Shown one piece after another: positions 1-64,000 of a stretch of 64,000 nucleotides of DNA. The translations under genes were made by a program, and so were the position numbers. Source of the DNA: Allacma fusca (taxonomy: Eukaryota; Arthropoda; Collembola; Symphypleona; Sminthuridae); assembly GCA_947179485.1 (NCBI GenBank), contig OX359250.1, forward strand, positions 34,440,783 to 34,504,782. Direction: 5' to 3'. Numbering within the stretch: the stretch's first letter is position 1; the number at the start of each line of letters is the position of its first letter. The notes beneath the pieces were generated by a model. That model searched no databases. It was not told where the DNA came from and was given only the letters and a program-made list of their open reading frames with translations.

Positions 1-206
1 ACTTGAACAATGCTGTCAAGTTGATGAGCTGTTGTTATAAATTACAATAGCGTATGTATTGATCAGCACTCCAATAATTTGTGCAGAGCTCTTTGTATAA
101 GCTTGAACAATGTAAGGTCTTGAGTGAAGAATACAAATAGCAGCATCGTTATTTATTTTATCACCACTTTTCCAACAATCAGTTCTTCGAGGAAGGAGTG
201 GATTTC
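1..206 (-). pseudogene. Family I serine-protease-homologue exon, broken, at window edge
   Basis: Read on the minus strand, an acceptor (ttttcag) opens at 206 and the frame gives DCWKSGDKINND followed by HSRPYIVQAY and IIGVLINTYAIV. This matches the family I N-terminal exon of the array (DCCNNGD, then HSRPF, then GVLINAYTIV). After the IV the frame runs into NNSSST and a stop. The SAHQVD segment of the good copies is visible as AHQLD one frame over, after a net gain of about 7 nt, so the frame is lost exactly at the histidine region. The Pro-rich linker is absent here. The rest of this copy lies beyond position 1. I call it a decayed copy. Confidence 0.6.
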
Positions 207-255
207 CTGAAAATTAAAAACATTGTAATTTAGTTGCATGCAAATACTGACATTT

Positions 256-525
256 TCAAATAATTCTAAATTTCAAAGCGTAGTAACCATTTATTTTAGC
301 TCGAGATATTACGTTAACGAAACGAGCAAAACTCAAAACTAGTTTGACCAACCTCCTAGAAAATTTAATCGCGTTCTCTAAATTCCAAAATCCAGCCAAT
401 CCAGTGGAAATATTGGCAGTGCAATTGTAACCATCTCTAAAGTCGGGGAACGTTGGAAGATAGATGCTAAAAGTCATATGTTGAGTCCCGTTGCCCTGAT
501 AAATGACAGGGGCGCCCCAATCATT
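256..525 (-). pseudogene. Orphan C-terminal exon of a serine protease homologue
   Basis: An acceptor (ttttatag) precedes NDWGAPVIYQGNGTQ, which matches the YDWGAPVTCRGNGDQ start of the family II last exon, with Trp at the catalytic-serine position. The rest (GYNCTANISTGLAGFWN) diverges strongly. The stop codon found after CRGW in the good copies is lost, so the frame runs on to 256. I could not find the matching middle or N-terminal exons in 526-1285, only a weak trace near 610-650. It is either a decayed gene or a divergent member whose other exons I cannot recognise. Confidence 0.5.
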
Positions 526-1285
526 CTATAAAATGAATATTACGAAAGCATGAATACAAAATGTCTTAAAGATTAAAACATAAGATACAAAATATTACGT
601 TTGTGACTCCATGCAGACCAAGGGCACTAACTTTATCTCTGGAAATGAATTCACTACAATATCAACTTAAATATCAATTAATATTCACTAATTTTTGGAT
701 GTGGGACAGAGGGGGTTTAAGATTTTCAGGGGAAACAGCACTCATCCCATTTGTGTAATATATAATGCATGCATTTTGTGTACTACAGTATCCCTTAAGA
801 CACTAAAGGTGACTCAACAAGTCATATGTGGTTATGGTAGATTCTTGTGTAAATTAAATAATAATAGTCTGACATAGCCCTGAGGTTCTTCGCATTCTTA
901 ATTACCGATTTCAGACATTCTCTGGTTTAAATTTAATTTTAAAGTTATGATATTTTTGGGGCTCTAGTAGCTCCAGATATTCCAGTAGAACCATTGTAAT
1001 GGTTCATGGATATTTGGGTCCAAATTCTACAATAATGGTCAATTGCAAAATTCCAGTCAAACCATTTATAGAATTTGGTACAACACCCGGCGCTAAAACC
1101 AAAAGCGCATTATTTGTGCACAATTTATGGGTTACGATGCTGTATAGGCATTAAATGCTTCAGTGTTAAAATACTGTGGAAAAAATTATTCATCTACTTG
1201 AGGAATGAGGGAAAGTGTAATTGTTTATAAAATCGGATCATGTCAACAAGAGTGTTGTAATTTCTGGGCTTGTCCTACTATACAG
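526..1285. other. Spacer, no gene recognised
   Basis: AT-rich sequence with a few short open frames and no recognisable protein. A short stretch near 610-650 on the minus strand might be a remnant of a protease-homologue middle exon, but I cannot support it. Confidence 0.4.
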
Positions 1286-1844
1286 CAGAGATGCGCAAAG
1301 GAAATAGCCTTCCTTCAAGCCTTCGAAGGCAAAAATTCAATAAAAATTTCCCCTTCAACATGTCGTAGAATGAAGCCCTCTAAAAAATCTGCCTTCCTTC
1401 ACCCTTCCTTCCAAAATACATACAATTATTTTTGCCTTCAGCCTTCTTCTAAAAATAGCCTTCCTTCAATTTTAAACTACAACCCGCTTAAAAACGTTTT
1501 GCCCCAGTAGGATTCAGCGCAGTGAAGAGAGCGGGCACACACTGTCAGTTGTGAGTTCACGAATTGGTTGTATTGTTGCGCTGGCAGCTATACGTCGTTG
1601 CATATGATATGCTTTCACGTTATAGATATTTCGTGTACCTGGAAGCCTTCACGGCCTTAGAGGGCTAATATTTAGGAACCCTTCCTTTACAATCCTTCAC
1701 TGCTAGTTTTTGTGAAGGCTTCCTTCAGCCTTCAGAAAAAAGTATCCACATCCTTCCATTCCTTCTGCAACGTTAAGAAAGTTACCTTTCCGCCTTCAAG
1801 GAAGCCTTCTTGGAAGGCTAGCCTTCGAAGGCTGCGCATCTCTG
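1286..1844. mobile_element. hAT-type non-autonomous element with CCTTC words
   Basis: The ends are CAGAGATGCGCA and its inverted copy TGCGCATCTCTG. They are flanked by a perfect 8-bp target-site duplication, CTATACAG (1278-1285 and 1845-1852). An 8-bp duplication with CAGRG-type ends is diagnostic of the hAT superfamily. The 559-bp interior has no transposase and is filled with repeated CCTTC/GAAGG words. A relative with the ends CAGAGATGTTCA lies at 44584-45147. Confidence 0.85.
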
Positions 1845-1852
1845 CTATACAG

Positions 1853-2268
1853 TATATTAGGGTAAGGGAGTCCGTGCTGCCAGAAATTATGGAAATCATT
1901 GCTTTGAAAGAATTTCAAGGATAACTATCATTACAATGAGCATTATGCACATGTGTCTTTACTTTATAGCATACACTAGATACAACTTCGTTGATTTGAA
2001 CTATAGTAAATGTTCCTAAAGATGTTTTCCAAAAATACGCTATACTTTAACAAATATGTTTGAACAATTTTAGAAAATTCTGAAAAATATTTATATACCA
2101 TAAAACAATTTTATCCCCAAAAGTCTATTTCCACCAACATAAAAACATCAATGATTTGTCCGAATAATTTAAAAATCTTTATGAAATCAAACTTACTTCA
2201 ACCCGGTGTATCGAATACACAAGTGAACCATTGTAAAATTGACATTGGAAAACGTACCAATATAAATG
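1853..2268. other. Spacer, no gene recognised
   Basis: AT-rich sequence between the hAT element and the first family I gene. Nothing was recognised. Confidence 0.4.
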
Positions 2269-3747
2269 CTACAACTTTCTGTGTAAGTTTGGTGGGAACA
2301 ACGTTCCGTTATTATTGCGATAATACTTCAACGTATACTTTTCCCACACGTTGTTTCGGCCTTTCTTAATTCTGTTGCTAGCCAACTTCGAGGGAGTTCT
2401 GCAATTGAGGTTAGAATTCCATCCGTACAGTAGGCATATGCTGAAGACAATTGCATGGAAGAAAATCTTGGAATCATGCGAACAAATGACCGGTGACCCC
2501 CATTCATGCTGCAAATTCAAAATTTTGTGGAATTAGTGTAACGTACGGGCAAACCCAACGGTAAACTGCTTGAATAGAAATGACCTAAAATGGAAATACT
2601 CAAAAAATATATGATTTCCAAATTTATAGTAGTTGCATTAGGCCATGTCAAAATTTGTAGTCAATGGGGTAACATTATCAAATTAATTTTAATAGTCGGA
2701 ATTTTCGAAGGATTTAAAATTTTGAAACGGCTTTCCAGCTGATTTTTTAGTTTTTCAAACTGATTAATTTGACGCTGGCATGCATGTTTTTTTTAATTAA
2801 TCCAAAAGTTGTATGCAAGCTCCCTATATTGAAAAATGTGTGCATGACTGATAAAACTAAGGAAAGAAGGTACAGAAATTCCTCTTCAGGGAACAAAATA
2901 TAGGCAAATATATCACAATATACTCACACTACACTTTTACACATAAAACATATACTAATACTGTACCAAGAGAATCTGGTTATTTCAATATACACATATA
3001 AAAACTTGGTTTACCAGACAAGCTCCTCCTTTCACGCAAGTGATTGTTTCATGAACATTTTTGCACGTGCTGGGGTCTTTGAATGTCACTTTCTGCTCTC
3101 GTAGCTGTGTCTCCGGAGAAGTTTGTTGCCAGGCAATTATGCTGCATTCCTCTATTGGTTTATCACCTGCTGGAGCAAGGCCAATGGAATTCACGTACTC
3201 GTTGAAGGCAAAGGGATCAGCAAGGTGGATCAAACCGTAGTCAAATGCATTTTCTGGTCTACAAAATTTTAGAATTTTAAAAGAGCCTTTGTGAGTTCAA
3301 GAACTACTTTCCTCTATTTTGTGAATTTCTTCATATTATAAGTGTCTTACTTTCCGTTTTCTGGATGTTTCGAAGTTGAACATGGAGACCGGGTTTGTTG
3401 CGTACCTTCGTACTTGCCTAAGAAGTGTTTCCCTGCTGTAATTTTTCGGATATTGTCAACTTGATGGGCTGATGTTACAATAGTGTAAGCGTTGATCAAT
3501 ACTCCAATGGAAACGTCTTTAGAGTTCTCCATATGAATCATAACAATGAATGGTCTCGAGTGAGGAATAGCACTATCGCCGTTTACAGTGTCGCCGTTAT
3601 TACAACAATCCTTTGGTGTTGGAGTTGTAGGTGGCAGGGGTGGTGCTGGAGTAGTGGGAGGCGGGGGTGGTGGAGGAGGAGGCGGAGGAGGAGGTGGAGA
3701 AGGTGGAGGGGTTGGAAGAGGTGGAGGAGGTGGAGGAGGTGTTGTTG
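2269..3747 (-). pseudogene. Family I secreted serine protease homologue, copy 1 (frameshifted)
   Basis: Exons in transcript order are 3747-3351, 3258-3015 and 2508 downward. The first gives a Pro/Thr-rich linker, DCCNNGD, HSRPFIVMIHM and IVTSAHQVD. The second gives PENAFDYGLIHLADPF, and the third HEWGSPVICSHDSK. The fold is that of chymotrypsin-like S1 peptidases. His and Asp of the triad look retained (SAH, FDYGLI), but GDSGGP has become HEWGSP, so Ser is Trp. Splice phases agree. In the last exon a 2-nt deletion relative to copies 2 and 3 (near 2440) shifts the frame, so the C-terminal Cys and normal stop are lost and translation runs to 2269. The TATA-like box of the other copies is also degraded here. 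The first (signal) exon was not identified. Probably a decaying gene. Confidence 0.7.
3610..3747. repeat. GGT/GGA-rich coding microsatellite (poly-Pro linker)
   Basis: The plus strand shows runs of GGTGGA/GGAGGC. On the minus strand these encode the Pro-rich linker of family I copy 1. The equivalent tract is short in copy 2 (8519-8564) and long in copy 3 (13440-13558), so tract length varies between paralogues. Confidence 0.8.
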
Positions 3748-4033
3748 CTATAAACGTAAAATGTAAAGTCAATATATAAATACTCGTTGTTTTACATCTT
3801 ACAAATTGAATACTATGGAAAGTTTGAAAGTCGATGAAATTTTGGTTGTTACTACTTAAAGAAAGTTCTCGTTTTAACGTGCAGCTCTATGTACGCTCCC
3901 ACGTAATTCCCACAAAAATTAATCCAACCCGTAGTTTTATAGATTCAAGTAATTACATGTTTTCGGAAGCATTTTAGCTGACAGTACTACTCTCACCGGC
4001 AAACGTACAAATGCACTAAACTCAAAAAATGGT

Positions 4034-5159
4034 TTACCAACCCCTGCAAAGTTTGGTCGCAGTCTTGACTTCATCATCAAACCATGGTTGCGGCAGATGA
4101 GCTAATAAATTTATTGACGCTGGGCCACAGTGAATGAAAACTGCAATGACTTGAGCAATAACTATAACTTGGTCACCATTGCCCCGACATGTTACCGGTG
4201 CACCCCAGTCGTACTGGAAAATTAAAATATTAAAATTGAAAAGAAAACATTTTCTTTGCTTTTGGTCAAAAATTCTGACGCTTTTGAAAATTGTTAGCTT
4301 ACATGACAAGCTCCTTTACTAATACACTGAATAGTAAAATGTTGCCTTTGGCATTCCTTAGCTGGTAGAACTTCCACCCAGGTTTCCCGTAATACTTCGG
4401 AATATTCAGGTTTTTCACCTTCTGACACTCGTCCCCAGCCAGCAATCTTACAATTAGTGGTTGGATATCCTCCCCCAGACCCAAATACAGGAAATTTTGC
4501 GGGCTGGACATACTCGTTAAAAATCAAGGGTTCACGCAAATGGATAATACCATAGTTGAAAGATACTGTGTCACCACTGAGGCACAAGACACACATTGTT
4601 AGTTTATACACTGAATCCTTATTTTACACTGAATTTTTTACTGAACCTTTGTCAAGAATTGCAATATTGTCACCAAACCTTCCTAATTGTGGATGCTTCG
4701 AAATCATACAAGGTTTTCGTTCTTGTTGTGTGTCCTCGTACGTGTCATGGTCGTAGAACTTGCCAGCCAAGATTTTGGTGACTGTTTCAATTTTCCTGCC
4801 CATAGCAATTATTGTCCATTTATCGTAAACTACGGCAACAGAAACTCTCCCACCAGAGATCAGTTGAACAATGTAGGGGCGTGAGTGAGGGGGATTAACA
4901 GGCTTCCCTTTCAAGATCCTCTTGCGCTGACCATTTTCACCCTGAACCTCGATTGAGTCATCTTCTGCCCAAGTGCTGTAAAAATCTTTTCAAAAATCAA
5001 GCTAAGTTGTAGATTTTTTTAATTTGGAGAACGTTACATGGTCTCTGAAAATTGGACTTTTTCATACTCGACATGTAGTTATTATTAAATGTTAAATATT
5101 ATGTAATTACCCGTAAAAATAACTAAGAATAGGAATGCTTTCCAAGAAACACAGTACAT
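4034..5159 (-). CDS. Family II secreted serine protease homologue, copy 1
   Basis: Exons on the minus strand are 5159-5111, 4964-4679, 4576-4303 and 4213-4034. Exon 1 gives a hydrophobic signal peptide, MYCVSWKAFLFLVIFT. Exon 2 gives EDDSIEVQ, then QRKRILKGKPVNPPHSRPYI, where RILKG sits at the place of the usual R|IVGG activation site, followed by WTIIAMGRKIE where trypsins have TAAHC. Exon 3 gives FNYGIIHL, where the catalytic Asp is Asn, then AGWGRVSEGE. Exon 4 gives YDWGAPVTCRGNGD and ends CRGW-stop; GDSGGP is YDWGAP, so Ser is Trp. All three triad positions are substituted, so no proteolysis is expected. The frame is open throughout. The donor of exon 2 is GTTTGG, weak but in the same place in all three copies. 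It lies about 290 bp upstream of family I copy 1 on the same strand. Confidence 0.75.
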
Positions 5160-5661
5160 TTAGTCCGGCTAAAGGTTTCAGGATTGGGAATCTAAAATCT
5201 TCCATTCAAGAAACACATTTTACGGTAATTTTTAAACAAATGTATGCGAGACTAAAAATTCTTCTTCCATTGATATCACATTGAACGTTGCTATTTCTAT
5301 CCTCAGTGCAAAATGTTTACGATTCTTGGATATTTGGGTTCAACTTCCATAACATGAAAATAGCTTTAATTTGATTCTGTGTGATTGAAGTTTGAGCAGT
5401 ACGAATCAACAACGCGTGCATTGTTTCTGAAATTAATGGGTGAGGATGCTGCAGAGACAATTAAGCACACAGCTGTATTAAAATCGTTCTCCAACAAGTA
5501 TTTGTCAAATGAGGATATGAGGGGAAATTGTTGTTTACAGTATAATAATTTCAAGGAATTTTAAAACAAGCATGATTTTTGTTTTGAAACTATTGCATGG
5601 AAAATGTGTATGCACATCCTTGGCCGTCATTCTTTCTACTACCCTAATTCCGAGTTCACAC

Positions 5662-6477
5662 CTAGTGCCGTCCATGGAAACAGGAGACGTCCAAGTTTCT
5701 GGCTACGGGAACAGGAATGGGTGCGTATGGGAACGCAAATTTTGTTCCCAAAACATTTTGGGAACGTTTGTGAACATAGAAGTTGTTCCCAAATTATAGG
5801 AACAAAAGCGGTTTTGGGAACAGGAACAAAACGTGTACCTTCCTGGTATTTACATAAAGTTTGTAATAAAAAATACCTCATTCCTAAAATATGATTTTAA
5901 AAGTGCGTCACAACATATCAAACAAGTCACTCTTTCGCACGCCATTGTTTAAAATGCACCGAACCGCGTGGAAAAAATTAAATTGTTTGGAATTTAAACA
6001 CAAAATCGGAGCTCCGAAAACTCCAGCCTTCTGATTTCCTTATTAGTTCGGTAAAAGGATAATGCAGGTGCTACTTGTCATGGCTGGTTTCAGTTACTAC
6101 TGTACATTGTGGAATTAATTTAGTGACTGTCACTGAATAATCATTTAATTTCGAGTCCCTGAAGGCATTGGAGGTGGTGTGCTGTTATTTATTTAGAAAA
6201 AAGTCGATTTGATATTTGTTTTTTTAAAGCAATGAATAAATTGAGTTACCTTCGGCGTAAATGTTTAATTCTAAATTGCAAGTCCTTTCATTTCTCTGCT
6301 AGTCTTTAAGTACTTTTGGGATCAAGAACCTTCCTGTTCCTGCAGGAACAAGTTCAGGAACTTTGAACTTGTACCCAATTTTATGGGAACGGGATAATTG
6401 CTTTAGTTGCTGACAAAATGGGAATAGGTACAAGAACAGGTATGGGTAACAAATTGCCGTTCCCTTGGACAGCACTA
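5662..6477. mobile_element. hAT-type non-autonomous element (TAGTGCYGTCC ends), copy A
   Basis: The left end TAGTGCCGTCCATGG and right end CCTTGGACAGCACTA are inverted repeats. They are flanked by the 8-bp direct repeat GTTCACAC (5654-5661 and 6478-6485). The interior is full of GGGAAC/GGAACA words and has no long frame. The same element sits at the same place in the next unit (10587-11385), while the third unit has an unoccupied site near 17600. Confidence 0.85.
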
Positions 6478-6485
6478 GTTCACAC

Positions 6486-7273
6486 TGCACTTCTGCAGGG
6501 TCAACATTTCCTTCCGGAAGTCAATTCACTTAAAAGTATGCGAGGTTAGTTTTTAAATAATCGTCACCAAAATTTTGAAAGCAAAGCCAAAAGTTAATCG
6601 TTTTGTTTTCTGTCAATCGTTATGAAATAATTGGAATAGGTCTATAATACTAGGCTCAATTTATTTTAATCTCTTTCAAAATAAATTATTTCTTAATTTA
6701 AGTTTCGCCAAGGCTAAATCATCGGAGAACCTGCAATTTTCCCAGAGAGGACAAATTATCCACTGATCATACGTTCAAATTGATACAAATTTTCAACTCA
6801 GGTTTTGACTTAAATTTCAAAACAACTAAATTTGAAATGTAGTAAACAGTATCGGAAGGTCATCAAAAATACCCTAATTATTATACCGTCATTTTGAAAA
6901 ATCACAGCAGCTTTTTAATGGCAATTCCCGTCTCAGTCGTTTTATAAATTATTAATTTAAAAAGACAAACAATGGTCCGTGCTGTGGCCAAGAAAATCCT
7001 CTCACCAAGAACCACATGTTCCTTAATAGAAAATGTACCGATTTAATTGTTTCAAATAATTCATTTGTTTGTGAAGTTACTACAAAAAAAACCGGACGTG
7101 TCGGTATGACTTTGTCAATTTCTGTTTGTAACTTCATATTTCATTTAAAAAAACGGATTTACGAAACTTCAGGAATTAAAAAAATGATTTCTATAAGTAC
7201 TAATGACGACATCAACGAAACATTTTTATGTGTTGGGGGAAGCTTTCGTCTTACAATTAATAGTTTGAATTCT
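6486..7273. other. Unit spacer, no gene recognised
   Basis: Closely matches 11394-12180 in the next unit, so it is shared by duplication. No coding potential was recognised on either strand. Confidence 0.5.
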
Positions 7274-8564
7274 TCAACGTATACTTTTCCCACACGTCGT
7301 TTCGGCCTTTCTTAATTCTGTTGCTAGCCAACTTCGAGGGAGTTCTGCAATTGAGGATAGAATTCCATCCTTACAGTAGGCATTTGTTGAAGACACAATT
7401 GCATGGAAGAAAATCTTGGAATCATGCGAACAAATAACCGGTGACCCCAATTCATGCTGCAAATTCAAAATTTTGTGGAATTAATGTAACGTACTGGCAA
7501 AAACACCCGTAAACTGCTAAACGGAAACAATATAGAAATAACCAAAAACGGCAATACTCATAAAATACATTATTTCCAAATTTATAGTTTTTGTTAACAA
7601 TTCTTGATAAAGTTTATTTCATTAGGCCAGGTCAGAATTTGGAGTCAACGGGATGAAAATTAGATTTGAATTAGAATTGATTTTTTTCGAACTGATCATA
7701 AAGCTGTATGACAGTTCCCTATGTTGAAAACTGTGCGCATGACCGATAGAATAAAGGAAAAAAATTGAAAAAATTCCTCTTCAGGGAACAAAATATAGAC
7801 AAATATATCACAATATACTCACACTACAAATATTCTACTCCGCTGGCATACAAAACATATACTTATAATGTACAAAGAGAGTCTGGTTATTTCAATATAC
7901 ACATATAAAAACTTGGTTTACCAGACAAGCTCCTCCTTTCACACATGTGATTGTTTCATGCACATTTTTGCACGCGCTTGGGTCTTTGAATGTCACTTTC
8001 TGTTCTCGTAGCTGTGTCTCCGGAGAAGTTTGTTGCCAGGCAATTATGCTGCATTCCTCTATTGGTTTATCACCTGCTGGAGCAAGGCCAATGGAATTCA
8101 CGTACTCGTTGAAGACAAAGGGATCAGCAAGGTGGATCAAACCGTAATCAAATGCATTTTCAGGCCTACAAAATTTTAGAATTATAAAAGAGCCTTTGTG
8201 AGTTCAAGAACTACTTTCCTCTATTTTGTGAATTTCTTTATATTATAAGTGTCTTACTTTCCGTTTTCTGGATGTTTCGAAGTTGAACATGGAGACCGGG
8301 TTTGTTGCGTACCTTCGTACTTGCCAAAAAAATGTTTCCCTGCTGAAATTTTTCGGACATTGTCAACTTGGTGGGCTGATGTTACAATAGTGTAAGCGTT
8401 GATCAATACTCCAATGGAAACGTCTTTAGAGTTCTCCATATGAATCTGAACAACGAATGGTCTTGAGTGGGGAATAGCAAGATCGCCGTTTACTTTGCCG
8501 TCGTTATTGCAACAATCGTTTGGTGCTGGAGTTGTAGGTGGCGGGGGTGGAGGTGTTGTTGGTG
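7274..8564 (-). CDS. Family I secreted serine protease homologue, copy 2
   Basis: Exons found on the minus strand are 8564-8258, 8165-7922 and 7456-7274, with matching phases. The product has a short linker (APTTPPPPPPTTPAP), DCCNNDG, IPHSRPFVVQIHM, VLINAYTIVTSAHQVD, PENAFDYGLIHLADPF, SIIAWQQTSPET, then HELGSPVICSHDSK, and ends TTCGKSIR-stop. The triad His and Asp look retained; the Ser region GDSGGP is HELGSP, so Ser is Leu in this copy, unlike the Trp of copies 1 and 3. No R|IVGG activation site is seen: the sequence runs from a Cys-Cys motif straight into HSRPF. The first exon (signal peptide) is not resolved; it should lie between 8564 and the TATA-like site at 8846-8854. A secreted binding or decoy role is only an inference. 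Confidence 0.7.
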
Positions 8565-8845
8565 CTATCTCGATAAACGTAAAATGTAAAGTCAATATAT
8601 AAATACTAGTTGCTTTAGATCTTACAAATGGACGACTACGGAAAGCCTAACGAGGTAAGATTTCGGGATCGTACTTGCGGATTCAAACAAAGCATAACAC
8701 ATATTTTAGTAATTATTACTCCTCGAGTATGTTTCAGAAGAATACATCGCATTTTGCCCCGTCTCGTAGGGTAAGTCACCAGAGTTTCAGAATTTAAAGC
8801 GATACCTGCCTTTTTCAAAATTTTCAGGTCACGTTTTAACGTGCA

Positions 8846-8854
8846 GTTATATAC
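8846..8854 (-). promoter_or_regulatory. TATA-like box of family I copy 2
   Basis: The minus strand reads GTATATAAC within a block (CACGTGG..GTATATAACTGCACGTT) that is nearly identical upstream of copy 3 (13822-13830). In copy 1 the same block reads GTACATAGAG near 3885, so the box is lost. It lies about 280 nt upstream of the first recognised exon. Assigned by position and conservation only. Confidence 0.4.
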
Positions 8855-8977
8855 ACTTCCACGTGATTCCCAAAAGATAATCCCTCCATCATGGCGCACC
8901 CGTAATTTTATGGATTCAAATACATATTTTCAGCTGACAGTACTACTCTCACCGGCAGACGTAAAAAGGCGCTAAAC

Positions 8978-10090
8978 TCAAAAAATGTTTAACCAACCCC
9001 TGCAAAGTTTGGTCGCTTTCTTGACTTCGTCATCAAACCATGGTTGTGGTAGTTGAGCTAATACATTTATTTCTCCCGGGGGGCCACAGTGCTTGCGGGC
9101 TGATATGACTTGAGCAATAACTATATCTTGGTTCCCATTGCCCCGACATGTTACCGGTCCGCCGTCGTCGTACTGGAAAATTAAAAAATTTGAAATTGAA
9201 AGTATAAAAATTCCATTTGTCGATGGTCGCAAAATTGTGACGCTTTTGAATATTTTTAGCTTACATAACAAGCTCCTTTACTAATACATTCAATTGTAAA
9301 ATGATGCTTATTGCATTCCTTATTTGGTAGAACTGTCACCGAGGTTTCCCGTAATACTTCGGAATATTCTGGTTTTTCACCTGCTGACACTCGTCCCCAG
9401 CCAGCTATTTTACAATTAGTCGCTGGATATCCTCCCCCAGACCCAAATACAAAGAATTTTGCGGGCTGGACATACTCGTTGAAAATCAAGGGTTCACGCA
9501 AATGGATAATACCATAGTTGTAAGTTAAGTCACTATTGAGACACAAGACATACATTGTTAGTTTATACACTCAATCCTTTCTTACACTGAATTTTGGTCA
9601 AGAATTGCAATATTGCAACCCAACTTTCCAAATTTTGGATGCTTCGAAATCATACAAGGTTTTCGTTCTTGTTGTGACTCCTCTCACTTGTTATGATTGT
9701 AGAACTTGCCAGCCAAGATTTTGGTGACTGTTTCAATTCTATAGCCCACAGCAACTATTGTCCATTTATCGTAAACTACGGCACCAGCAACATGCGCTGT
9801 ATACATCAGTTGAACAATGTAGGGGCGTGAGTGTGGGGGATTAACAGGCTTCCCTTCGAAGATCTTCTCGCCCTGACCATCTTCACCCTGACTCTCGATT
9901 GGGTCATCTTTTGCCCAAGTGTTGTAAAAATCTTTTCAAAAATCAAGAAGTTAATCGAAGAAAGTTACATGGTCTCTGAAACTTAAACTTTTTCATACTC
10001 GACATGTAGTTATTATTAAATGTTAAATATTATGTAATTACCCGTAAAAATAACTAAGAATAGTAATGCTTTCCAGGCAACACAGTACAT
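8978..10090 (-). pseudogene. Family II serine protease homologue, copy 2 (premature stop)
   Basis: Exons on the minus strand are 10090-10042 (signal MYCVAWKALLFLVIFT), 9907-9625, 9532-9265 and 9172-8978. The second exon contains an in-frame TGA: copy 1 reads KFYDHDTYEDTQQ, while here it is KFYNHNK-stop-EESQQ, near 9690. The activation-like site has become GEKIFEG. The third exon keeps YNYGIIHLREPL, and the fourth begins YDDGGPVTCRGNG, so the Ser position is Asp rather than the Trp seen in the other family II copies, and the exon ends CRGWLNIF-stop. The reading frame is otherwise well preserved, so the stop looks recent, or it may be an assembly error. Confidence 0.7.
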
Positions 10091-10586
10091 TTAGTCCGGC
10101 TAAAGTTTTCGGGATTGAGGGTTTAAAATTTTCCAATCAAGGAACACAATTTAATGTATTTTTAGACAATTGTATGCGAAACTAAAAATTCTTCTTTCCA
10201 TTGGTATCACATTGAACTATGGCTATTTCCTTCCTCAATGCAAAATGTTTATGACTCTTGGATATTTGGGTTCAACTTCCATAACAATGAAAATAGCTTT
10301 AGTTTGATTCTGTGTGATTGAACAATGAGCAGTGCGAATCAACAACGTATGCATTGTTTCTGAAATTAATGGGTGAGGATGCTGAAGAGACATTTAGCTC
10401 ACAGCTGTATTAAAATTGTGTCCCCAAATAGTATTTGTCAAATGAGGATATAAGGGGAATTGTTGTTTATAAAATGTCCAAATCATTTTAAAACAAGCAT
10501 GATTTTTGTTTTGAAACTAGTGAATGAAAGATATGTATGTACAGCCTTGGTCGCCATTCTTTCTAGTAATCTAATTCCTGGTTCAC

Positions 10587-11385
10587 CTAGTTCTGTCCAT
10601 GGGAACAGGAGACGCCCATGTTTGTGGGTACGGGAACAGAAATGGGTGCCTTTGGGAACACAAATTTTGTTCCCAAAACACTTCGGGAAACATAGAAGTT
10701 TTCCCCAAAATATAGGAACAAAAGCGGGTTTGGGAACAGGAACAAAACGTGTACCTTCATGGTATTCACATGAAGTTTGTAAAATAAAAATACCTCAATC
10801 AGAAAATATAATTTCAAAAGTGGGTCACAACATATCAAGTAAGTCACTATTTGGCATGCCATTATTTAAAATGCACCGAACCACGTGGAAAAAATTAAAT
10901 TGTTTGGAATTTAAACACAAAATCGGAGCTCAGAAAACTCCAGCCTTCTGATTTCCTTATTAGTTCGGAAAAAGGATAATGAAGATGCCACTTGTCATGG
11001 ATAGTTTCAGTTACTACTGTTCTTTGTGCTATTAATTTAGTGACTGTCACTGAATAATCATTAAATTTTGAGTCGCTAAAGGTATGGGAGGTGGTGTGCT
11101 GTTATTTATTTTAAAAAAGGTCGATTTTATATTTGTTTTTTAAAGCGATGAATAAATTGAGTTAATTACTTTCAGCATGAATGCGTAAGTTGAAATTGTA
11201 AGTACTTTCATTTTTCTGCTAGTCTTTAAGTACTTCTGGGAATAGGAACATTCCTGTTCCTGCAGGAACATGTTCAGGAACTTTGAACTTGTACCTAATT
11301 TTATGGGAACGGGATAATTTGCTTTAGTTCCTGACAAAAAGGAACAGATATGGGTACAAAATTTCCGTTCCCTTGGACAGCACTA
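10587..11385. mobile_element. hAT-type non-autonomous element, copy B (duplicated with unit)
   Basis: The ends TAGTTCTGTCC and GGACAGCACTA correspond to copy A at 5662-6477, and the flanks (GTTCAC on the left, GATCACAC on the right) are decayed versions of its GTTCACAC duplication. Flanks and interior align along their whole length with the previous unit, so this copy arose by segmental duplication and not by a second insertion. Confidence 0.8.
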
Positions 11386-12180
11386 GATCACACTACACTT
11401 CTGCAGGTTCAACATTTCCTTCCGGAAGTTAATTCACTTACACGTATGCATGGTTAGTTTAAAAATAATCTTCACCAAAATTTTGAAAGCAAAGCCAAAA
11501 GTTAATCGTTTTGGTTTCTGTCAATCGTTATGAAACAATTGGAATATGTGTGCAATACTAGGCTCAATTTATTTTAATCTCTTTAAAAATAAATTATTTC
11601 TTAATTTAAGTTTCGCCAAGACTAAATCATCGGAGAACCTACAATTTTCCCAGAGAGGACAAATTATCCACTAATCATGCGTTCAAAATGATACAAATTT
11701 TAAACTCAGGTTTTGACTTAAATTTCAAAACAACTAAATTTGAAATGTAGTAAACAGTATCGGAAGGTTATCAAAAATACCCTAATTATTAAACCGTCAT
11801 TTTGAAAAATCACAGCAGCTTTTTACCGGCAATTCCCGTCTCAGTCGTTTTATAAATTTTTAATTTAAAAAGACAAACAATGGTCCGTGCTGTGGCCAAG
11901 AAAATCCTCTCACCAAGAACCAAATGTTCCTTAATGGAAAATATACCGATTTAATTGTTTCAAATAATTCATTTGTTTGTGAAGTTACTACAAAAAAACC
12001 GGACATGTCGGTATGACTTTTTCAATTTTTGTTTGACTTCATATTTCATTTAAAAAAACGCATTTACGAAACTTCAGGAATTAAAAAAAAGATTACTATA
12101 AGTACTAATTACGGCATCAACGAAACATTTGCATGGGTTGAGGGAAACTTTCGTCTTACAATTAATACAGTTTGAATTCT
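11386..12180. other. Unit spacer, no gene recognised
   Basis: Near-identical to 6478-7273. No gene seen. Confidence 0.5.
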
Positions 12181-13558
12181 TCAGCGTATACTTTTCCCAC
12201 ACGTTGTTTCGGCCTTTCTTAATTCTGTTGCTAGCCAACTACGAGGGAGTTCTGCAATTGAGGATAGAATTCCATCCTTACAGTAGGCATTTGTTGAAGA
12301 CACAATTGCATGGAAGAAAATCTTGGAATCGTGCGAACAAATAACCGCTGACCCCCATTCATGCTGCAAATTCAAAATTTTGTGGAATTAGTGTAACGTA
12401 CTGGAAAAAACACCCGTAAACTGCTTGACACGGAAACAATATAGAAATAACCGAAAATGGCAATACTCATAGAATACATGATTTCCAAATTTATAGAGTT
12501 TTTGTTAACAATTCTTGATAAAGTTTATTTCATTAAGCCAGGTCAAAATTTGGAGTCAACGGGATGAAAATTAGATTTGAATTAGAATTGATTTTTTTCG
12601 CACTGATCATAAAGCTGTGTGACAATTCCCTATGTTGAAAACTGTGCGCATGACCGATAGAATAAAGGGAAAAAATTGAAGAAATGTCTCTTCAGGGAAC
12701 AAAATATAGGCAAATATATCACAATAAACTCACACTACATTTATTCTACTCGGCATACAAAACATGTACTAATAATGTACAAAGAGAGTCTGGTTATTTC
12801 AATATACACATATAAAAACTTGGTTTACCAGACAAGCTCCTCCTTTCACGCAAGTAATTGTTTCATGAACATTTTTGCACGTGCTGGGGTCTTTGAATGT
12901 CACTTTCTGCTCTCGTAGCTGTGTCTCCGGATAAGTTTGTTGCCAGGCAATTATGCTGCATTCCTCTTTTGGGTTATCACCTGCTGGAGCAAGGCCAATG
13001 GAATTCACGTACTCGTTGAAGACAAAGGGATCAGCAAGGTGGATCAAACCGTAATCAAATGCATTTTCAGGCCTACACAATTTTAGAATTTTAAAAAGGC
13101 CTTTGTGAGTTCAAGATCTACTTTCCTCTATTTTGTGAATTTCTTCATATTATAAGTGTCTTACTTTCCGTTTTCTGCATGTTTCGAAGTTGAACATGGA
13201 GACCGGGTTTGTTGCGTACCTTCGTACTTGCCAAATAAATGTTTCCCTGCTGTAATTTTTCGGACATTGTCAACTTGATGGGCTGATGTTACAATAGTGT
13301 AAGCGTTGATCAGTACTCCAATGGAAACATCTTTAGAGTTCTCCATATGAATCATAACAATGAATGGTCTTGAGTGAGGAATAGCACTATCGCCGTTTAC
13401 AGTGTCGCCGTTATTACAACAATCCTTTGTTTCGGGAATTGTAGGTGGCGGGGGTGGTGCTGGAGTAGTGGGAGGCGGGGGAGGTGTAGGGGTTTGTGGG
13501 GGTGGTGGAGGTGGAGGAGGAGGTGGTAGACGCGGTGGAGGCGTTGTTGTCGTTGTTG
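12181..13558 (-). CDS. Family I secreted serine protease homologue, copy 3
   Basis: Exons found on the minus strand are 13558-13165, 13072-12829 and 12363-12181, with consistent phases. It has the most varied linker of the family (TTTTTPPPRLPPPP, then QTPTPPPPPTTPAP, then PETKDCCNNGD), followed by IPHSRPFIVMIHM, IVTSAHQVD, PENAFDYGLIHLADPF and HEWGSAVICSHDSK, ending TTCGKSIR-stop. The triad His and Asp look retained. GDSGGP is HEWGSA, so Ser is Trp and the conserved Pro is Ala. The signal exon is unresolved; a TATA-like box lies at 13822-13830. The frame is open in all recognised exons. Proteolytic activity is not expected; the real function is unknown. Confidence 0.7.
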
Positions 13559-13821
13559 CTATAAACGTAAAATGTAAATTCAGTATATAAATACTAGTAG
13601 TTTAGATCTTACAAAAGGACGACTAAGGAAAGCCTTACGAGGTAAGATTTCGGGATCGTACTTGTGGATTCAAACAAAGCATAGCACACATTTTAGTACT
13701 CCTCGAGCATGTTTCAAAACAAAAAATCGCATTTCGTATCTTAGTGTAAGTCACCAGAGTTTCAAAATTTAAAATGATACCCTGCCTTTTTCAAAATTTT
13801 CAGCTCGCGTTTTAACGTGCA

Positions 13822-13830
13822 GTTATATAC
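13822..13830 (-). promoter_or_regulatory. TATA-like box of family I copy 3
   Basis: The minus strand reads GTATATAAC in the same conserved block as at 8846-8854, about 265 nt upstream of the first recognised exon and just inside the insertion site of the 13878 hAT element, which separates it from sequence further upstream. Confidence 0.4.
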
Positions 13831-14871
13831 GCTCCCACGTGATTCCCAAAAAAATAATCCCTTCGTCATGGCGCACCTAGTGCTGTAATTTGTTCGTTTT
13901 GTTTGGTTTTGTTCTCTTCGGAAATGAACAAAAGTGGAACAATTTGAGTTTTGTTTTGTTCACCGAGTTTTGTTTTGTTTTGTTTTTTGAACAATCCGAA
14001 TTGTTCAAAAAACAATCCATATTGTTTTGTTCTACCGATGTAGAAGATGTTAGAAATTTGTGAAATTGATTGTTGTATATTAGTAATAGAGCATATTGAA
14101 GTTGATTGGTGTAAATTTGGTCCGCGCACAAAGGACGTTAAAACCAAAAAAACGGGCTTTAACTAATTTTAGGTGGATATGCTTTACAACTCTTATTTAA
14201 TACACTCATTAAACTTTTTGTTGATAGTTTCTAGGAGTGCAAGGCGTAATGTAATTCCATGCATCCACAAGACCTGAAATGACCGCATATATAGACATAA
14301 TATATTGTGGTGGGGTTTACCTAAAGCTACCGATACGCATCGTTTTCGGTTCGTCCGATGCCTTGATTGAATTAATAACCTGTATTGTTTTTTTGGACTG
14401 CTTAGACCTCTTTTATTTCTGTGTCTTCCTGTCAACTCACAGGCAGACTAGTTTCAACATTTTTGGATCAAATCAAGTTTATCATTATCAATTTAGCATC
14501 CAAGTCATCCTTCTGCATTTTATTAAAAACAACAAAACAAAATCAAATTTCAGCAGTGGAGGTGACATTTGTTCAACTAAGGACTGGTGTCCAACAGAAA
14601 TTTCTCTCGTTTACAATATCCGATGTAACCAAACATTTAATATCAGTACAGGTTATGGTCATAGAAGGTAACAATTAATTACTCCATTGACCTCAAGTAG
14701 GCATTCTAAGTTACACGTTGTTCAATAACTTTAGATTGGCCTTCAACATCTGTAAATATAGTGCAAAGATTTTGTTGACCTTACTTAAGCCCAACGGTTC
14801 ACACTATCACTTCAAAAGCTTCTAATGGTCATTATGATGTTATTTGAGATTCATTTCAATGTGTATGTAAG

Positions 14872-15233
14872 GTCATGGGTCTACTAATAACCCACAAAGG
14901 TCAAATTGAGGTCATGGGTCTACTAATAACCCAAAAAGATCAAATTGAGGTCATGGGTCTACTAATAACCCACAAAGGTCAAATTGAGGTCATGGGTCTA
15001 CTAATAACCCACAAAGATCAAATTGAGGTCATGGGTCTACTAATAACCCACAAAGGTCAAATTGAGGTCATGGGTCTACTAATAACCCACAAAGATCAAA
15101 TTGAGGTCATGGGTCTACTAATAACCCACAAAGGTCAAATTGAGGTCATGGGTCTACTAATAACCCACAAAGGCCAAATTAAGGTCATGGGTCTACTAAT
15201 AACCCACAAAGGTCAAATTAAGGTCATGGGAAT
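14872..15233. repeat. 39-bp tandem repeat, about nine copies
   Basis: The unit begins GGTCATGGGTCTACTAATAA and continues CCCACAAAGGTCAAATTGA. Because 39 is divisible by 3, the plus strand has an open frame of 13-residue repeats (MGLLITHKGQIEV). It has no start context or neighbouring exon and lies inside a hAT element, so I do not call a protein. Confidence 0.9.
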
Positions 15234-15650
15234 TCTTGTGACCCATCGAAAAATGAGATAATGAAACTCCTTGTGACCCATCGAAAAATGAGATAATGAA
15301 ACTCCTTGTAGCCCACTGAGGTCAAATTGAGGTCATTAAAATTTCTTGCAGCCCACTGAGGTCAAATTAAGGCCATGGAATTTCTTGTGACCCACTGAGG
15401 TCAATTGGAGGTCATGGAACTTGTAACTCATTGAGGTGAATTTGAGGCCATTAAACTTTTTATGACTCACTCAGGTCAATTTGAGGTCATGTTGCTATTT
15501 GTGACTTATTCAGGTCAATTTGAGGTCATGTTGCTATTTGTGACTTACTCAGGTCAATTTGAGGTCATGTTGCTATTTGTGACTTACTCAGGTCAATTTG
15601 AGGTCATGTTGCTATTTGTGACTCACTCAGGTCAATTTGAGGTCATATTA
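15234..15650. repeat. Second 39-bp repeat family, degenerate then regular
   Basis: The regular part (15460-15650) has about five units containing TCAGGTCAATTTGAGGTCAT and TTGCTATTTGTGACT; 15234-15460 is a degenerate mixture of the two families. GGTCA recurs in every unit. It has the same period as the preceding array, so both probably derive from one ancestral unit. Confidence 0.8.
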
Positions 15651-15954
15651 CTTTTGGGCACTTTTTCAAACTCAAGTTTGAAAAGGTTATTGCTTGCTGT
15701 CGTGGTGGTTTGTTTGTTATAGTTTTGTTTTATCTTATCGCGGTTTTGTTTTGTTCTAGTTTTGTTTTTTCGAAAACGGATTTTGTTTGTTTTGTTTTGT
15801 TCAAAAAACAAGAACTGAACAAAAGAACAAACAAAACGCGAACAATATTACAGCACTAGGCGCACCCGTAATTTTATATATTCAAATACATGTTTTCAGA
15901 AGCATTTTAGCTGACAGTACTACTCTCACCGGCAAACGTAAAAACGCGCTAAAC

Positions 15955-17103
15955 TCAAAAAATGTTTAACCAACCCCTGCAACGTTTGGTCGCAGTCTCG
16001 ACTTCGTCATCAAACCATGGTTGTGATAGTTGAGCTAATAAATTTATTGACGCCGGGCCACAGTTCTTCAAAACTGCAATGACTTGACCAATAACTATAT
16101 CTTGGTCACCATTGCCCCGACATGTTATCGGTGCACCCCAGTCGTACTGGAAAATTAAAATATTAAAATTGAAAAGAAAACATTTTATTTGCTTATGGTC
16201 AAGAATGTTGACGCTTTTGAATATTGTTAGCTTACATAGCAAGCTCCTTTACTAATACACTGAACAGTCAAATGTTTGTATTTGCATTCCCCAGATGGTA
16301 GAACTTGCACCGAGGTTTCGCGTAATACTTCGGAATATTCTGGTTTTTCACCTGCTGACACTCGTCCCCAGGCAGCAACCTTACAATTAGTGGTTGGATA
16401 TCCTCCCCCAGACCCAAATACAGGAAATTTTGCGGGCTGGACATACTCGTTGAAAATCAAGGGTTCACGCAAATGGATAATACCATAGTTGTAATTATTG
16501 TCATCACTGAGACACAAGACACACATTGTTAGTTTATATACATACTTAATCCTTTTTTACACTGAATTTTTTACTCAACCTTTGTCAAGAATTGCAATTT
16601 TGTAACCCAACCTTCTTAATTTTGGATGCTTTGAAACCATACAAGGTATTCGTTCTTGTTGTGAGCTCTCGTACGTGTTAGGGTTGTAGAATTTGCCAGC
16701 CAAGATTTTGGTGACTGTTTCAATTCTCCAGCCCAAAGCAACTATTGTCCATTTATCGTAAACTAGGGCAACAGAAACTCTCCCATCAGACCTTATCAGT
16801 TGAACAATGTAGGGGCGTGAGTGTGGCGGATTAACAGGAATGCCCTTCAAAATCCTCTCGCGATGAGGACCTTTATTATCCTTACTCTTGATTAAGTCAT
16901 CTTCTGCCCAAGTGTTATAAAAATCTTTCCAAAAATCAAGCTAAGTTGTAATTTTTTAAATAATTTGAAGAACGTTACATGGTCTTTGAAACTTGGACTT
17001 TTTCATATTCGACATGTAGTTATTATTAAATGTTAAATATTATGTAATTATTACCCGTTAAAATTATTAAGAATAGGACTGCTTTCCAGGCAACACAGCA
17101 CAT
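15955..17103 (-). CDS. Family II secreted serine protease homologue, copy 3
   Basis: Exons on the minus strand are 17103-17055, 16903-16612, 16506-16236 and 16146-15955. Exon 1 is a signal peptide (MCCVAWKAVLFLIILT). Exon 2 has EDDLIKSKDNKGPHRERILK followed by G, where RILKG replaces R|IVGG, then HSRPYIVQLI and WTIVALGWRIE with no catalytic His. Exon 3 has YNYGIIHLREPL (Asp replaced by Asn) and AAWGRVSAGE. Exon 4 has YDWGAPITCRGNGD (Ser replaced by Trp) and ends CRGWLNIF-stop. All frames are open and phases match (signal exon phase 1; exon 2 to 3 phase 2 through a GTTGGG donor; exon 3 to 4 phase 0). It is the most intact family II copy with copy 1. The pair is now split from family I copy 3 by the 13878 hAT element. 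Confidence 0.75.
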
Positions 17104-18194
17104 TTAGTCCGGCTAATGGCTTCGGGATTGAGAATCTAAACTCTTCCATTCAAGGAACACATTTTACGGTATTTTTTAGACAATTGTATGCGAAACTAAA
17201 AATTTTTCCTCTTTTCATTGTTAACACACTGAACTATGGCTATTTCCATCCTCAGGGCAAAATGTTTATGATTCTTGGATATTTGGGTTCAACTTCCATA
17301 ACAATGAAAATAGGTTTAATTTGATTCTGTGTGATTGAACTTTGAGCAGTACAAAATCAACAACGTGTGCATTGTTTCTGAAATTAATGGGTGAGGATTC
17401 TGTAGGGACATTTAGCACACAGCCTAATTAAAATCGTACCCCAAAAATTAATTTGTCAAATGAGGATATGAGGGGAAATTGTTGTTTATAATAATTTCAA
17501 GTAATTTTAAAACAAGTACGATTTTTGTTTTGAAACTACAGACACATATTGCATACAAAATTTGTATGCACATCCTTGGCCGTCATTCTTTCTATTACTC
17601 CAGTAGCTAAATCTCACTGCACTTATGCAGGATAAGCATTTCCTCCCGGAAGTTAATTTACTTACACATGTTGATCAAAATTTTGAAATCGTAGAAGACA
17701 ATTTTGACAGAGTAATCAAAAATATCTTTTTTTTCAATCCAAACGTAACCATTGCGTTTTCGTCCAGAATGAGTCACCCGATAATAAACCACCAAATTAA
17801 TTGTTTGGAATATATCAACATGTTGGTAACGACAATAAAAACATCTGGTTCTAAATCTTCGAAAGGATTTGATCGATTAAGTTTGTCTACGCAATCTTCC
17901 AAGATTTTTGCCGTAAAAATTAAATTAAATTTGTGCTGAGTAATCGTGTCTACAGACAGACGCACACCGAGGACAAACCCATAAGGGGCGCTAGCTCTGC
18001 CCCTAAAATCGTCAAAAAAATTCACAAGTCACGAATCACCACTCCATGAAACAAAAACTCTAAATTTCCAAGTTATCAAAAAACATATAATTACATTATT
18101 TGCTAAAATAATCCCCGCAGATGCTGAACTTGACCAACGAAAATTTACAAAACTGGAACAAACCATGCAAAACAATGGGGATTAAAAATGGGGT
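17104..18194. other. Upstream flank of the array, no intact gene
   Basis: Up to about 17700 it matches the spacer upstream of family II in the other units, including the unoccupied hAT site near 17600. After that the sequence is unique. A plus-strand frame at 17625-17939 has no recognisable domain and I do not call it. Confidence 0.5.
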
Positions 18195-18340
18195 TACTTC
18201 ATCACACATGTAACTGTTTCATGGACATTTTTACATATGCTAGGGTCCTTGAATTTTACCCTTTGTTTTCATAGCTCTGTGTCCAACAAATTTCGTTGTG
18301 AGGCAATTATGCCACATTCATCCTTTGATTTTCAATATTT
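18195..18340 (-). pseudogene. Relic of a family I middle exon
   Basis: The minus strand reads KDECGIIASQR, then an in-frame stop, then VKFKDPSICKNVHETVTCV. This is the middle exon of family I (EECSIIAWQQ and FKDPSTCKNVHETITCV in the good copies), with a stop and frame damage between. No other exons are recognisable around it. It marks the old upstream limit of the array. Confidence 0.75.
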
Positions 18341-18344
18341 TGAC

Positions 18345-19697
18345 CGCGTCTTGTAATGGAGCTTTTAAATTGTCAAAGAAAACTTGAATTCATAGCGATT
18401 GTGATGCAAAATTTCTACAGTCCGGTTGTGCAGCTTCAAAGTCAAAGTAAAGTTTCGAAAAACTGGAATAACTTTGATCTCGGATGTGACATCTGGGTCG
18501 TTATTAGCTCGTTGAAAAACAGGTGTTTAATATTGCTCTTCAAGTTAAAACCATATCAATCGAAATATTGAAAAGGCGTGGTATTCAAATTCACCGATTC
18601 TTTGACCAAAATGTCTACCTTTTCAAGAAGGAATCTACATACTTGTCTCGCACCCTTGGCTGGACAAATAATTTTAAATTCATGTCGGCTAGTAGACGAC
18701 CTCTAGGCTACAGAGTTGGTCCAAAACATTTGTCGTGCTAACACCAAAGTTGAGATGCAATTTTTGTAGCAAAAATTATGCAGATTTCTCTAGCATACCT
18801 GTCATCATGAGCTTTTCCTTATAAAATTGACCTCAAAGATATTTGATCCGTTTTCAAATTTTCAATGGGGTCTCCCCCCTGTCGAGATTTAAAATATTAC
18901 ATGTTAAATTCCATAAGAAAATGTTATTTTCGAAAGTTGGCGAAAATGTTCAAGTAACATTCTAACATGCTAAATGTCAATAAATACACTATGGGGGATT
19001 CACGGGTGTAGACTCCACTGTAGACAGATCAATGCAAATCAAGGAGAATTTTAATAACTATATGGTCATGCTTTCACACTTCTAATTCAGAATTGCAATT
19101 CGGGTTTAATTAGCAATTTGTAATTGAGATTGCAACTAATTACAAATTATTTATTAATTAGAGAAAATAACCAGTGTAATGTGAAAATATTGGTTTAATT
19201 ACCAAGCAAGAATTTTTAAGAATGAAAGATCATCCAAGCACTGCAATACAGTTTATTTCTATAACTCCAGTGCGTCCTGGTAGGACCCGGAGAGATTTTC
19301 AAAAGCTGATTTCAACTAAAATTAACCAATCAAACAAGTCATATGACACTCCGGTAATGATAATGAACGGAAGGTAGTTTTGCAAATTTTTTCCAAATTT
19401 TTTCTTTGTACCAGCAAAATCAAAAATAATTTCATTATTTAAATTAACACCAAGATATTCTATGTTAATTTAATTTTTTCCAGAGCAGGAAAATCATTTA
19501 GTCACATTCCCTTTTACCACAAGGGTAAATCCACCCCACATAAAAAATCGTCAGGCATACCAAATATGCATGAACATATCCCTTGAAAGCGCCCTTATGA
19601 CGATGCAATCCTCAAATGAATCTATTCGCCTCCTCTTGTCCCCTCCCAAAATTCCATCGGAGAAAATATTTTGACAGTGTATCCTTTTGTTTGGCAG
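18345..19697. other. No gene recognised
   Basis: AT-rich, with short frames and no family match. It ends at the acceptor of the first neuroligin exon and is presumably intron sequence. Confidence 0.4.
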
Positions 19698-22600
19698 GAC
19701 TGTTCCAACGAGCGATCCTGATAAGTGGATCAGTGCTGAGTCCGTGGGCACTTCAACGGAAGCCGGAGGATATAGCAACACAAGTTTCCATCCAGATGGG
19801 GTGTGTGGGGAGACTCCCTCTGTCACACCCCGAAAGTGACCTGGCCCCTTGCCTCCGTCGAAAGCATCTGTCAGACCTGATGAACTTTGTGCCTCAAACG
19901 CCCCGCTTCCTCTCACCCTTCGCCCCCTACGTGGACAACATCCTCATCAAGAACCCCAAGACCATCATGGAGAAGGATCCCTTGGAGCAGTTCAAGCGCT
20001 CCGAACTCATCGTGGTCTTCACGACGAGTGAGAGTGCTCACGAGCTTAATAAACATGAGCTAATTCATGGGTTTGAAGCCGACCATAAGGATCGGATCTT
20101 GCGAACGCTCGTGAGGAATGTGTTCAATTTCCATCAGCAAGAAATCTTCTCGATCGTGAAAAATGAGTACACGGACTGGGATAGGCCCATTCCCCACCCC
20201 ATTCCCCTGAGGGATGCCACCGTTGAGGCACTCAGTGATTGTCTTGTCATTGCTCCTGCTCTCCAAGTGGCTCTTATTCATGGCCGTCGGGGTGCAAAAA
20301 CTCATCTCCTTCATTTTTCACATGTGTCCAGGGAGCACGATTTTTCATCTTATGAGGTAACTTTTTTTTCTCACTTTCTCTCTCTCTCTCTCTCTCTCTC
20401 TTCAACTATCCATGTAATAACCTCCAATCACATTTTTATTCCCCTTTTTCTCATCACCCCTCTCTCCTCTCTCCCTCTCTCACTCATTTTACTTACTTGT
20501 ATCTCTCTTGCTCTTTTTCTCTCACTATTTCTCAATTTCTTCAGCTTTCTCTCCCTTGTCAATCCTCTTTCCTTCTATTTTTGTCTCTCTTAATTTCTCT
20601 ATATTTTGCCTCCCTTAATTTCTCTATATTTTGCCTCCCTTAATTTCTATATTTTTCCTCCTTTAATTTCTCTATTTTTCCTCCCTTAATTTCTGTATTT
20701 TCTCTCATTTAATTTCTGTATTTTCCCTCATTTAATTTCTGTATTTTCCCTCATTTAATTTCTGTATTTTCCCTCATTTAATTTCTGTATTTTCCATCAT
20801 TTAATTTCTGTATTTTCCCTCCTTTAATTTCTCTATGATTTGCCCCTCTATTTTTGGCCCTCTTTCGCTTGTCTTCTACATCCTGTCTTGCACTCTAGCT
20901 GTTTCTCTCACTGCCTCTCTAAATTTGGCACTCTTTCCCTCCCCTTTTCTATTTTTGATCCCCTCCTTGCCTTTCCTCTCTTTTTCTTCCGATTTCTCTC
21001 TCTTTCTCTTCCTCCATTTCTATTTTTGCCTCTCTCTCTCTCTCTCTCCCCTAATTTTGTCTCGCTATATACATCTAACTGTCTGTTTGTCTCTCTCTCT
21101 CTCTCTCTCTCTCTCTAGTTTTGTCTATTTCTTCTCCCTCTTCCTCTGTCGCTCCTGAGCTATTGGAATTTCACAGGTGGATAGTTGCTTAAGAGTAGGA
21201 CTGGATATTTTGTTGTGTGGGAGCGGGGAAGCAGAAAAAAGGGAGAAGCTATTACTGGAAAAATGTGGTGTTTTGAAAAATAATAGATATCCTTTGTCAG
21301 CAATTGTATGGGGTCTAGTTCCACATTAATTCTGTATACATGGTCATTTATAACCAGAAAACACTTGCTCCTATCGCACTCCCATGTAGCAGCATTAAGG
21401 GTATCCTCAGGATCAGAAAAACAAGGAGGAGCATCCTCCTCATTTTTTACCCCCAGACACACACATATGGAGTGAGCACGAGTCTATACAACAATTATTA
21501 TAAGTATAAAAGAAATAAATCAGGGCCAGACGGGGCTTAGAGCAGATCCATTCAAAGACACTCATTCAAAATCCTATAGTCAAATTATATCTCGTATACT
21601 GATTTCCATGTACATTCCAAGCTCCCACTTCTACAGATATTTAAGACTTTACTTCTATAATCTAATGCATACAGACAAATATAAATTCTCAACCGTGGAC
21701 ACATAATCACAATTTATTCCTTCCGCTATAGAGAAGCAGTCTACTATATAGAGGGAAACAACATTGAGGTCTTATGTATCTATACTTATTCTACTTTTAT
21801 TCTATAGCCCAAGTATGCACATACACTGATGTATAGATACATACAAGAAGTGATAAATTTTTCGAGGGAAAAAAAATCCCTTGTTATTTACTTGCGAAAA
21901 TAATTCCTAGGGTTCGACATTCTCAAGAATTATTGTTGATTTTTGAATTTATTGGATGCACTTGAAGCCCTTTTCCTCCAGAGAGCACTTTTCTTACTAA
22001 AGATAGGCTTCAAGTAATTTGTAAACGAGGATTTTTCTCACGATCCCTTTTCTTCCAGTAACCCTTGAAATAAGATTTTAAAGAGGGTGAATTTTCTAAA
22101 TTTTGTCTCACGATTAAAAAAAAAATTCAAAGCAAAACGTAATAGTAATGTTTAAGTGGGAACGGTGGATAAAATTCTATTCATAAGCACTTGAGTATTA
22201 TCTCGTCCTGGGACTCAACATGACTTTTCTTTAAATATTGACTGAGAATCTTCCTATTTTCTCCCCTGCAGTCTAAAGTGCACTTTAGCTTTTACAGTGC
22301 AGTCTTGCTATATAGGAGGTACCTAAATTCTAAAAGAAAAAAATTTGAATATACATACAATGAGTTGTATATAATTACATATGCACTGTATACATTTTTT
22401 CTTACAAATTATTTTCCTTTCTTCAGGGTTTCATCCTTAGTCCTTTACTCTTGCTATAGCTTCAATATTCAAAAAAAAAATAATATTCGAAAAAACTCAA
22501 TACTAAATTATTTTTTGAAGTCGCTCATTCATGCAAACAGAAAAAAATAGCTCTTGAGAGGAACTGGATTGGAATCATTAGTAGCGTAAGTTTTGTACGG

Positions 22601-25600
22601 GGAGCATCTTCCACCTTCCAAGTCATTATTGTTATAATGGGGAGGGCCTTGTACTTTCATTAATACTAGATTTCAGTATACAGGTAATAAAATTAACGCT
22701 CGTTATAACGGCCGCCCTTAAAATTCTTATAGTATTTTAAGCACAGGAGACACAGTCATTTATCAGAATTTAAATATTTTTTGGATAAAACCGTAATGCT
22801 TGGGACAGTCTCGTTAAAGCGGTCCCGGGGTTCAAATAGTAAGTTCGGTGTGTACTTGTACTGAGAAAAAGTATAGCCGTTATAACGAGATTGTACTGAG
22901 CGTGCGAAGTGGTAAAACAGAAAGAAGAGAGGAAATTTCCCCAATTTTTTCTAAGGGTTTTCTTCCTCGAGAAGAAAAAAAAACCTGAATAATGACGGAA
23001 AGATTGAACCAATGTGGATTTGAGATTTTCCCAAAGACATTTATCCAAGTCTCCTGACAGCTCTACATTTGCTGGAAGGTTCAGGGGGAGTGTAGTTATC
23101 TCTAGAATTTCTGCCTGTGCGCTCACATTTTCTCTCCACACAAAATCCCCTGAATATGTAATTTATGAAGAATAGTGACATTTTGCAATATTGTATATTT
23201 ATCATGTAACATTTCCCACGGAAGTACTCAGCTATAGCAAGAGATATGAACGGGGTTTCGGGCTTAATGGCAAAGATAGCAAGTGAAATCTCAGGTAAGG
23301 TAACGCATATCTGCGTATGTTCGGGGTCTCATTCAGCATTCCCCTCCCCCTCTCTCTCCGTCACTCATTCAAAACTCAGTTTTTACATACAAGAATTTTT
23401 TCCCTCTCAAATTTTATTTCATGCTCGTACCTTAAACATTAATATTGTAAAAATAAATTCCATTTCCATTGACCCAGACTTCCAGGACAATATTTGACCT
23501 GGGATCAGAGGTTGATGATGACCAAGGTTCAGAGTAATATTAAAGATTTTAAAGGATTTCAAAAATTTGATTTTTATTTCCGGAGAAATATCTTTGAACT
23601 ACCTGATTTTGCAGGGCACTCCCAGAAGTTCTGTCTTGATTGACCAAAATTAATATTTGAGGTCAAAGAGGTCATGTCAAGGTATTATTTGCACTATTTT
23701 TTTTTTGCTATTTCACTTCTGCAAAAAGAATTTGGTCTGGCAATTTTATTTATTATTTTTTTGGCAATATTATTTTGACTCCTGTGACCTCAAATATACG
23801 TAAATATAAAGCTCAATCCAAATATTTCAAAAACAAAATTCTAACAAATGTGAAGTGAAAGTTGTTTTAATAGAATATTTTTGAAATTGTATTTACGTGG
23901 TCTAGGGCATTGGGGCAGGCGCAAGAAGGGATTTGACACCCTGCCTTATGTACTCATGTGTTCTCAAATTGGATATGTGCTGAACCTAGAGGAATTTATG
24001 CGTTACTAGGAAATTGATTAAACTTTGCTGGAGTTGTTGCATTGAAAAGGGGAATAGTACAATGGGAGTGAATGTACACAAATCTATCAAATGCCTTCTG
24101 ACAGTGAGGCTTTCTGCTCCTGACGACCATATCGGTTACAAATTAGATTTACTCAATTATTCCAATGGTTTTCCTTTCTCGACTCATCCGCAACTTCCCT
24201 CACTGCCTTTTGACCGGCCCAGCCCCAGGGCTCCGAAGTGTGTCACAGAATTCTGTTTTTAAAAGGTTCATGTACCACTCCCGAAATGGAATTTCATTTT
24301 TTATATAATTATTATATTCAACATTCCCCTCAAATTTTTCCCTGTCCACGCTTATTTAAAAAAAAAACACCCAAAATTTTCAATAAAAATTTACTTGATG
24401 GCAAATATTTTAACCTAATACCTTTATGACAGTCTCTCCTTATAAAAACATTTTTTTATTAGTCACAGCCCTTAAAGCAAAAATTCTCTTATGAGGGTGT
24501 GGGTTATAGTAAGAGGGCTCTCCAGCACGTTATAATTGGGAAATTAACATTAACAGTGTGCGAAATGGGAAAATGTCCAAATATTTTGACCCGAAAGAAA
24601 ATAAGTTACTTGTTCATATATATATAAGGTCCGTTATAGCAATCACTCACTCTCAATTGTACCATTTGGGCTGGGAGTGAAATTTGACCTTATCTCTGCT
24701 ATAATGTATTTTTCAGACAATAGGTCCTTCCAGACTGGGATTGATTCATGGTTTTGAGATTGGGGAAAGCATGAAGGGAACATTTGAGAATCACACCTGC
24801 TTTAATAGGAGTAGGGAAAGGAGCTTTGGAGAAAGTCCCGTCTGGCCCACAAGACACTCCAGTTTAGTATTATTGCGAGGTTAAGTGTCAAATCCCATAA
24901 GGTTTCACAGACACACACATACACACACACACGCATTCTTTTTAGGAGTTGCTCCGGAATCCCCTCATAAGGAGGTGTGACTGTATGTGAAAAGGGAGGA
25001 TTGGAAATGATGGGAGTAGTGTGGGATTGTGTTGGCTGACTCATGACTGCCTCCGTGTTTTTTTGTGTGAAGGGATGAAATGCTGGGATTGGTATTGTAA
25101 AATGAAGGATTGGGAATGGTGCATATAAAGGCAGGGGCTTGGTATAGAATGAGGGAATGAGACATGGTTGGTATCAGGAGTGGAATTTATCTTGAGTTGA
25201 AAAGTGAGCCCAGACCGGCCAAGAGTATGTTATGGTTGTTTTATGTGCTTGTGTGGTTCCTGATTCCCCACCAGATTGTTGACATAATGGATTGACTTGA
25301 CTTTCCAGAGACTGGGTAGTTTGGAGGGAGACGTAGTGCCTTACACAATGGGACTTCCAGTGACGAACAATGTGCCCGCACTGGGAGGCCCGCCATTTCT
25401 TTCGCCATGGTCCAGTCTGGCTAATTTCAGCAAGCAGGATGCCCAAGTCTCGGAAACACTTGTTCACTACTTTTCAAACTTTGTTAAAAGCGGGTAAGCT
25501 ACTTTTATTACTTCCGCTATTTATATGCTCCCACTACAAACACGCACGAGGTCCTCACAAACCCTCCCCCACCCTCGAACCCTTTACAGGAGAAATGTTC

Positions 25601-28600
25601 TCCTGTAAGAAATTATTTAATTCCTTATTTTGTACAAAACCTTTTCCCGAATTTCTAGAACTATTTTCACTGACCCAGGTCAGGATTTCAGGTCACAGGG
25701 GTCATGAGCGCAAATTGAAAATTATTAAAGAAATTGTAGAAACCGAACTATTTTTTTAATTCAATTTTGCAATTTTTTTCAAATCGGGTTATAAGTTTGG
25801 TTTTTTACTTGTATTGACCTAGGTCAACATTTGAGGTCACAAGGTCGATAGCATGTGGCAGGGTCATGTTCTAAAGAATTTAAAAATTGTGAGGTTTTAA
25901 TTCCTTCACAATACTTTTTTCAAGGGATATTTTAACAGCACAGTTTTGAATAAAATTTTAAGGGCTTTTCAGGGGAAAATTTTTGAGAGCGTTTTGAGAA
26001 AAATTGTGAGGACTTAAGTGTTGATATATGTAGGTCAATATAATAATATTTTTAGAAATTAATAATTACATTTTATGGAAAGGAGGGGATTTGGAGTTAG
26101 TGTTAGGATCCAGGGGGGACACATATTTAAAAATCCCTGTGCATTTATAATTGCATAATAATTTAAGGGGCTTTTTGGAAAACTTATTGCCACTCGGGAA
26201 ATGGCTATTCTTGAGAGAGGAAGCTGTTAGTGAAATCATTCCTATTATAGCCCAATGATTCCCCAGACATGAGAGTATATTTAATTTGCGTACATGTAGA
26301 TACATACATGCAATTATGCAGAATCACCGTATGCCCACTCCCAATTCCCATCCTACTATGTAATGCATCTCCGTACATTTAGCAATTGTAAACAAACTCT
26401 GGAGGGAGCCCTCCATTATCCCCTTGTCTCAGCCTTCCCATGATCGTACACAGTCCTGGAGATAGATACTTAACTGAGCCAGGCCTTTTATCCCCGCTCT
26501 CATCACAGAGCACTCACAATTGTCCATTGAAGTCTTCAAAACGTCAGGGGTTAGGATGAGCCACTCTTCCAGTATTTACTATTGAAAGTAGAGTTAAAAT
26601 CTCTGGTCATCTCCTTAATTGAATTAGCCCTTTAGTGATCATGACTACAATGCCCTCTCTGCATAAGAGCTCTAAAAATAGCACATTTTACTTTAAAATA
26701 TCCAGAGACTTGTAAGCAAGTGCATTTTTATATCACGTTGTTATATCCTTATTTTATACTGTAATAACAAGAATAATATAATTGACTTGTAATTATTTCA
26801 AGTCAATTAATTACATCCAAAAAATTTTACGCAGTTCATTACTACTGCCATTGAATTATCTCCCAATGGCGGGGATTCCAAAGTTAAGGAAAGTTAATTT
26901 TTCTATGCACTTACAAAACTTTCCCCTCAAATTCAATTTGTACTTGACCTTTGAAACAAAAGACTGAGTTTAGGATCCTCGAATGATTCAATGGGTTGTA
27001 GGAATTGAATATCGTAAAATTACTTTCCTCTCCTCAAAGTTTCAGTTGCAGAAAGTTTAGGGAACTCAAGTGTGAGTAGGCAAGGCGAGTGCAATGGAAA
27101 CTTATTGTATTTTAAGAAACTGAAAGAGGCTACGAAGGATTTTTCTGACTTTCACTCGATCAGAAAGTCGCTTTCGGGCTTTTTCAAGGGACGTTTAATT
27201 TTCTTGTTGGGGATTTATTTTAATATTGCTGGAAATATTTATTCCGTTATTTTTGACTCTTTTTAAATTTGAAACAAAAATGTGGTTTTGAGGGGGAAAT
27301 TTTATTTGATTACATTTTACACGATGAATAAAAATTTTAATCAAAGGAAAAATGTATTTGTTAGAATTTTTGTCTTTGAAAGTATTTGCTAGAATTTTTG
27401 TTTTTGAAAGTATTTGTTAGAATTTTTGTCTTTGAAAGTATTTGCTATAATTTTTGTTTTTGAAAGTATTTGTTAGAATTTTTATCTCAGAATGTATTTG
27501 ATAGAATTTTCGTATTTGAAAGTATTTGCTAGAATTTTTGTCTTTGAAAGTATTTGCTAGAATTTTTGTCTCAGAATGTATTTGATAGAATTTTTATCTC
27601 AGAATGTATTTGTTAGAATTTTTGTCTCACAATGTATTTGTTAGAATTTTTGTCTCACAATGTATTTGTTAGAATTTTTGTCTCACAATGTATTTGTTAG
27701 AGTTTACTCGAAAATCTGGGATTTATTTGAAATGATAAAATGTCGTTGGAAGTAACCTCAAGATTCCAAGTGGCTCAGTATATAAAGGGAGGTGTGAGTG
27801 AATGAGGGAAGCGGTTTCTGTTTGTGATGCTTTTGCATATTGATCATATTTAGCCCCATGGTATTATTGAGTCCTGTTGCTTGAGTTCAGGGAGTTATAT
27901 ATGTGGGATTTGCTTTCCTTTGGATTCCCTGGAACCCAACTGTCAAATCCAGTTAATAATGGAGTTGGTGAGAATTGCTTACTCCCTCTCAGCCCCAATA
28001 AAGCAGAGCAAATGGGGACGAAATTTGCATGGACTCATTTGCATGGTGTGTTTAAAAGGATTGAGAGGAATGATGAGAGACACTTGAGTGTGATTCTCGG
28101 AGGGAAGCTCCAATCAAATTATTCCTTTTCCGGTCCTTGCCTCTGTTTACAGAGTTTGACGCATCTCCTTGCGGTCAGTGGCAATTTTCCCCCACGCCGA
28201 GCCCCCCTTCCCAACCATTTACCGCTCCTTAACCCAATATCCGCTGAGTTAGCACAATTTCACGGGTTGTTTTTAGAAGCACATTAAGACGCGTCAGTCG
28301 GGCCAAACACCGTGGATTAAATTAGACAACTTAAGATGGATTAACCAGAGCATTAGGATCTGGGAGCATCAGAGGGGTGGCTAAGAAGCAATTCGGACTG
28401 GTTCAATATTTTCACTGGGAAATGATGATTTCCTGGGAATAATTATTACACAAAACAAAATTGATGAGAAAAATGTGTGAAGTAACTCCAAGAGCGCAGG
28501 GCATGATGATGATGTGTACACTTGTGTGAATATGTATGGAGTGAAAGGTGATTGTAAGGATGGGATTAATGTGAGGTGTGAATTAATTAATGACAGGGAT

Positions 28601-31600
28601 CCGAACATTAACGAGGGTGTGCGAGCCCTGGGAGTGAGTTCCTCGAGTAGAGCTGAGAGTTCGGGGAGTCATGACTGGGTGAGTTTAAGTGGAAGTACAA
28701 GTTCCTTCGCCGCCTCAGCCTCGTCCACATCTTCAAGGGAGAGACTCCGAGCCCGACCACTCTACTGGGACGCCTTTGATGGGAATACACAGCTTTATCT
28801 GAACTTAGGAACTAAACCCAAGATACGGAGCCATTATCGTGGACATAAAATGGCTCTTTGGCTCAATTTAATCCCTCAGATTCACCTACCCGGTGGAGCT
28901 GATGTCACTATGGCTCATCATTCCTTTCCAGATGACAATCCAGAGTTGTATGTCGGTGAGGATCCCTATCTTCGCTCTCCCTGTATTTAATGCCAATTAT
29001 CTTCATTGTCCAAATTTATTTGCTGACTCCACACATACAATTTTTGATGCTCCAGCTCGGACCAATTCCCTTTGATTCTTCCTTAAAGTTAATTATTTCT
29101 GGAGAAAGTTCGAGAAAGTAGGAGAAAGTTAGAGGAAATAGGGGGGGATAAAAATAAACGCCTCGAGTCAGCGCAGTGCCCAGCAACAAAGGGGTCGGGT
29201 GACGAAGGTCAATGTAAATAAATTAAGGAAACAGGGAAAGACACCAGAATAATGTAGAGAACATCGGGTGAAAGCAGGGGTTAGGGAGACAAAATAGGTA
29301 AGACCTCTAGAAATCCAGTTAGTCGTTGAAAGGGAAAGCTGAAAAATTAAGTCAAAGAAACTAGGTGAAAGTTGTGGGAAGTATGAGCTAGTAGTAGATA
29401 TTATTAGAGAGTAGGAAGCAGTAGGAGGAAGAAAGTAAAATTATTATTGAAACCATAGGAGAGAAAATGCTAGTTGCAGAAATTAGAAGCAAGTGGACGG
29501 ACTTGAAATCCATCAGGGGCAAGTAAGATTACTCTAGACAAATTAAAGCCAGATGGTCAAATTGTAACTCAGTAGGAGATGGTAACAATTTCAGGACAAA
29601 TTAAAACGTGAGGAGAAAGCAGTAGGATATAATAATATCAGAAGAATACCAGTAAGAAAAATTATGTCAATGGGGGAAAGTAACACAGCCTTGATGGGTA
29701 AAGTAGAGGTTTTAAAAGTGAGTCACTAAGAGCCTGGAGAGAAAGTAGTACTCAGTAGGAGAAAGTAGAGATTCTAAACGTGAAAGTCAATAAGAGCCTT
29801 GAGAGAAAGTAGTATTCAGTAGGAGAAAGTAGAGATTCTAAAAGTGAAAGTCAATAAGAACCATAATAGAAGTAGTACTCAGTAGGAGAAAGTACAGATT
29901 CTAAAAGTGAAAGTCAATAAGAACCATAATAGAAGTAGTACTCAGTAGGAGAAAGTACAGATTCTAAAAGTGAAAGTCAATAAGAGCCATTATAGAAGTA
30001 GTACTCAGTAGGAGAAAGTAAACATTCTAAAATTGAAAGTCACGAATAGCCTTAAGGGAAAGTAGTACTTAGTAGGAGAAAGTAGATATTCTAAAATAAC
30101 TATCAAGTCAATAAGAGCCATAAGAGAAAGCAGAACTCCGTAGGAGAAAGTAGAGATCCTAAAAGTGAAAGTCAATAATAGCCTCAAGGGAAAGTAGTGG
30201 TCAGTAGGAGAAATTATATCTCATGCACAAAAAGAAGAATCCGAAACAAAATATTGGGAAAATTAGTAAGTACATGTCAGTAGGAAAATTGAGAAGACTA
30301 TAAGCAGCTGTAATACACAATAGAAGAAAGTAGGAAGAAGTGATATACATACATACATATGTAGACACAGTAGGCTACCAAAAGACTGACTAGAACCTAG
30401 TAAGTGAAAGAAGAAGAGAGTGGAGAACCGTGCTGTACGCCAGCTGGAAACTGACTACAAAGGCAATGAAAAATTATCAAGGGCAGTTAGGCAGGATTAA
30501 GGTTGATCAGAGCGATTTAAAATTGTAGGTCCCGTTCGACCGCTGATGCCGTACACATTAGTGGATCAAACGGGAAGAGGAGCGGATGGCTCAGCTCCGT
30601 ATCCCGGTTCGAATCTACAGACACCAACCATTTCCCCTGGGATAGCAGTAACAACCACGGAATGTCCAGAAGGAACTGATCCGCCCTTCTCTCAAGGAAC
30701 TCGACACACTGTCGTGTAAGAAATTTTTTGCTCTCTCCTCTTCTTTTCCCACACGACCCAAAATGCCACTAACTTTCCAGTTTTTTTATGCTTTCCCGAA
30801 CCAGTCTCAAAAGTAACATTGTGAGCTATTCCATCATGCAAAATACCTCCGTGTTCTCTCAATGCAATCCTTCAAACCCTCAATGCCCACAGAAGAGCCA
30901 GTCCTTTAAGATGTAACTTTTCTTCATCACATGATTTATTTGTGCTTTAGTAGTATTTCCCCTCAATAGTTCCCATTTATGTAGAAACTTTTCCGAATCA
31001 ACTTTTCTACAACAGTTTCAACTTCCAGTATTTCTTGGATGCGAAGAGACACTCCGAGGAACCAAACCCCTATGAACTTTGCTATATTATGTCAGCTGTA
31101 GACACGTAAAATACAGTTATAGCTGGCCCGATTGACAGCATCCAAAAATATCCCTCACCACTTTCTCCACCACAAATCTCATTTACACAAATTTCCCTCC
31201 CGCCAATTTTTAAAGTAAATTTTGCGACAAATTCTCTAAAATTTATTTCACTGACACTTACCACAATTTCCAAGTTTTTATGGGCGGGAAATAAAACCCA
31301 AAGTTTATTTATTTTCACCCTCAAAAATTTTAAAACCATTTTTGCATTGACAAGTCCTAACTTTTTCCTGGCTCCTTCCGACAGCCAAAATTTTTCACCT
31401 GGGCTAATGTAATAATTATTTTTTACATTTTCCATAAAATTTCCTTCTCATTATTTCCAGACAAGTTTCTCAAGTCCGGTCTAATTTTTTACCTTAAAAA
31501 TTTACTACTTTTACCGCCCTCTTTTAAATCCTGGACTTCTCAATGTGAAATTTTCTTACGCCTTGGCCCATATATAATAATTACCTATATTAAAATTCTA

Positions 31601-34600
31601 AACACACATAATTTCTGGCCTTCAAAAATTCCGTCACGTATCATAGAACCTTCCCTCAAAATTTTAACTGTGGCCAGATAAACGCTAAAATTCCGACGTT
31701 AATTCAGTTCAATGTACGTCAATGCGCTTTGATGCTATGAAATTCGCCTACAATTATTGGACATTATTAAAAAATAACATTTGTGTAATAAATGACAATG
31801 GGGGGAAATTTTCTTGGCATTTAAAGCAAGTTACAAACATGGCGTCCCTTGAAAAAACAAATTTCTGCAAGGAAGCGTTACATTTTTTAGGGGGCAATTT
31901 CCCCGAATTTTCTCTCCCAAGATATTTTCATGAGGTTTTACAGCCCGATTCCCCATAATATTTTCTTTTTATGTGCATACATTTAGATACTCATATGAAA
32001 AACACATGTTTTTGTTTGCTCCTTGTACTTATGCGCTGAGTTATTGGGCTGGCTTTTAATGGTTTTGGAACTTATTAATATATTTTAGACGGGGAGAGGT
32101 CGTGGATTCAGAGAAAGGACTCCCATCGAATAGACAGAGCAACAATAATAATGCAAATGAGCTTCCGGAACTGGGAATGGGGATGAGTGGAGAGTACGAC
32201 TATGCCACAGCCCTCACCGTAACCATGACAGTGGGCATTTGTCTCATTCTCCTCAATGTTCTCGTTTTTGCGGCCATCATGTGTCATCGTAAAAGAGAGC
32301 TGGGGCTTCCAGTGTCCAATCATCCCAGCAATCGAGAGCCACACAGTGGGATTTCTCACAAGTCTCCCTACAACGAGGTTATCTTCATTTTATCTCCTTA
32401 CATGTTTAAAAGTAATTATACCTACAGCCAATTCTATTTACAAGGGATTTACCAGTCTTTAGAAATTGTATCACAAAATTACACTACCCTTTTATTAGAA
32501 ATTTTTAGAAAAAATCGAACCTTGTGGGAAAAAATTGCGAGTGTAGATAAAAAAACGCTCTTGTAAAAAAGTATGTTATAGGAAGAGATCAGTGTTTGAG
32601 ATATCTCTGTCCTAAATCATTAATTTGGTTTTATTTTTTCCCTGGGAGAAAGTTCCACCGAGGGGATAATAATTTTTGTTGGGTAAATATTATTTCCCAA
32701 TGATTTCTTATGGGAAGGGGGAATTCCCAGAAACTAAAAATAATTATTGCAGGGTTTCGGTCTCCCCCTTCCCAACAAGGCAGATGACAATAAGAGATTA
32801 GGGAAAGTCCAATGAGGAAGGGAAATATGAGCACGTCAAGGAAATTAGGAGTTTTTAATGTGGGGTTTTTAAGATTTATGGGTGAAGTAGGAATGTTTAG
32901 CTGAGACTTGTACTATGACATAATACATGGGACTCAAATGGGAGTGACACATGAGGTAGCGTTTCGTTTATCTTTTTTGTCACGTCAGCTCCCCGTGCGT
33001 GACTCGACTCATTATTTGTGGTAGGTGAAACGCAACAATTTTTTTAATCTTTAACAAATAAACAGTTTTGTGAGGTCTTTCACTCCTTCAGAGAGCGAGA
33101 GTTTATTGAAAAAAAAGTTTTAAACTACTTTCCTACGCTTATATGTATGTACAAGGTTCCCCTACAAAATTGTTACCCCCATAATTTTTGTGTATAAAAC
33201 GTTTAGTACACCATTTTGTAAAGAATATTCTTCCGCATAAAACTTCCCGTTACCCCATTTTAAATAATTATTTCCTTGAATCGTATTTTATAAAACATTT
33301 TTGTATTCATAGTTTCAGGTTATTACTTTTATCCGTTCATTATTTTTATTTCCCATAAAATTGCTTACAAATATTGGGATAATATTTTTTTAATTAATGA
33401 AGAAAAAAGCTGAGAAAAATCCTTTGCTTAATTCATTTAACTAACCTCTGACCTTGGGAAAGTTAAATTGGGGAATTTTTTTGCTTTGGTGAGACTTTGA
33501 GCAAAATTCTTTGGAAACGTGGGGAATTAAAATTTGTAGGAAAAATATATGTATCTACATCAGAGGAAATTTTTTTAGGGAAAATATTTTTCAGACCTTG
33601 CACATATGTACATACGTGCTTAGTAAATATTGCATAGAAAACAATATTTTCACTCTGTGAGATGCAAGAGTGGGGAAGGGAAAGGGAGCGAGTAAATTGT
33701 AAAAGGAAGGCGAGGATCGAAAATAAGAGCAAAAGGAAAACCTTGACTTCTCCTCCAGCGACTCTGTACATGTTGTTGAGTTTTCTAATTTTCCCCGGAA
33801 AAAACACAGCTCTGAGAGTTTTCTGATAGGTAAATGTGATAATTAACAATTTGCTGTACTCCAAGATTTCCTGGCTATCAACGAGTACGTCATGTGCTGA
33901 CAGAGGTGGAAATTTGATCCATCAGAGTGTAGCGTGCTTGTTTCCATTAACTTTTCAAAATACAGATATTTTGCCAAACACAAGTCAGTCAGCAAGTACT
34001 CCAACGTTAGGGTTGGGAAAAGTTCAAAAGCTCTAGAATAAAAAACATTCTGGCCCCATTTTTTCTGAGACACACTCATTGAATAATATTATTAATCAAC
34101 AATAAGATTTCCTAAAATTGTCACAAAATTCTGCGGACATGTTTTGAAAAAATTTTTAACAAAATATTTCCCCAAATTAAACAGAAATTTATAATGCAAA
34201 ACTGCCCACAAACTCTTTGCCAGTTCTCCCCCAAATTTTTCTAAACTTGTCAAAATTCTAGTATACAAATTGCCCGAGAGTATTTGAAAATTAAGGGATC
34301 TTCTGGCCACAATGGAATTACAGGCGCTAGTTCCAAAATATGTATTCTTCCCTAGAAATGAAATTGTAATTCCAATTTTTTTTATTATTTTTATATTTTA
34401 CAAGAGCTCGAGGGCTTCCCAAATTTGCTCAACCCTTTTCCCTTGTAATTTACATGATTTAAAATCTCCACAGGTATCTACATATACTTCAGGAAGCATA
34501 TATGACGAAACAAAACCACTTAATCCGCTCCCCCTACATACATTTTTCCTCATATGACACAATAGATACATACATAATTACATACAATGTTAAAATTGAT

Positions 34601-37600
34601 ATAGAAAAATCCCACTGAGCCGCTTGAACTTCAGTGAAGGAAATTTGGAAATCCCGAGGGCTTGGCAAGAGATTGATAGGAAGGAACAATGTTGGAGGGG
34701 ATGGAAACAAAAGTGAAGTGAGGGCTGTGTGAGGACATGGGCACATGAAATGGAAATCAATCCTAATCGAGATATTACAACTTTCCACAATAATTTCTGC
34801 CACTAGGAAAATCCATGTTATTACAGATAGCGTTAACTTATGATACATCCCCTGAACACGTTTACATAAGGGTTTATCCCTAGGTAATTTACAATATACT
34901 GTTCCGACATGCAAGCCCTATGTCCGATCCCTTGCTTCGCTTCCTATACAGTGCTTTCTCCTGCGTTGGATAAAAAACAGACGCACTCAAATTAGTGGGA
35001 ACTTTTTGGGGAAAGTTTAAATTAGAGATAGTACGAGGCTTCACTGTAATACATAATTCATAATGTGCGTACATAATTATGTATATTGGCTCCTGTAAGA
35101 ATAAATATTGGGATTGTACTGGACTGCTGTATTGTTATGACCCGGGTGAAAGTTGTTGAGGGAGTGTGTTATAGGGAGAGTGGACTGTAGGAGGGGAAGG
35201 GTTTAATATAGGAAATGTGTGTTTGAATTGGGGCGTTTGGGTTGTTTCAGGAGGACTATAAGTGGCCGCCGAGCACGAGTGAGTTTCCGGAGCATTTGTC
35301 ATGTTATGGTGATGGTGGAGGAGAGGAAATGGGGGAGTCGATTGGACTGAGTCAATTCCCCGCGGCCGCATGTGCTCAGCTTGATTTGAAGTCAATGTCG
35401 ATGTCAAACTGTAACTCCGTAATGAGACCTGGCAGATCACCTTCTCCCTTAATGGTTCTCAGTCCACAGAAGTCGGATCGGAGTTACTTGGGAAGCAGTG
35501 GGGCTTGCGGGGGCATAAATCCCAGTCAGAGTCAGAAGCGACTGCCAGTGCAAATGCCCATGTCAATGTCTATCCCTTATTGTGTTGGAGGGTCAGCTAA
35601 TCCCTCGTCCTCTTTCCAGTCCAATTCCAACTCTCCAAATATGGCTTCATCGATCCGACTCTACTTGAATCAGAGTGCAGGTAAGTGGCACAATACGCCT
35701 TCCCTTCTGTCTATATGACCTAGTATTACTATTATTATTATTATTACTATTATTACTCTACCTGGCTTTTTTCTTCCCAGTGTCATACTGGGTGATCTCT
35801 AGCGTTTCCACATCATGTCCATCGTAGGGGCATTGACTGAGGGGTCATATACGAGTGGTGTGGATGTTAGAGTGAGGGGATGGCGTAGTGAAAGGTCACA
35901 ATGGAAATCTCTAGTGAGGAAGGAACAGTACTTTGAGGGGCTAAACTAGGGGGAGTCACTTTCATGAGAGTGACTTTTGAAGGGGCGGGTCAGAGACAGG
36001 TGTCAATTTATGAGGGGGTGACCTTTATAGCGGAGGGGGCACTCTATGTTGGGAAGGGTGACAGTGATGTGACGTCTAAAGAGGGGGAGTACAATGAGAC
36101 AGAGAGTGACCTTATTAGAGGGCATTATGAAAGGGAGTGACCTTATTAGAGGGCATTCTGAAAGAGAGTGACCTTATTAGAGGGCATTATGAAAGAGAGT
36201 GACCTTATTAGAGGGCATTCTGAAAGAGAGTGACCTTATTAGAGGGCATTCTGAAAGAGAGTGACCTTATTAGAGGGCATTCTGAAAGAGAGTGACCTTA
36301 TTAGAGGGCATTCTGAAAGAGAGTGACCTTATTAGAGGGCATTCTGAAAGAGAGTGACCTTATTAGAGGGCATTCTGAAAGAGAGTGACCTTATTAGAGG
36401 GCATTCTGAAAGAGAGTGACCTTATTAGAGGGCATTCTGAAAGAGAGTGACCTTATTAGAGGGCATTCTGAAAGAGAGTGACCTAATGAGAGGGCACTGC
36501 AGTGAGGAGTGACCTCGTGTGAGATAGTGAGCGCAGTGTCCTAGAGTCAGGCTGTGGAAATAGCAAAGAAGTGACATACGAGTGACCTATATAGTGAAGG
36601 GGTGTTACATACAAGTGTGACCTAGTGAGTGGGAAAAATAGGGAGGGTTTATTGACCCAGGTCAACATTCTCGGTCAGAGGCAAAGACAGAGCAAAGACG
36701 AGTTCGTCCCCTTGGGGCATCTTTTACGAACTTTAGTCAATGCCAATAATAATTTGAGAAAATATTACAATCAAAATGCTATACAAAACAAGATGTATAT
36801 AGATATATAAAATAGGACTATACAAAGTTGGATATATACTGGTCACTTTATCCTGTGAGGTAGATAAGAGGAAATGATGGTAACAATCCTGTATACACTT
36901 TCTCATATCCCAGGACTATTCTCCCTTTATTTTTGATGCGCAGTGCAAGGCCTTCCACCTTCCCAGACTACACCGAATGTCTGGACTTACCCCCATCATG
37001 GTACAAATTTATCAAACAGCTCCTTCTTTACTCTCAGCTCTAAAACAGTCAACCTTCAAAGACACGGATGGCCTTTCCATTTAAAAAACAAACCTTATCA
37101 ATTCCAACAGCCTACATAATTACATGCATAGTGTAACTTTATCTCGCTCCGTCTGTACTATCTCAGTACACCTCAGTACGAGTCATTTTATCCGACGCAA
37201 CATATAAACTTATACTATATAAGTTGACCATTATATTTGTTTTAACCGGGCCAAAACAAATTAGTAAGAGTTGGAAATGGGTAAAACAACTGGGATCAAA
37301 TATCCACATGATTTATCATTACGCATTACTTGGAATTTTTATCACACAGATTTCCCATACGACCAGCACTATTTCCAGTGTCATAAAATATATTTTTCCT
37401 CCTGACCTAAGTAGGGAAAAATGTCGACTATGCCGTGTGGTCACAATTATTTTAGCGACAAAATATTTGTTTAAATCAGTGCGGTTTTAAGAGACTGCTA
37501 TTTTTAAAAGATTTAAAAAACCCTGTCTTATTTACCATTTTTGACAGCCATGACTGGAAGTTTTATTTAATTTTTAATGAATAAACATATGACATTATGA

Positions 37601-38146
37601 AAATAATTTTACAAAGATTTGAACAAAAAATATTGTTTTCTGACTTTGCCCCCCATGTGATATAGGCGACGAGGGAAAAATTTGGGGCGTTGTGAGAATG
37701 TATATAATAGGGGAAAATTTACATGTTTTACATCTGTATTTGAAGGGATTAAATATTTTTGCAGGGAAATATTTCGCTAATATACTTTTTCTGTATTTGA
37801 AGAGCGTCCTATAAAAAATGAATGAGATTTAAAAAAAATGGGGAATTGAGTGTAAATGAAGTATTGTATGTTTACGTATTTTCCTTTTTTTTTTGTAGGA
37901 GATGATGATATCCCGGAAATCCCAAAACAAGCAAGGAGTTGTTCGAGCAGTTGCTCCAACACTTTGACTCGTTCCGGGGCCGTTCAGATGCACAATCCTG
38001 GCTCAGTGTCCTCTTCCAATCCAACTAGTAATCCGAGTCCAAGTAGTGGGACAGGGACGTTGGTGGGAGTTCTCAAACGACATTCCGCCACCAGTTCCAA
38101 CTCAACCGTGAAAAAACGTGTCCAAATCCAAGAGATTTCAGTTTAA
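19698..38146 (+). CDS. Neuroligin, C-terminal half, eight exons
   Basis: Exons are 19698-20356, 25309-25493, 28597-28955, 30529-30715, 32089-32377, 35251-35680 and 37899-38146, seven recognised here plus the missing upstream part; every junction keeps phase. The first begins GLFQRAILISGSVLSPWA, the neuroligin sequence after the nucleophile elbow. The second has GDVVPYTMGLPV and ETLVHYFSNFVKSG, joined to DPN. The third gives LYWDAFDGNTQLYLNLG, then HYRGHKMALWLNLIPQIHLP. The fourth is a Pro/Thr-rich stalk. The fifth has YDYATALTVTMTVGICLILL followed by NVLVFAAIMCHRKRE, the typical neuroligin transmembrane segment. The last two encode a long Ser-rich cytoplasmic tail ending QEISV. It is a postsynaptic adhesion protein that binds neurexins. 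The catalytic His position reads SLEGDVV, so it is not an active esterase. Exons for the signal peptide and N-terminal half are not in the window. Confidence 0.93.
20375..21120. repeat. CT-rich low-complexity tract with about 23-25-bp repeats, neuroligin intron
   Basis: (TC)n runs at both ends surround 20590-20830, where TTTAATTTCTGTATTTTCCC-type units of about 23-25 bp repeat roughly ten times. Confidence 0.85.
21160..25308. other. Neuroligin intron, remainder
   Basis: No exon or RNA gene seen. It holds scattered TTATAAC/GTTATA motifs (22640-22900) that may be old transposon ends, and copies of a GGTCA-rich dispersed repeat near 23490 and 23650. Confidence 0.4.
25494..28596. other. Neuroligin intron 2
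   Basis: No exon recognised apart from the flanking ones. It contains GGTCA-rich dispersed repeats at 25670-25715 and 25811-25870 and the 28-bp array at 27345-27705. Confidence 0.4.
27345..27705. repeat. 28-bp tandem repeat, about 13 copies
   Basis: The unit is GTATTTGTTAGAATTTTTGT followed by CTTTGAAA, with variants CTCAGAAT and CTCACAAT in the last eight bases that group along the array, so newer units cluster at the 3' end. Confidence 0.9.
29690..30220. repeat. 63-bp tandem repeat, about eight copies
   Basis: The unit contains CAGTAGGAGAAAGTA, then GATTCTAAAAGTGAAAGTCA, then ATAAGAGCC. It lies in the neuroligin intron between exons ending at 28955 and starting at 30529, and the surrounding 29100-29690 is a looser version of the same GTAGGAGAAAGT-rich sequence. 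Confidence 0.85.
32378..35250. other. Neuroligin intron in the cytoplasmic-tail region
   Basis: No coding exon recognised. The donor at 32378 is GTTATC, weaker than the others in the gene, but the phase (0) matches the next exon at 35251. Confidence 0.4.
36100..36485. repeat. 31-bp tandem repeat, about 12 copies, nearly identical
   Basis: The unit is GAGAGTGACCTTATTAGAGG followed by GCATTCTGAAA. The first three units carry GCATTATG or GGGAGTG variants and the rest are essentially identical, which points to recent expansion. It lies in the last neuroligin intron. Confidence 0.92.
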
Positions 38147-40284
38147 CCTCTGTAAATGGCTTGTAACTAGGAGATAGGAAACAATAACCTAATTACCACG
38201 TTCACAGTCACTATATTCGGAATGTTACAATTATCTATCTACATATATTGTTGTTATGTACAAATATCCAAAGTCATATGTTTTTACCTTACAATGTAAT
38301 ACTAATAATTACTAGACTACTCATTGTTATTAACTTATAAGGGAGGCTTAATTATAAGGACTATTATCTATAGTAATTACTGTATAGGAATTTATTTCAA
38401 AAATTAAAACAACTTTAATTAGCCCATTTTTTTTGGGTGAAATATTAAGAATTGCGGACAATTCTGTCAAATCTGTCGGGTCGAATCTCATGGCTGGAGG
38501 GAAATGTACCAATGTTTTCTAAATTTGAAGTAATTATATAATAATTATTATTAAAGACGCCACGTGGCATTGCTTTTCAAGCATGTTATAATGATAACTG
38601 GCAAATTTTAAAAATATTCTTTTTAATACAATGTAATAATTATTTGAACCTTGTTACAGAATTAAACCAACCAATCTGTTTCAATGGGAACGCAATTTTT
38701 CTAGAGTGTCTGAAATTTTTCAATGGTTACCAATTCGATTGGGTGCTCTCAAATTTTATTTTAATGGATATATTTTTAAATGATTCAAAATAGTGCTTTT
38801 GCCACAACCTGTAAGGAGAGGACAAAGTTGTTTAACATTTTACTTACTGCATTCAAATATTTTACTCAAGTATGAATCATTATTGCAGATTGTGAGAATC
38901 CCAATTATTTGTAAAATGGCCGGAAAATGAACTGTGCCCAAAATATTTCTGCGACCAGTCATGAATACGTACAGAGTGTGTCTCGCTATAAGAGCCCCTC
39001 TTAAAAATTATTTTATCTATAGAGGCAAAAATATTTGGGCACAATATCGTTTTTGCGGCAATGTAAATCTTCCCTTCTTTGAGCATGGGTGCAAGGCACT
39101 GCGTATTTAATTACATTGTATTATTAGGGCTGAAAGAAAAATGGTATTCTCTTTTATTAATATATGGGAATTTTGAAAATGCCTACAGATACTGGAGTCA
39201 CAATGGTCCGGCGGACTTGCATGACGAAATGTAAAAGTTGGACCGTGTGTTTTAAATAAGTAAATAAATAAATACTCATAGGTTCGTAAACTCCCCTTTA
39301 GAAGTAAGTACATTGTAACTGGAAGTGTTAATGTGATGGCATGAGTAATAGGTACTACATAAACCAAGTAGGTTTTTCAATATGGTAGAAGTGACTGTTA
39401 CCTTGTAAGGAGTATTAAAAAAAATACTGTAAGGAACTTAAGGCCCTTGCATGAAATGTCCAATGATACAAAAATTCAAATCCAACCAAAAGCCATAATG
39501 TTACCTTTACGACATTATTATAATTGTGACCCATTTCTAATCAAACCCCACTTCCTGTTTTTCATGTGACATTTGAATACTGCTACGAATAGTAATGAAA
39601 TCATCATGAGATTACAAGCAATGTTGACATTTCCGAATATTGTCCAAAATAAATATTTGAATAAAGACAAACTTATGAGTGACTCACTCAATACCCGATC
39701 AGAATTCATTCACATTATGGAAAATTTGTTGAAAGTTATAATATGTTAAAACAAGCTTTTATAGGTAATTACTAAATATATATTCTCAGATATAGGCACT
39801 CAAATATATTTCTGCACTCATTAAATCGACAAGCATAAAATATAGAAAAATAAATTCAGTTGTTAAAACATGCACAAAAATGAAAGGCTATGAATTAAAA
39901 TAATTATTCTAATATCGCAATGTTTTTACATATGATAAAAACAGAAAAAACTTTTGCAAGGATAAAATACAACTAACACTTTTCCCCCAAAATTTCAAAC
40001 CCTTGTTGCTTAATTTGTATTGTGATTGAAATACGATTTCCTAATTTTGCCAAACCGGGATTTAGTTTAAAGTCGTAAATGGTTCTAGAAATATATTTAT
40101 TGGCATCACATTTTTTACCAGTCGGTCAAATTTGGTTTGAATTGTTCAACTAACACTATTTTCTCAATGGATGATAAAATTGGAGTGGTCTTACTTTTTA
40201 TGGTGGTTGTCAATTATTATTGTTTTAATGGCTTCACTTTACTTTCAAACCTACCAACATACGGGAAATGAGTGAGTGTAGGAT
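38147..40284. other. Neuroligin 3' UTR and intergenic sequence
   Basis: No coding region recognised. A variant polyadenylation-type ATTAAA occurs near 38550, but the end of the transcript cannot be fixed. Confidence 0.4.
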
Positions 40285-40292
40285 CCACTAGG

Positions 40293-40493
40293 CACGGGTC
40301 GGATTTTAGTAAAATTCCCTGCTGACAAAAATTGTTTTCCATAAAATACCTCAACAATTTCGAAAATCCCTGCCAAAAAATAGGTCAACAGATTTGAAAA
40401 TCCCTGTCTGCAATCCCGTTCGAAAATTTCCCTGCTGAAATTTTTTTCCCCTGGGAAGATTCTTCCCGTCTTCCCACATAAATCCGACCCCTG
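40293..40493. mobile_element. 201-bp hAT MITE (CASGGGTCGGATTT ends)
   Basis: The left end CACGGGTCGGATTT and right end AAATCCGACCCCTG are inverted repeats with one mismatch. They are flanked by the perfect 8-bp duplication CCACTAGG (40285-40292 and 40494-40501). The interior repeats a CCCTGC/CCCTGT word four times and has no frame of interest. Confidence 0.88.
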
Positions 40494-40501
40494 CCACTAG
40501 G

Positions 40502-42417
40502 TATTTCTGACCAAGGAAAAAGTAATTTCAGAACTGTTTTTCTGAATTTGATTTTATACTCAAATAATAATTTCAAACGTCATTTTCTGCAACTTTACAG
40601 AGCACTTTGACCTCCCGCGTCCAGATTTATCGATGCAGTGACATAGCTGTATTTTATTTTAAAATCCTCTGAAATTTGCTAAAACTGAATGACCGATATA
40701 TTTCAAGATTTTGTCTAAATTAAACTAGCAATATCATCATTTATCCAGATTTTGCTTAATTCATCTACGTGTTGACCTAGTTTGATGGTTGTAAGCAAGA
40801 CAATTCTCGAGCAAATGGGGAAATAAAAAATAATCTCATATGAGTTAATCATTTCTCATCCATGTCATGATGTCATAAATTATAACCACATTAAATATTC
40901 CACCAACGGAGAAACCACTTGTTAGAGGCCGCGTTGAAGCTTTACTGTTGAAACAAAGGAACAGAGCACAAAAGTTTGTGAAAATATTTATAATAATCGT
41001 AATTATTTATAAAACAATGTACTAAAACACCCAACCGAAATGATGTCGTTATTTCAATGATCAAAGTAGTTTCTATTTGTAGAATAAAAGTACTTTCGTA
41101 AAAACTATTTGAACAGTAATAAGCGAATTCAATTTTAATTATTTCCATGCAAGTGACTTGGCTAGTATGAAACGCGTCTCGCCAAGTATAGACCAAAGCT
41201 CGGATTGTTCCTTACAGGAAACCTACTCACATGAAATCTATCAAAATGAAACAAATACTAATGATAACGAGGTCAAAATAAAAATAAATAAAATGATTAA
41301 AAAGATTAAGTAAAATACATAAAAGAATACAGCAAAATCTGGAAGTAAATTTGCTACAAACTGAGGGAATCAAATATTGTATGAGTGACTCCCTTATATG
41401 GGCTAGAGGGGAACATATGATTATGTTCATCCGGTACATGATGGTTCGCACATACAGGGTCCTATAAAAGGAACTAATACAAAATATTTGACTGCCTCAG
41501 ATTGTAGCAAATTGTTTTTCAGATTTTCAAGAATTTGAAAACAGTGACATATTACCAAATGTGTCAGAATCTTATTATTTTTACAGAACGATGAAATTAA
41601 TATATAGACTGGATGTAGGGCAGGCAATATAAAATGTCCACCATTGGCTTAGCCTGTATCCAACTGTCATCTTAGGCACACTATTTACATTCATTTCCAT
41701 TACATTTCTATTTGCTTCTCAAAACATTCGCAATAAGGCAAAAATTCACCATACTTTATGGCTAATGATAGAACATACTCCCAGTTTCATTGAAAGTCGC
41801 GCAAATACTAACGAAACTTTAGAAAATCAGGAATTAATTGCTCACTTCATTGAATTATAATATCATCTACAAAAACCTCTGTCATACCTAAAAAAGGAAG
41901 CTCCTCGTTAACATTGTACCAAAAATCTTTTAGTTTCTACGTAATATTTTGTAAAGCTTAGTTAGTCTTTACCAAATTTTAAAAACGGCGATTGAATTGG
42001 AAACAAGATGAATATCAAGTGTTTTGTATTTTTTCAGTTGTGTTGTATTCAATTAGGCTACGGCAAAGCAAAGTTTAAACAATCATAAATGAATCCTGAT
42101 TTTCACTTTACGAGGGTTCATTGAAGTAAAAATTTTATTTTTCACAAGTTTTCAAGTACAATTTATTGGCAACCTTCTTCAGGCGACTGTGTATTAATTA
42201 CATGTTATCATTAGCTTGCATGAAGACTTTATGGATTTAGTCCGTCATCGGAGAGACATAAATTATTTTTATGAAACCTATAATTATTTAAGCATAAAAC
42301 CCAGTGCATTTAAATTATATACTTTAGGCACATTGTACACAGAACGGAGGATATTGCGGGTTTAATGATAAAAACTGCTCTGGATAGTGCATAGATATTG
42401 TTTGCAGAGTAAGTGGA
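40502..42417. other. Intergenic, nothing recognised
   Basis: AT-rich sequence with short frames only. A short stretch at 41340-41385 resembles the start of the satellite region at 56350-56390. Confidence 0.35.
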
Positions 42418-42860
42418 TGTTGTATCTCAGAGTAGAGACAAACTAAGCCACGTCAGCACAATTAATTAGTTTCTTTCCTTTTAATTAAATGTTTTTGTCC
42501 TCCTAATTAACATAATCTTTCCTTTAAATTATTACGTATAATCTAAATTGCGGTTAATTAGTCTCTTTACATAATTATCTAAACAATGATTAATTCTACT
42601 AATTTGTGGTCTCTTACCTTTTGGAATAAGAATAATTATATTTGTGGTTTTCCTCTAACCACAAGATATTCTATCTCTTTACAAAAATGATTTTAATGTG
42701 GTTTCTTCTAGATTACGAATTAATTATTTTCCCATAGAATTTAGTATAAATACCCCGAATATTTAATGTAAAATTTAGTACAATTCTGGCACTCAATAAA
42801 TAAACATTACTTTCACTCAACAAAGTTTAAGGTTTATTTTCCTCATCATTGCAATCCGCA
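42418..42860 (+). mobile_element. Long terminal repeat of an LTR retrotransposon
   Basis: It begins TGTTGTATCTCAG and ends GCAATCCGCA. Inside are a TATA box (TATAAATA, 42745-42752) and a polyadenylation signal (AATAAA, 42795-42800), in the order expected for U3-R-U5. Immediately after it, at 42866, TGGCTCCCC has the TGG of a tRNA primer-binding site. The 5' limit is a best guess from the TG dinucleotide. No second LTR is seen. Confidence 0.65.
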
Positions 42861-43500
42861 ATAAGTGGCTCCCCTTAAGGAAATCTACCCGGTCTCTACT
42901 CGGTCTCTACTCGGTCTCTACCCGGTCTCTACCCGGTCTCCTTGCCGCCGCCCGGATTTCATCCTATTTTGTACTCCGTGCAGAGGGATCCCAGTTGCTG
43001 CCGCCGAAACGGTCCTGCCCCCCGACGCGCCCCGTTCAGCTGCCCTCTGTGACGTCTCGGCTCTTCATGCCATTCTGCTCTCGAACTTCTGGCCCGCATT
43101 TGCCGCTACCCGGTTCGTCGCTCGCTGCCATCATAACCGCCGATACCCGGTTTCTTCTCATCCTCTCCCGGACGTCATTTGCCGCCTTCCCCGCCGATTT
43201 CATCGGACGTTTTGCCGCCGCACCGCCTCCGTCACGGGCCCTACATCCGTTACTTCAACTCTGTGGTCCCAGAGGGCCACCAGGTCAGATCAACTTTTGT
43301 GCCCCCGAGGGCTGTGCTCCGACAGATTCATCGAAAGGGTTTCACCCGCATCTAAGTCAACTACTCTTTTCCATTATTATCCTACTCATGGTTATATCAG
43401 CCCTTTTTATTTTGACTCCTTCCCATACCCAAATCCATGTTCGAATTCGAGGATCCTTCCTCATACAAAGATCCCGAAACCCGACTTCCTACTGAATTAG
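42861..43500 (+). mobile_element. Retrotransposon leader / start of internal region, cut by assembly gap
   Basis: The primer-binding-like TGGCTCCCC is followed by four to five short repeats of CGGTCTCTAC (42889-42945) and then GC-rich sequence unlike anything else in the window. Two overlapping open frames run to the gap, but neither shows a recognisable gag motif, so I do not assign a protein. The base composition shift supports a foreign or mobile origin. Confidence 0.5.
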
Positions 43501-43700
43501 NNNNNNNNNNNNNNNNNNNNNNNNNNNNNNNNNNNNNNNNNNNNNNNNNNNNNNNNNNNNNNNNNNNNNNNNNNNNNNNNNNNNNNNNNNNNNNNNNNNN
43601 NNNNNNNNNNNNNNNNNNNNNNNNNNNNNNNNNNNNNNNNNNNNNNNNNNNNNNNNNNNNNNNNNNNNNNNNNNNNNNNNNNNNNNNNNNNNNNNNNNNN
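43501..43700. other. Assembly gap (200 N)
   Basis: Exactly 200 unknown bases, so the true length is probably unknown. Any open frame drawn across it is an artefact. It breaks the retrotransposon. Confidence 1.
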
Positions 43701-44575
43701 AGTTATGCCCAATGGAACTGTGCACAATGGGTTACAGCTTTTGGAAGCATTATGCACGAATGTGTGTTCCAAAATGGCAGTTGATAAAATGAGTTCAAAA
43801 TCATTTATTTCGAATGCTGAATTTTAGTTGACAATTGAACGAGCGGTTTTTCGGGTCTGGTTACATATGTACAATGGCAACCTATCTGTAATCACAGCGT
43901 AGTATATGCTGTATTATTTTGTATATTTATTATTATTTATTTTTATTTATCTATTTATTATATTGTATATGCTGATTATATTGTTGGTAGAAGAAGTAGC
44001 AGAGTACAGGTATAGGGAAAACCGTTTGACAAAAAGCTTCAACTTTTTGGAGGTGGGTACGTGATACTTGTAATTTCCCATGTTAAATGCCATTTAAAAT
44101 TTCCAGTTTTAAATTTCGGGACAAATTGACTTCGCGCTAATTTTTTTTAAAAAACTATAAAGTATTTATCAGGTGGCAGGTGTGACTAGTAGTACTCAGG
44201 GTATGAGCAAACTAGTTTTGGTGGAAATTCGAAAATCTGGAGGGGGCACCAAAAAATGTTTACTTGTAAGAGTTTGAACACCAACGGCGTTTCCGGAAAC
44301 GATGGCTGGAGAATTAGCACCCAATAGCATTGACGTTGCAGCTAACGCAAATGAGGGCAACCCCAGCACAGGAAGGTATAATTTATAACAGGACGATTTA
44401 ATTTATCTAAACAGCTTATAAACGATGTTATTATTACCACAATTCGTGGATCTTATAGGATAGCATTTCATCACTTGTACAATTAGTATATTTATATCCA
44501 AGTTTATAACAAATATTTTTCTGTTAAAAATGTTTGAAATCATTATGTACTGTGTCGTAAGGCAAATACTATTGT
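43701..44575. other. No gene recognised
   Basis: AT-rich sequence after the gap with no coding signal and no match to the retrotransposon leader or LTR. Confidence 0.4.
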
Positions 44576-44583
44576 GGTATCAG

Positions 44584-45147
44584 CAGAGATGTTCACCCGT
44601 CGACGGGTACCCTTCAAAGAAGCCTTCCTTCAGGGAAGGCTGTGCTACTTTCGAAAGAAATGAAGGGAAGGAAAGGTGAAAAAAATTACGAAGGAACATG
44701 TAAGGCTTCAGCGCATTAATAAAAAAAAATTGAAGTTGACGGAAGGGTGCTTCCCAATCACCCTTTCCGCGCCGAATGTACCTTTCATGACAACTAGCTC
44801 TAATGCAGTCAATAAGCGCTTTCATTCACATGTAACGTACCAGGATCCAGGATACATATAATACGATGGAAAGATGGTTTCTGGCGGGTACTGTAATTTT
44901 GTGTATCTTGACTTTGTTGTCTCAGATATGAAAATAAAATATTACGGAAGACGGAATTTGGTGAGGGAAGAATATTACTCAAGGCTCTTAAGGAAGGATC
45001 CTAATAAAATAACTTCGAAGGAAGGGTGAAGGAAGGAATTTTGTTTCCAGTTTTGTTTCAATCTGAAGAGGATTGAAGGAAGGAAATGAATCTATTTTTT
45101 TTGCATTCGAAGGATTGAAGGAAGGGAAAATCATTTGAACATCTCTG
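44584..45147. mobile_element. hAT-type non-autonomous element with CCTTC words, second member
   Basis: The ends CAGAGATGTTCA and TGAACATCTCTG are flanked by the perfect 8-bp duplication GGTATCAG (44576-44583 and 45148-45155). The interior is rich in CCTTC/GAAGG words, like the 1286-1844 element, with which it shares CAGAGATG ends and length (564 and 559 bp). It sits about 35 bp beyond the end of the aspartate aminotransferase fragment. Confidence 0.88.
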
Positions 45148-45183
45148 GGTATCAGTGAAATAAATTATTTCTTTCTCTCTCTT

Positions 45184-45477
45184 ATTCAAAGTGTAATCCT
45201 TAGCTAGTTGTTCCTCCACTTTTCGCACAACTGGTAGTACCCATGGCTTCGACTCCACTGTCCTGTAAGCTAAAAAATTCAGTAATTTATATTTTAAAAA
45301 ATTATAAAACTGTATTAAACTGTCGCGTATAAAATTCGTAAGATTTATTCAGCAAAAATTATTCTTACCACCAACACTTAGGTTACCTTTTTGTGGAAAG
45401 GTATCCTCGTTGAAAGCTTTGATAAGAGCGATAGCCTCAATGGGAGCTCCAGCTTCTATTTTAGCGAATCGCGACAT
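45184..45477 (-). pseudogene. Aspartate aminotransferase (cytosolic type), N-terminal fragment of two exons
   Basis: Exon 1 (45477-45369) begins ATG and reads MSRFAKIEAGAPIEAIALIK and then AFNEDTFPQKGNLSVG, with a GTAAGA donor and phase 1. Exon 2 (from 45269) continues AYRTVESKPWVLPVVRKVEE, then QLAKDYTLNK. This is the amino end of pyridoxal-phosphate aspartate transaminase: the family has NLSVGAYRTDEGKPWVLPVV here. After DYTLNK (45184) the family sequence (normally HEYLPI) stops; instead the frame reads low-complexity residues and meets a hAT element. No further exons (substrate Arg, PLP Lys) occur downstream. I read it as a partial gene duplication or truncated gene; the exon 1 to 2 junction is intact, so it came from genomic DNA and not from a processed copy. 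Confidence 0.85.
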
Positions 45478-46127
45478 GTTCTTGTCTGTAATCCAGAAAA
45501 TCAACTAAATTCTTAATCAACTCAACATTATTAGCCTTGGCGTTAGTGATCAACGAGTTTGTTCCTGTGGTTAAACCAGAATTTCACGTCAATTCGAAGT
45601 TTTTTCGGAATTTCGTGAAATTTTGAATTTTGTGGCGGGGAAGGTATTCTCCCGATTTTAGTGATCAAGGAATTCGTTTGTGCGGTTAAATCAGATTTTT
45701 ATGCAAATTCGAAATATTTTCGAAAATTCTTGAAATTTCATGCGAAAATTGAAATGTAAAGGCGTTATGGCATAGTCCAGGACCCAACAGATCGTTTGCC
45801 ATGGTCCGGTCGTTATAACTCTTCATGTGCGGGATCCTTTCGTGGGACAAAGCGCTTCGCTTTAATAATTTTAGTACTGCTGTCCAGCATAATGCATATT
45901 AACAAGAACAATTTCGAAGCAAGGCTGGCTGACAAACATTTGGTCAGCTTAACTAGTTTAATTTACCGTTTTAGACGCACCATGTGTAACCTTTATTTCA
46001 CATTATTGAATTATATTTATGAATTTTGACATTATTGTACTGTACCTACATGGAACCTGTTTTCAGACAGTATTTCAAAGCATGAAATTAAATTTTAGTT
46101 TAATTTAGTAATTTAAACAGCAGGTTG
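45478..46127. other. Upstream of the aminotransferase fragment, no gene
   Basis: It may include the 5' UTR or promoter copied with the fragment. Two segments (45500-45620 and 45655-45735) look like imperfect repeats of one another (GTGATCAA..GTTTGT..GGTTAAA..CAGA). Confidence 0.4.
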
Positions 46128-46386
46128 ACAAACAACAACTTGGTAATAAGTACCAGCAAAACTAAATGCGGTATTTTTCATAAAGAATGTAACCATGATG
46201 TTCAATTGTACATACACTGAAGAAATTGAACGTTCTTTTTAAAATACTTGGGGGCTTGATTCTGGATGAAAAACTAAAATTTAATCTACATGCGGACTAT
46301 GTTCTTAAGGTCTCCCAATCAAAGGGTTACCTTCTGCGTATTCGACGATACTTGACAATTGATGTAAAATGACTTTCAGTTAATAC

Positions 46387-48246
46387 TAGGCATTGGCATA
46401 CCGATATAGCCATACGATATTATCGTCCATATCGTACATTTTTGGAAACGATATTGAACGGTAATAATTATCGTAAACTTAGAACGATCTATCGGTCAGT
46501 TTCCATATCGTAAATACGTGGTCCAGTTTCCAAAAACAGTACACTATACTACCCAAATACTAATTCACCCCCAAAATTTTAATGTCTGTTCACTAATTCA
46601 AAACATTCAGTCAGCTCATAATAATACCATGTAAATTACTATACTAGATGTAGCTTACGGGATTGCTCATTGCTCATTGTCAGAACCAGTTTTTCTTTAA
46701 TTAATACCAAGTTTGTTTCTGCTGGAATCAAAGCAAACTTGGTGGAACCTCCGTGATTCCTTATTGTCCTCACCAGCAGGGTTGCTCAAATGAAAATGCC
46801 ATGGCATTTTCGGCATTATGCCTGCCAAAAATGCCCGGGCATTTTGGGCATTTTCATTTCATGGCATTTTGTGCATCTACGGCACTTTAGGCATTTTGGT
46901 CATATTCAGCCTAGAGCAGGCATTTTAGGCATATTCGCTCCAATTTTTTAAATATATGGTTTTAGCTACCTGCTAATTTTGTCAAAATATGTCACAAAAA
47001 AGTATATTGTAAATAATTTTAATATTCAACTGGATTACATGATAAAATTATAGAAACAAACGGTTGAAACCTGGAGCAAGTTGATGTAGACATATTTATG
47101 GAAAAATAATAATAATTCTATTTTACTTATTTTGTTGTAAAAATTCGCTTGTACACCGTGTCTGTAATTATTTAGACTTCAAGAACAAACTTATTCGGGT
47201 AAAGATGCGACACAAAAAGATAAAATAGTTGTTAAAAGATTTAAAATATCTTTGTTTGTGAGCTTCAAAACTCGTCATCATCTACATAAATATATTTATT
47301 ATATTATATTTTTATATAATATATTGTTACATTTTGGACTCCTGGAATTATTACACTATCAAAGTCGACACAAAACTTGCTACGGAAGCTCCAAGTTTTG
47401 ACATATATTATAACCATCCCATCTTATGTATCCAATGAAAGTGTAAAATTGTCTATACTTTACAAGCCATTATCAAAATACGGAATTTGCAAACTACTGT
47501 GCAAATTGTTCTTTCCAAATCCCAAAGTTTTTTATAATGTACAGCGTTGAATGTTTGCAACTCCGTTGGGGCTTAGAAGTTTTAAATAACCACTGGCCAT
47601 AAGTAACGAATTAGACGAAATATTTTTTTAAATCAACATTTTCTAAAACTGGATGGGTTTGATTATGCTATGAAAAACTCCCTCATATTCGCTAAAGGAG
47701 CAATAATGGTCATAGTGTATAAGTTTCTGTAAAAATGCCCAATATGCCCAAAATGCCGGGCATTTTCGGCATTTTCAGGGCATTTTCAGGAGGGCAGGCA
47801 TAATACCTAGGGCATTTTCATTTGTGCAACCCTGCTCACCAGTTTCAGAAAAATGAAAACCAATTATGTTGTTGGTGGGGATAAAATATACTTGGTTTGC
47901 CTTACGTAAATCCTCCTTGTCAGCACCAGTTTTCATTCAGTTAATACCAACTATAGTCTCTTTGGAACGGGATCAGTAAAAAGCAAAGTTCTTTGATAAT
48001 GTTTCGAACAATGAATTTTTTTGGCTATTTTTGTCGTAAACAGTAGTAATGAAGTGAGTACTTAACTAATCATCAATACTTTGGCAGTTTTTGGTCTATT
48101 ATTTTTGCATTTTCCATTATTAACCTTTGCGTTTCAAATTGAAATGAATATCGTTATATCGTCCTTCGATATCGTTATCGTCATTTTTAGGATGAACGAT
48201 AACGATATTAACGATATTTAAAAAATGACCGATATGCCAATGCCTA
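46387..48246. mobile_element. hAT-like element inserted in the LINE
   Basis: The inverted ends TAGGCATTGGCATA and TATGCCAATGCCTA are flanked by GTTAATAC (46379-46386) and GTTTATAC (48247-48254), an 8-bp duplication with one mismatch. Subterminal ATCGTTATCG/CGATATCG words occur at both ends. Removing the nested element leaves about 800 bp without a transposase. Confidence 0.8.
46777..47834. mobile_element. hAT-type element nested inside the previous one
   Basis: The ends CAGGGTTGCTCAAATGAAAA and TTTTCATTTGTGCAACCCTG are flanked by the perfect 8-bp duplication CTCACCAG (46769-46776 and 47835-47842). GGCATTTT words are reiterated at both ends. The 1058-bp interior has no long frame. Confidence 0.9.
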
Positions 48247-48962
48247 GTTTATACCTATGTTCTCGCACCCGTTGATTATTGTCTCTTACAATTAGCCTGA
48301 TGTGCTCATCCAAGATAGAACCTATTCAGATGCATCTAAATACTTAAGTTTCTTCTAAATATTTACTTGAACCGCAACATACATTGTGTACCACTATCTG
48401 ACCTCTATGAGTATTTTAATATTTATTCTATACCCGAGAAATGTTTTTATTACAGTGCTAAATTTGTTTTCAAAGTCACGTACATCAATGACGTTTTCTT
48501 ATGTAAATCCCTCCTGAATAAATTTCGTTCAGCTAATTGTAAGACAATAATATTATACCATCGTATTGTTAAGAATAAGATGGGTGAGAGAAATATACTG
48601 TATAAATGTGTCTCCTTATGGAATAATTTACCTGGTAGTCTACGAATGCGTAATATTAACACCAGCGCCTTCTAAAATCGTTGTCTCAATTTGTTTTAAC
48701 TAAAACACTTGATAATGGCGTGAAAAAAAACTATTGCAACCTTATTACCGTCTTTGTAATTATCACAGTACTTAAGTACCTTTCTTTATGGCCAATTTTC
48801 GCACATTTGACTTTTTCTGTCTCTGCTTTGAACCTCGCTTCATTAGTGTCCCGGGTGAAAACCAATAGTTGTATTGACTCTGCAGGCACTTTAAATACAA
48901 TAAATTATAATCATAATAGAGTTAGGTAGCCTGGGTTGGGTCTTGGGTCGTTGTTGTTGTTG

Positions 48963-49228
48963 AATACAAATTTAAAGAAAAATAAGTACTTATTCATACA
49001 AAAAACAACTGTTTACTTAAATACAGTATAGAACAGTGTAGAAGGAAACTTGTACTCGATCGCACACACTTTACTTTATTGAACTGAAGAGAAAGAACCA
49101 GTTTAAGAATAATAACTCGTTGACACCCTTCCTGATGTTGCTTTAATTAATTATATGGGTAAACTAACTTCCAGGATGAAGCTAGCGTTTTTACGGAATA
49201 CAATGTAAGTATGTATTTATCTTTCGTT
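48963..49228. other. Short intergenic stretch
   Basis: Nothing recognised between the LINE tail and the TMC gene, apart from presumed 3' UTR of the latter. Confidence 0.4.
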
Positions 49229-49290
49229 TTACTTTTCAGCCTTTTTTGGCCCAACACCTTCCGCAGCCCATGTTCTCTGGCGCTCTTTTC
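49229..49290 (-). CDS. Possible alternative last exon of the TMC gene
   Basis: An acceptor (tgttttcag) precedes a frame KERQRTWAAEGVGPKKAEK-stop. It joins in phase if the exon ending at 49350 is instead left at a GTAATA donor within the HTASSNN codons (near 49374). A further donor, AGAG|GTAATT near 49315, lies after the stop, so this exon could also be 3' UTR. Confidence 0.35.
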
Positions 49291-49349
49291 CTGAAAACAT
49301 TAAATTAATTGAATTACCTCTGTTGTCTCTTAATTGTAAAAATATCTGT

Positions 49350-52300
49350 TTAATTAATTTCGGAGTTATTACTGCTTGCTGTATGAGCAAGCCTGATGGC
49401 TTCTGTGTGCATGAGGAACTTTTGTGCCAACGAGGCCCTCCTAGCCTCAATGCTCTGTACACTGGCCACTAGATCTATTCGGGAGTGTATTTCATCACGG
49501 ACCTGCTTTTCCAATTTTTTCTTTTGTTTCGAATCAACGGCAGTGTCCTTATTTCTAGTCACCATTTCCAGTATTGCCTTCTCTCTCTTTGCCAGTACCT
49601 TCTGGTAAACCTGTGACAACTCATGTCTTTTGCCCCCTATTATTATTGAGGCCAGGAATCGAACTTTGGCTCTGTAAATATTGTTCTTGTCCAGCACCAT
49701 ACTGTAGTCATTTACTCCCGCATGTGAGGACATATTGTAAATTGCTCGAAGCAGGAACTTTCTGTCTTGTCTTTCCAGGTGAAGTAAACCATTGTACACA
49801 TCGAGCGTAGTTTGATAAGCGTCACCCCATTCCTTCACAAGATACACTGCACCACTATAAAATATAAATGCAATTTGTACTATAATTTTTCCTGCCATTC
49901 TGTCAGGACTGACTTATATTATAACTTGTGGTATTTTTTGAGTCAGTTACTTACAATGTAATAAACACCACTGCGAAGCCTAAAGCCGGATTCAAAATCA
50001 CTTGCCAGACCAATAAAAAATGTTCACCGACCTGCTCAGTAATTACATCTTTGTACTTGTTGAACCAAGTTATGTTTGTTGGCTTTGAGTAATTCATAAA
50101 AGGGCCACAGTTGCTAGATGGGTGACCCCTAAATAAGACAATAATAATTATTAAGAAGTTTTGTAGATTTAAAAAATTCCCTAACTGGTTAAAATATCTT
50201 ACGCTGTGAAAAAGTGTAAGCCACAGAAAGTAGCCAGAACGAAGAAAGCATAATAACTTAGGAAGTACGGCATGTCATAGTCTCCTTTAAGAGAGTGTAT
50301 TTGTGAAGGTCTGAACACACATAATAAGAGGAACTGTGCATAAATCAGAGTGGAAGTGACCAAAACCATTCTTTTGTCTTACAAAATCGAAGACTATATG
50401 TTATGTATTACTATGTGTTACAGAAACGGCAGTTACATTTTTTAACCAGAATTTTGCAATCGACAGCACGACGCACAGGCATGAAAGCAAAGGTGCAAAC
50501 TGAATCCCCATTGCTGCAAACGCTTGAATAAACACAGAGGATATGAAAAAACCGTCCATGTTAGGCTCAGGTTGGACATAGCCATGGGTATTTTTCCTAC
50601 TCGAAAAATGCGGAATAAGAAATGATAGAATTTTATTTACACCGTGAAAATCTAGTTTGTAAAAATTATTACTGCTTTGCAATTGCTTACCAAAGAAAAA
50701 GATGTAGTAGAAAATCTTTAACAATCCAAATTGCAGATGAGAATAGGAATTCCCACACTATGATGCCGTACAGAGTCATTCCCATTGCCGTTTCATAGCA
50801 TTCGTCGGTGGTTGTCTATATTGCAATTACAAATTTTTGTTACCGCTAACTTCTATAATTATGAGTGCAAAATCATTTATTTACGATTATACTGCTATGC
50901 TCATGTTAAAACCCTAAGGAAATGGCATACACGAGATATCCTCAACCACCATGCGAAGAAAGTTAGGTAATTGCATCCATAAATAAGGCACAACCTGTGG
51001 AGTAATAAATGACCGCATGGGATGTTTTAAAAAATATATTCAAAAATAATAATTAATGGGGTTCAACTACTCATTGTCAGTTGGAAGTATAAGTTGATGA
51101 TGAAATGTTCAAAGAAGACTCACCACTCACCTAAAAAGAGACCAGTAATTCCTTGTAATTTTTTGCCTCCATAGCCCCATATCTGTCAGTTCTGACAACC
51201 ATGGGGTAACAGTATGAAACATCACACTTATGTATAGACCGGGAATGAAAAACATGTATGTCTGCAACATAAAATCACCAATATGTACATAACTATATAC
51301 TGAAATTGCAAATTAATCTCCCCGAATCCTCCCTTTTCTCAGCCAGTGACCTAATTGTAAGTTTGTTATGATGCTCAGGACTTAGTTTTGTTGTAACTAC
51401 TTTAGTTTTACTAAGAACACCAATTTCTTGTATGAACAAAACACAAACAGTCGGCAAGGCTAAGGCATGTTCACAGGCGCAGCAGTGGTTGCAAAACAAA
51501 AACAACTAAAAGTAATTTATTCTTGTTCTGACACATTATTGTTTTGAGTTTTCTCTCCATCAGCAAAACAAATACGAACCCACATCCCTTTTCAAACACA
51601 TGTACTATTTAGTAGCAAATAAAATCTTACATCGTCCCCATAGTGCGATTCCAGTATTAACCAAAAGACAAAACTGGACACACCAGCAATGATCACAGTG
51701 TTGATATTCACGATCCAATTGTAAATCTTGACACCAAGGGGTCCCGCAACAAACTTCTTTGTCAACCAGCCCCATCTTTTGTACCTGGTCTCATCAAAGT
51801 ACACTCGAGCCCCTTGATTATTAATATGGCTATTAAGAAACTGGAACAAAAGCAAAAAAATAGTAATTATCATTCTCAGTAACTTGCAAATACCAAATAA
51901 GTTGTCATCGATTTTGTTCTAAGAATCGTGAGAGCTTTTCAATACTCAGAGAAAGAATGAATGCATAAACATGTTCAGGTAGAAATATCTATGAATATAA
52001 AAAATTACCGCTAGTTTCTTTGCAATAGATTCTTGTACGATTCTAGCCAAGTGAATACTGTTCATAGAAAATTCCCAAGAGCAAAATATTTCATGGAAAT
52101 AAAATAGCGTCTCTTTGTCAGTTTCCACTGCGAACCGCTTGAATCGTTTTACCCTGAGTGCCGTTAAAATGATTATTATTTAACAATTTCTTTATTTCGA
52201 GTTCCATACAGATATGACAAATGAATATTTGAGTCATTGCGCTTTAACTGTAAGAAAGGTCTTATCGGGCAACAAAAACGTTTTAATTTTCAAAAGGTAC

Positions 52301-54592
52301 CTTGAAACAACGACTGCTGCGTTTATAACGACAATCCCAAACCAGAAAATAACCAAACGATATGTGCCCTTATCATACGCTGGAGTACCAGGATTATTTA
52401 TTTTAAGATCTTCTGCATATCCCCCATAGTAAGTACACCATGTTTCAATCCATCCCTGTGAATATTAGGGTTATTTCATAAATATTAATAATCACCAAGA
52501 ATATTATACAAAATTTGGCCATGAAGTTGCATTATTTACCTCACCGGTGAGCAAAGTTTTGAATTCGAAATCGCAATTTCCTTTTGCCATACATCTGCTT
52601 GTGCTTGAGGAACAGTTGTTCCTAGACGACTCAGGTAATATCACTATTAGTAACCTTTTTTTGCAGAAAAACATGTATTAAAATGTGAAACAACCGAGGT
52701 TGAGAATCAGCTGAGAACTGTTTTCATAAAAATACATACGCTAGAACCATATATCCAACTTGAAGGAGTAAGAGTTTTCGATACCATCGAAAGCACAGGT
52801 GTACCTCATTTCCAAAATAAGCGTATAAAGTTCGGATCCGAGTTTCCCAAATTTCAAAAAATGGAATTATGTAACTGAGGGAGCCATCCATCTAAAGCAA
52901 TAATTATATGAAGAAAACACTTTCACTTGGACATGCACAACTACACACATGGTTGTATCGCAACATCTTTAGTTTCTTTTGATAGACTTTTGACTCAGCA
53001 TCGTTAATCGAAAATAATGACTTACATAAATACAATTTTTAGTTTGTAACATGAAATTAAGTAGCCCACTCAGAGACTTACAGCGACTTTGAAAGTATGA
53101 AAACACGACTGAACAATTGCTTTGTGATTTGTCTCCTTCATTTGCTTAAATAATTCAGCCTCTGAATTTAAATACCTGAGCATTTTCTTCTTTTTCTTCA
53201 GGGTTGTCGGAAAGGATCGGACCTTCTCTCTGCCAATGTTTCAAAGATAAGGACAGTTATGGGGATATTTTTATGCCGATGCTCTTATTCTGTATGTACA
53301 TGTATTACAGGTGATGATTATAATCAAAATTTTTCCGGTAATCGGATTGATCCGGCCCTCCAGCTTCTTTCAAATGATCCGCATCGTCATCCGGGTAGTA
53401 CTCATTGTCATCAAGGAATGCACATTTCTGTAATACAGTAAAATGCAAGAAATTCATTAGGATCTGCCCTTCAGCAGTATCTCTTCAGCACTAGCAATTA
53501 GCGATTACTATTGAAGATTAAAATGGCATCAGCAGCCTCTAAACCTAAAATCGAGACAAGAGGGCTGGCTATCCAAGTACTGCTTCTTTTTCCCAAAAAC
53601 GAATACCTACACAGCTTACACTATACAGCGCCCAGGAGTTCAAAAGAAACGTATTCAAAGCCAAAAACGTAAAAGTCATCAGGACATGCCGTTTTAAAAA
53701 TGGCGTCAGGCAAAAGGCTTCCAAGGTTTGGATACTTTTTTCAGGGCATTTTGACCAAAACAAATAATTATTGTAGTAAGAAACTCCTACTGTCTCAAAA
53801 TCACGATTTTTCAACGTTAACATAGCCCTCCGATAATATTTTGCCTAACACGAGTACAAATTTTGTGGAATTGTGCGTAAGAGCACAGGAGATATTAATA
53901 CTTGACATTTGAATTCGACATTCGAAGTTACATTGTTGGCTTCGCTAGCGCATTCCTATTTTTCCTTCCATTATTTTTTCCTCTGTATTTTATGAAAGAC
54001 CTGTACTATTTATGCTACTACGAAGTAATTTGAGGATAGATCTTACAGCGTAAATTAAATTTCCAGCGCGCTTAAATAAGCGATAATGCGTGCCTTGAAG
54101 CAGCTTTCCAGGTATTGGACCTTCTCCTGAAATAGATTTTTGAGATGACAAAGTTTTGAGATACATACTTTATTATGCATTGGCGCAAAATACAGATACA
54201 TCAATTTATTCAATTTTAGGATTATTTTGGGTTTATCATTTACCCCCTTTTGATGGAAGTGCAGCAGTGGTTCTGTTGAGCCATTCATGAACATCTTGCG
54301 ATGAGTGGACTGCTTTCCATTCACTAGCATCTGCCTCCGACTCCAGAGTAGCGTCGTCGTATGGTTTTATCTTCTCATGCTCATATGCGATTCTGAGCAC
54401 TCTGTCCCAATACCTTTTCCGGAGCATTTTACGACGGCGCCTCAGTTTCACAATGTCTTTAGTTGGAGTGAGATCAATTTTTTGCTCTTCCTCCGTTGGA
54501 ACATGTTGGGCATCGTAAAATTCGTCATCATCTGCGTCAGAGTCTTCCGAGCTGGCGTAGCTGTGTTTGTAAGACCCTGCTCTTAGTGGCAT
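49350..54592 (-). CDS. TMC-family (transmembrane channel-like) protein
   Basis: Sixteen exons with consistent phases (start-end, minus strand): 54592-54244, 54126-54047, 53427-53309, 53229-53082, 52891-52740, 52654-52540, 52455-52301, 52153-52009, 51840-51631, 51261-51131, 50994-50931, 50815-50691, 50596-50412, 50377-50203, 50128-49955, 49854-49350; about 940 residues. The acidic cytoplasmic N-terminus (YASSEDSDADDDEFYDAQ) is followed by a basic stretch. Then come FFEIWETRIRTLYAYFGNEV before TM1, FKTLLTGEGWIETWCTYYGG, FHEIFCSWEFSM, IPGLYISVMFHTVTPWLSEL, and the TMC signature region DECYETAMGMTLYGIIVWEF (usually CWETxVGQE). Next are FIQAFAAMGIQFAPLLS, SSNCGPF and a charged coiled C-terminal tail. 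TMC proteins are multipass membrane proteins; some form mechanotransduction channels. The exact subfamily is not resolved. The exon 13-14 junction is the weakest. Confidence 0.88.
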
Positions 54593-54610
54593 TTTTGCCA
54601 CTAAGAGCAG
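54577..54610. repeat. Perfect hairpin spanning the TMC start codon
   Basis: The 15-nt arms CTGCTCTTAGTGGCA and TGCCACTAAGAGCAG are separated by TTTT. The ATG (minus, 54592-54590) lies at the loop edge. Confidence 0.9.
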
Positions 54611-56340
54611 CCACACCTTCTTGATTTTAAAAATCAGCTCTACGTTTCTGCTTCAGATAAAGGTAATTTAAACAACATTGTAGTAGTGCAGGGATTAGAA
54701 GACACCCTCGGCGAACTTCGCATTAAGGCATTTCGGGAAAATCCTATTCCAATTCCTTAAAAAACGTCCGTAAGACACGTCTGGAAATCAGTTAATGTTA
54801 GCACGGACGGACTAGGATTACGGAACAGCTACAGTTTAAATGTTTAAAATACACCAACAAAGCCAAGGTCTCATTGCCAGAGTCGCCCCGAAGGAGTGCA
54901 GGATTTAGTTTTTCAATTTTATGATTTCTTATACGGGCTTCCCAGAAACGATTGACGCCTCCTCTAGGCCACTTAAGGAGTAACTCATCAATTATTTGTT
55001 TTCCCTATAGTTTGTAAAAAAAATTTAGATCCTGATTTGCTAAAAGTATTATTGACCTAGATCAATTTTTGGGGTCATAGAGGTGACCCGAGCCAAAGTA
55101 GAAAATTTGAGAATTTCAAATTCAAATTGTTTTCATAATATGTTTTGATGCTTACTTACAGGAAATTTCATGAGCTTTCCTCGAGAGCTATTTGATAGGT
55201 CTCTACTTTGGGCCTAATCATTCACCGTAGCAGTTGGGAGAAATTCAGTATCAGAAGTGAAAATGAGGAAGACTTGAAAATTGAAGAATTTCTAATTATC
55301 CAAAAACTAAAAAAAAATGAGCCAAAAACGTGACTCACTGTCCGCATTATTATTTTTATTCTTAAAAGTTGAACTTCGAAAAGTCGTCTCTTTAAGAAAT
55401 AGAAATTTCCGACTTTACTTCAGGCTTCAGACCCCTGCGGTCTCCCAAATTTACGTAGGTCAAAGGAACTAATATTACAGAATCTGAAACTTTTGCTATA
55501 AACTAGGTAATGTAATACTTTATTGTTAACTTTTGTGGGAAAGAGGGGGGAGCAATCGTTTCTGGAAGTCCTGCTCCATAATTCGTAAAAATAAATCATT
55601 AAATTGAGTAAATTTTAATCTTGTTCGGAAAAATGAAGCAGTAGAGTATTTAATAAAATACTAACAATCAAGCCATCCGCCAGAGATAATCTTTGAACTA
55701 GGGGGAAATGATTTGTGGAAGTAGGGAAAACCCATGAAAACCTAATTTATAAATGAAGTAGCCCCGAATAATATTGTCTGATTAAGCAATAACTGTCTAG
55801 AAAGACACTATTAGACTAATGAATCCGCATGCAATTTTCACCTAAAGCAGTGTTTCAAAATATTTCCAGGTCACAAATTGATCGCAGAAACTCAAAATGT
55901 GACACAAGCTTTTTTTCTCTGTTTCAATATTGCAGTACTTACCTTAATTAGTTCTCCGGAGCGTAATTTTTACTTGGAAAGACGATATTGGACTTTCCCC
56001 ATTACATTTGTTACAGAACATCATTCCGAAATATATTTAAGAAAGACAGATCATCAATGCATAGCATGGTCGCAAACTCTCCTTTCCCATCTTTGTTCAA
56101 GCAGATGAATTTCCCTATCCTTGCTCTCTGTTCTTACTGGTCATATCCACAATGCTCAAGTTAGAGACGTGTGAGAGATTCATGGAAAGCCTACAAAATT
56201 TCCTGTAAAAGATTGTCGAAAATTATTTGGGAAAATATGTTGCACTGAAAGAAACAACTGCTGAATCCGTAAAAACTTCTGCCTAAGGTCCACGTGCGTA
56301 ACCTCTGTGACAACAAAAATCGAGCAAAATCAATGAAACA
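54611..56340. other. Upstream of the TMC gene, no gene recognised
   Basis: AT-rich with no coding signal. One copy of the GGTCA-rich dispersed repeat is at 55051-55090. Confidence 0.4.
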
Positions 56341-58500
56341 AATTTTACAAATCTGGAAAAGAATTTGCTACAAACTTGGGAATCAAATATTTTGTACCCA
56401 GCCCCAGACGCGAAAAACTCAATTTACGCTTATGACTTCTAAAGTTCCCAACAGATTTATATAACATCGGGCTCCCTGAACAAAGAAAAAAGAGTTGTGG
56501 TGGTACATCTCGAAAAACCGCCAAATATCCCGCCCCGTAGAAATTAAAAATGCACAACCCCAGTTGGGAAAAATAAATGTACTCTAATAACTTCTAAAGT
56601 TCCCAACAGATTTATATCAAATCGCGCTCCCTGAACTCGGAACAAAGAGTTGTGGTGGGAAATCTCGAAAAACCCGCCAAATATCCCGTCCCGTAGAAAT
56701 TCCAATTGCCCAGCCCCAGTTGGGAAAAATCAAATCTGCGCTAAAAACTTCGAAAGTTCCCAACAGATTTATATGAAATCGGGCTACCTGAACTCAGCAT
56801 AAAGAGTTGTGGTGGTACATCTCGAAAACCCGCCAAATATCCCGCCATGTAAAAAATCCAATTACCCAGCCCCAGATAGGAAAATTAAGTGTACGCAAGT
56901 AACTTCTACAGTTCCCAACAGATTTATATAAAATCGGGCTATCTGAACTCGGCATAAAGAGTTGTGGTGGTACATCTGGAAAAACCGAGAATAATATCCC
57001 GCCCCGTAGAAAATCCAATTGCCCAGCCAATGATGTGAAAAATTCAATGTACGCTAATAACTTCTAAAGTTCCAATAGATTTATATAAAATCGGGCTCCC
57101 TGAACACAGGAAAAAGAGTTGTGGTGGTTTATCTCGAAAAACCGCCAAATATCCCGCCCCGTACAAATTCCAATTGCCCAGCCACAGTTGGAAAAAATCA
57201 AATGTATGCTAATAATTTCTAAAGTTCCTTACAGATATATTTAAAATCGGGCTCCCTGAGCCCAGCATTAAGAGTTGTGGCGGCACATCTCGAAAAACCC
57301 GCCAAATATCCCGCCAAGTAAAAATCTAAACCGTTCAGCCCCACATGTGGAAATTTCAGTGTACGCTAATAACTTCTAAAGTTGCCAAAATATTTATATA
57401 AAATCGGGCTCCCTGAACTCAGCATAAAGAGTTGTGGCGGCACATCTAGAAAAACCCGCCAAATATCCCGCCATGTAAAAATCTAAACTGTTCAGCCCCA
57501 CATGTGGAAAATTCAGTGTACGGTAATAACTTTTAAAGTTGCAAACAAATTTATATAAAGTCGTGCTCCCAGATTTAGAATAAAGAGTTGTGGTGGTACA
57601 TCTCGAAAAACCGCCAAATATCTCGTGCCGTAGAAAATCCAACTGCACAACCCAGTTGGGACAAATTCAATCTACGCTAATAACTTCTAAAGTTGCCAAC
57701 AGATTTATGTAAAATCGGGCTCCCTGAATTTAGAATAAAGAGTTGTGGTGGTACATCTCGAAAAACCGATAATTATCCCGCCCCGTAGAAATTCCAACTG
57801 TCCAGCCACAGTTGGAAAAATTCAATGTACGGTCATAACTTTTAAATTTTCCAACAGATTTATTTAAAGTCGGGCTCCCTGAATTTAGAATAAAGAGTTG
57901 TGTTGGTATATCTCGAAAAACCGCCAATTATCCCGCCACGTAGAAAATCCAATTATCCAGCCCCAGATAGGAAAATTAAGTGTACGCAAATAACTTCTAC
58001 AGTTTCCAACAGATTTATATAAAATCGGGCTCCCTGAACTCAGCATAAAGAGTTGTGGTGGTACATCTGGAAAAACCGAGAAATATCCGGAACCGTACAA
58101 AATCCAATTGCCTGCACGCAGATAGGAAAAAATCAGTGTGCGCTAATAACTTATAAAGTTCCAAGATTTATATAAAATCGTGCCTCCTGAACTCAGCATA
58201 AGGAGTTGTGTTGGTACGTCTCGAAAAACCCGCCAAATATCCAGTCATGTAAAAATTCGAACTGTTCAGCCCCAGATAGGAAAATATCAATGTACGCTAA
58301 TAACTTCTAAAGTTATCAACAGATTTATATAAAATCGGGCTCCCTGAACTCAGCATAAAGAGTTGTGGTGGTACATCTCGAAAAACCGCCAAATATCCCC
58401 CCATGTAAAAATTCCAACTTTTCAGCCCCAGATGGGAAAAATTCCCAAAAGATTTATATAAAATCGGGCTCCCTGAACTCAGCATAAAGATAAAGAATAA
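56341..58500. repeat. Satellite of about 156 bp, roughly 13-14 units
   Basis: Units share ACTTCTAAAGTTCCCAACAG, then ATTTATATAAAATCGGGCTC, then AAAGAGTTGTGGTGGTACAT and CCGCCAAATATCCCGCC. Spacing of the first motif (56434, 56590, 56747, 56902, 57060) gives a period of 155-158 bp. Because 156 is divisible by 3, the minus strand carries many overlapping open frames, which are not genes. Units are diverged by point changes and small indels; the last units are truncated. Confidence 0.93.
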
Positions 58501-58514
58501 AGATTTGTGGTGGC

Positions 58515-58730
58515 TCATCTCCATTTTTCAACTGGTTGTTGATGATCATCTATGTGCATGTCTCCCCGCAGATCAAACATAATATGTGTTAATAAAGTAG
58601 TGTAAGGGAGGATCGAAGTGCACAAGTAATCTAAAAAAATCGGATTAAAGTATGGATTTATTTCAGACTTGTTCACCCCTGTAAGGTCTTCAAGGTTTAA
58701 CTTGACGACATCACACAAGTCGTGAAAATG
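58515..58730 (-). pseudogene. Unrecognised coding-like fragment next to the satellite
   Basis: The minus strand gives an open frame FHDLCDVVKLNLEDLTGVNK, then NPYFNPIFLDYLCTSILPY, then VEKWR-stop. The composition is protein-like and unlike the satellite frames beside it. It reminds me of transposon-associated hypothetical proteins, but I cannot name a family. It stops where the satellite begins. Confidence 0.35.
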
Positions 58731-58739
58731 ATGAACCTT

Positions 58740-59270
58740 AAATTAAATTTATAATAGTATTACAAATATCCTTATGGTACGTGCTAAACGAACAAATATA
58801 GAAACATGATGAAATTACCGCATTACACCGTCAAAGGTGCACGAATGTATACATTTTCGAATTCCATTTCGTAATTAGCTGTAATATTACTAGCACACGT
58901 GATATTTAGCAGCTTTTTTTACATAGAACACGCATTCATAAATGTTAGTAGAAAAAAGATATCTTTTAAGAAGTAATTTTAAAGATTTGATACAAGAACT
59001 TTCCTTTTCATAGTCTTGTCTGAGCCGATCTGTCAAAGTTTTCACATTATGCGACCTGCAAACATGTAAAATAAATAATAATATTAGCTTTTAGATTTAT
59101 ACATTTAGAAATTCGGAATCGTTTGTAACATGAAAAATGCCAAACTTGTGTTTATGCTGCAAAGTAATCGTTAAAATTATATCTAAATTATTGAATATTT
59201 AATGCTTTGTGATACTTACTGAGTTTGGGAAATAAGTAAATTTGTTCAAATTCACATGTTTTTGCATATT
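58740..59270. other. No gene recognised
   Basis: AT-rich sequence between two coding-like fragments. Nothing supported. Confidence 0.35.
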
Positions 59271-59278
59271 AATGAATG

Positions 59279-59399
59279 TTTTGGATTGAAAATTTGTTTA
59301 AACCAAAAAAACCTGGTTTAAACAAAAAAAAGCCGGTTTAAACCAAAAAAACCTGGTTGTTTGGTTTTTTTTGAAAAAAAATGAAAAAACCCAACCCTG
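59279..59399. mobile_element. Probable right end of a hAT-like element
   Basis: It ends AACCCAACCCTG, the inverse of a CAGGGTTGGG-type terminus, preceded by reiterated GGTTTAAACCAAAAAAACC words. This is the same design as the other hAT elements here. No left end with an 8-bp duplication was found, so it is either truncated or misread. Confidence 0.4.
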
Positions 59400-59450
59400 G
59401 TTAATACCAACTATATTTAATAATGACCTGACTGAAGGTAACTTACTTCG

Positions 59451-59650
59451 CTCCTGATCTGACGTAGGATATCACTGGTCAGTACATCACTGATGTTTTC
59501 GCATCGACGCCTGAAGGCAGGTGCAGCTTTGCCGGCTATTTCAGTTGCAAGTGAATCTGCTTGTCAATACCGTAAATCTTTGCGAATATTCTGACGTATC
59601 TCAGCCTGTATTCTGTTCCGCTTTACCGCGTACTTTTCATGTAAATGGTA
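59451..59650 (-). pseudogene. Coding-like fragment, charged, with one stop
   Basis: The minus strand reads KRNRIQAEIRQNIRKDLRY, a stop, then ADSLATEIAGKAAPAFRRRC and ENISDVLTSDILRQIRSE, followed by a GTAAGT donor-like site. The reading frame is the same across the stop. It looks like a decayed exon; its relation to the 58515 and 60196 fragments on the same strand is possible but unproven. Confidence 0.4.
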
Positions 59651-60195
59651 CCCTCACTTCTATTATCAGATAAAGTAATAAATTACAACCTGCTATTAGC
59701 GCTACAAAATACATAATGCACTTACTTACCTAACTGTAAAAACTATCTTGTCCTTTTGTGGATGTTTTGCCCCAGTTACTTTAACATATTTCCAGCAATG
59801 AGACCTATGAGAGCAATAACCATACGAGGGTTCTCAGACGTCCCGGAATGCCCGGGAGAGTGTATTTCGGGACACGTACTGTCCCGGAAATGTCAAGGGG
59901 TATGCATAAATAACGTTTCATTTTTACGCAAGTTTTGGACCCTACCCCCCTGTTGTCATCACACCGTCACTCTGTCAGAACCCCCCTCCCCTATATACGT
60001 CATCATGATTAAGTACCCGTAATAACTAAATGTTTTTAAATTCACGCACCTTTTATTCATTTTTTATTGCAAAAATGCATACTAATCATCTTTATCTGTA
60101 ATCTCACTCTGAATCCAATCAGCAATGTCGTCTATAACTTGAATCGGTGTGTCCGGAAAATCCTCCGGGACAGAAACCGTAGAAAATCGAATTTG

Positions 60196-60369
60196 CTAGC
60201 TTTGAACAACAGACTCGATGCTCTGCGAGATATTTTCTACAGAACTTCGATGAACAGCTTTCTTGTGAGTTTCATACGCAATTTTGCTGACGAAATAGTG
60301 ATTACAAATGTTGCAGGTCTGGCTATCAAGACTGCCTTGAATGCTTGGGCAGTAATAGTCGTAAGGCAT
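60196..60369 (-). CDS. C2H2 zinc-finger fragment inside the inverted-repeat element
   Basis: MPYDYYCPSIQGSLDSQTCN continues ICNHYFVSKIAYETH and KKAVH. The motif C-x2-C-x12-H-x4-H is complete. A PYD.YCPS..L..R/QTC block before a single finger is a feature I associate with transposon-linked hypothetical proteins of arthropods, from memory only. 57 residues, probably the end of a longer broken frame. Function unknown. Confidence 0.45.
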   Translation of the reverse strand: MPYDYYCPSIQGSLDSQTCNICNHYFVSKIAYETHKKAVHRSSVENISQSIESVVQS

Positions 60370-60511
60370 GGTATCGAGATTCCTGTCAACTGCATTTTAC
60401 ATTACGCGAAGCAATAAATCGCCAAAAAAGCCAGTTGAATCATCCGGTTTGGAAACGCATATTCCTGTGTATATTGATTTAAAAGCACCGGAGCCGGGAT
60501 AAATCTTGATA

Positions 60512-60667
60512 TCAAGACCTTGTTAAAATTGCTTCGCCAAGGACGGCAACATCGGAGATCATGGCATCGTATGATTTGCAAAACATACTGCGATTGACGA
60601 ACATGTTTCTGCAGCCACTCTTGAGTGAGCCAAGTTGCTCATATTTATCATAAACGTTAGGACGCAT
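60512..60667 (-). pseudogene. Upstream coding-like fragment of the same element
   Basis: The minus strand gives MRPNVYDKYEQLGSLKSGCR, then NMFVNRSMFCKSYDAMISDV, ending LTRS-stop (52 residues). It lies 140 bp upstream of the zinc-finger frame on the same strand, so the two could be parts of one broken gene. Confidence 0.35.
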
Positions 60668-61032
60668 GTATGTTCATGAATGTGCTCACGTGTAGTAAAT
60701 AATTGTAATAACGAACTTATTGTTATATTTTAGTTATTGGTCCCCGTGTGGATTTTTGTATTTGATTCTCCGTATCTACAATCATTTAATTAAAACCCGT
60801 TACATTTAAGGCTATTTATTGCTTCATGTGTCCTAAATTCAGTGAAACGTCATCAGTGAAATTACCCCCACCCCCCTGCAGTATGTAAAAATCATCAACC
60901 CTAAAACCCCCTCCCCCCGGGGAAATGAAACGTTATTTATGCACGTCCTCCAAGCTCAAAAAGTTATGAAAATTATTAGTTTTTAAGATAAAAATAAAAT
61001 ATTTCCTTCTACAGAATACGAACGAGAGCATC

Positions 61033-61221
61033 ATGTGCTCTGATCAGTTGAAAATCGAACTTTCAACTGATCAGAGTTATCAAGATTTTTGTAATCTACG
61101 TGCTAATTACAAAATTATTGCTGTAGAAGATGAAGTGGATAAGCGTTGGGTATCAGTTTTTAAAATTGACAAGGCAGTTCCTGTTAGCAAGCAGTGTCAG
61201 AAATCGTTTTTAGTCTTCTAA
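61033..61221 (+). other. Short open frame with hairpin, unrecognised
   Basis: A 62-residue frame (MCSDQLKIELSTDQSYQDFC then NLRANYKIIAVEDEVDKRW) that starts inside the 61038-61076 hairpin. Protein-like composition but no known domain. It might be a transposon or exon remnant. Confidence 0.25.
61038..61076. repeat. Perfect 16-bp stem hairpin
   Basis: CTCTGATCAGTTGAAA, loop ATCGAAC, then TTTCAACTGATCAGAG. Confidence 0.95.
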
Positions 61222-61509
61222 AATTGATTGGACGGACAGGCGTAATTCTATGTCCGTTAGTTTGATCAAAGCTGAATTACAAGTTAAACTCAATTTTGAA
61301 CTCACTTTTTTGGAATACATGGGCAAGGCAGAAAATAAAACCCTCCTGCTTAAGGCCAAGTCGTCTGACAAGTATGTTGGAAATGATTAGATTTTCATAA
61401 TAGGAATATTGTTATATTAAACCATTTATCGGTAATAAAACGAACACTTTAAGTATTACTTAAATACTACTTACTATGTTTTTTCACCATAAACCTACAC
61501 AACTTAAAA

Positions 61510-61790
61510 TTTTGACGAGAAGGGGGACAAGGTTTTTGTTGTCCCGACTTTCGGGACGGGACTGGGGACAACATTTTTTAAAAAATTTTGGGGACGGGAC
61601 GGGGACAACGTTTTTGTCCCCATGTCTCGACTTTCGGGACGGGACCGGGAACGTTTTTAAAATTTTTGGCGGACGGGACGGGGACACGATTTTTGTCACC
61701 GTGTCCCAATTGTCGGGACGGGACTGGGGACAAAGGTTTTGAAAAAATATCGGGACGGGGACGGGACAGGAATTTTGTGCCCAATAGAAG
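61510..61790. repeat. GGGACGGGAC-rich imperfect tandem repeat
   Basis: About three units of 75-90 bp, each with GTCCCGACTTTCGGGACGGG or a variant, GGGGACAA and a TTTTTAAAA segment. It contains many internal inverted words (GTCCC/GGGAC). It may be the interior of another hAT-like element, but no ends were found. Confidence 0.7.
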
Positions 61791-61799
61791 CTCTAATTG

Positions 61800-62766
61800 T
61801 AACAACAGATAAAGCAGCAACAGTAACATACAAAATGTTGTAAAAAGAGTGATTACTAAATATTAGGTAATTTCTTAAATAGGTTAGAAAAGGGGAAAAT
61901 GGCATAACCAATTCCCTTTTATGTTAAGACTAGCATGCAAGCCATCCACCCAGGTGGATGGGAAAATTGGGATAGCATAGGTTTGTAAATCATTTAAAAT
62001 ATTTAACTTAATATATAATTAGGCCATTTTTACATATAAGGCTGTTCTCCGTTTAAATAAATGCAACGGATCCTTTAAACCTCTAATTGGGTAAAATCTG
62101 TGACAGAAACCAACTTCGTCGCTTATTAATACCTTTATACATAATTTTTTTCCTTACTTTCCTTGTAAAGGTAAGTTAAATTTAAATTTTTTTAAAATCT
62201 ATTTGAAATTAAGGGAGTCAACTCTGATCAGGCCAGGGTACAAAAAAAAAATAACAAAGGCCCTCATATTCCATGCGGAAAGGTCTTTCTATTTATTTGA
62301 CTATTTATGTTATTCAAAGTCCCCCGTCACTGACACCTACATACATAAGCAATGGCTTAATATTCACTGTCTTACCTACATTTCGTATATAGGTTTTTGA
62401 AGTAACTTCACTGTTGTATTGACTTCATCTGTAGCCACAATTAAACATCGAATGAAACTGGCATAGTAGCTAGATATCAAACCTTCTCTTAGGAAAACTA
62501 AATGCATCCTATTTATGTTAGCAACATTGGCACAGACTTTGGTCAGAATAGGATTAACTGATTTTAAAAAACTGAAGCCTCTCCTTTTATTACGTGAAGT
62601 TCTCAAAGAATAATTTTTAGAATAATTGTTCTCAAACGTTTCCGTGGCATAAATGTTTTTTTGAAAATATTTAAATGCTGTTTAATAAATAGGGGCTGTG
62701 CAGGGTACTAATAAAATGGTAATTAAATTAGCAATTGTCTGCAATTTGAAATTGTCCTAGTTTATA
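61800..62766. other. No gene recognised
   Basis: AT-rich sequence with short frames and no family match. Confidence 0.4.
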
Positions 62767-63597
62767 CAGTAAAACCTGTATAAAGTGACCACCTATACAG
62801 TGGTCTCCTGTTCACAGTGGCCAGTATAATGTGTCCCCGTCATGCGCCCTATGTTTTAACATTACGTTAACCCTGTATACAGTGGTTTTCTCTATAGTGG
62901 TCCCCTGTCAATAATGGACCCGGGCTGATGTCCATTCATTACGAAATGCATGCTTCGAACTCTGAATACAGTGGTCAGCATTAAAAACCATGTGCACACG
63001 AAATCGTCGCTCATAATTTCTATAGATTTCTAAGATTATTCTAGATTACGGTTTCTTAAATAAAGCATATTCCCAGTACCATACCTCCATACCACGCACA
63101 GTTCAAAAACACTTTGATTTCCTTTTCAAAAAAATAGAAATATTAGAATTATTGGAAAATCTCAAAGTGAAAGTGGTAAGCAGGATAGCCAGCAAGCAAT
63201 GGTTGGATTGAACCTTGGAAGAAGAAACATTATATTTGTTTAAATTATACTATATTTACGGAGAATCTGCCGGGGTCAATAATAAAGTAATTTTACGATA
63301 GTTGGTAGCTATTTCACGTAGTATTCAAAAACAATATTTAGAATTACCGTATAGAATTATCGTTATACAGAATATCTTGCTACCACACGTTAAAAAATTT
63401 TAAACGGTCAAAAATTAGTGATTATGTAAAAAAAATGCGGCCGTTTCAAGCATGTCTTCTTAAACGCGTTAAAATACTCATTTACTATATGCACCCTATA
63501 TAGTGGTCCATGACCATTATACTGAGTATAGTGGTCACTGTACATAGTGGTCAAATATTAGGTTCCCTAGAGAAACCACTATATACAGGTTTTACTG
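62767..63597. mobile_element. pogo/Tigger-like (Tc1-mariner) non-autonomous element
   Basis: The inverted ends CAGTAAAACCTGTATA and TATACAGGTTTTACTG are flanked by TA on both sides (62765-62766 and 63598-63599), the TA target duplication of Tc1-mariner elements. TACAGTGGTC-like words are repeated near both ends. 831 bp, with no transposase frame. Confidence 0.85.
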
Positions 63598-63694
63598 TAT
63601 TCATTTTGCTGGAACCCATTATTAAAGTTATAAGAATTGACCACAAAGTATTAGCTATCAAATACCCTAATTTTTGACCACCAAAGTGTAATAA

Positions 63695-63755
63695 TTGACA
63701 GCGTTCTGGGTTACTAAAAACAATTATTGTTTTTAGTAACCCAGAACGCTGTCAA
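63695..63755. repeat. 61-bp perfect palindrome
   Basis: The left arm TTGACAGCGTTCTGGGTTAC then TAAAAACAAT, a single central T, and an exact inverted copy to 63755. A 7-bp AGCTATC/GATAGCT pair lies further out (near 63652 and 63763), so a larger decayed inverted repeat is likely, perhaps a small MITE. Confidence 0.95.
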
Positions 63756-63769
63756 TGCACGATAGCTAC

Positions 63770-64000
63770 ATCGTTTTAATTAATTTTATGTCTGACATGT
63801 GTTGGTGGACCCCAAAGTTATTCTTATACTCTACTTACTCTCACATCCAAAGTTAGAACTTACTCGTGGTAGTTAAAAGATGATGGCCAATCAATAGTGG
63901 CCAAACTGTACTAAATATTCAAAGGCGTACACAATAAGCTAGTAGTTGATTCGAATTAACCATACAAATTTCAAGATGCAAGATAGTAACTTGTTAATAA
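63770..64000. other. Window end, nothing recognised
   Basis: No feature supported. Confidence 0.4.

Follow-up and report, generated by a model that had tools for sequence, protein, structure and literature searches.

In the 64,000-nucleotide window analysed here (the whole stretch of DNA, on chromosome X2 of the springtail Allacma fusca), two families of protease-like coding sequence alternate on the minus strand, and the question is whether they are neighbouring genes that travel together or parts of a single gene, and what their product might do. The first-pass annotation described three units of about 5 kb, each with a family II gene followed directly by a family I gene on the same strand. 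This layout was borne out: each of the three units spans ~4.9 kb, all have domain II upstream of domain I, and the units are 89-90% repeats (90% identity over 4.6 kb between 3971-8550 and 8926-13457; 89% between 3927-5642 and 15864-17598). The limits given for the array hold exactly, 17103 being the ATG with which copy C's signal-peptide exon starts and 2269 the position at which the open last exon of copy A ends. The relics reported on both flanks are also present. On one side, an exon-4-like piece (~522-448) is followed by an exon-5-like piece (~180-43), together at 43..522 on the minus strand and in the order and strand of the units; on the other, an exon-6-like piece with two stop codons lies at 18203..18325, again on the minus strand. 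Copy C (17103-12181) is the sole window copy open throughout. Copy B (7274..10090, minus strand; exons 10090-10042, 9931-9625, 9532-9265, 9172-8998, 8564-8258, 8165-7922 and 7456-7274) has an in-frame stop in exon 2, and copy A (2269..5159, minus strand; exons 5159-5111, 4985-4679, 4576-4303, 4213-4042, 3747-3351, 3258-3015 and 2508-2269) a frameshift in exon 7; two of the three window copies are disabled.

The predicted gene has seven exons, in the order signal peptide, domain II, Pro-rich linker and domain I, and in copy C the predicted protein is 541 aa long. Exon 1 of this copy (17055..17103; all exons on the minus strand) encodes the signal peptide MCCVAWKAVLFLIILT and ends in phase 1 at the donor CGG|GTAATA. 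Domain II is divided among exon 2 (16612..16924; its first third, with the RILKG-type start; phase 1 in, 2 out), exon 3 (16236..16506; its middle, with Asn at 102; phase 2 to 0) and exon 4 (15975..16146; its end, with YDWGAP and Trp at 195; phase 0 in, 1 out at TGCAGGG|GTTGGT). Exon 5 (13165..13558; phase 1 in, 2 out) carries the Pro/Thr-rich linker and the start of domain I (DCCNN), exon 6 (12829..13072; phase 2 to 0) the middle of domain I, and exon 7 (12181..12363) its end, with HEWGSA, Trp at 195 and the stop codon. Because the intron phases 1-2-0 are common to domains II and I, their arrangement suggests that the two arose by an old internal duplication.

Some model boundaries were adjusted or left as picked. 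An exon 2 of domain II ending after AILDKG, with a stop in copy C, was rejected, as the homologous donor makes this stretch intron (AG|GTTTG or AG|GTTGG; GTAAGT on chr1). In the models of the chr1 pair, exon 2 begins at a script-picked upstream acceptor, the acceptor homologous to that of other copies lying 36 bases further in, and for exon 3 of X1 4.78 the closest acceptor was taken, which lies 9 bases further in than the homologous one; the frame is kept in both cases. The start of exon 3 is broken in X2_33.56.

The arrangement recurs beyond the window. In genome-wide searches, for which the family II queries still included the AILDKG stretch, all 16 better-preserved two-domain loci have II before I on one strand. 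Pairing at 16 loci across the genome is far beyond chance, and the proposal that the unit rather than the single gene was amplified, with the two products tied together, stands. Scattered and unpaired relatives, named beforehand as the result that would tell against that proposal, did not turn up: the places returned with a single part are fragments, or carry stops or frameshifts. At chr1 77.78 Mb, the site of the most diverged copy, sequences similar to exons 2 to 7 follow one another in that order. Eleven of the 16 loci lie on X1 or X2 (loci matched to chromosome Table 2, PMC10427803). Local duplication accounts for part of the X2 copies, and the loci therefore do not count as independent.

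Exon 4 of domain II can be joined in frame to exon 5 of domain I, in phase 1, in 14/14 modelled copies; because the model search required phase 1 at this junction, the count means that a suitable site is available in every copy. The first exon (M..WK..., CGG|GTAA) was found upstream of II in seven of the 14 copies (A, B, C, X1 4.78, chr1 28.346, chr1 28.353 and, 5.4 kb upstream, X2 34.01), and the other seven were searched over 1.0-3.0 kb upstream. No signal-peptide exon of the II type was found in any of the 14 II-I gaps, nor was one of that type found for domain I. The signal peptide annotated for II forms a separate exon, seen in front of II alone. The gap is 294 nt long in A and 433 in B, but in unit C, where it contains an array of 39-bp repeats, it reaches 2,416 nt.

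These observations bear on a simpler arrangement of two separate neighbours, in which II would encode a secreted one-domain homologue with WL[N/Y]xF at its end, I would have its own first exon in the gap, and the pair would merely have been co-duplicated. Read through, exon 4 ends in a short tail and a stop, WL[N/Y]xF in most copies and similar in both clades. The donor is GGGG|GTTGGT outside the chr1 pair, and the GTTGGT of the window and X2 copies is weak. A II-only product is possible because this donor is weak and the tail is alike in both clades, but two chr1 copies have the consensus donor AGGA|GTAAGT. Separate genes would also fit the unequal W-X divergence (dS ~0.9 for II vs ~0.2 for I) and the signal-peptide-like ORFs with a phase-1 GT[AG] in 9/14 gaps (all 14 searched). 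One type of these (MRCILLKH/MRFFVLKH), which contains charged residues and in C is truncated by a stop, occurs in the gaps of B, C and X1, and another (MNA[RQ]NCPILLRF) in those of X2 33.88, 47.42 and C54. However, across the 14 gaps no type is shared by the three clades and none has the II-type motif, and 5/14 gaps, including the 294-nt gap of copy A, lack a signal-peptide-like start. Given the absence of a II-type first exon from the gaps, and signal-peptide-like ORFs that recur only among close copies, we rejected separate genes as the main model and consider them improbable. The two 'families' are most likely two domains of one seven-exon gene joined by predicted splicing, and on the in-frame junctions and the gaps without a II-type signal exon we favour this gene over the two paired genes of the first-pass annotation.

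Both domains belong to the trypsin fold. In copy C, they match Pfam PF00089 Trypsin above the curated cut-off (domain II, E=1e-13; domain I, E=7e-24), and a Pfam scan of the 541-aa protein returned Trypsin only, with no Sushi, LDL or clip domain. The PDB matches are granzyme A for domain I and plasma kallikrein for domain II. The His57, Asp102 and Ser195 of an active S1A protease were not found as a set. Position 195 is W, D, A, T, Q or I in all 14 domains II (Trp in both chr1 copies and in three of the four of the window clade); in the 13/13 domains I having exon 7 it is W or L. His57 is missing from 14/14 domains II, its numbering following an ungapped reading, backed by the domain I PDB alignment, over a frame-shifted MAFFT column. 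Asp189 of domain II is lost as well (Ala or Gly in the numbering alignment). Both domains are predicted from these residues to be catalytically dead, and the earlier description of the two families as protease homologues holds.

Selection was assessed with a codon likelihood written in Python, in which the site models fix relative branch lengths from M0, so that 2dL values are approximate. The set comprised six X2-clade copies, five on X2 plus the unplaced C54, of which only one (34.01) has a located exon 1. The selection counts excluded X2_33.56, which is broken and was also omitted from the trees, X2_47.42, where the start of exon 7 is lost, and the chr1 pair. In this set domain II showed positive selection (M2a vs M1a 2dL=93, p=6e-21), with 26% of sites at omega ~6, and the linked domain I had an omega of 0.31 and no positively selected class. 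Each exon of domain II was significant on its own tree (p=7e-7, 3e-8 and 5e-7). We dropped 20/252 alignment columns as gapped, and for the rim count also the 19 before the mature start (213/232 used). Selected sites then made up 30/57 of the rim vs 8/156 elsewhere (Fisher p=6e-14), the rim having been defined by S1A loop positions only once the list of selected sites was available. The selected sites include all three catalytic positions (57, 102 and 195) and none of the 53 sites in the chosen distal loops.

One may ask whether domain II is instead drifting or decaying under relaxed constraint, with multi-base mutations, misalignment or gene conversion among copies producing the apparent selection. 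Synonymous divergence is raised in the X2-clade rim (dS 0.33 vs 0.16), omega is 0.74 outside the rim, not significantly below 1, whole-domain omega is 1.22, not significantly above 1, and the histories of II and I are discordant between clades. The window clade lends this reading further support: although M2a is significant for its domain II (p=3e-6), with four sites above 0.9 (position 57, two in the 172 loop and one in the 217-225 loop, by the numbering alignment), its rim-only omega of 1.15 is not different from 1 and falls to 0.82 with multi-base changes. The chr1 pair, a pairwise comparison only, shows no rim excess, rim and rest being alike. However, an omega above 1 is not obtainable by relaxation alone, and the rim-only omega of the X2 clade (3.0 vs 1, p=9e-5) stays high when multi-base changes are allowed (3.25, p=0.002). 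Relaxation also sits poorly with significance in every exon on its own tree, with distal loops free of selected sites, and with cysteines 168, 182, 191 and 201 of domain II, which are invariant in the six X2-clade copies. We therefore regard relaxed constraint as quite unlikely. The recognition role raised by the first-pass annotation gains from the positive selection concentrated at domain II's defunct active site, which reaches significance in the X2 clade; the rim test of the window clade falls short of significance.

We propose, with a probability of about 0.6, that each unit forms a single gene whose secreted product, ~540 residues long, uses the dead domain II as a variable binding head and domain I as a constant partner or anchor. 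All seven exons would be spliced into one mRNA. Domain II would bind a fast-changing partner through the former substrate cleft, candidates being proteins or peptides from microbes, parasites, food organisms or a mate; domain I would be the constant end, anchoring the protein or recruiting a fixed partner, and the linker would let the two heads move separately. New specificities might arise by duplication of the whole unit followed by diversification of the II exons, the I exons being kept constant by purifying selection and probably also by exchange between copies. More tentatively, and at somewhat less than even odds, diversifying selection at the former triad and cleft may have made a germline-diversified binding pocket, giving a constant-variable recognition protein built from two dead enzymes. 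The phase-1 introns flanking domain II would also permit exon-skipped products with the constant head only.

A specific form of this proposal is an inhibitor decoy, in which domain II, resembling a digestive protease, would trap protease inhibitors from food plants, fungi or parasites in its cleft. Canonical serine-protease inhibitors bind the active-site rim, the very surface that is selected here. Springtails are moreover described as detritivores in a microbe-rich environment (PMC10051947). Nevertheless, the bulky Trp at 195, found in the window-clade and chr1 copies listed above, and the loss of Asp189 should spoil canonical binding, and we think a decoy of this kind unlikely. Alternatively, diversification on the X chromosomes could reflect mate or sperm recognition under paternal genome elimination, making the protein a reproductive or sexual-conflict protein. 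The share of loci on X1 or X2 and the haploid selection described for X chromosomes in males (PMC9630974) agree with such a role, but its weight is reduced by the local duplicates among the X2 copies, and we give it a low probability. As a variable head joined to a constant one, the predicted protein would be a springtail candidate for a recognition or decoy system. As naturally occurring variants of one pocket, its copies would let one test how the cleft of a protease turns into a binding site, and the conserved sister domain I of the same predicted chain would serve as a built-in control.

The inactivated serine protease paralogues of the scabies mite (SMIPP-S) are likewise S1A proteins of an arthropod that are catalytically dead and present in many copies, and each has a single domain. 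Their conserved surface regions are described as lying away from the defunct active-site side; the published conclusion is that they no longer bind substrate in the classical way and work through other surfaces (PMC4031079). In X2-clade domain II, in contrast, the defunct site is the variable face and itself appears to be the target of selection; neither the Sarcoptes lineage nor the conserved surface away from the dead site that characterize SMIPP-S was found.

Polypeptidases, or polyserases, have at least two S1A domains per secreted chain, some or all of them dead, as described for Tenebrio pSerPH608, Nudel and the human polyserases (PMC11172050, PMC1435904). For instance, Tenebrio molitor pSerPH608 is an insect polypeptidase with two inactive S1A domains (PMC11172050). 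At the DNA level, the Allacma fusca gene similarly places two S1A domains in series behind one signal peptide, with the signal exon located in 7/14 copies. It differs in its many copies and in having one domain that diversifies at the dead active site. The Tenebrio polypeptidases described there usually, although not by definition, carry Sushi or LDL modules, whereas copy C has a Pro-rich linker instead. Clip-domain serine protease homologues, such as the prophenoloxidase cofactors, are also secreted inactive arthropod S1A domains (PMC11172050), but with a clip domain, of which the scan of copy C found none. Within Allacma fusca itself, a trypsin-like array on chr1 (17.92-17.99 Mb) shares the S1A fold and the tandem arrangement. 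The one member of that array that was read (L087) has intact AAHC, NDIA and GDSGGP motifs, one domain in the piece, and ~26% identity to domain I.

Self-comparison of the window resolves the ~5-kb unit array reported in the first-pass annotation into three units of ~4.9 kb on the minus strand (copy A, 2269-5159; copy B, 7274-10090; copy C, 12181-17103). As described there, the exons of family II (the upstream protease-like part) directly precede those of family I (the downstream part) in each of the three units, relics of further copies flank the array on both sides, and the limits are exact, 17103 being the start codon in exon 1 of copy C and 2269 the end of the last exon of copy A. Copy C reads open throughout, from exon 1 to its stop codon; exon 2 of copy B contains a stop, and exon 7 of copy A is frameshifted. 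Within intron 4 as predicted for copy C lies a 39-bp tandem repeat array (14870-15668), in which one opposite-strand frame is partly open and repeats MGLLITHKGQIEV. Elsewhere in the window, an open frame on the plus strand (19601-20593) contains a carboxylesterase segment (PF00135; E=1e-24 over the scanned 223 aa) and runs into a TC-rich tract, and 56397-58442 is a satellite of 155 bp with ~13 copies at 82%.

The first-pass annotation took II and I for two gene families maintained as pairs. Their order and their linkage stand, but the exon structure favors a single gene. We modelled 14 copies with both parts, 13 of them with complete exons 2-7; in the copy at 47.42 Mb on X2, exon 7 could not be read. 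A signal peptide of the MYCVAWKAFLFLVIFT type is encoded by exon 1, which ends in a phase-1 donor; domain II takes up exons 2-4 (phases 1-2-0-1), exon 5 encodes a Pro-rich linker of 9 to 49 residues (from the exon-5 lengths of the models) and the start of domain I, and exons 6-7 encode its remainder (phases 2-0-stop). Exon 4 joins exon 5 in frame in all 14 models, the acceptor lying mid-codon and needing the one base that exon 4 gives; because the splice-site script demanded that phase, this count means that every copy offers a suitable donor and acceptor, and it is no independent draw. The exon-4 donor is consensus in two chr1 copies (AGGA/GTAAGT) and weak in the window and X2 copies (GGGG/GTTGGT). 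Upstream of exon 2, a II-type first exon occurs in seven of the 14 copies, within 0.6 kb in six and 5.4 kb away in the X2 copy at 34.01 Mb (shared WK motif, donor CGG/GTAATT); for the other seven, 1.0-3.0 kb of upstream DNA was examined. None of the 14 II-I gaps searched contains a II-type first exon. Other SP-like ORFs appear in nine gaps, recurring among close copies only, and five gaps, the 294-nt one of copy A among them, have none. With the in-frame junction and the gaps both favoring it, we read II and I as one gene whose splicing is predicted. The equal internal phases of II and I suggest that one domain was duplicated long ago within this gene.

By eye, the ~24 bases past exon 4 in the window and X2 copies (GTTGGTTAxACxATTTTTGAGTTT) are more alike between clades than the sequence beyond. 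Unspliced, this stretch would encode WL[N/Y]xF-stop, possibly reflecting a II-only isoform or splice control.

Genome-wide, the two families were not found scattered and unpaired: II precedes I, on the same strand, at 16/16 two-part loci, namely the 14 models, chr1 28.362 Mb (where II is frameshifted and exon 5 was not located) and chr1 77.78 Mb. At least 10 lie on X2 and four on chr1, with one each on X1 and the unplaced contig C54. The chr1 77.78 Mb locus is the most diverged (~55% identity in exon 6), and its exon-3-like piece is about equally close to exon 6 of I and exon 3 of II. At least two more degenerate places, the relic at the left end of the window and X2 33.96-33.98 Mb (parts 13 kb apart), keep the II-then-I order. 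The single-part places found are all either fragmentary or interrupted by stops or frameshifts (X2 36.42, 38.42 and 47.44 Mb; C54 63 kb; chr2 1.07 Mb, II only; and lone domain I exon-7 relics at C9:33997556-33997717 and C9:34000703-34000864). These two relics (X2 33.9975 and 34.0007 Mb), 3.1 kb apart and identical over the matched protein stretch, represent a dead fragment that was recently duplicated.

Both domains match Pfam Trypsin and solved S1A proteases, with YDWGAP of domain II aligned to kallikrein GDSGGP. In domain II, position 57 (S1A numbering; 14 copies read) holds R, Y, W, N, T, S, F or V, position 102 (13 read) holds N, S, D, Y or F, and position 195 (14 read) holds W, D, A, T, Q or I. 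In domain I, His57 survives in 11 of 14 copies and Asp102 in 10 of 14; position 195 is W in 12 and L in one of the 13 copies having exon 7. Judged from these residues, both domains are predicted to be dead as proteases. At C1:17920050-17986929, 22 trypsin-like matches without stops lie on one strand at ~3.16-kb spacing; the one member read has AAHC, NDIA and GDSGGP intact, and this array is apparently active and separate from the two-domain family.

Selection on the two domains is unequal in the X2 clade. Across the same gene pairs, leaving out X2 33.56, pairwise dN/dS is ~0.9-2.1 for II and 0.1-0.7, mostly 0.2-0.3, for I. In codon likelihood models of six copies of this clade (five X2 copies and the C54 copy), the M0 omega of domain II is 1.22, no different from 1 (p=0.20), and M2a improves on M1a (2dL=93, p=6e-21) with 26% of sites at omega ~6; each of the three II exons, given a separate tree, is significant by itself (p=7e-7, 3e-8 and 5e-7). 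Domain I has an omega of 0.31 without a positively selected site class. We defined the rim, the former substrate-cleft surface round the dead active site, by what we take to be its loop positions in the S1A literature. Sites with posterior >0.9 in domain II number 30/57 in the rim, which was fixed only after the selected-site list had been viewed, and 8/156 elsewhere (p=6e-14); chosen distal loops have 0/53, and positions 57, 102 and 195 are all selected. Rim-only omega is 3.0 (p=9e-5), or 3.25 (p=0.002) with multi-base changes allowed. The domain I rim (four copies) also evolves faster than the rest of that domain (0.81 vs 0.27), yet below 1.

Several results limit this claim. In the window clade (A, B, C and the X1 copy at 4.78 Mb, with A and B disabled), M2a is significant for domain II (p=3e-6), and alignment puts the top four sites at position 57 and in the 172 and 217-225 loops; rim-only omega there is not above 1 (1.15, or 0.82 with multi-base changes). 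Domain I of this clade has an omega of 0.37 and a non-significant M2a (p=0.17). The rim effect is absent in the chr1 pair. Within the X2 clade, rim dS is raised (0.33 vs 0.16), omega outside the rim of domain II is 0.74, not significantly below 1, and exon 1 was located for just one of the six copies modelled. Given the window and chr1 results and the other contrary ones, the alignments show strong selection for the X2 clade only.

The two halves also differ in history. The window and X2 clades have 62, 70 and 53% of bases in common over exons 2-4, at most slightly more than each has with chr1 (60-65, 61-62 and 53-54%); over exons 5-7 they share 86, 91 and 90%, vs 71-79% with chr1. Synonymous divergence between them, with frameshifted copy A left out, is ~0.9 for II and ~0.2 for I, and within clades the halves diverge similarly. 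This is most simply explained if the I half, but not the II half, underwent exchange or conversion between these lineages, which would again make I the constant one of the two. Trees built from each half, without X2 33.56, set window, X2 and chr1 copies apart, with support for the X2 group of 100 (II) and 76 (I).

We propose that the old cleft of domain II would bind a changing partner and domain I a fixed one, the linker keeping them apart. Products with II or I alone may also be spliced, because phase-1 introns flank II. Among insect polypeptidases is a Tenebrio protein whose two domains are both inactive (PMC11172050), an architecture like that of the springtail gene and thus, as such, already known. 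The scabies mite SMIPP-S (PMC4031079) are likewise dead and multicopy but have their conserved surface away from the dead site. The open literature searched, with most subscription papers outside its coverage, contained no report of this springtail two-domain family, nor of positive selection focused on the active site of a dead S1A domain.

The assembly analysed has 392.74 Mb in 91 contigs, including C9 (48.06 Mb), C5 (55.59 Mb), C8 (75.61 Mb), C1 (81.89 Mb) and a mitochondrial contig of 14,936 bases. The published Allacma fusca assembly (PMC10427803) has 392.8 Mb in 95 scaffolds, chromosomes of 81.9 and 75.61 Mb, X1 of 55.59 Mb, X2 of 48 Mb and a mitochondrion of 14.94 kb. The window (C9:34440783-34504782) is on X2 of this globular springtail. 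In addition to mitochondrial contig C91, the assembly carries four COX1 copies of nearly full length (two on C12, one each on C5 and C8) and several partial ones on C8; the copies on C12, C5 and C8 represent many large mitochondrial insertions in nuclear chromosomes.
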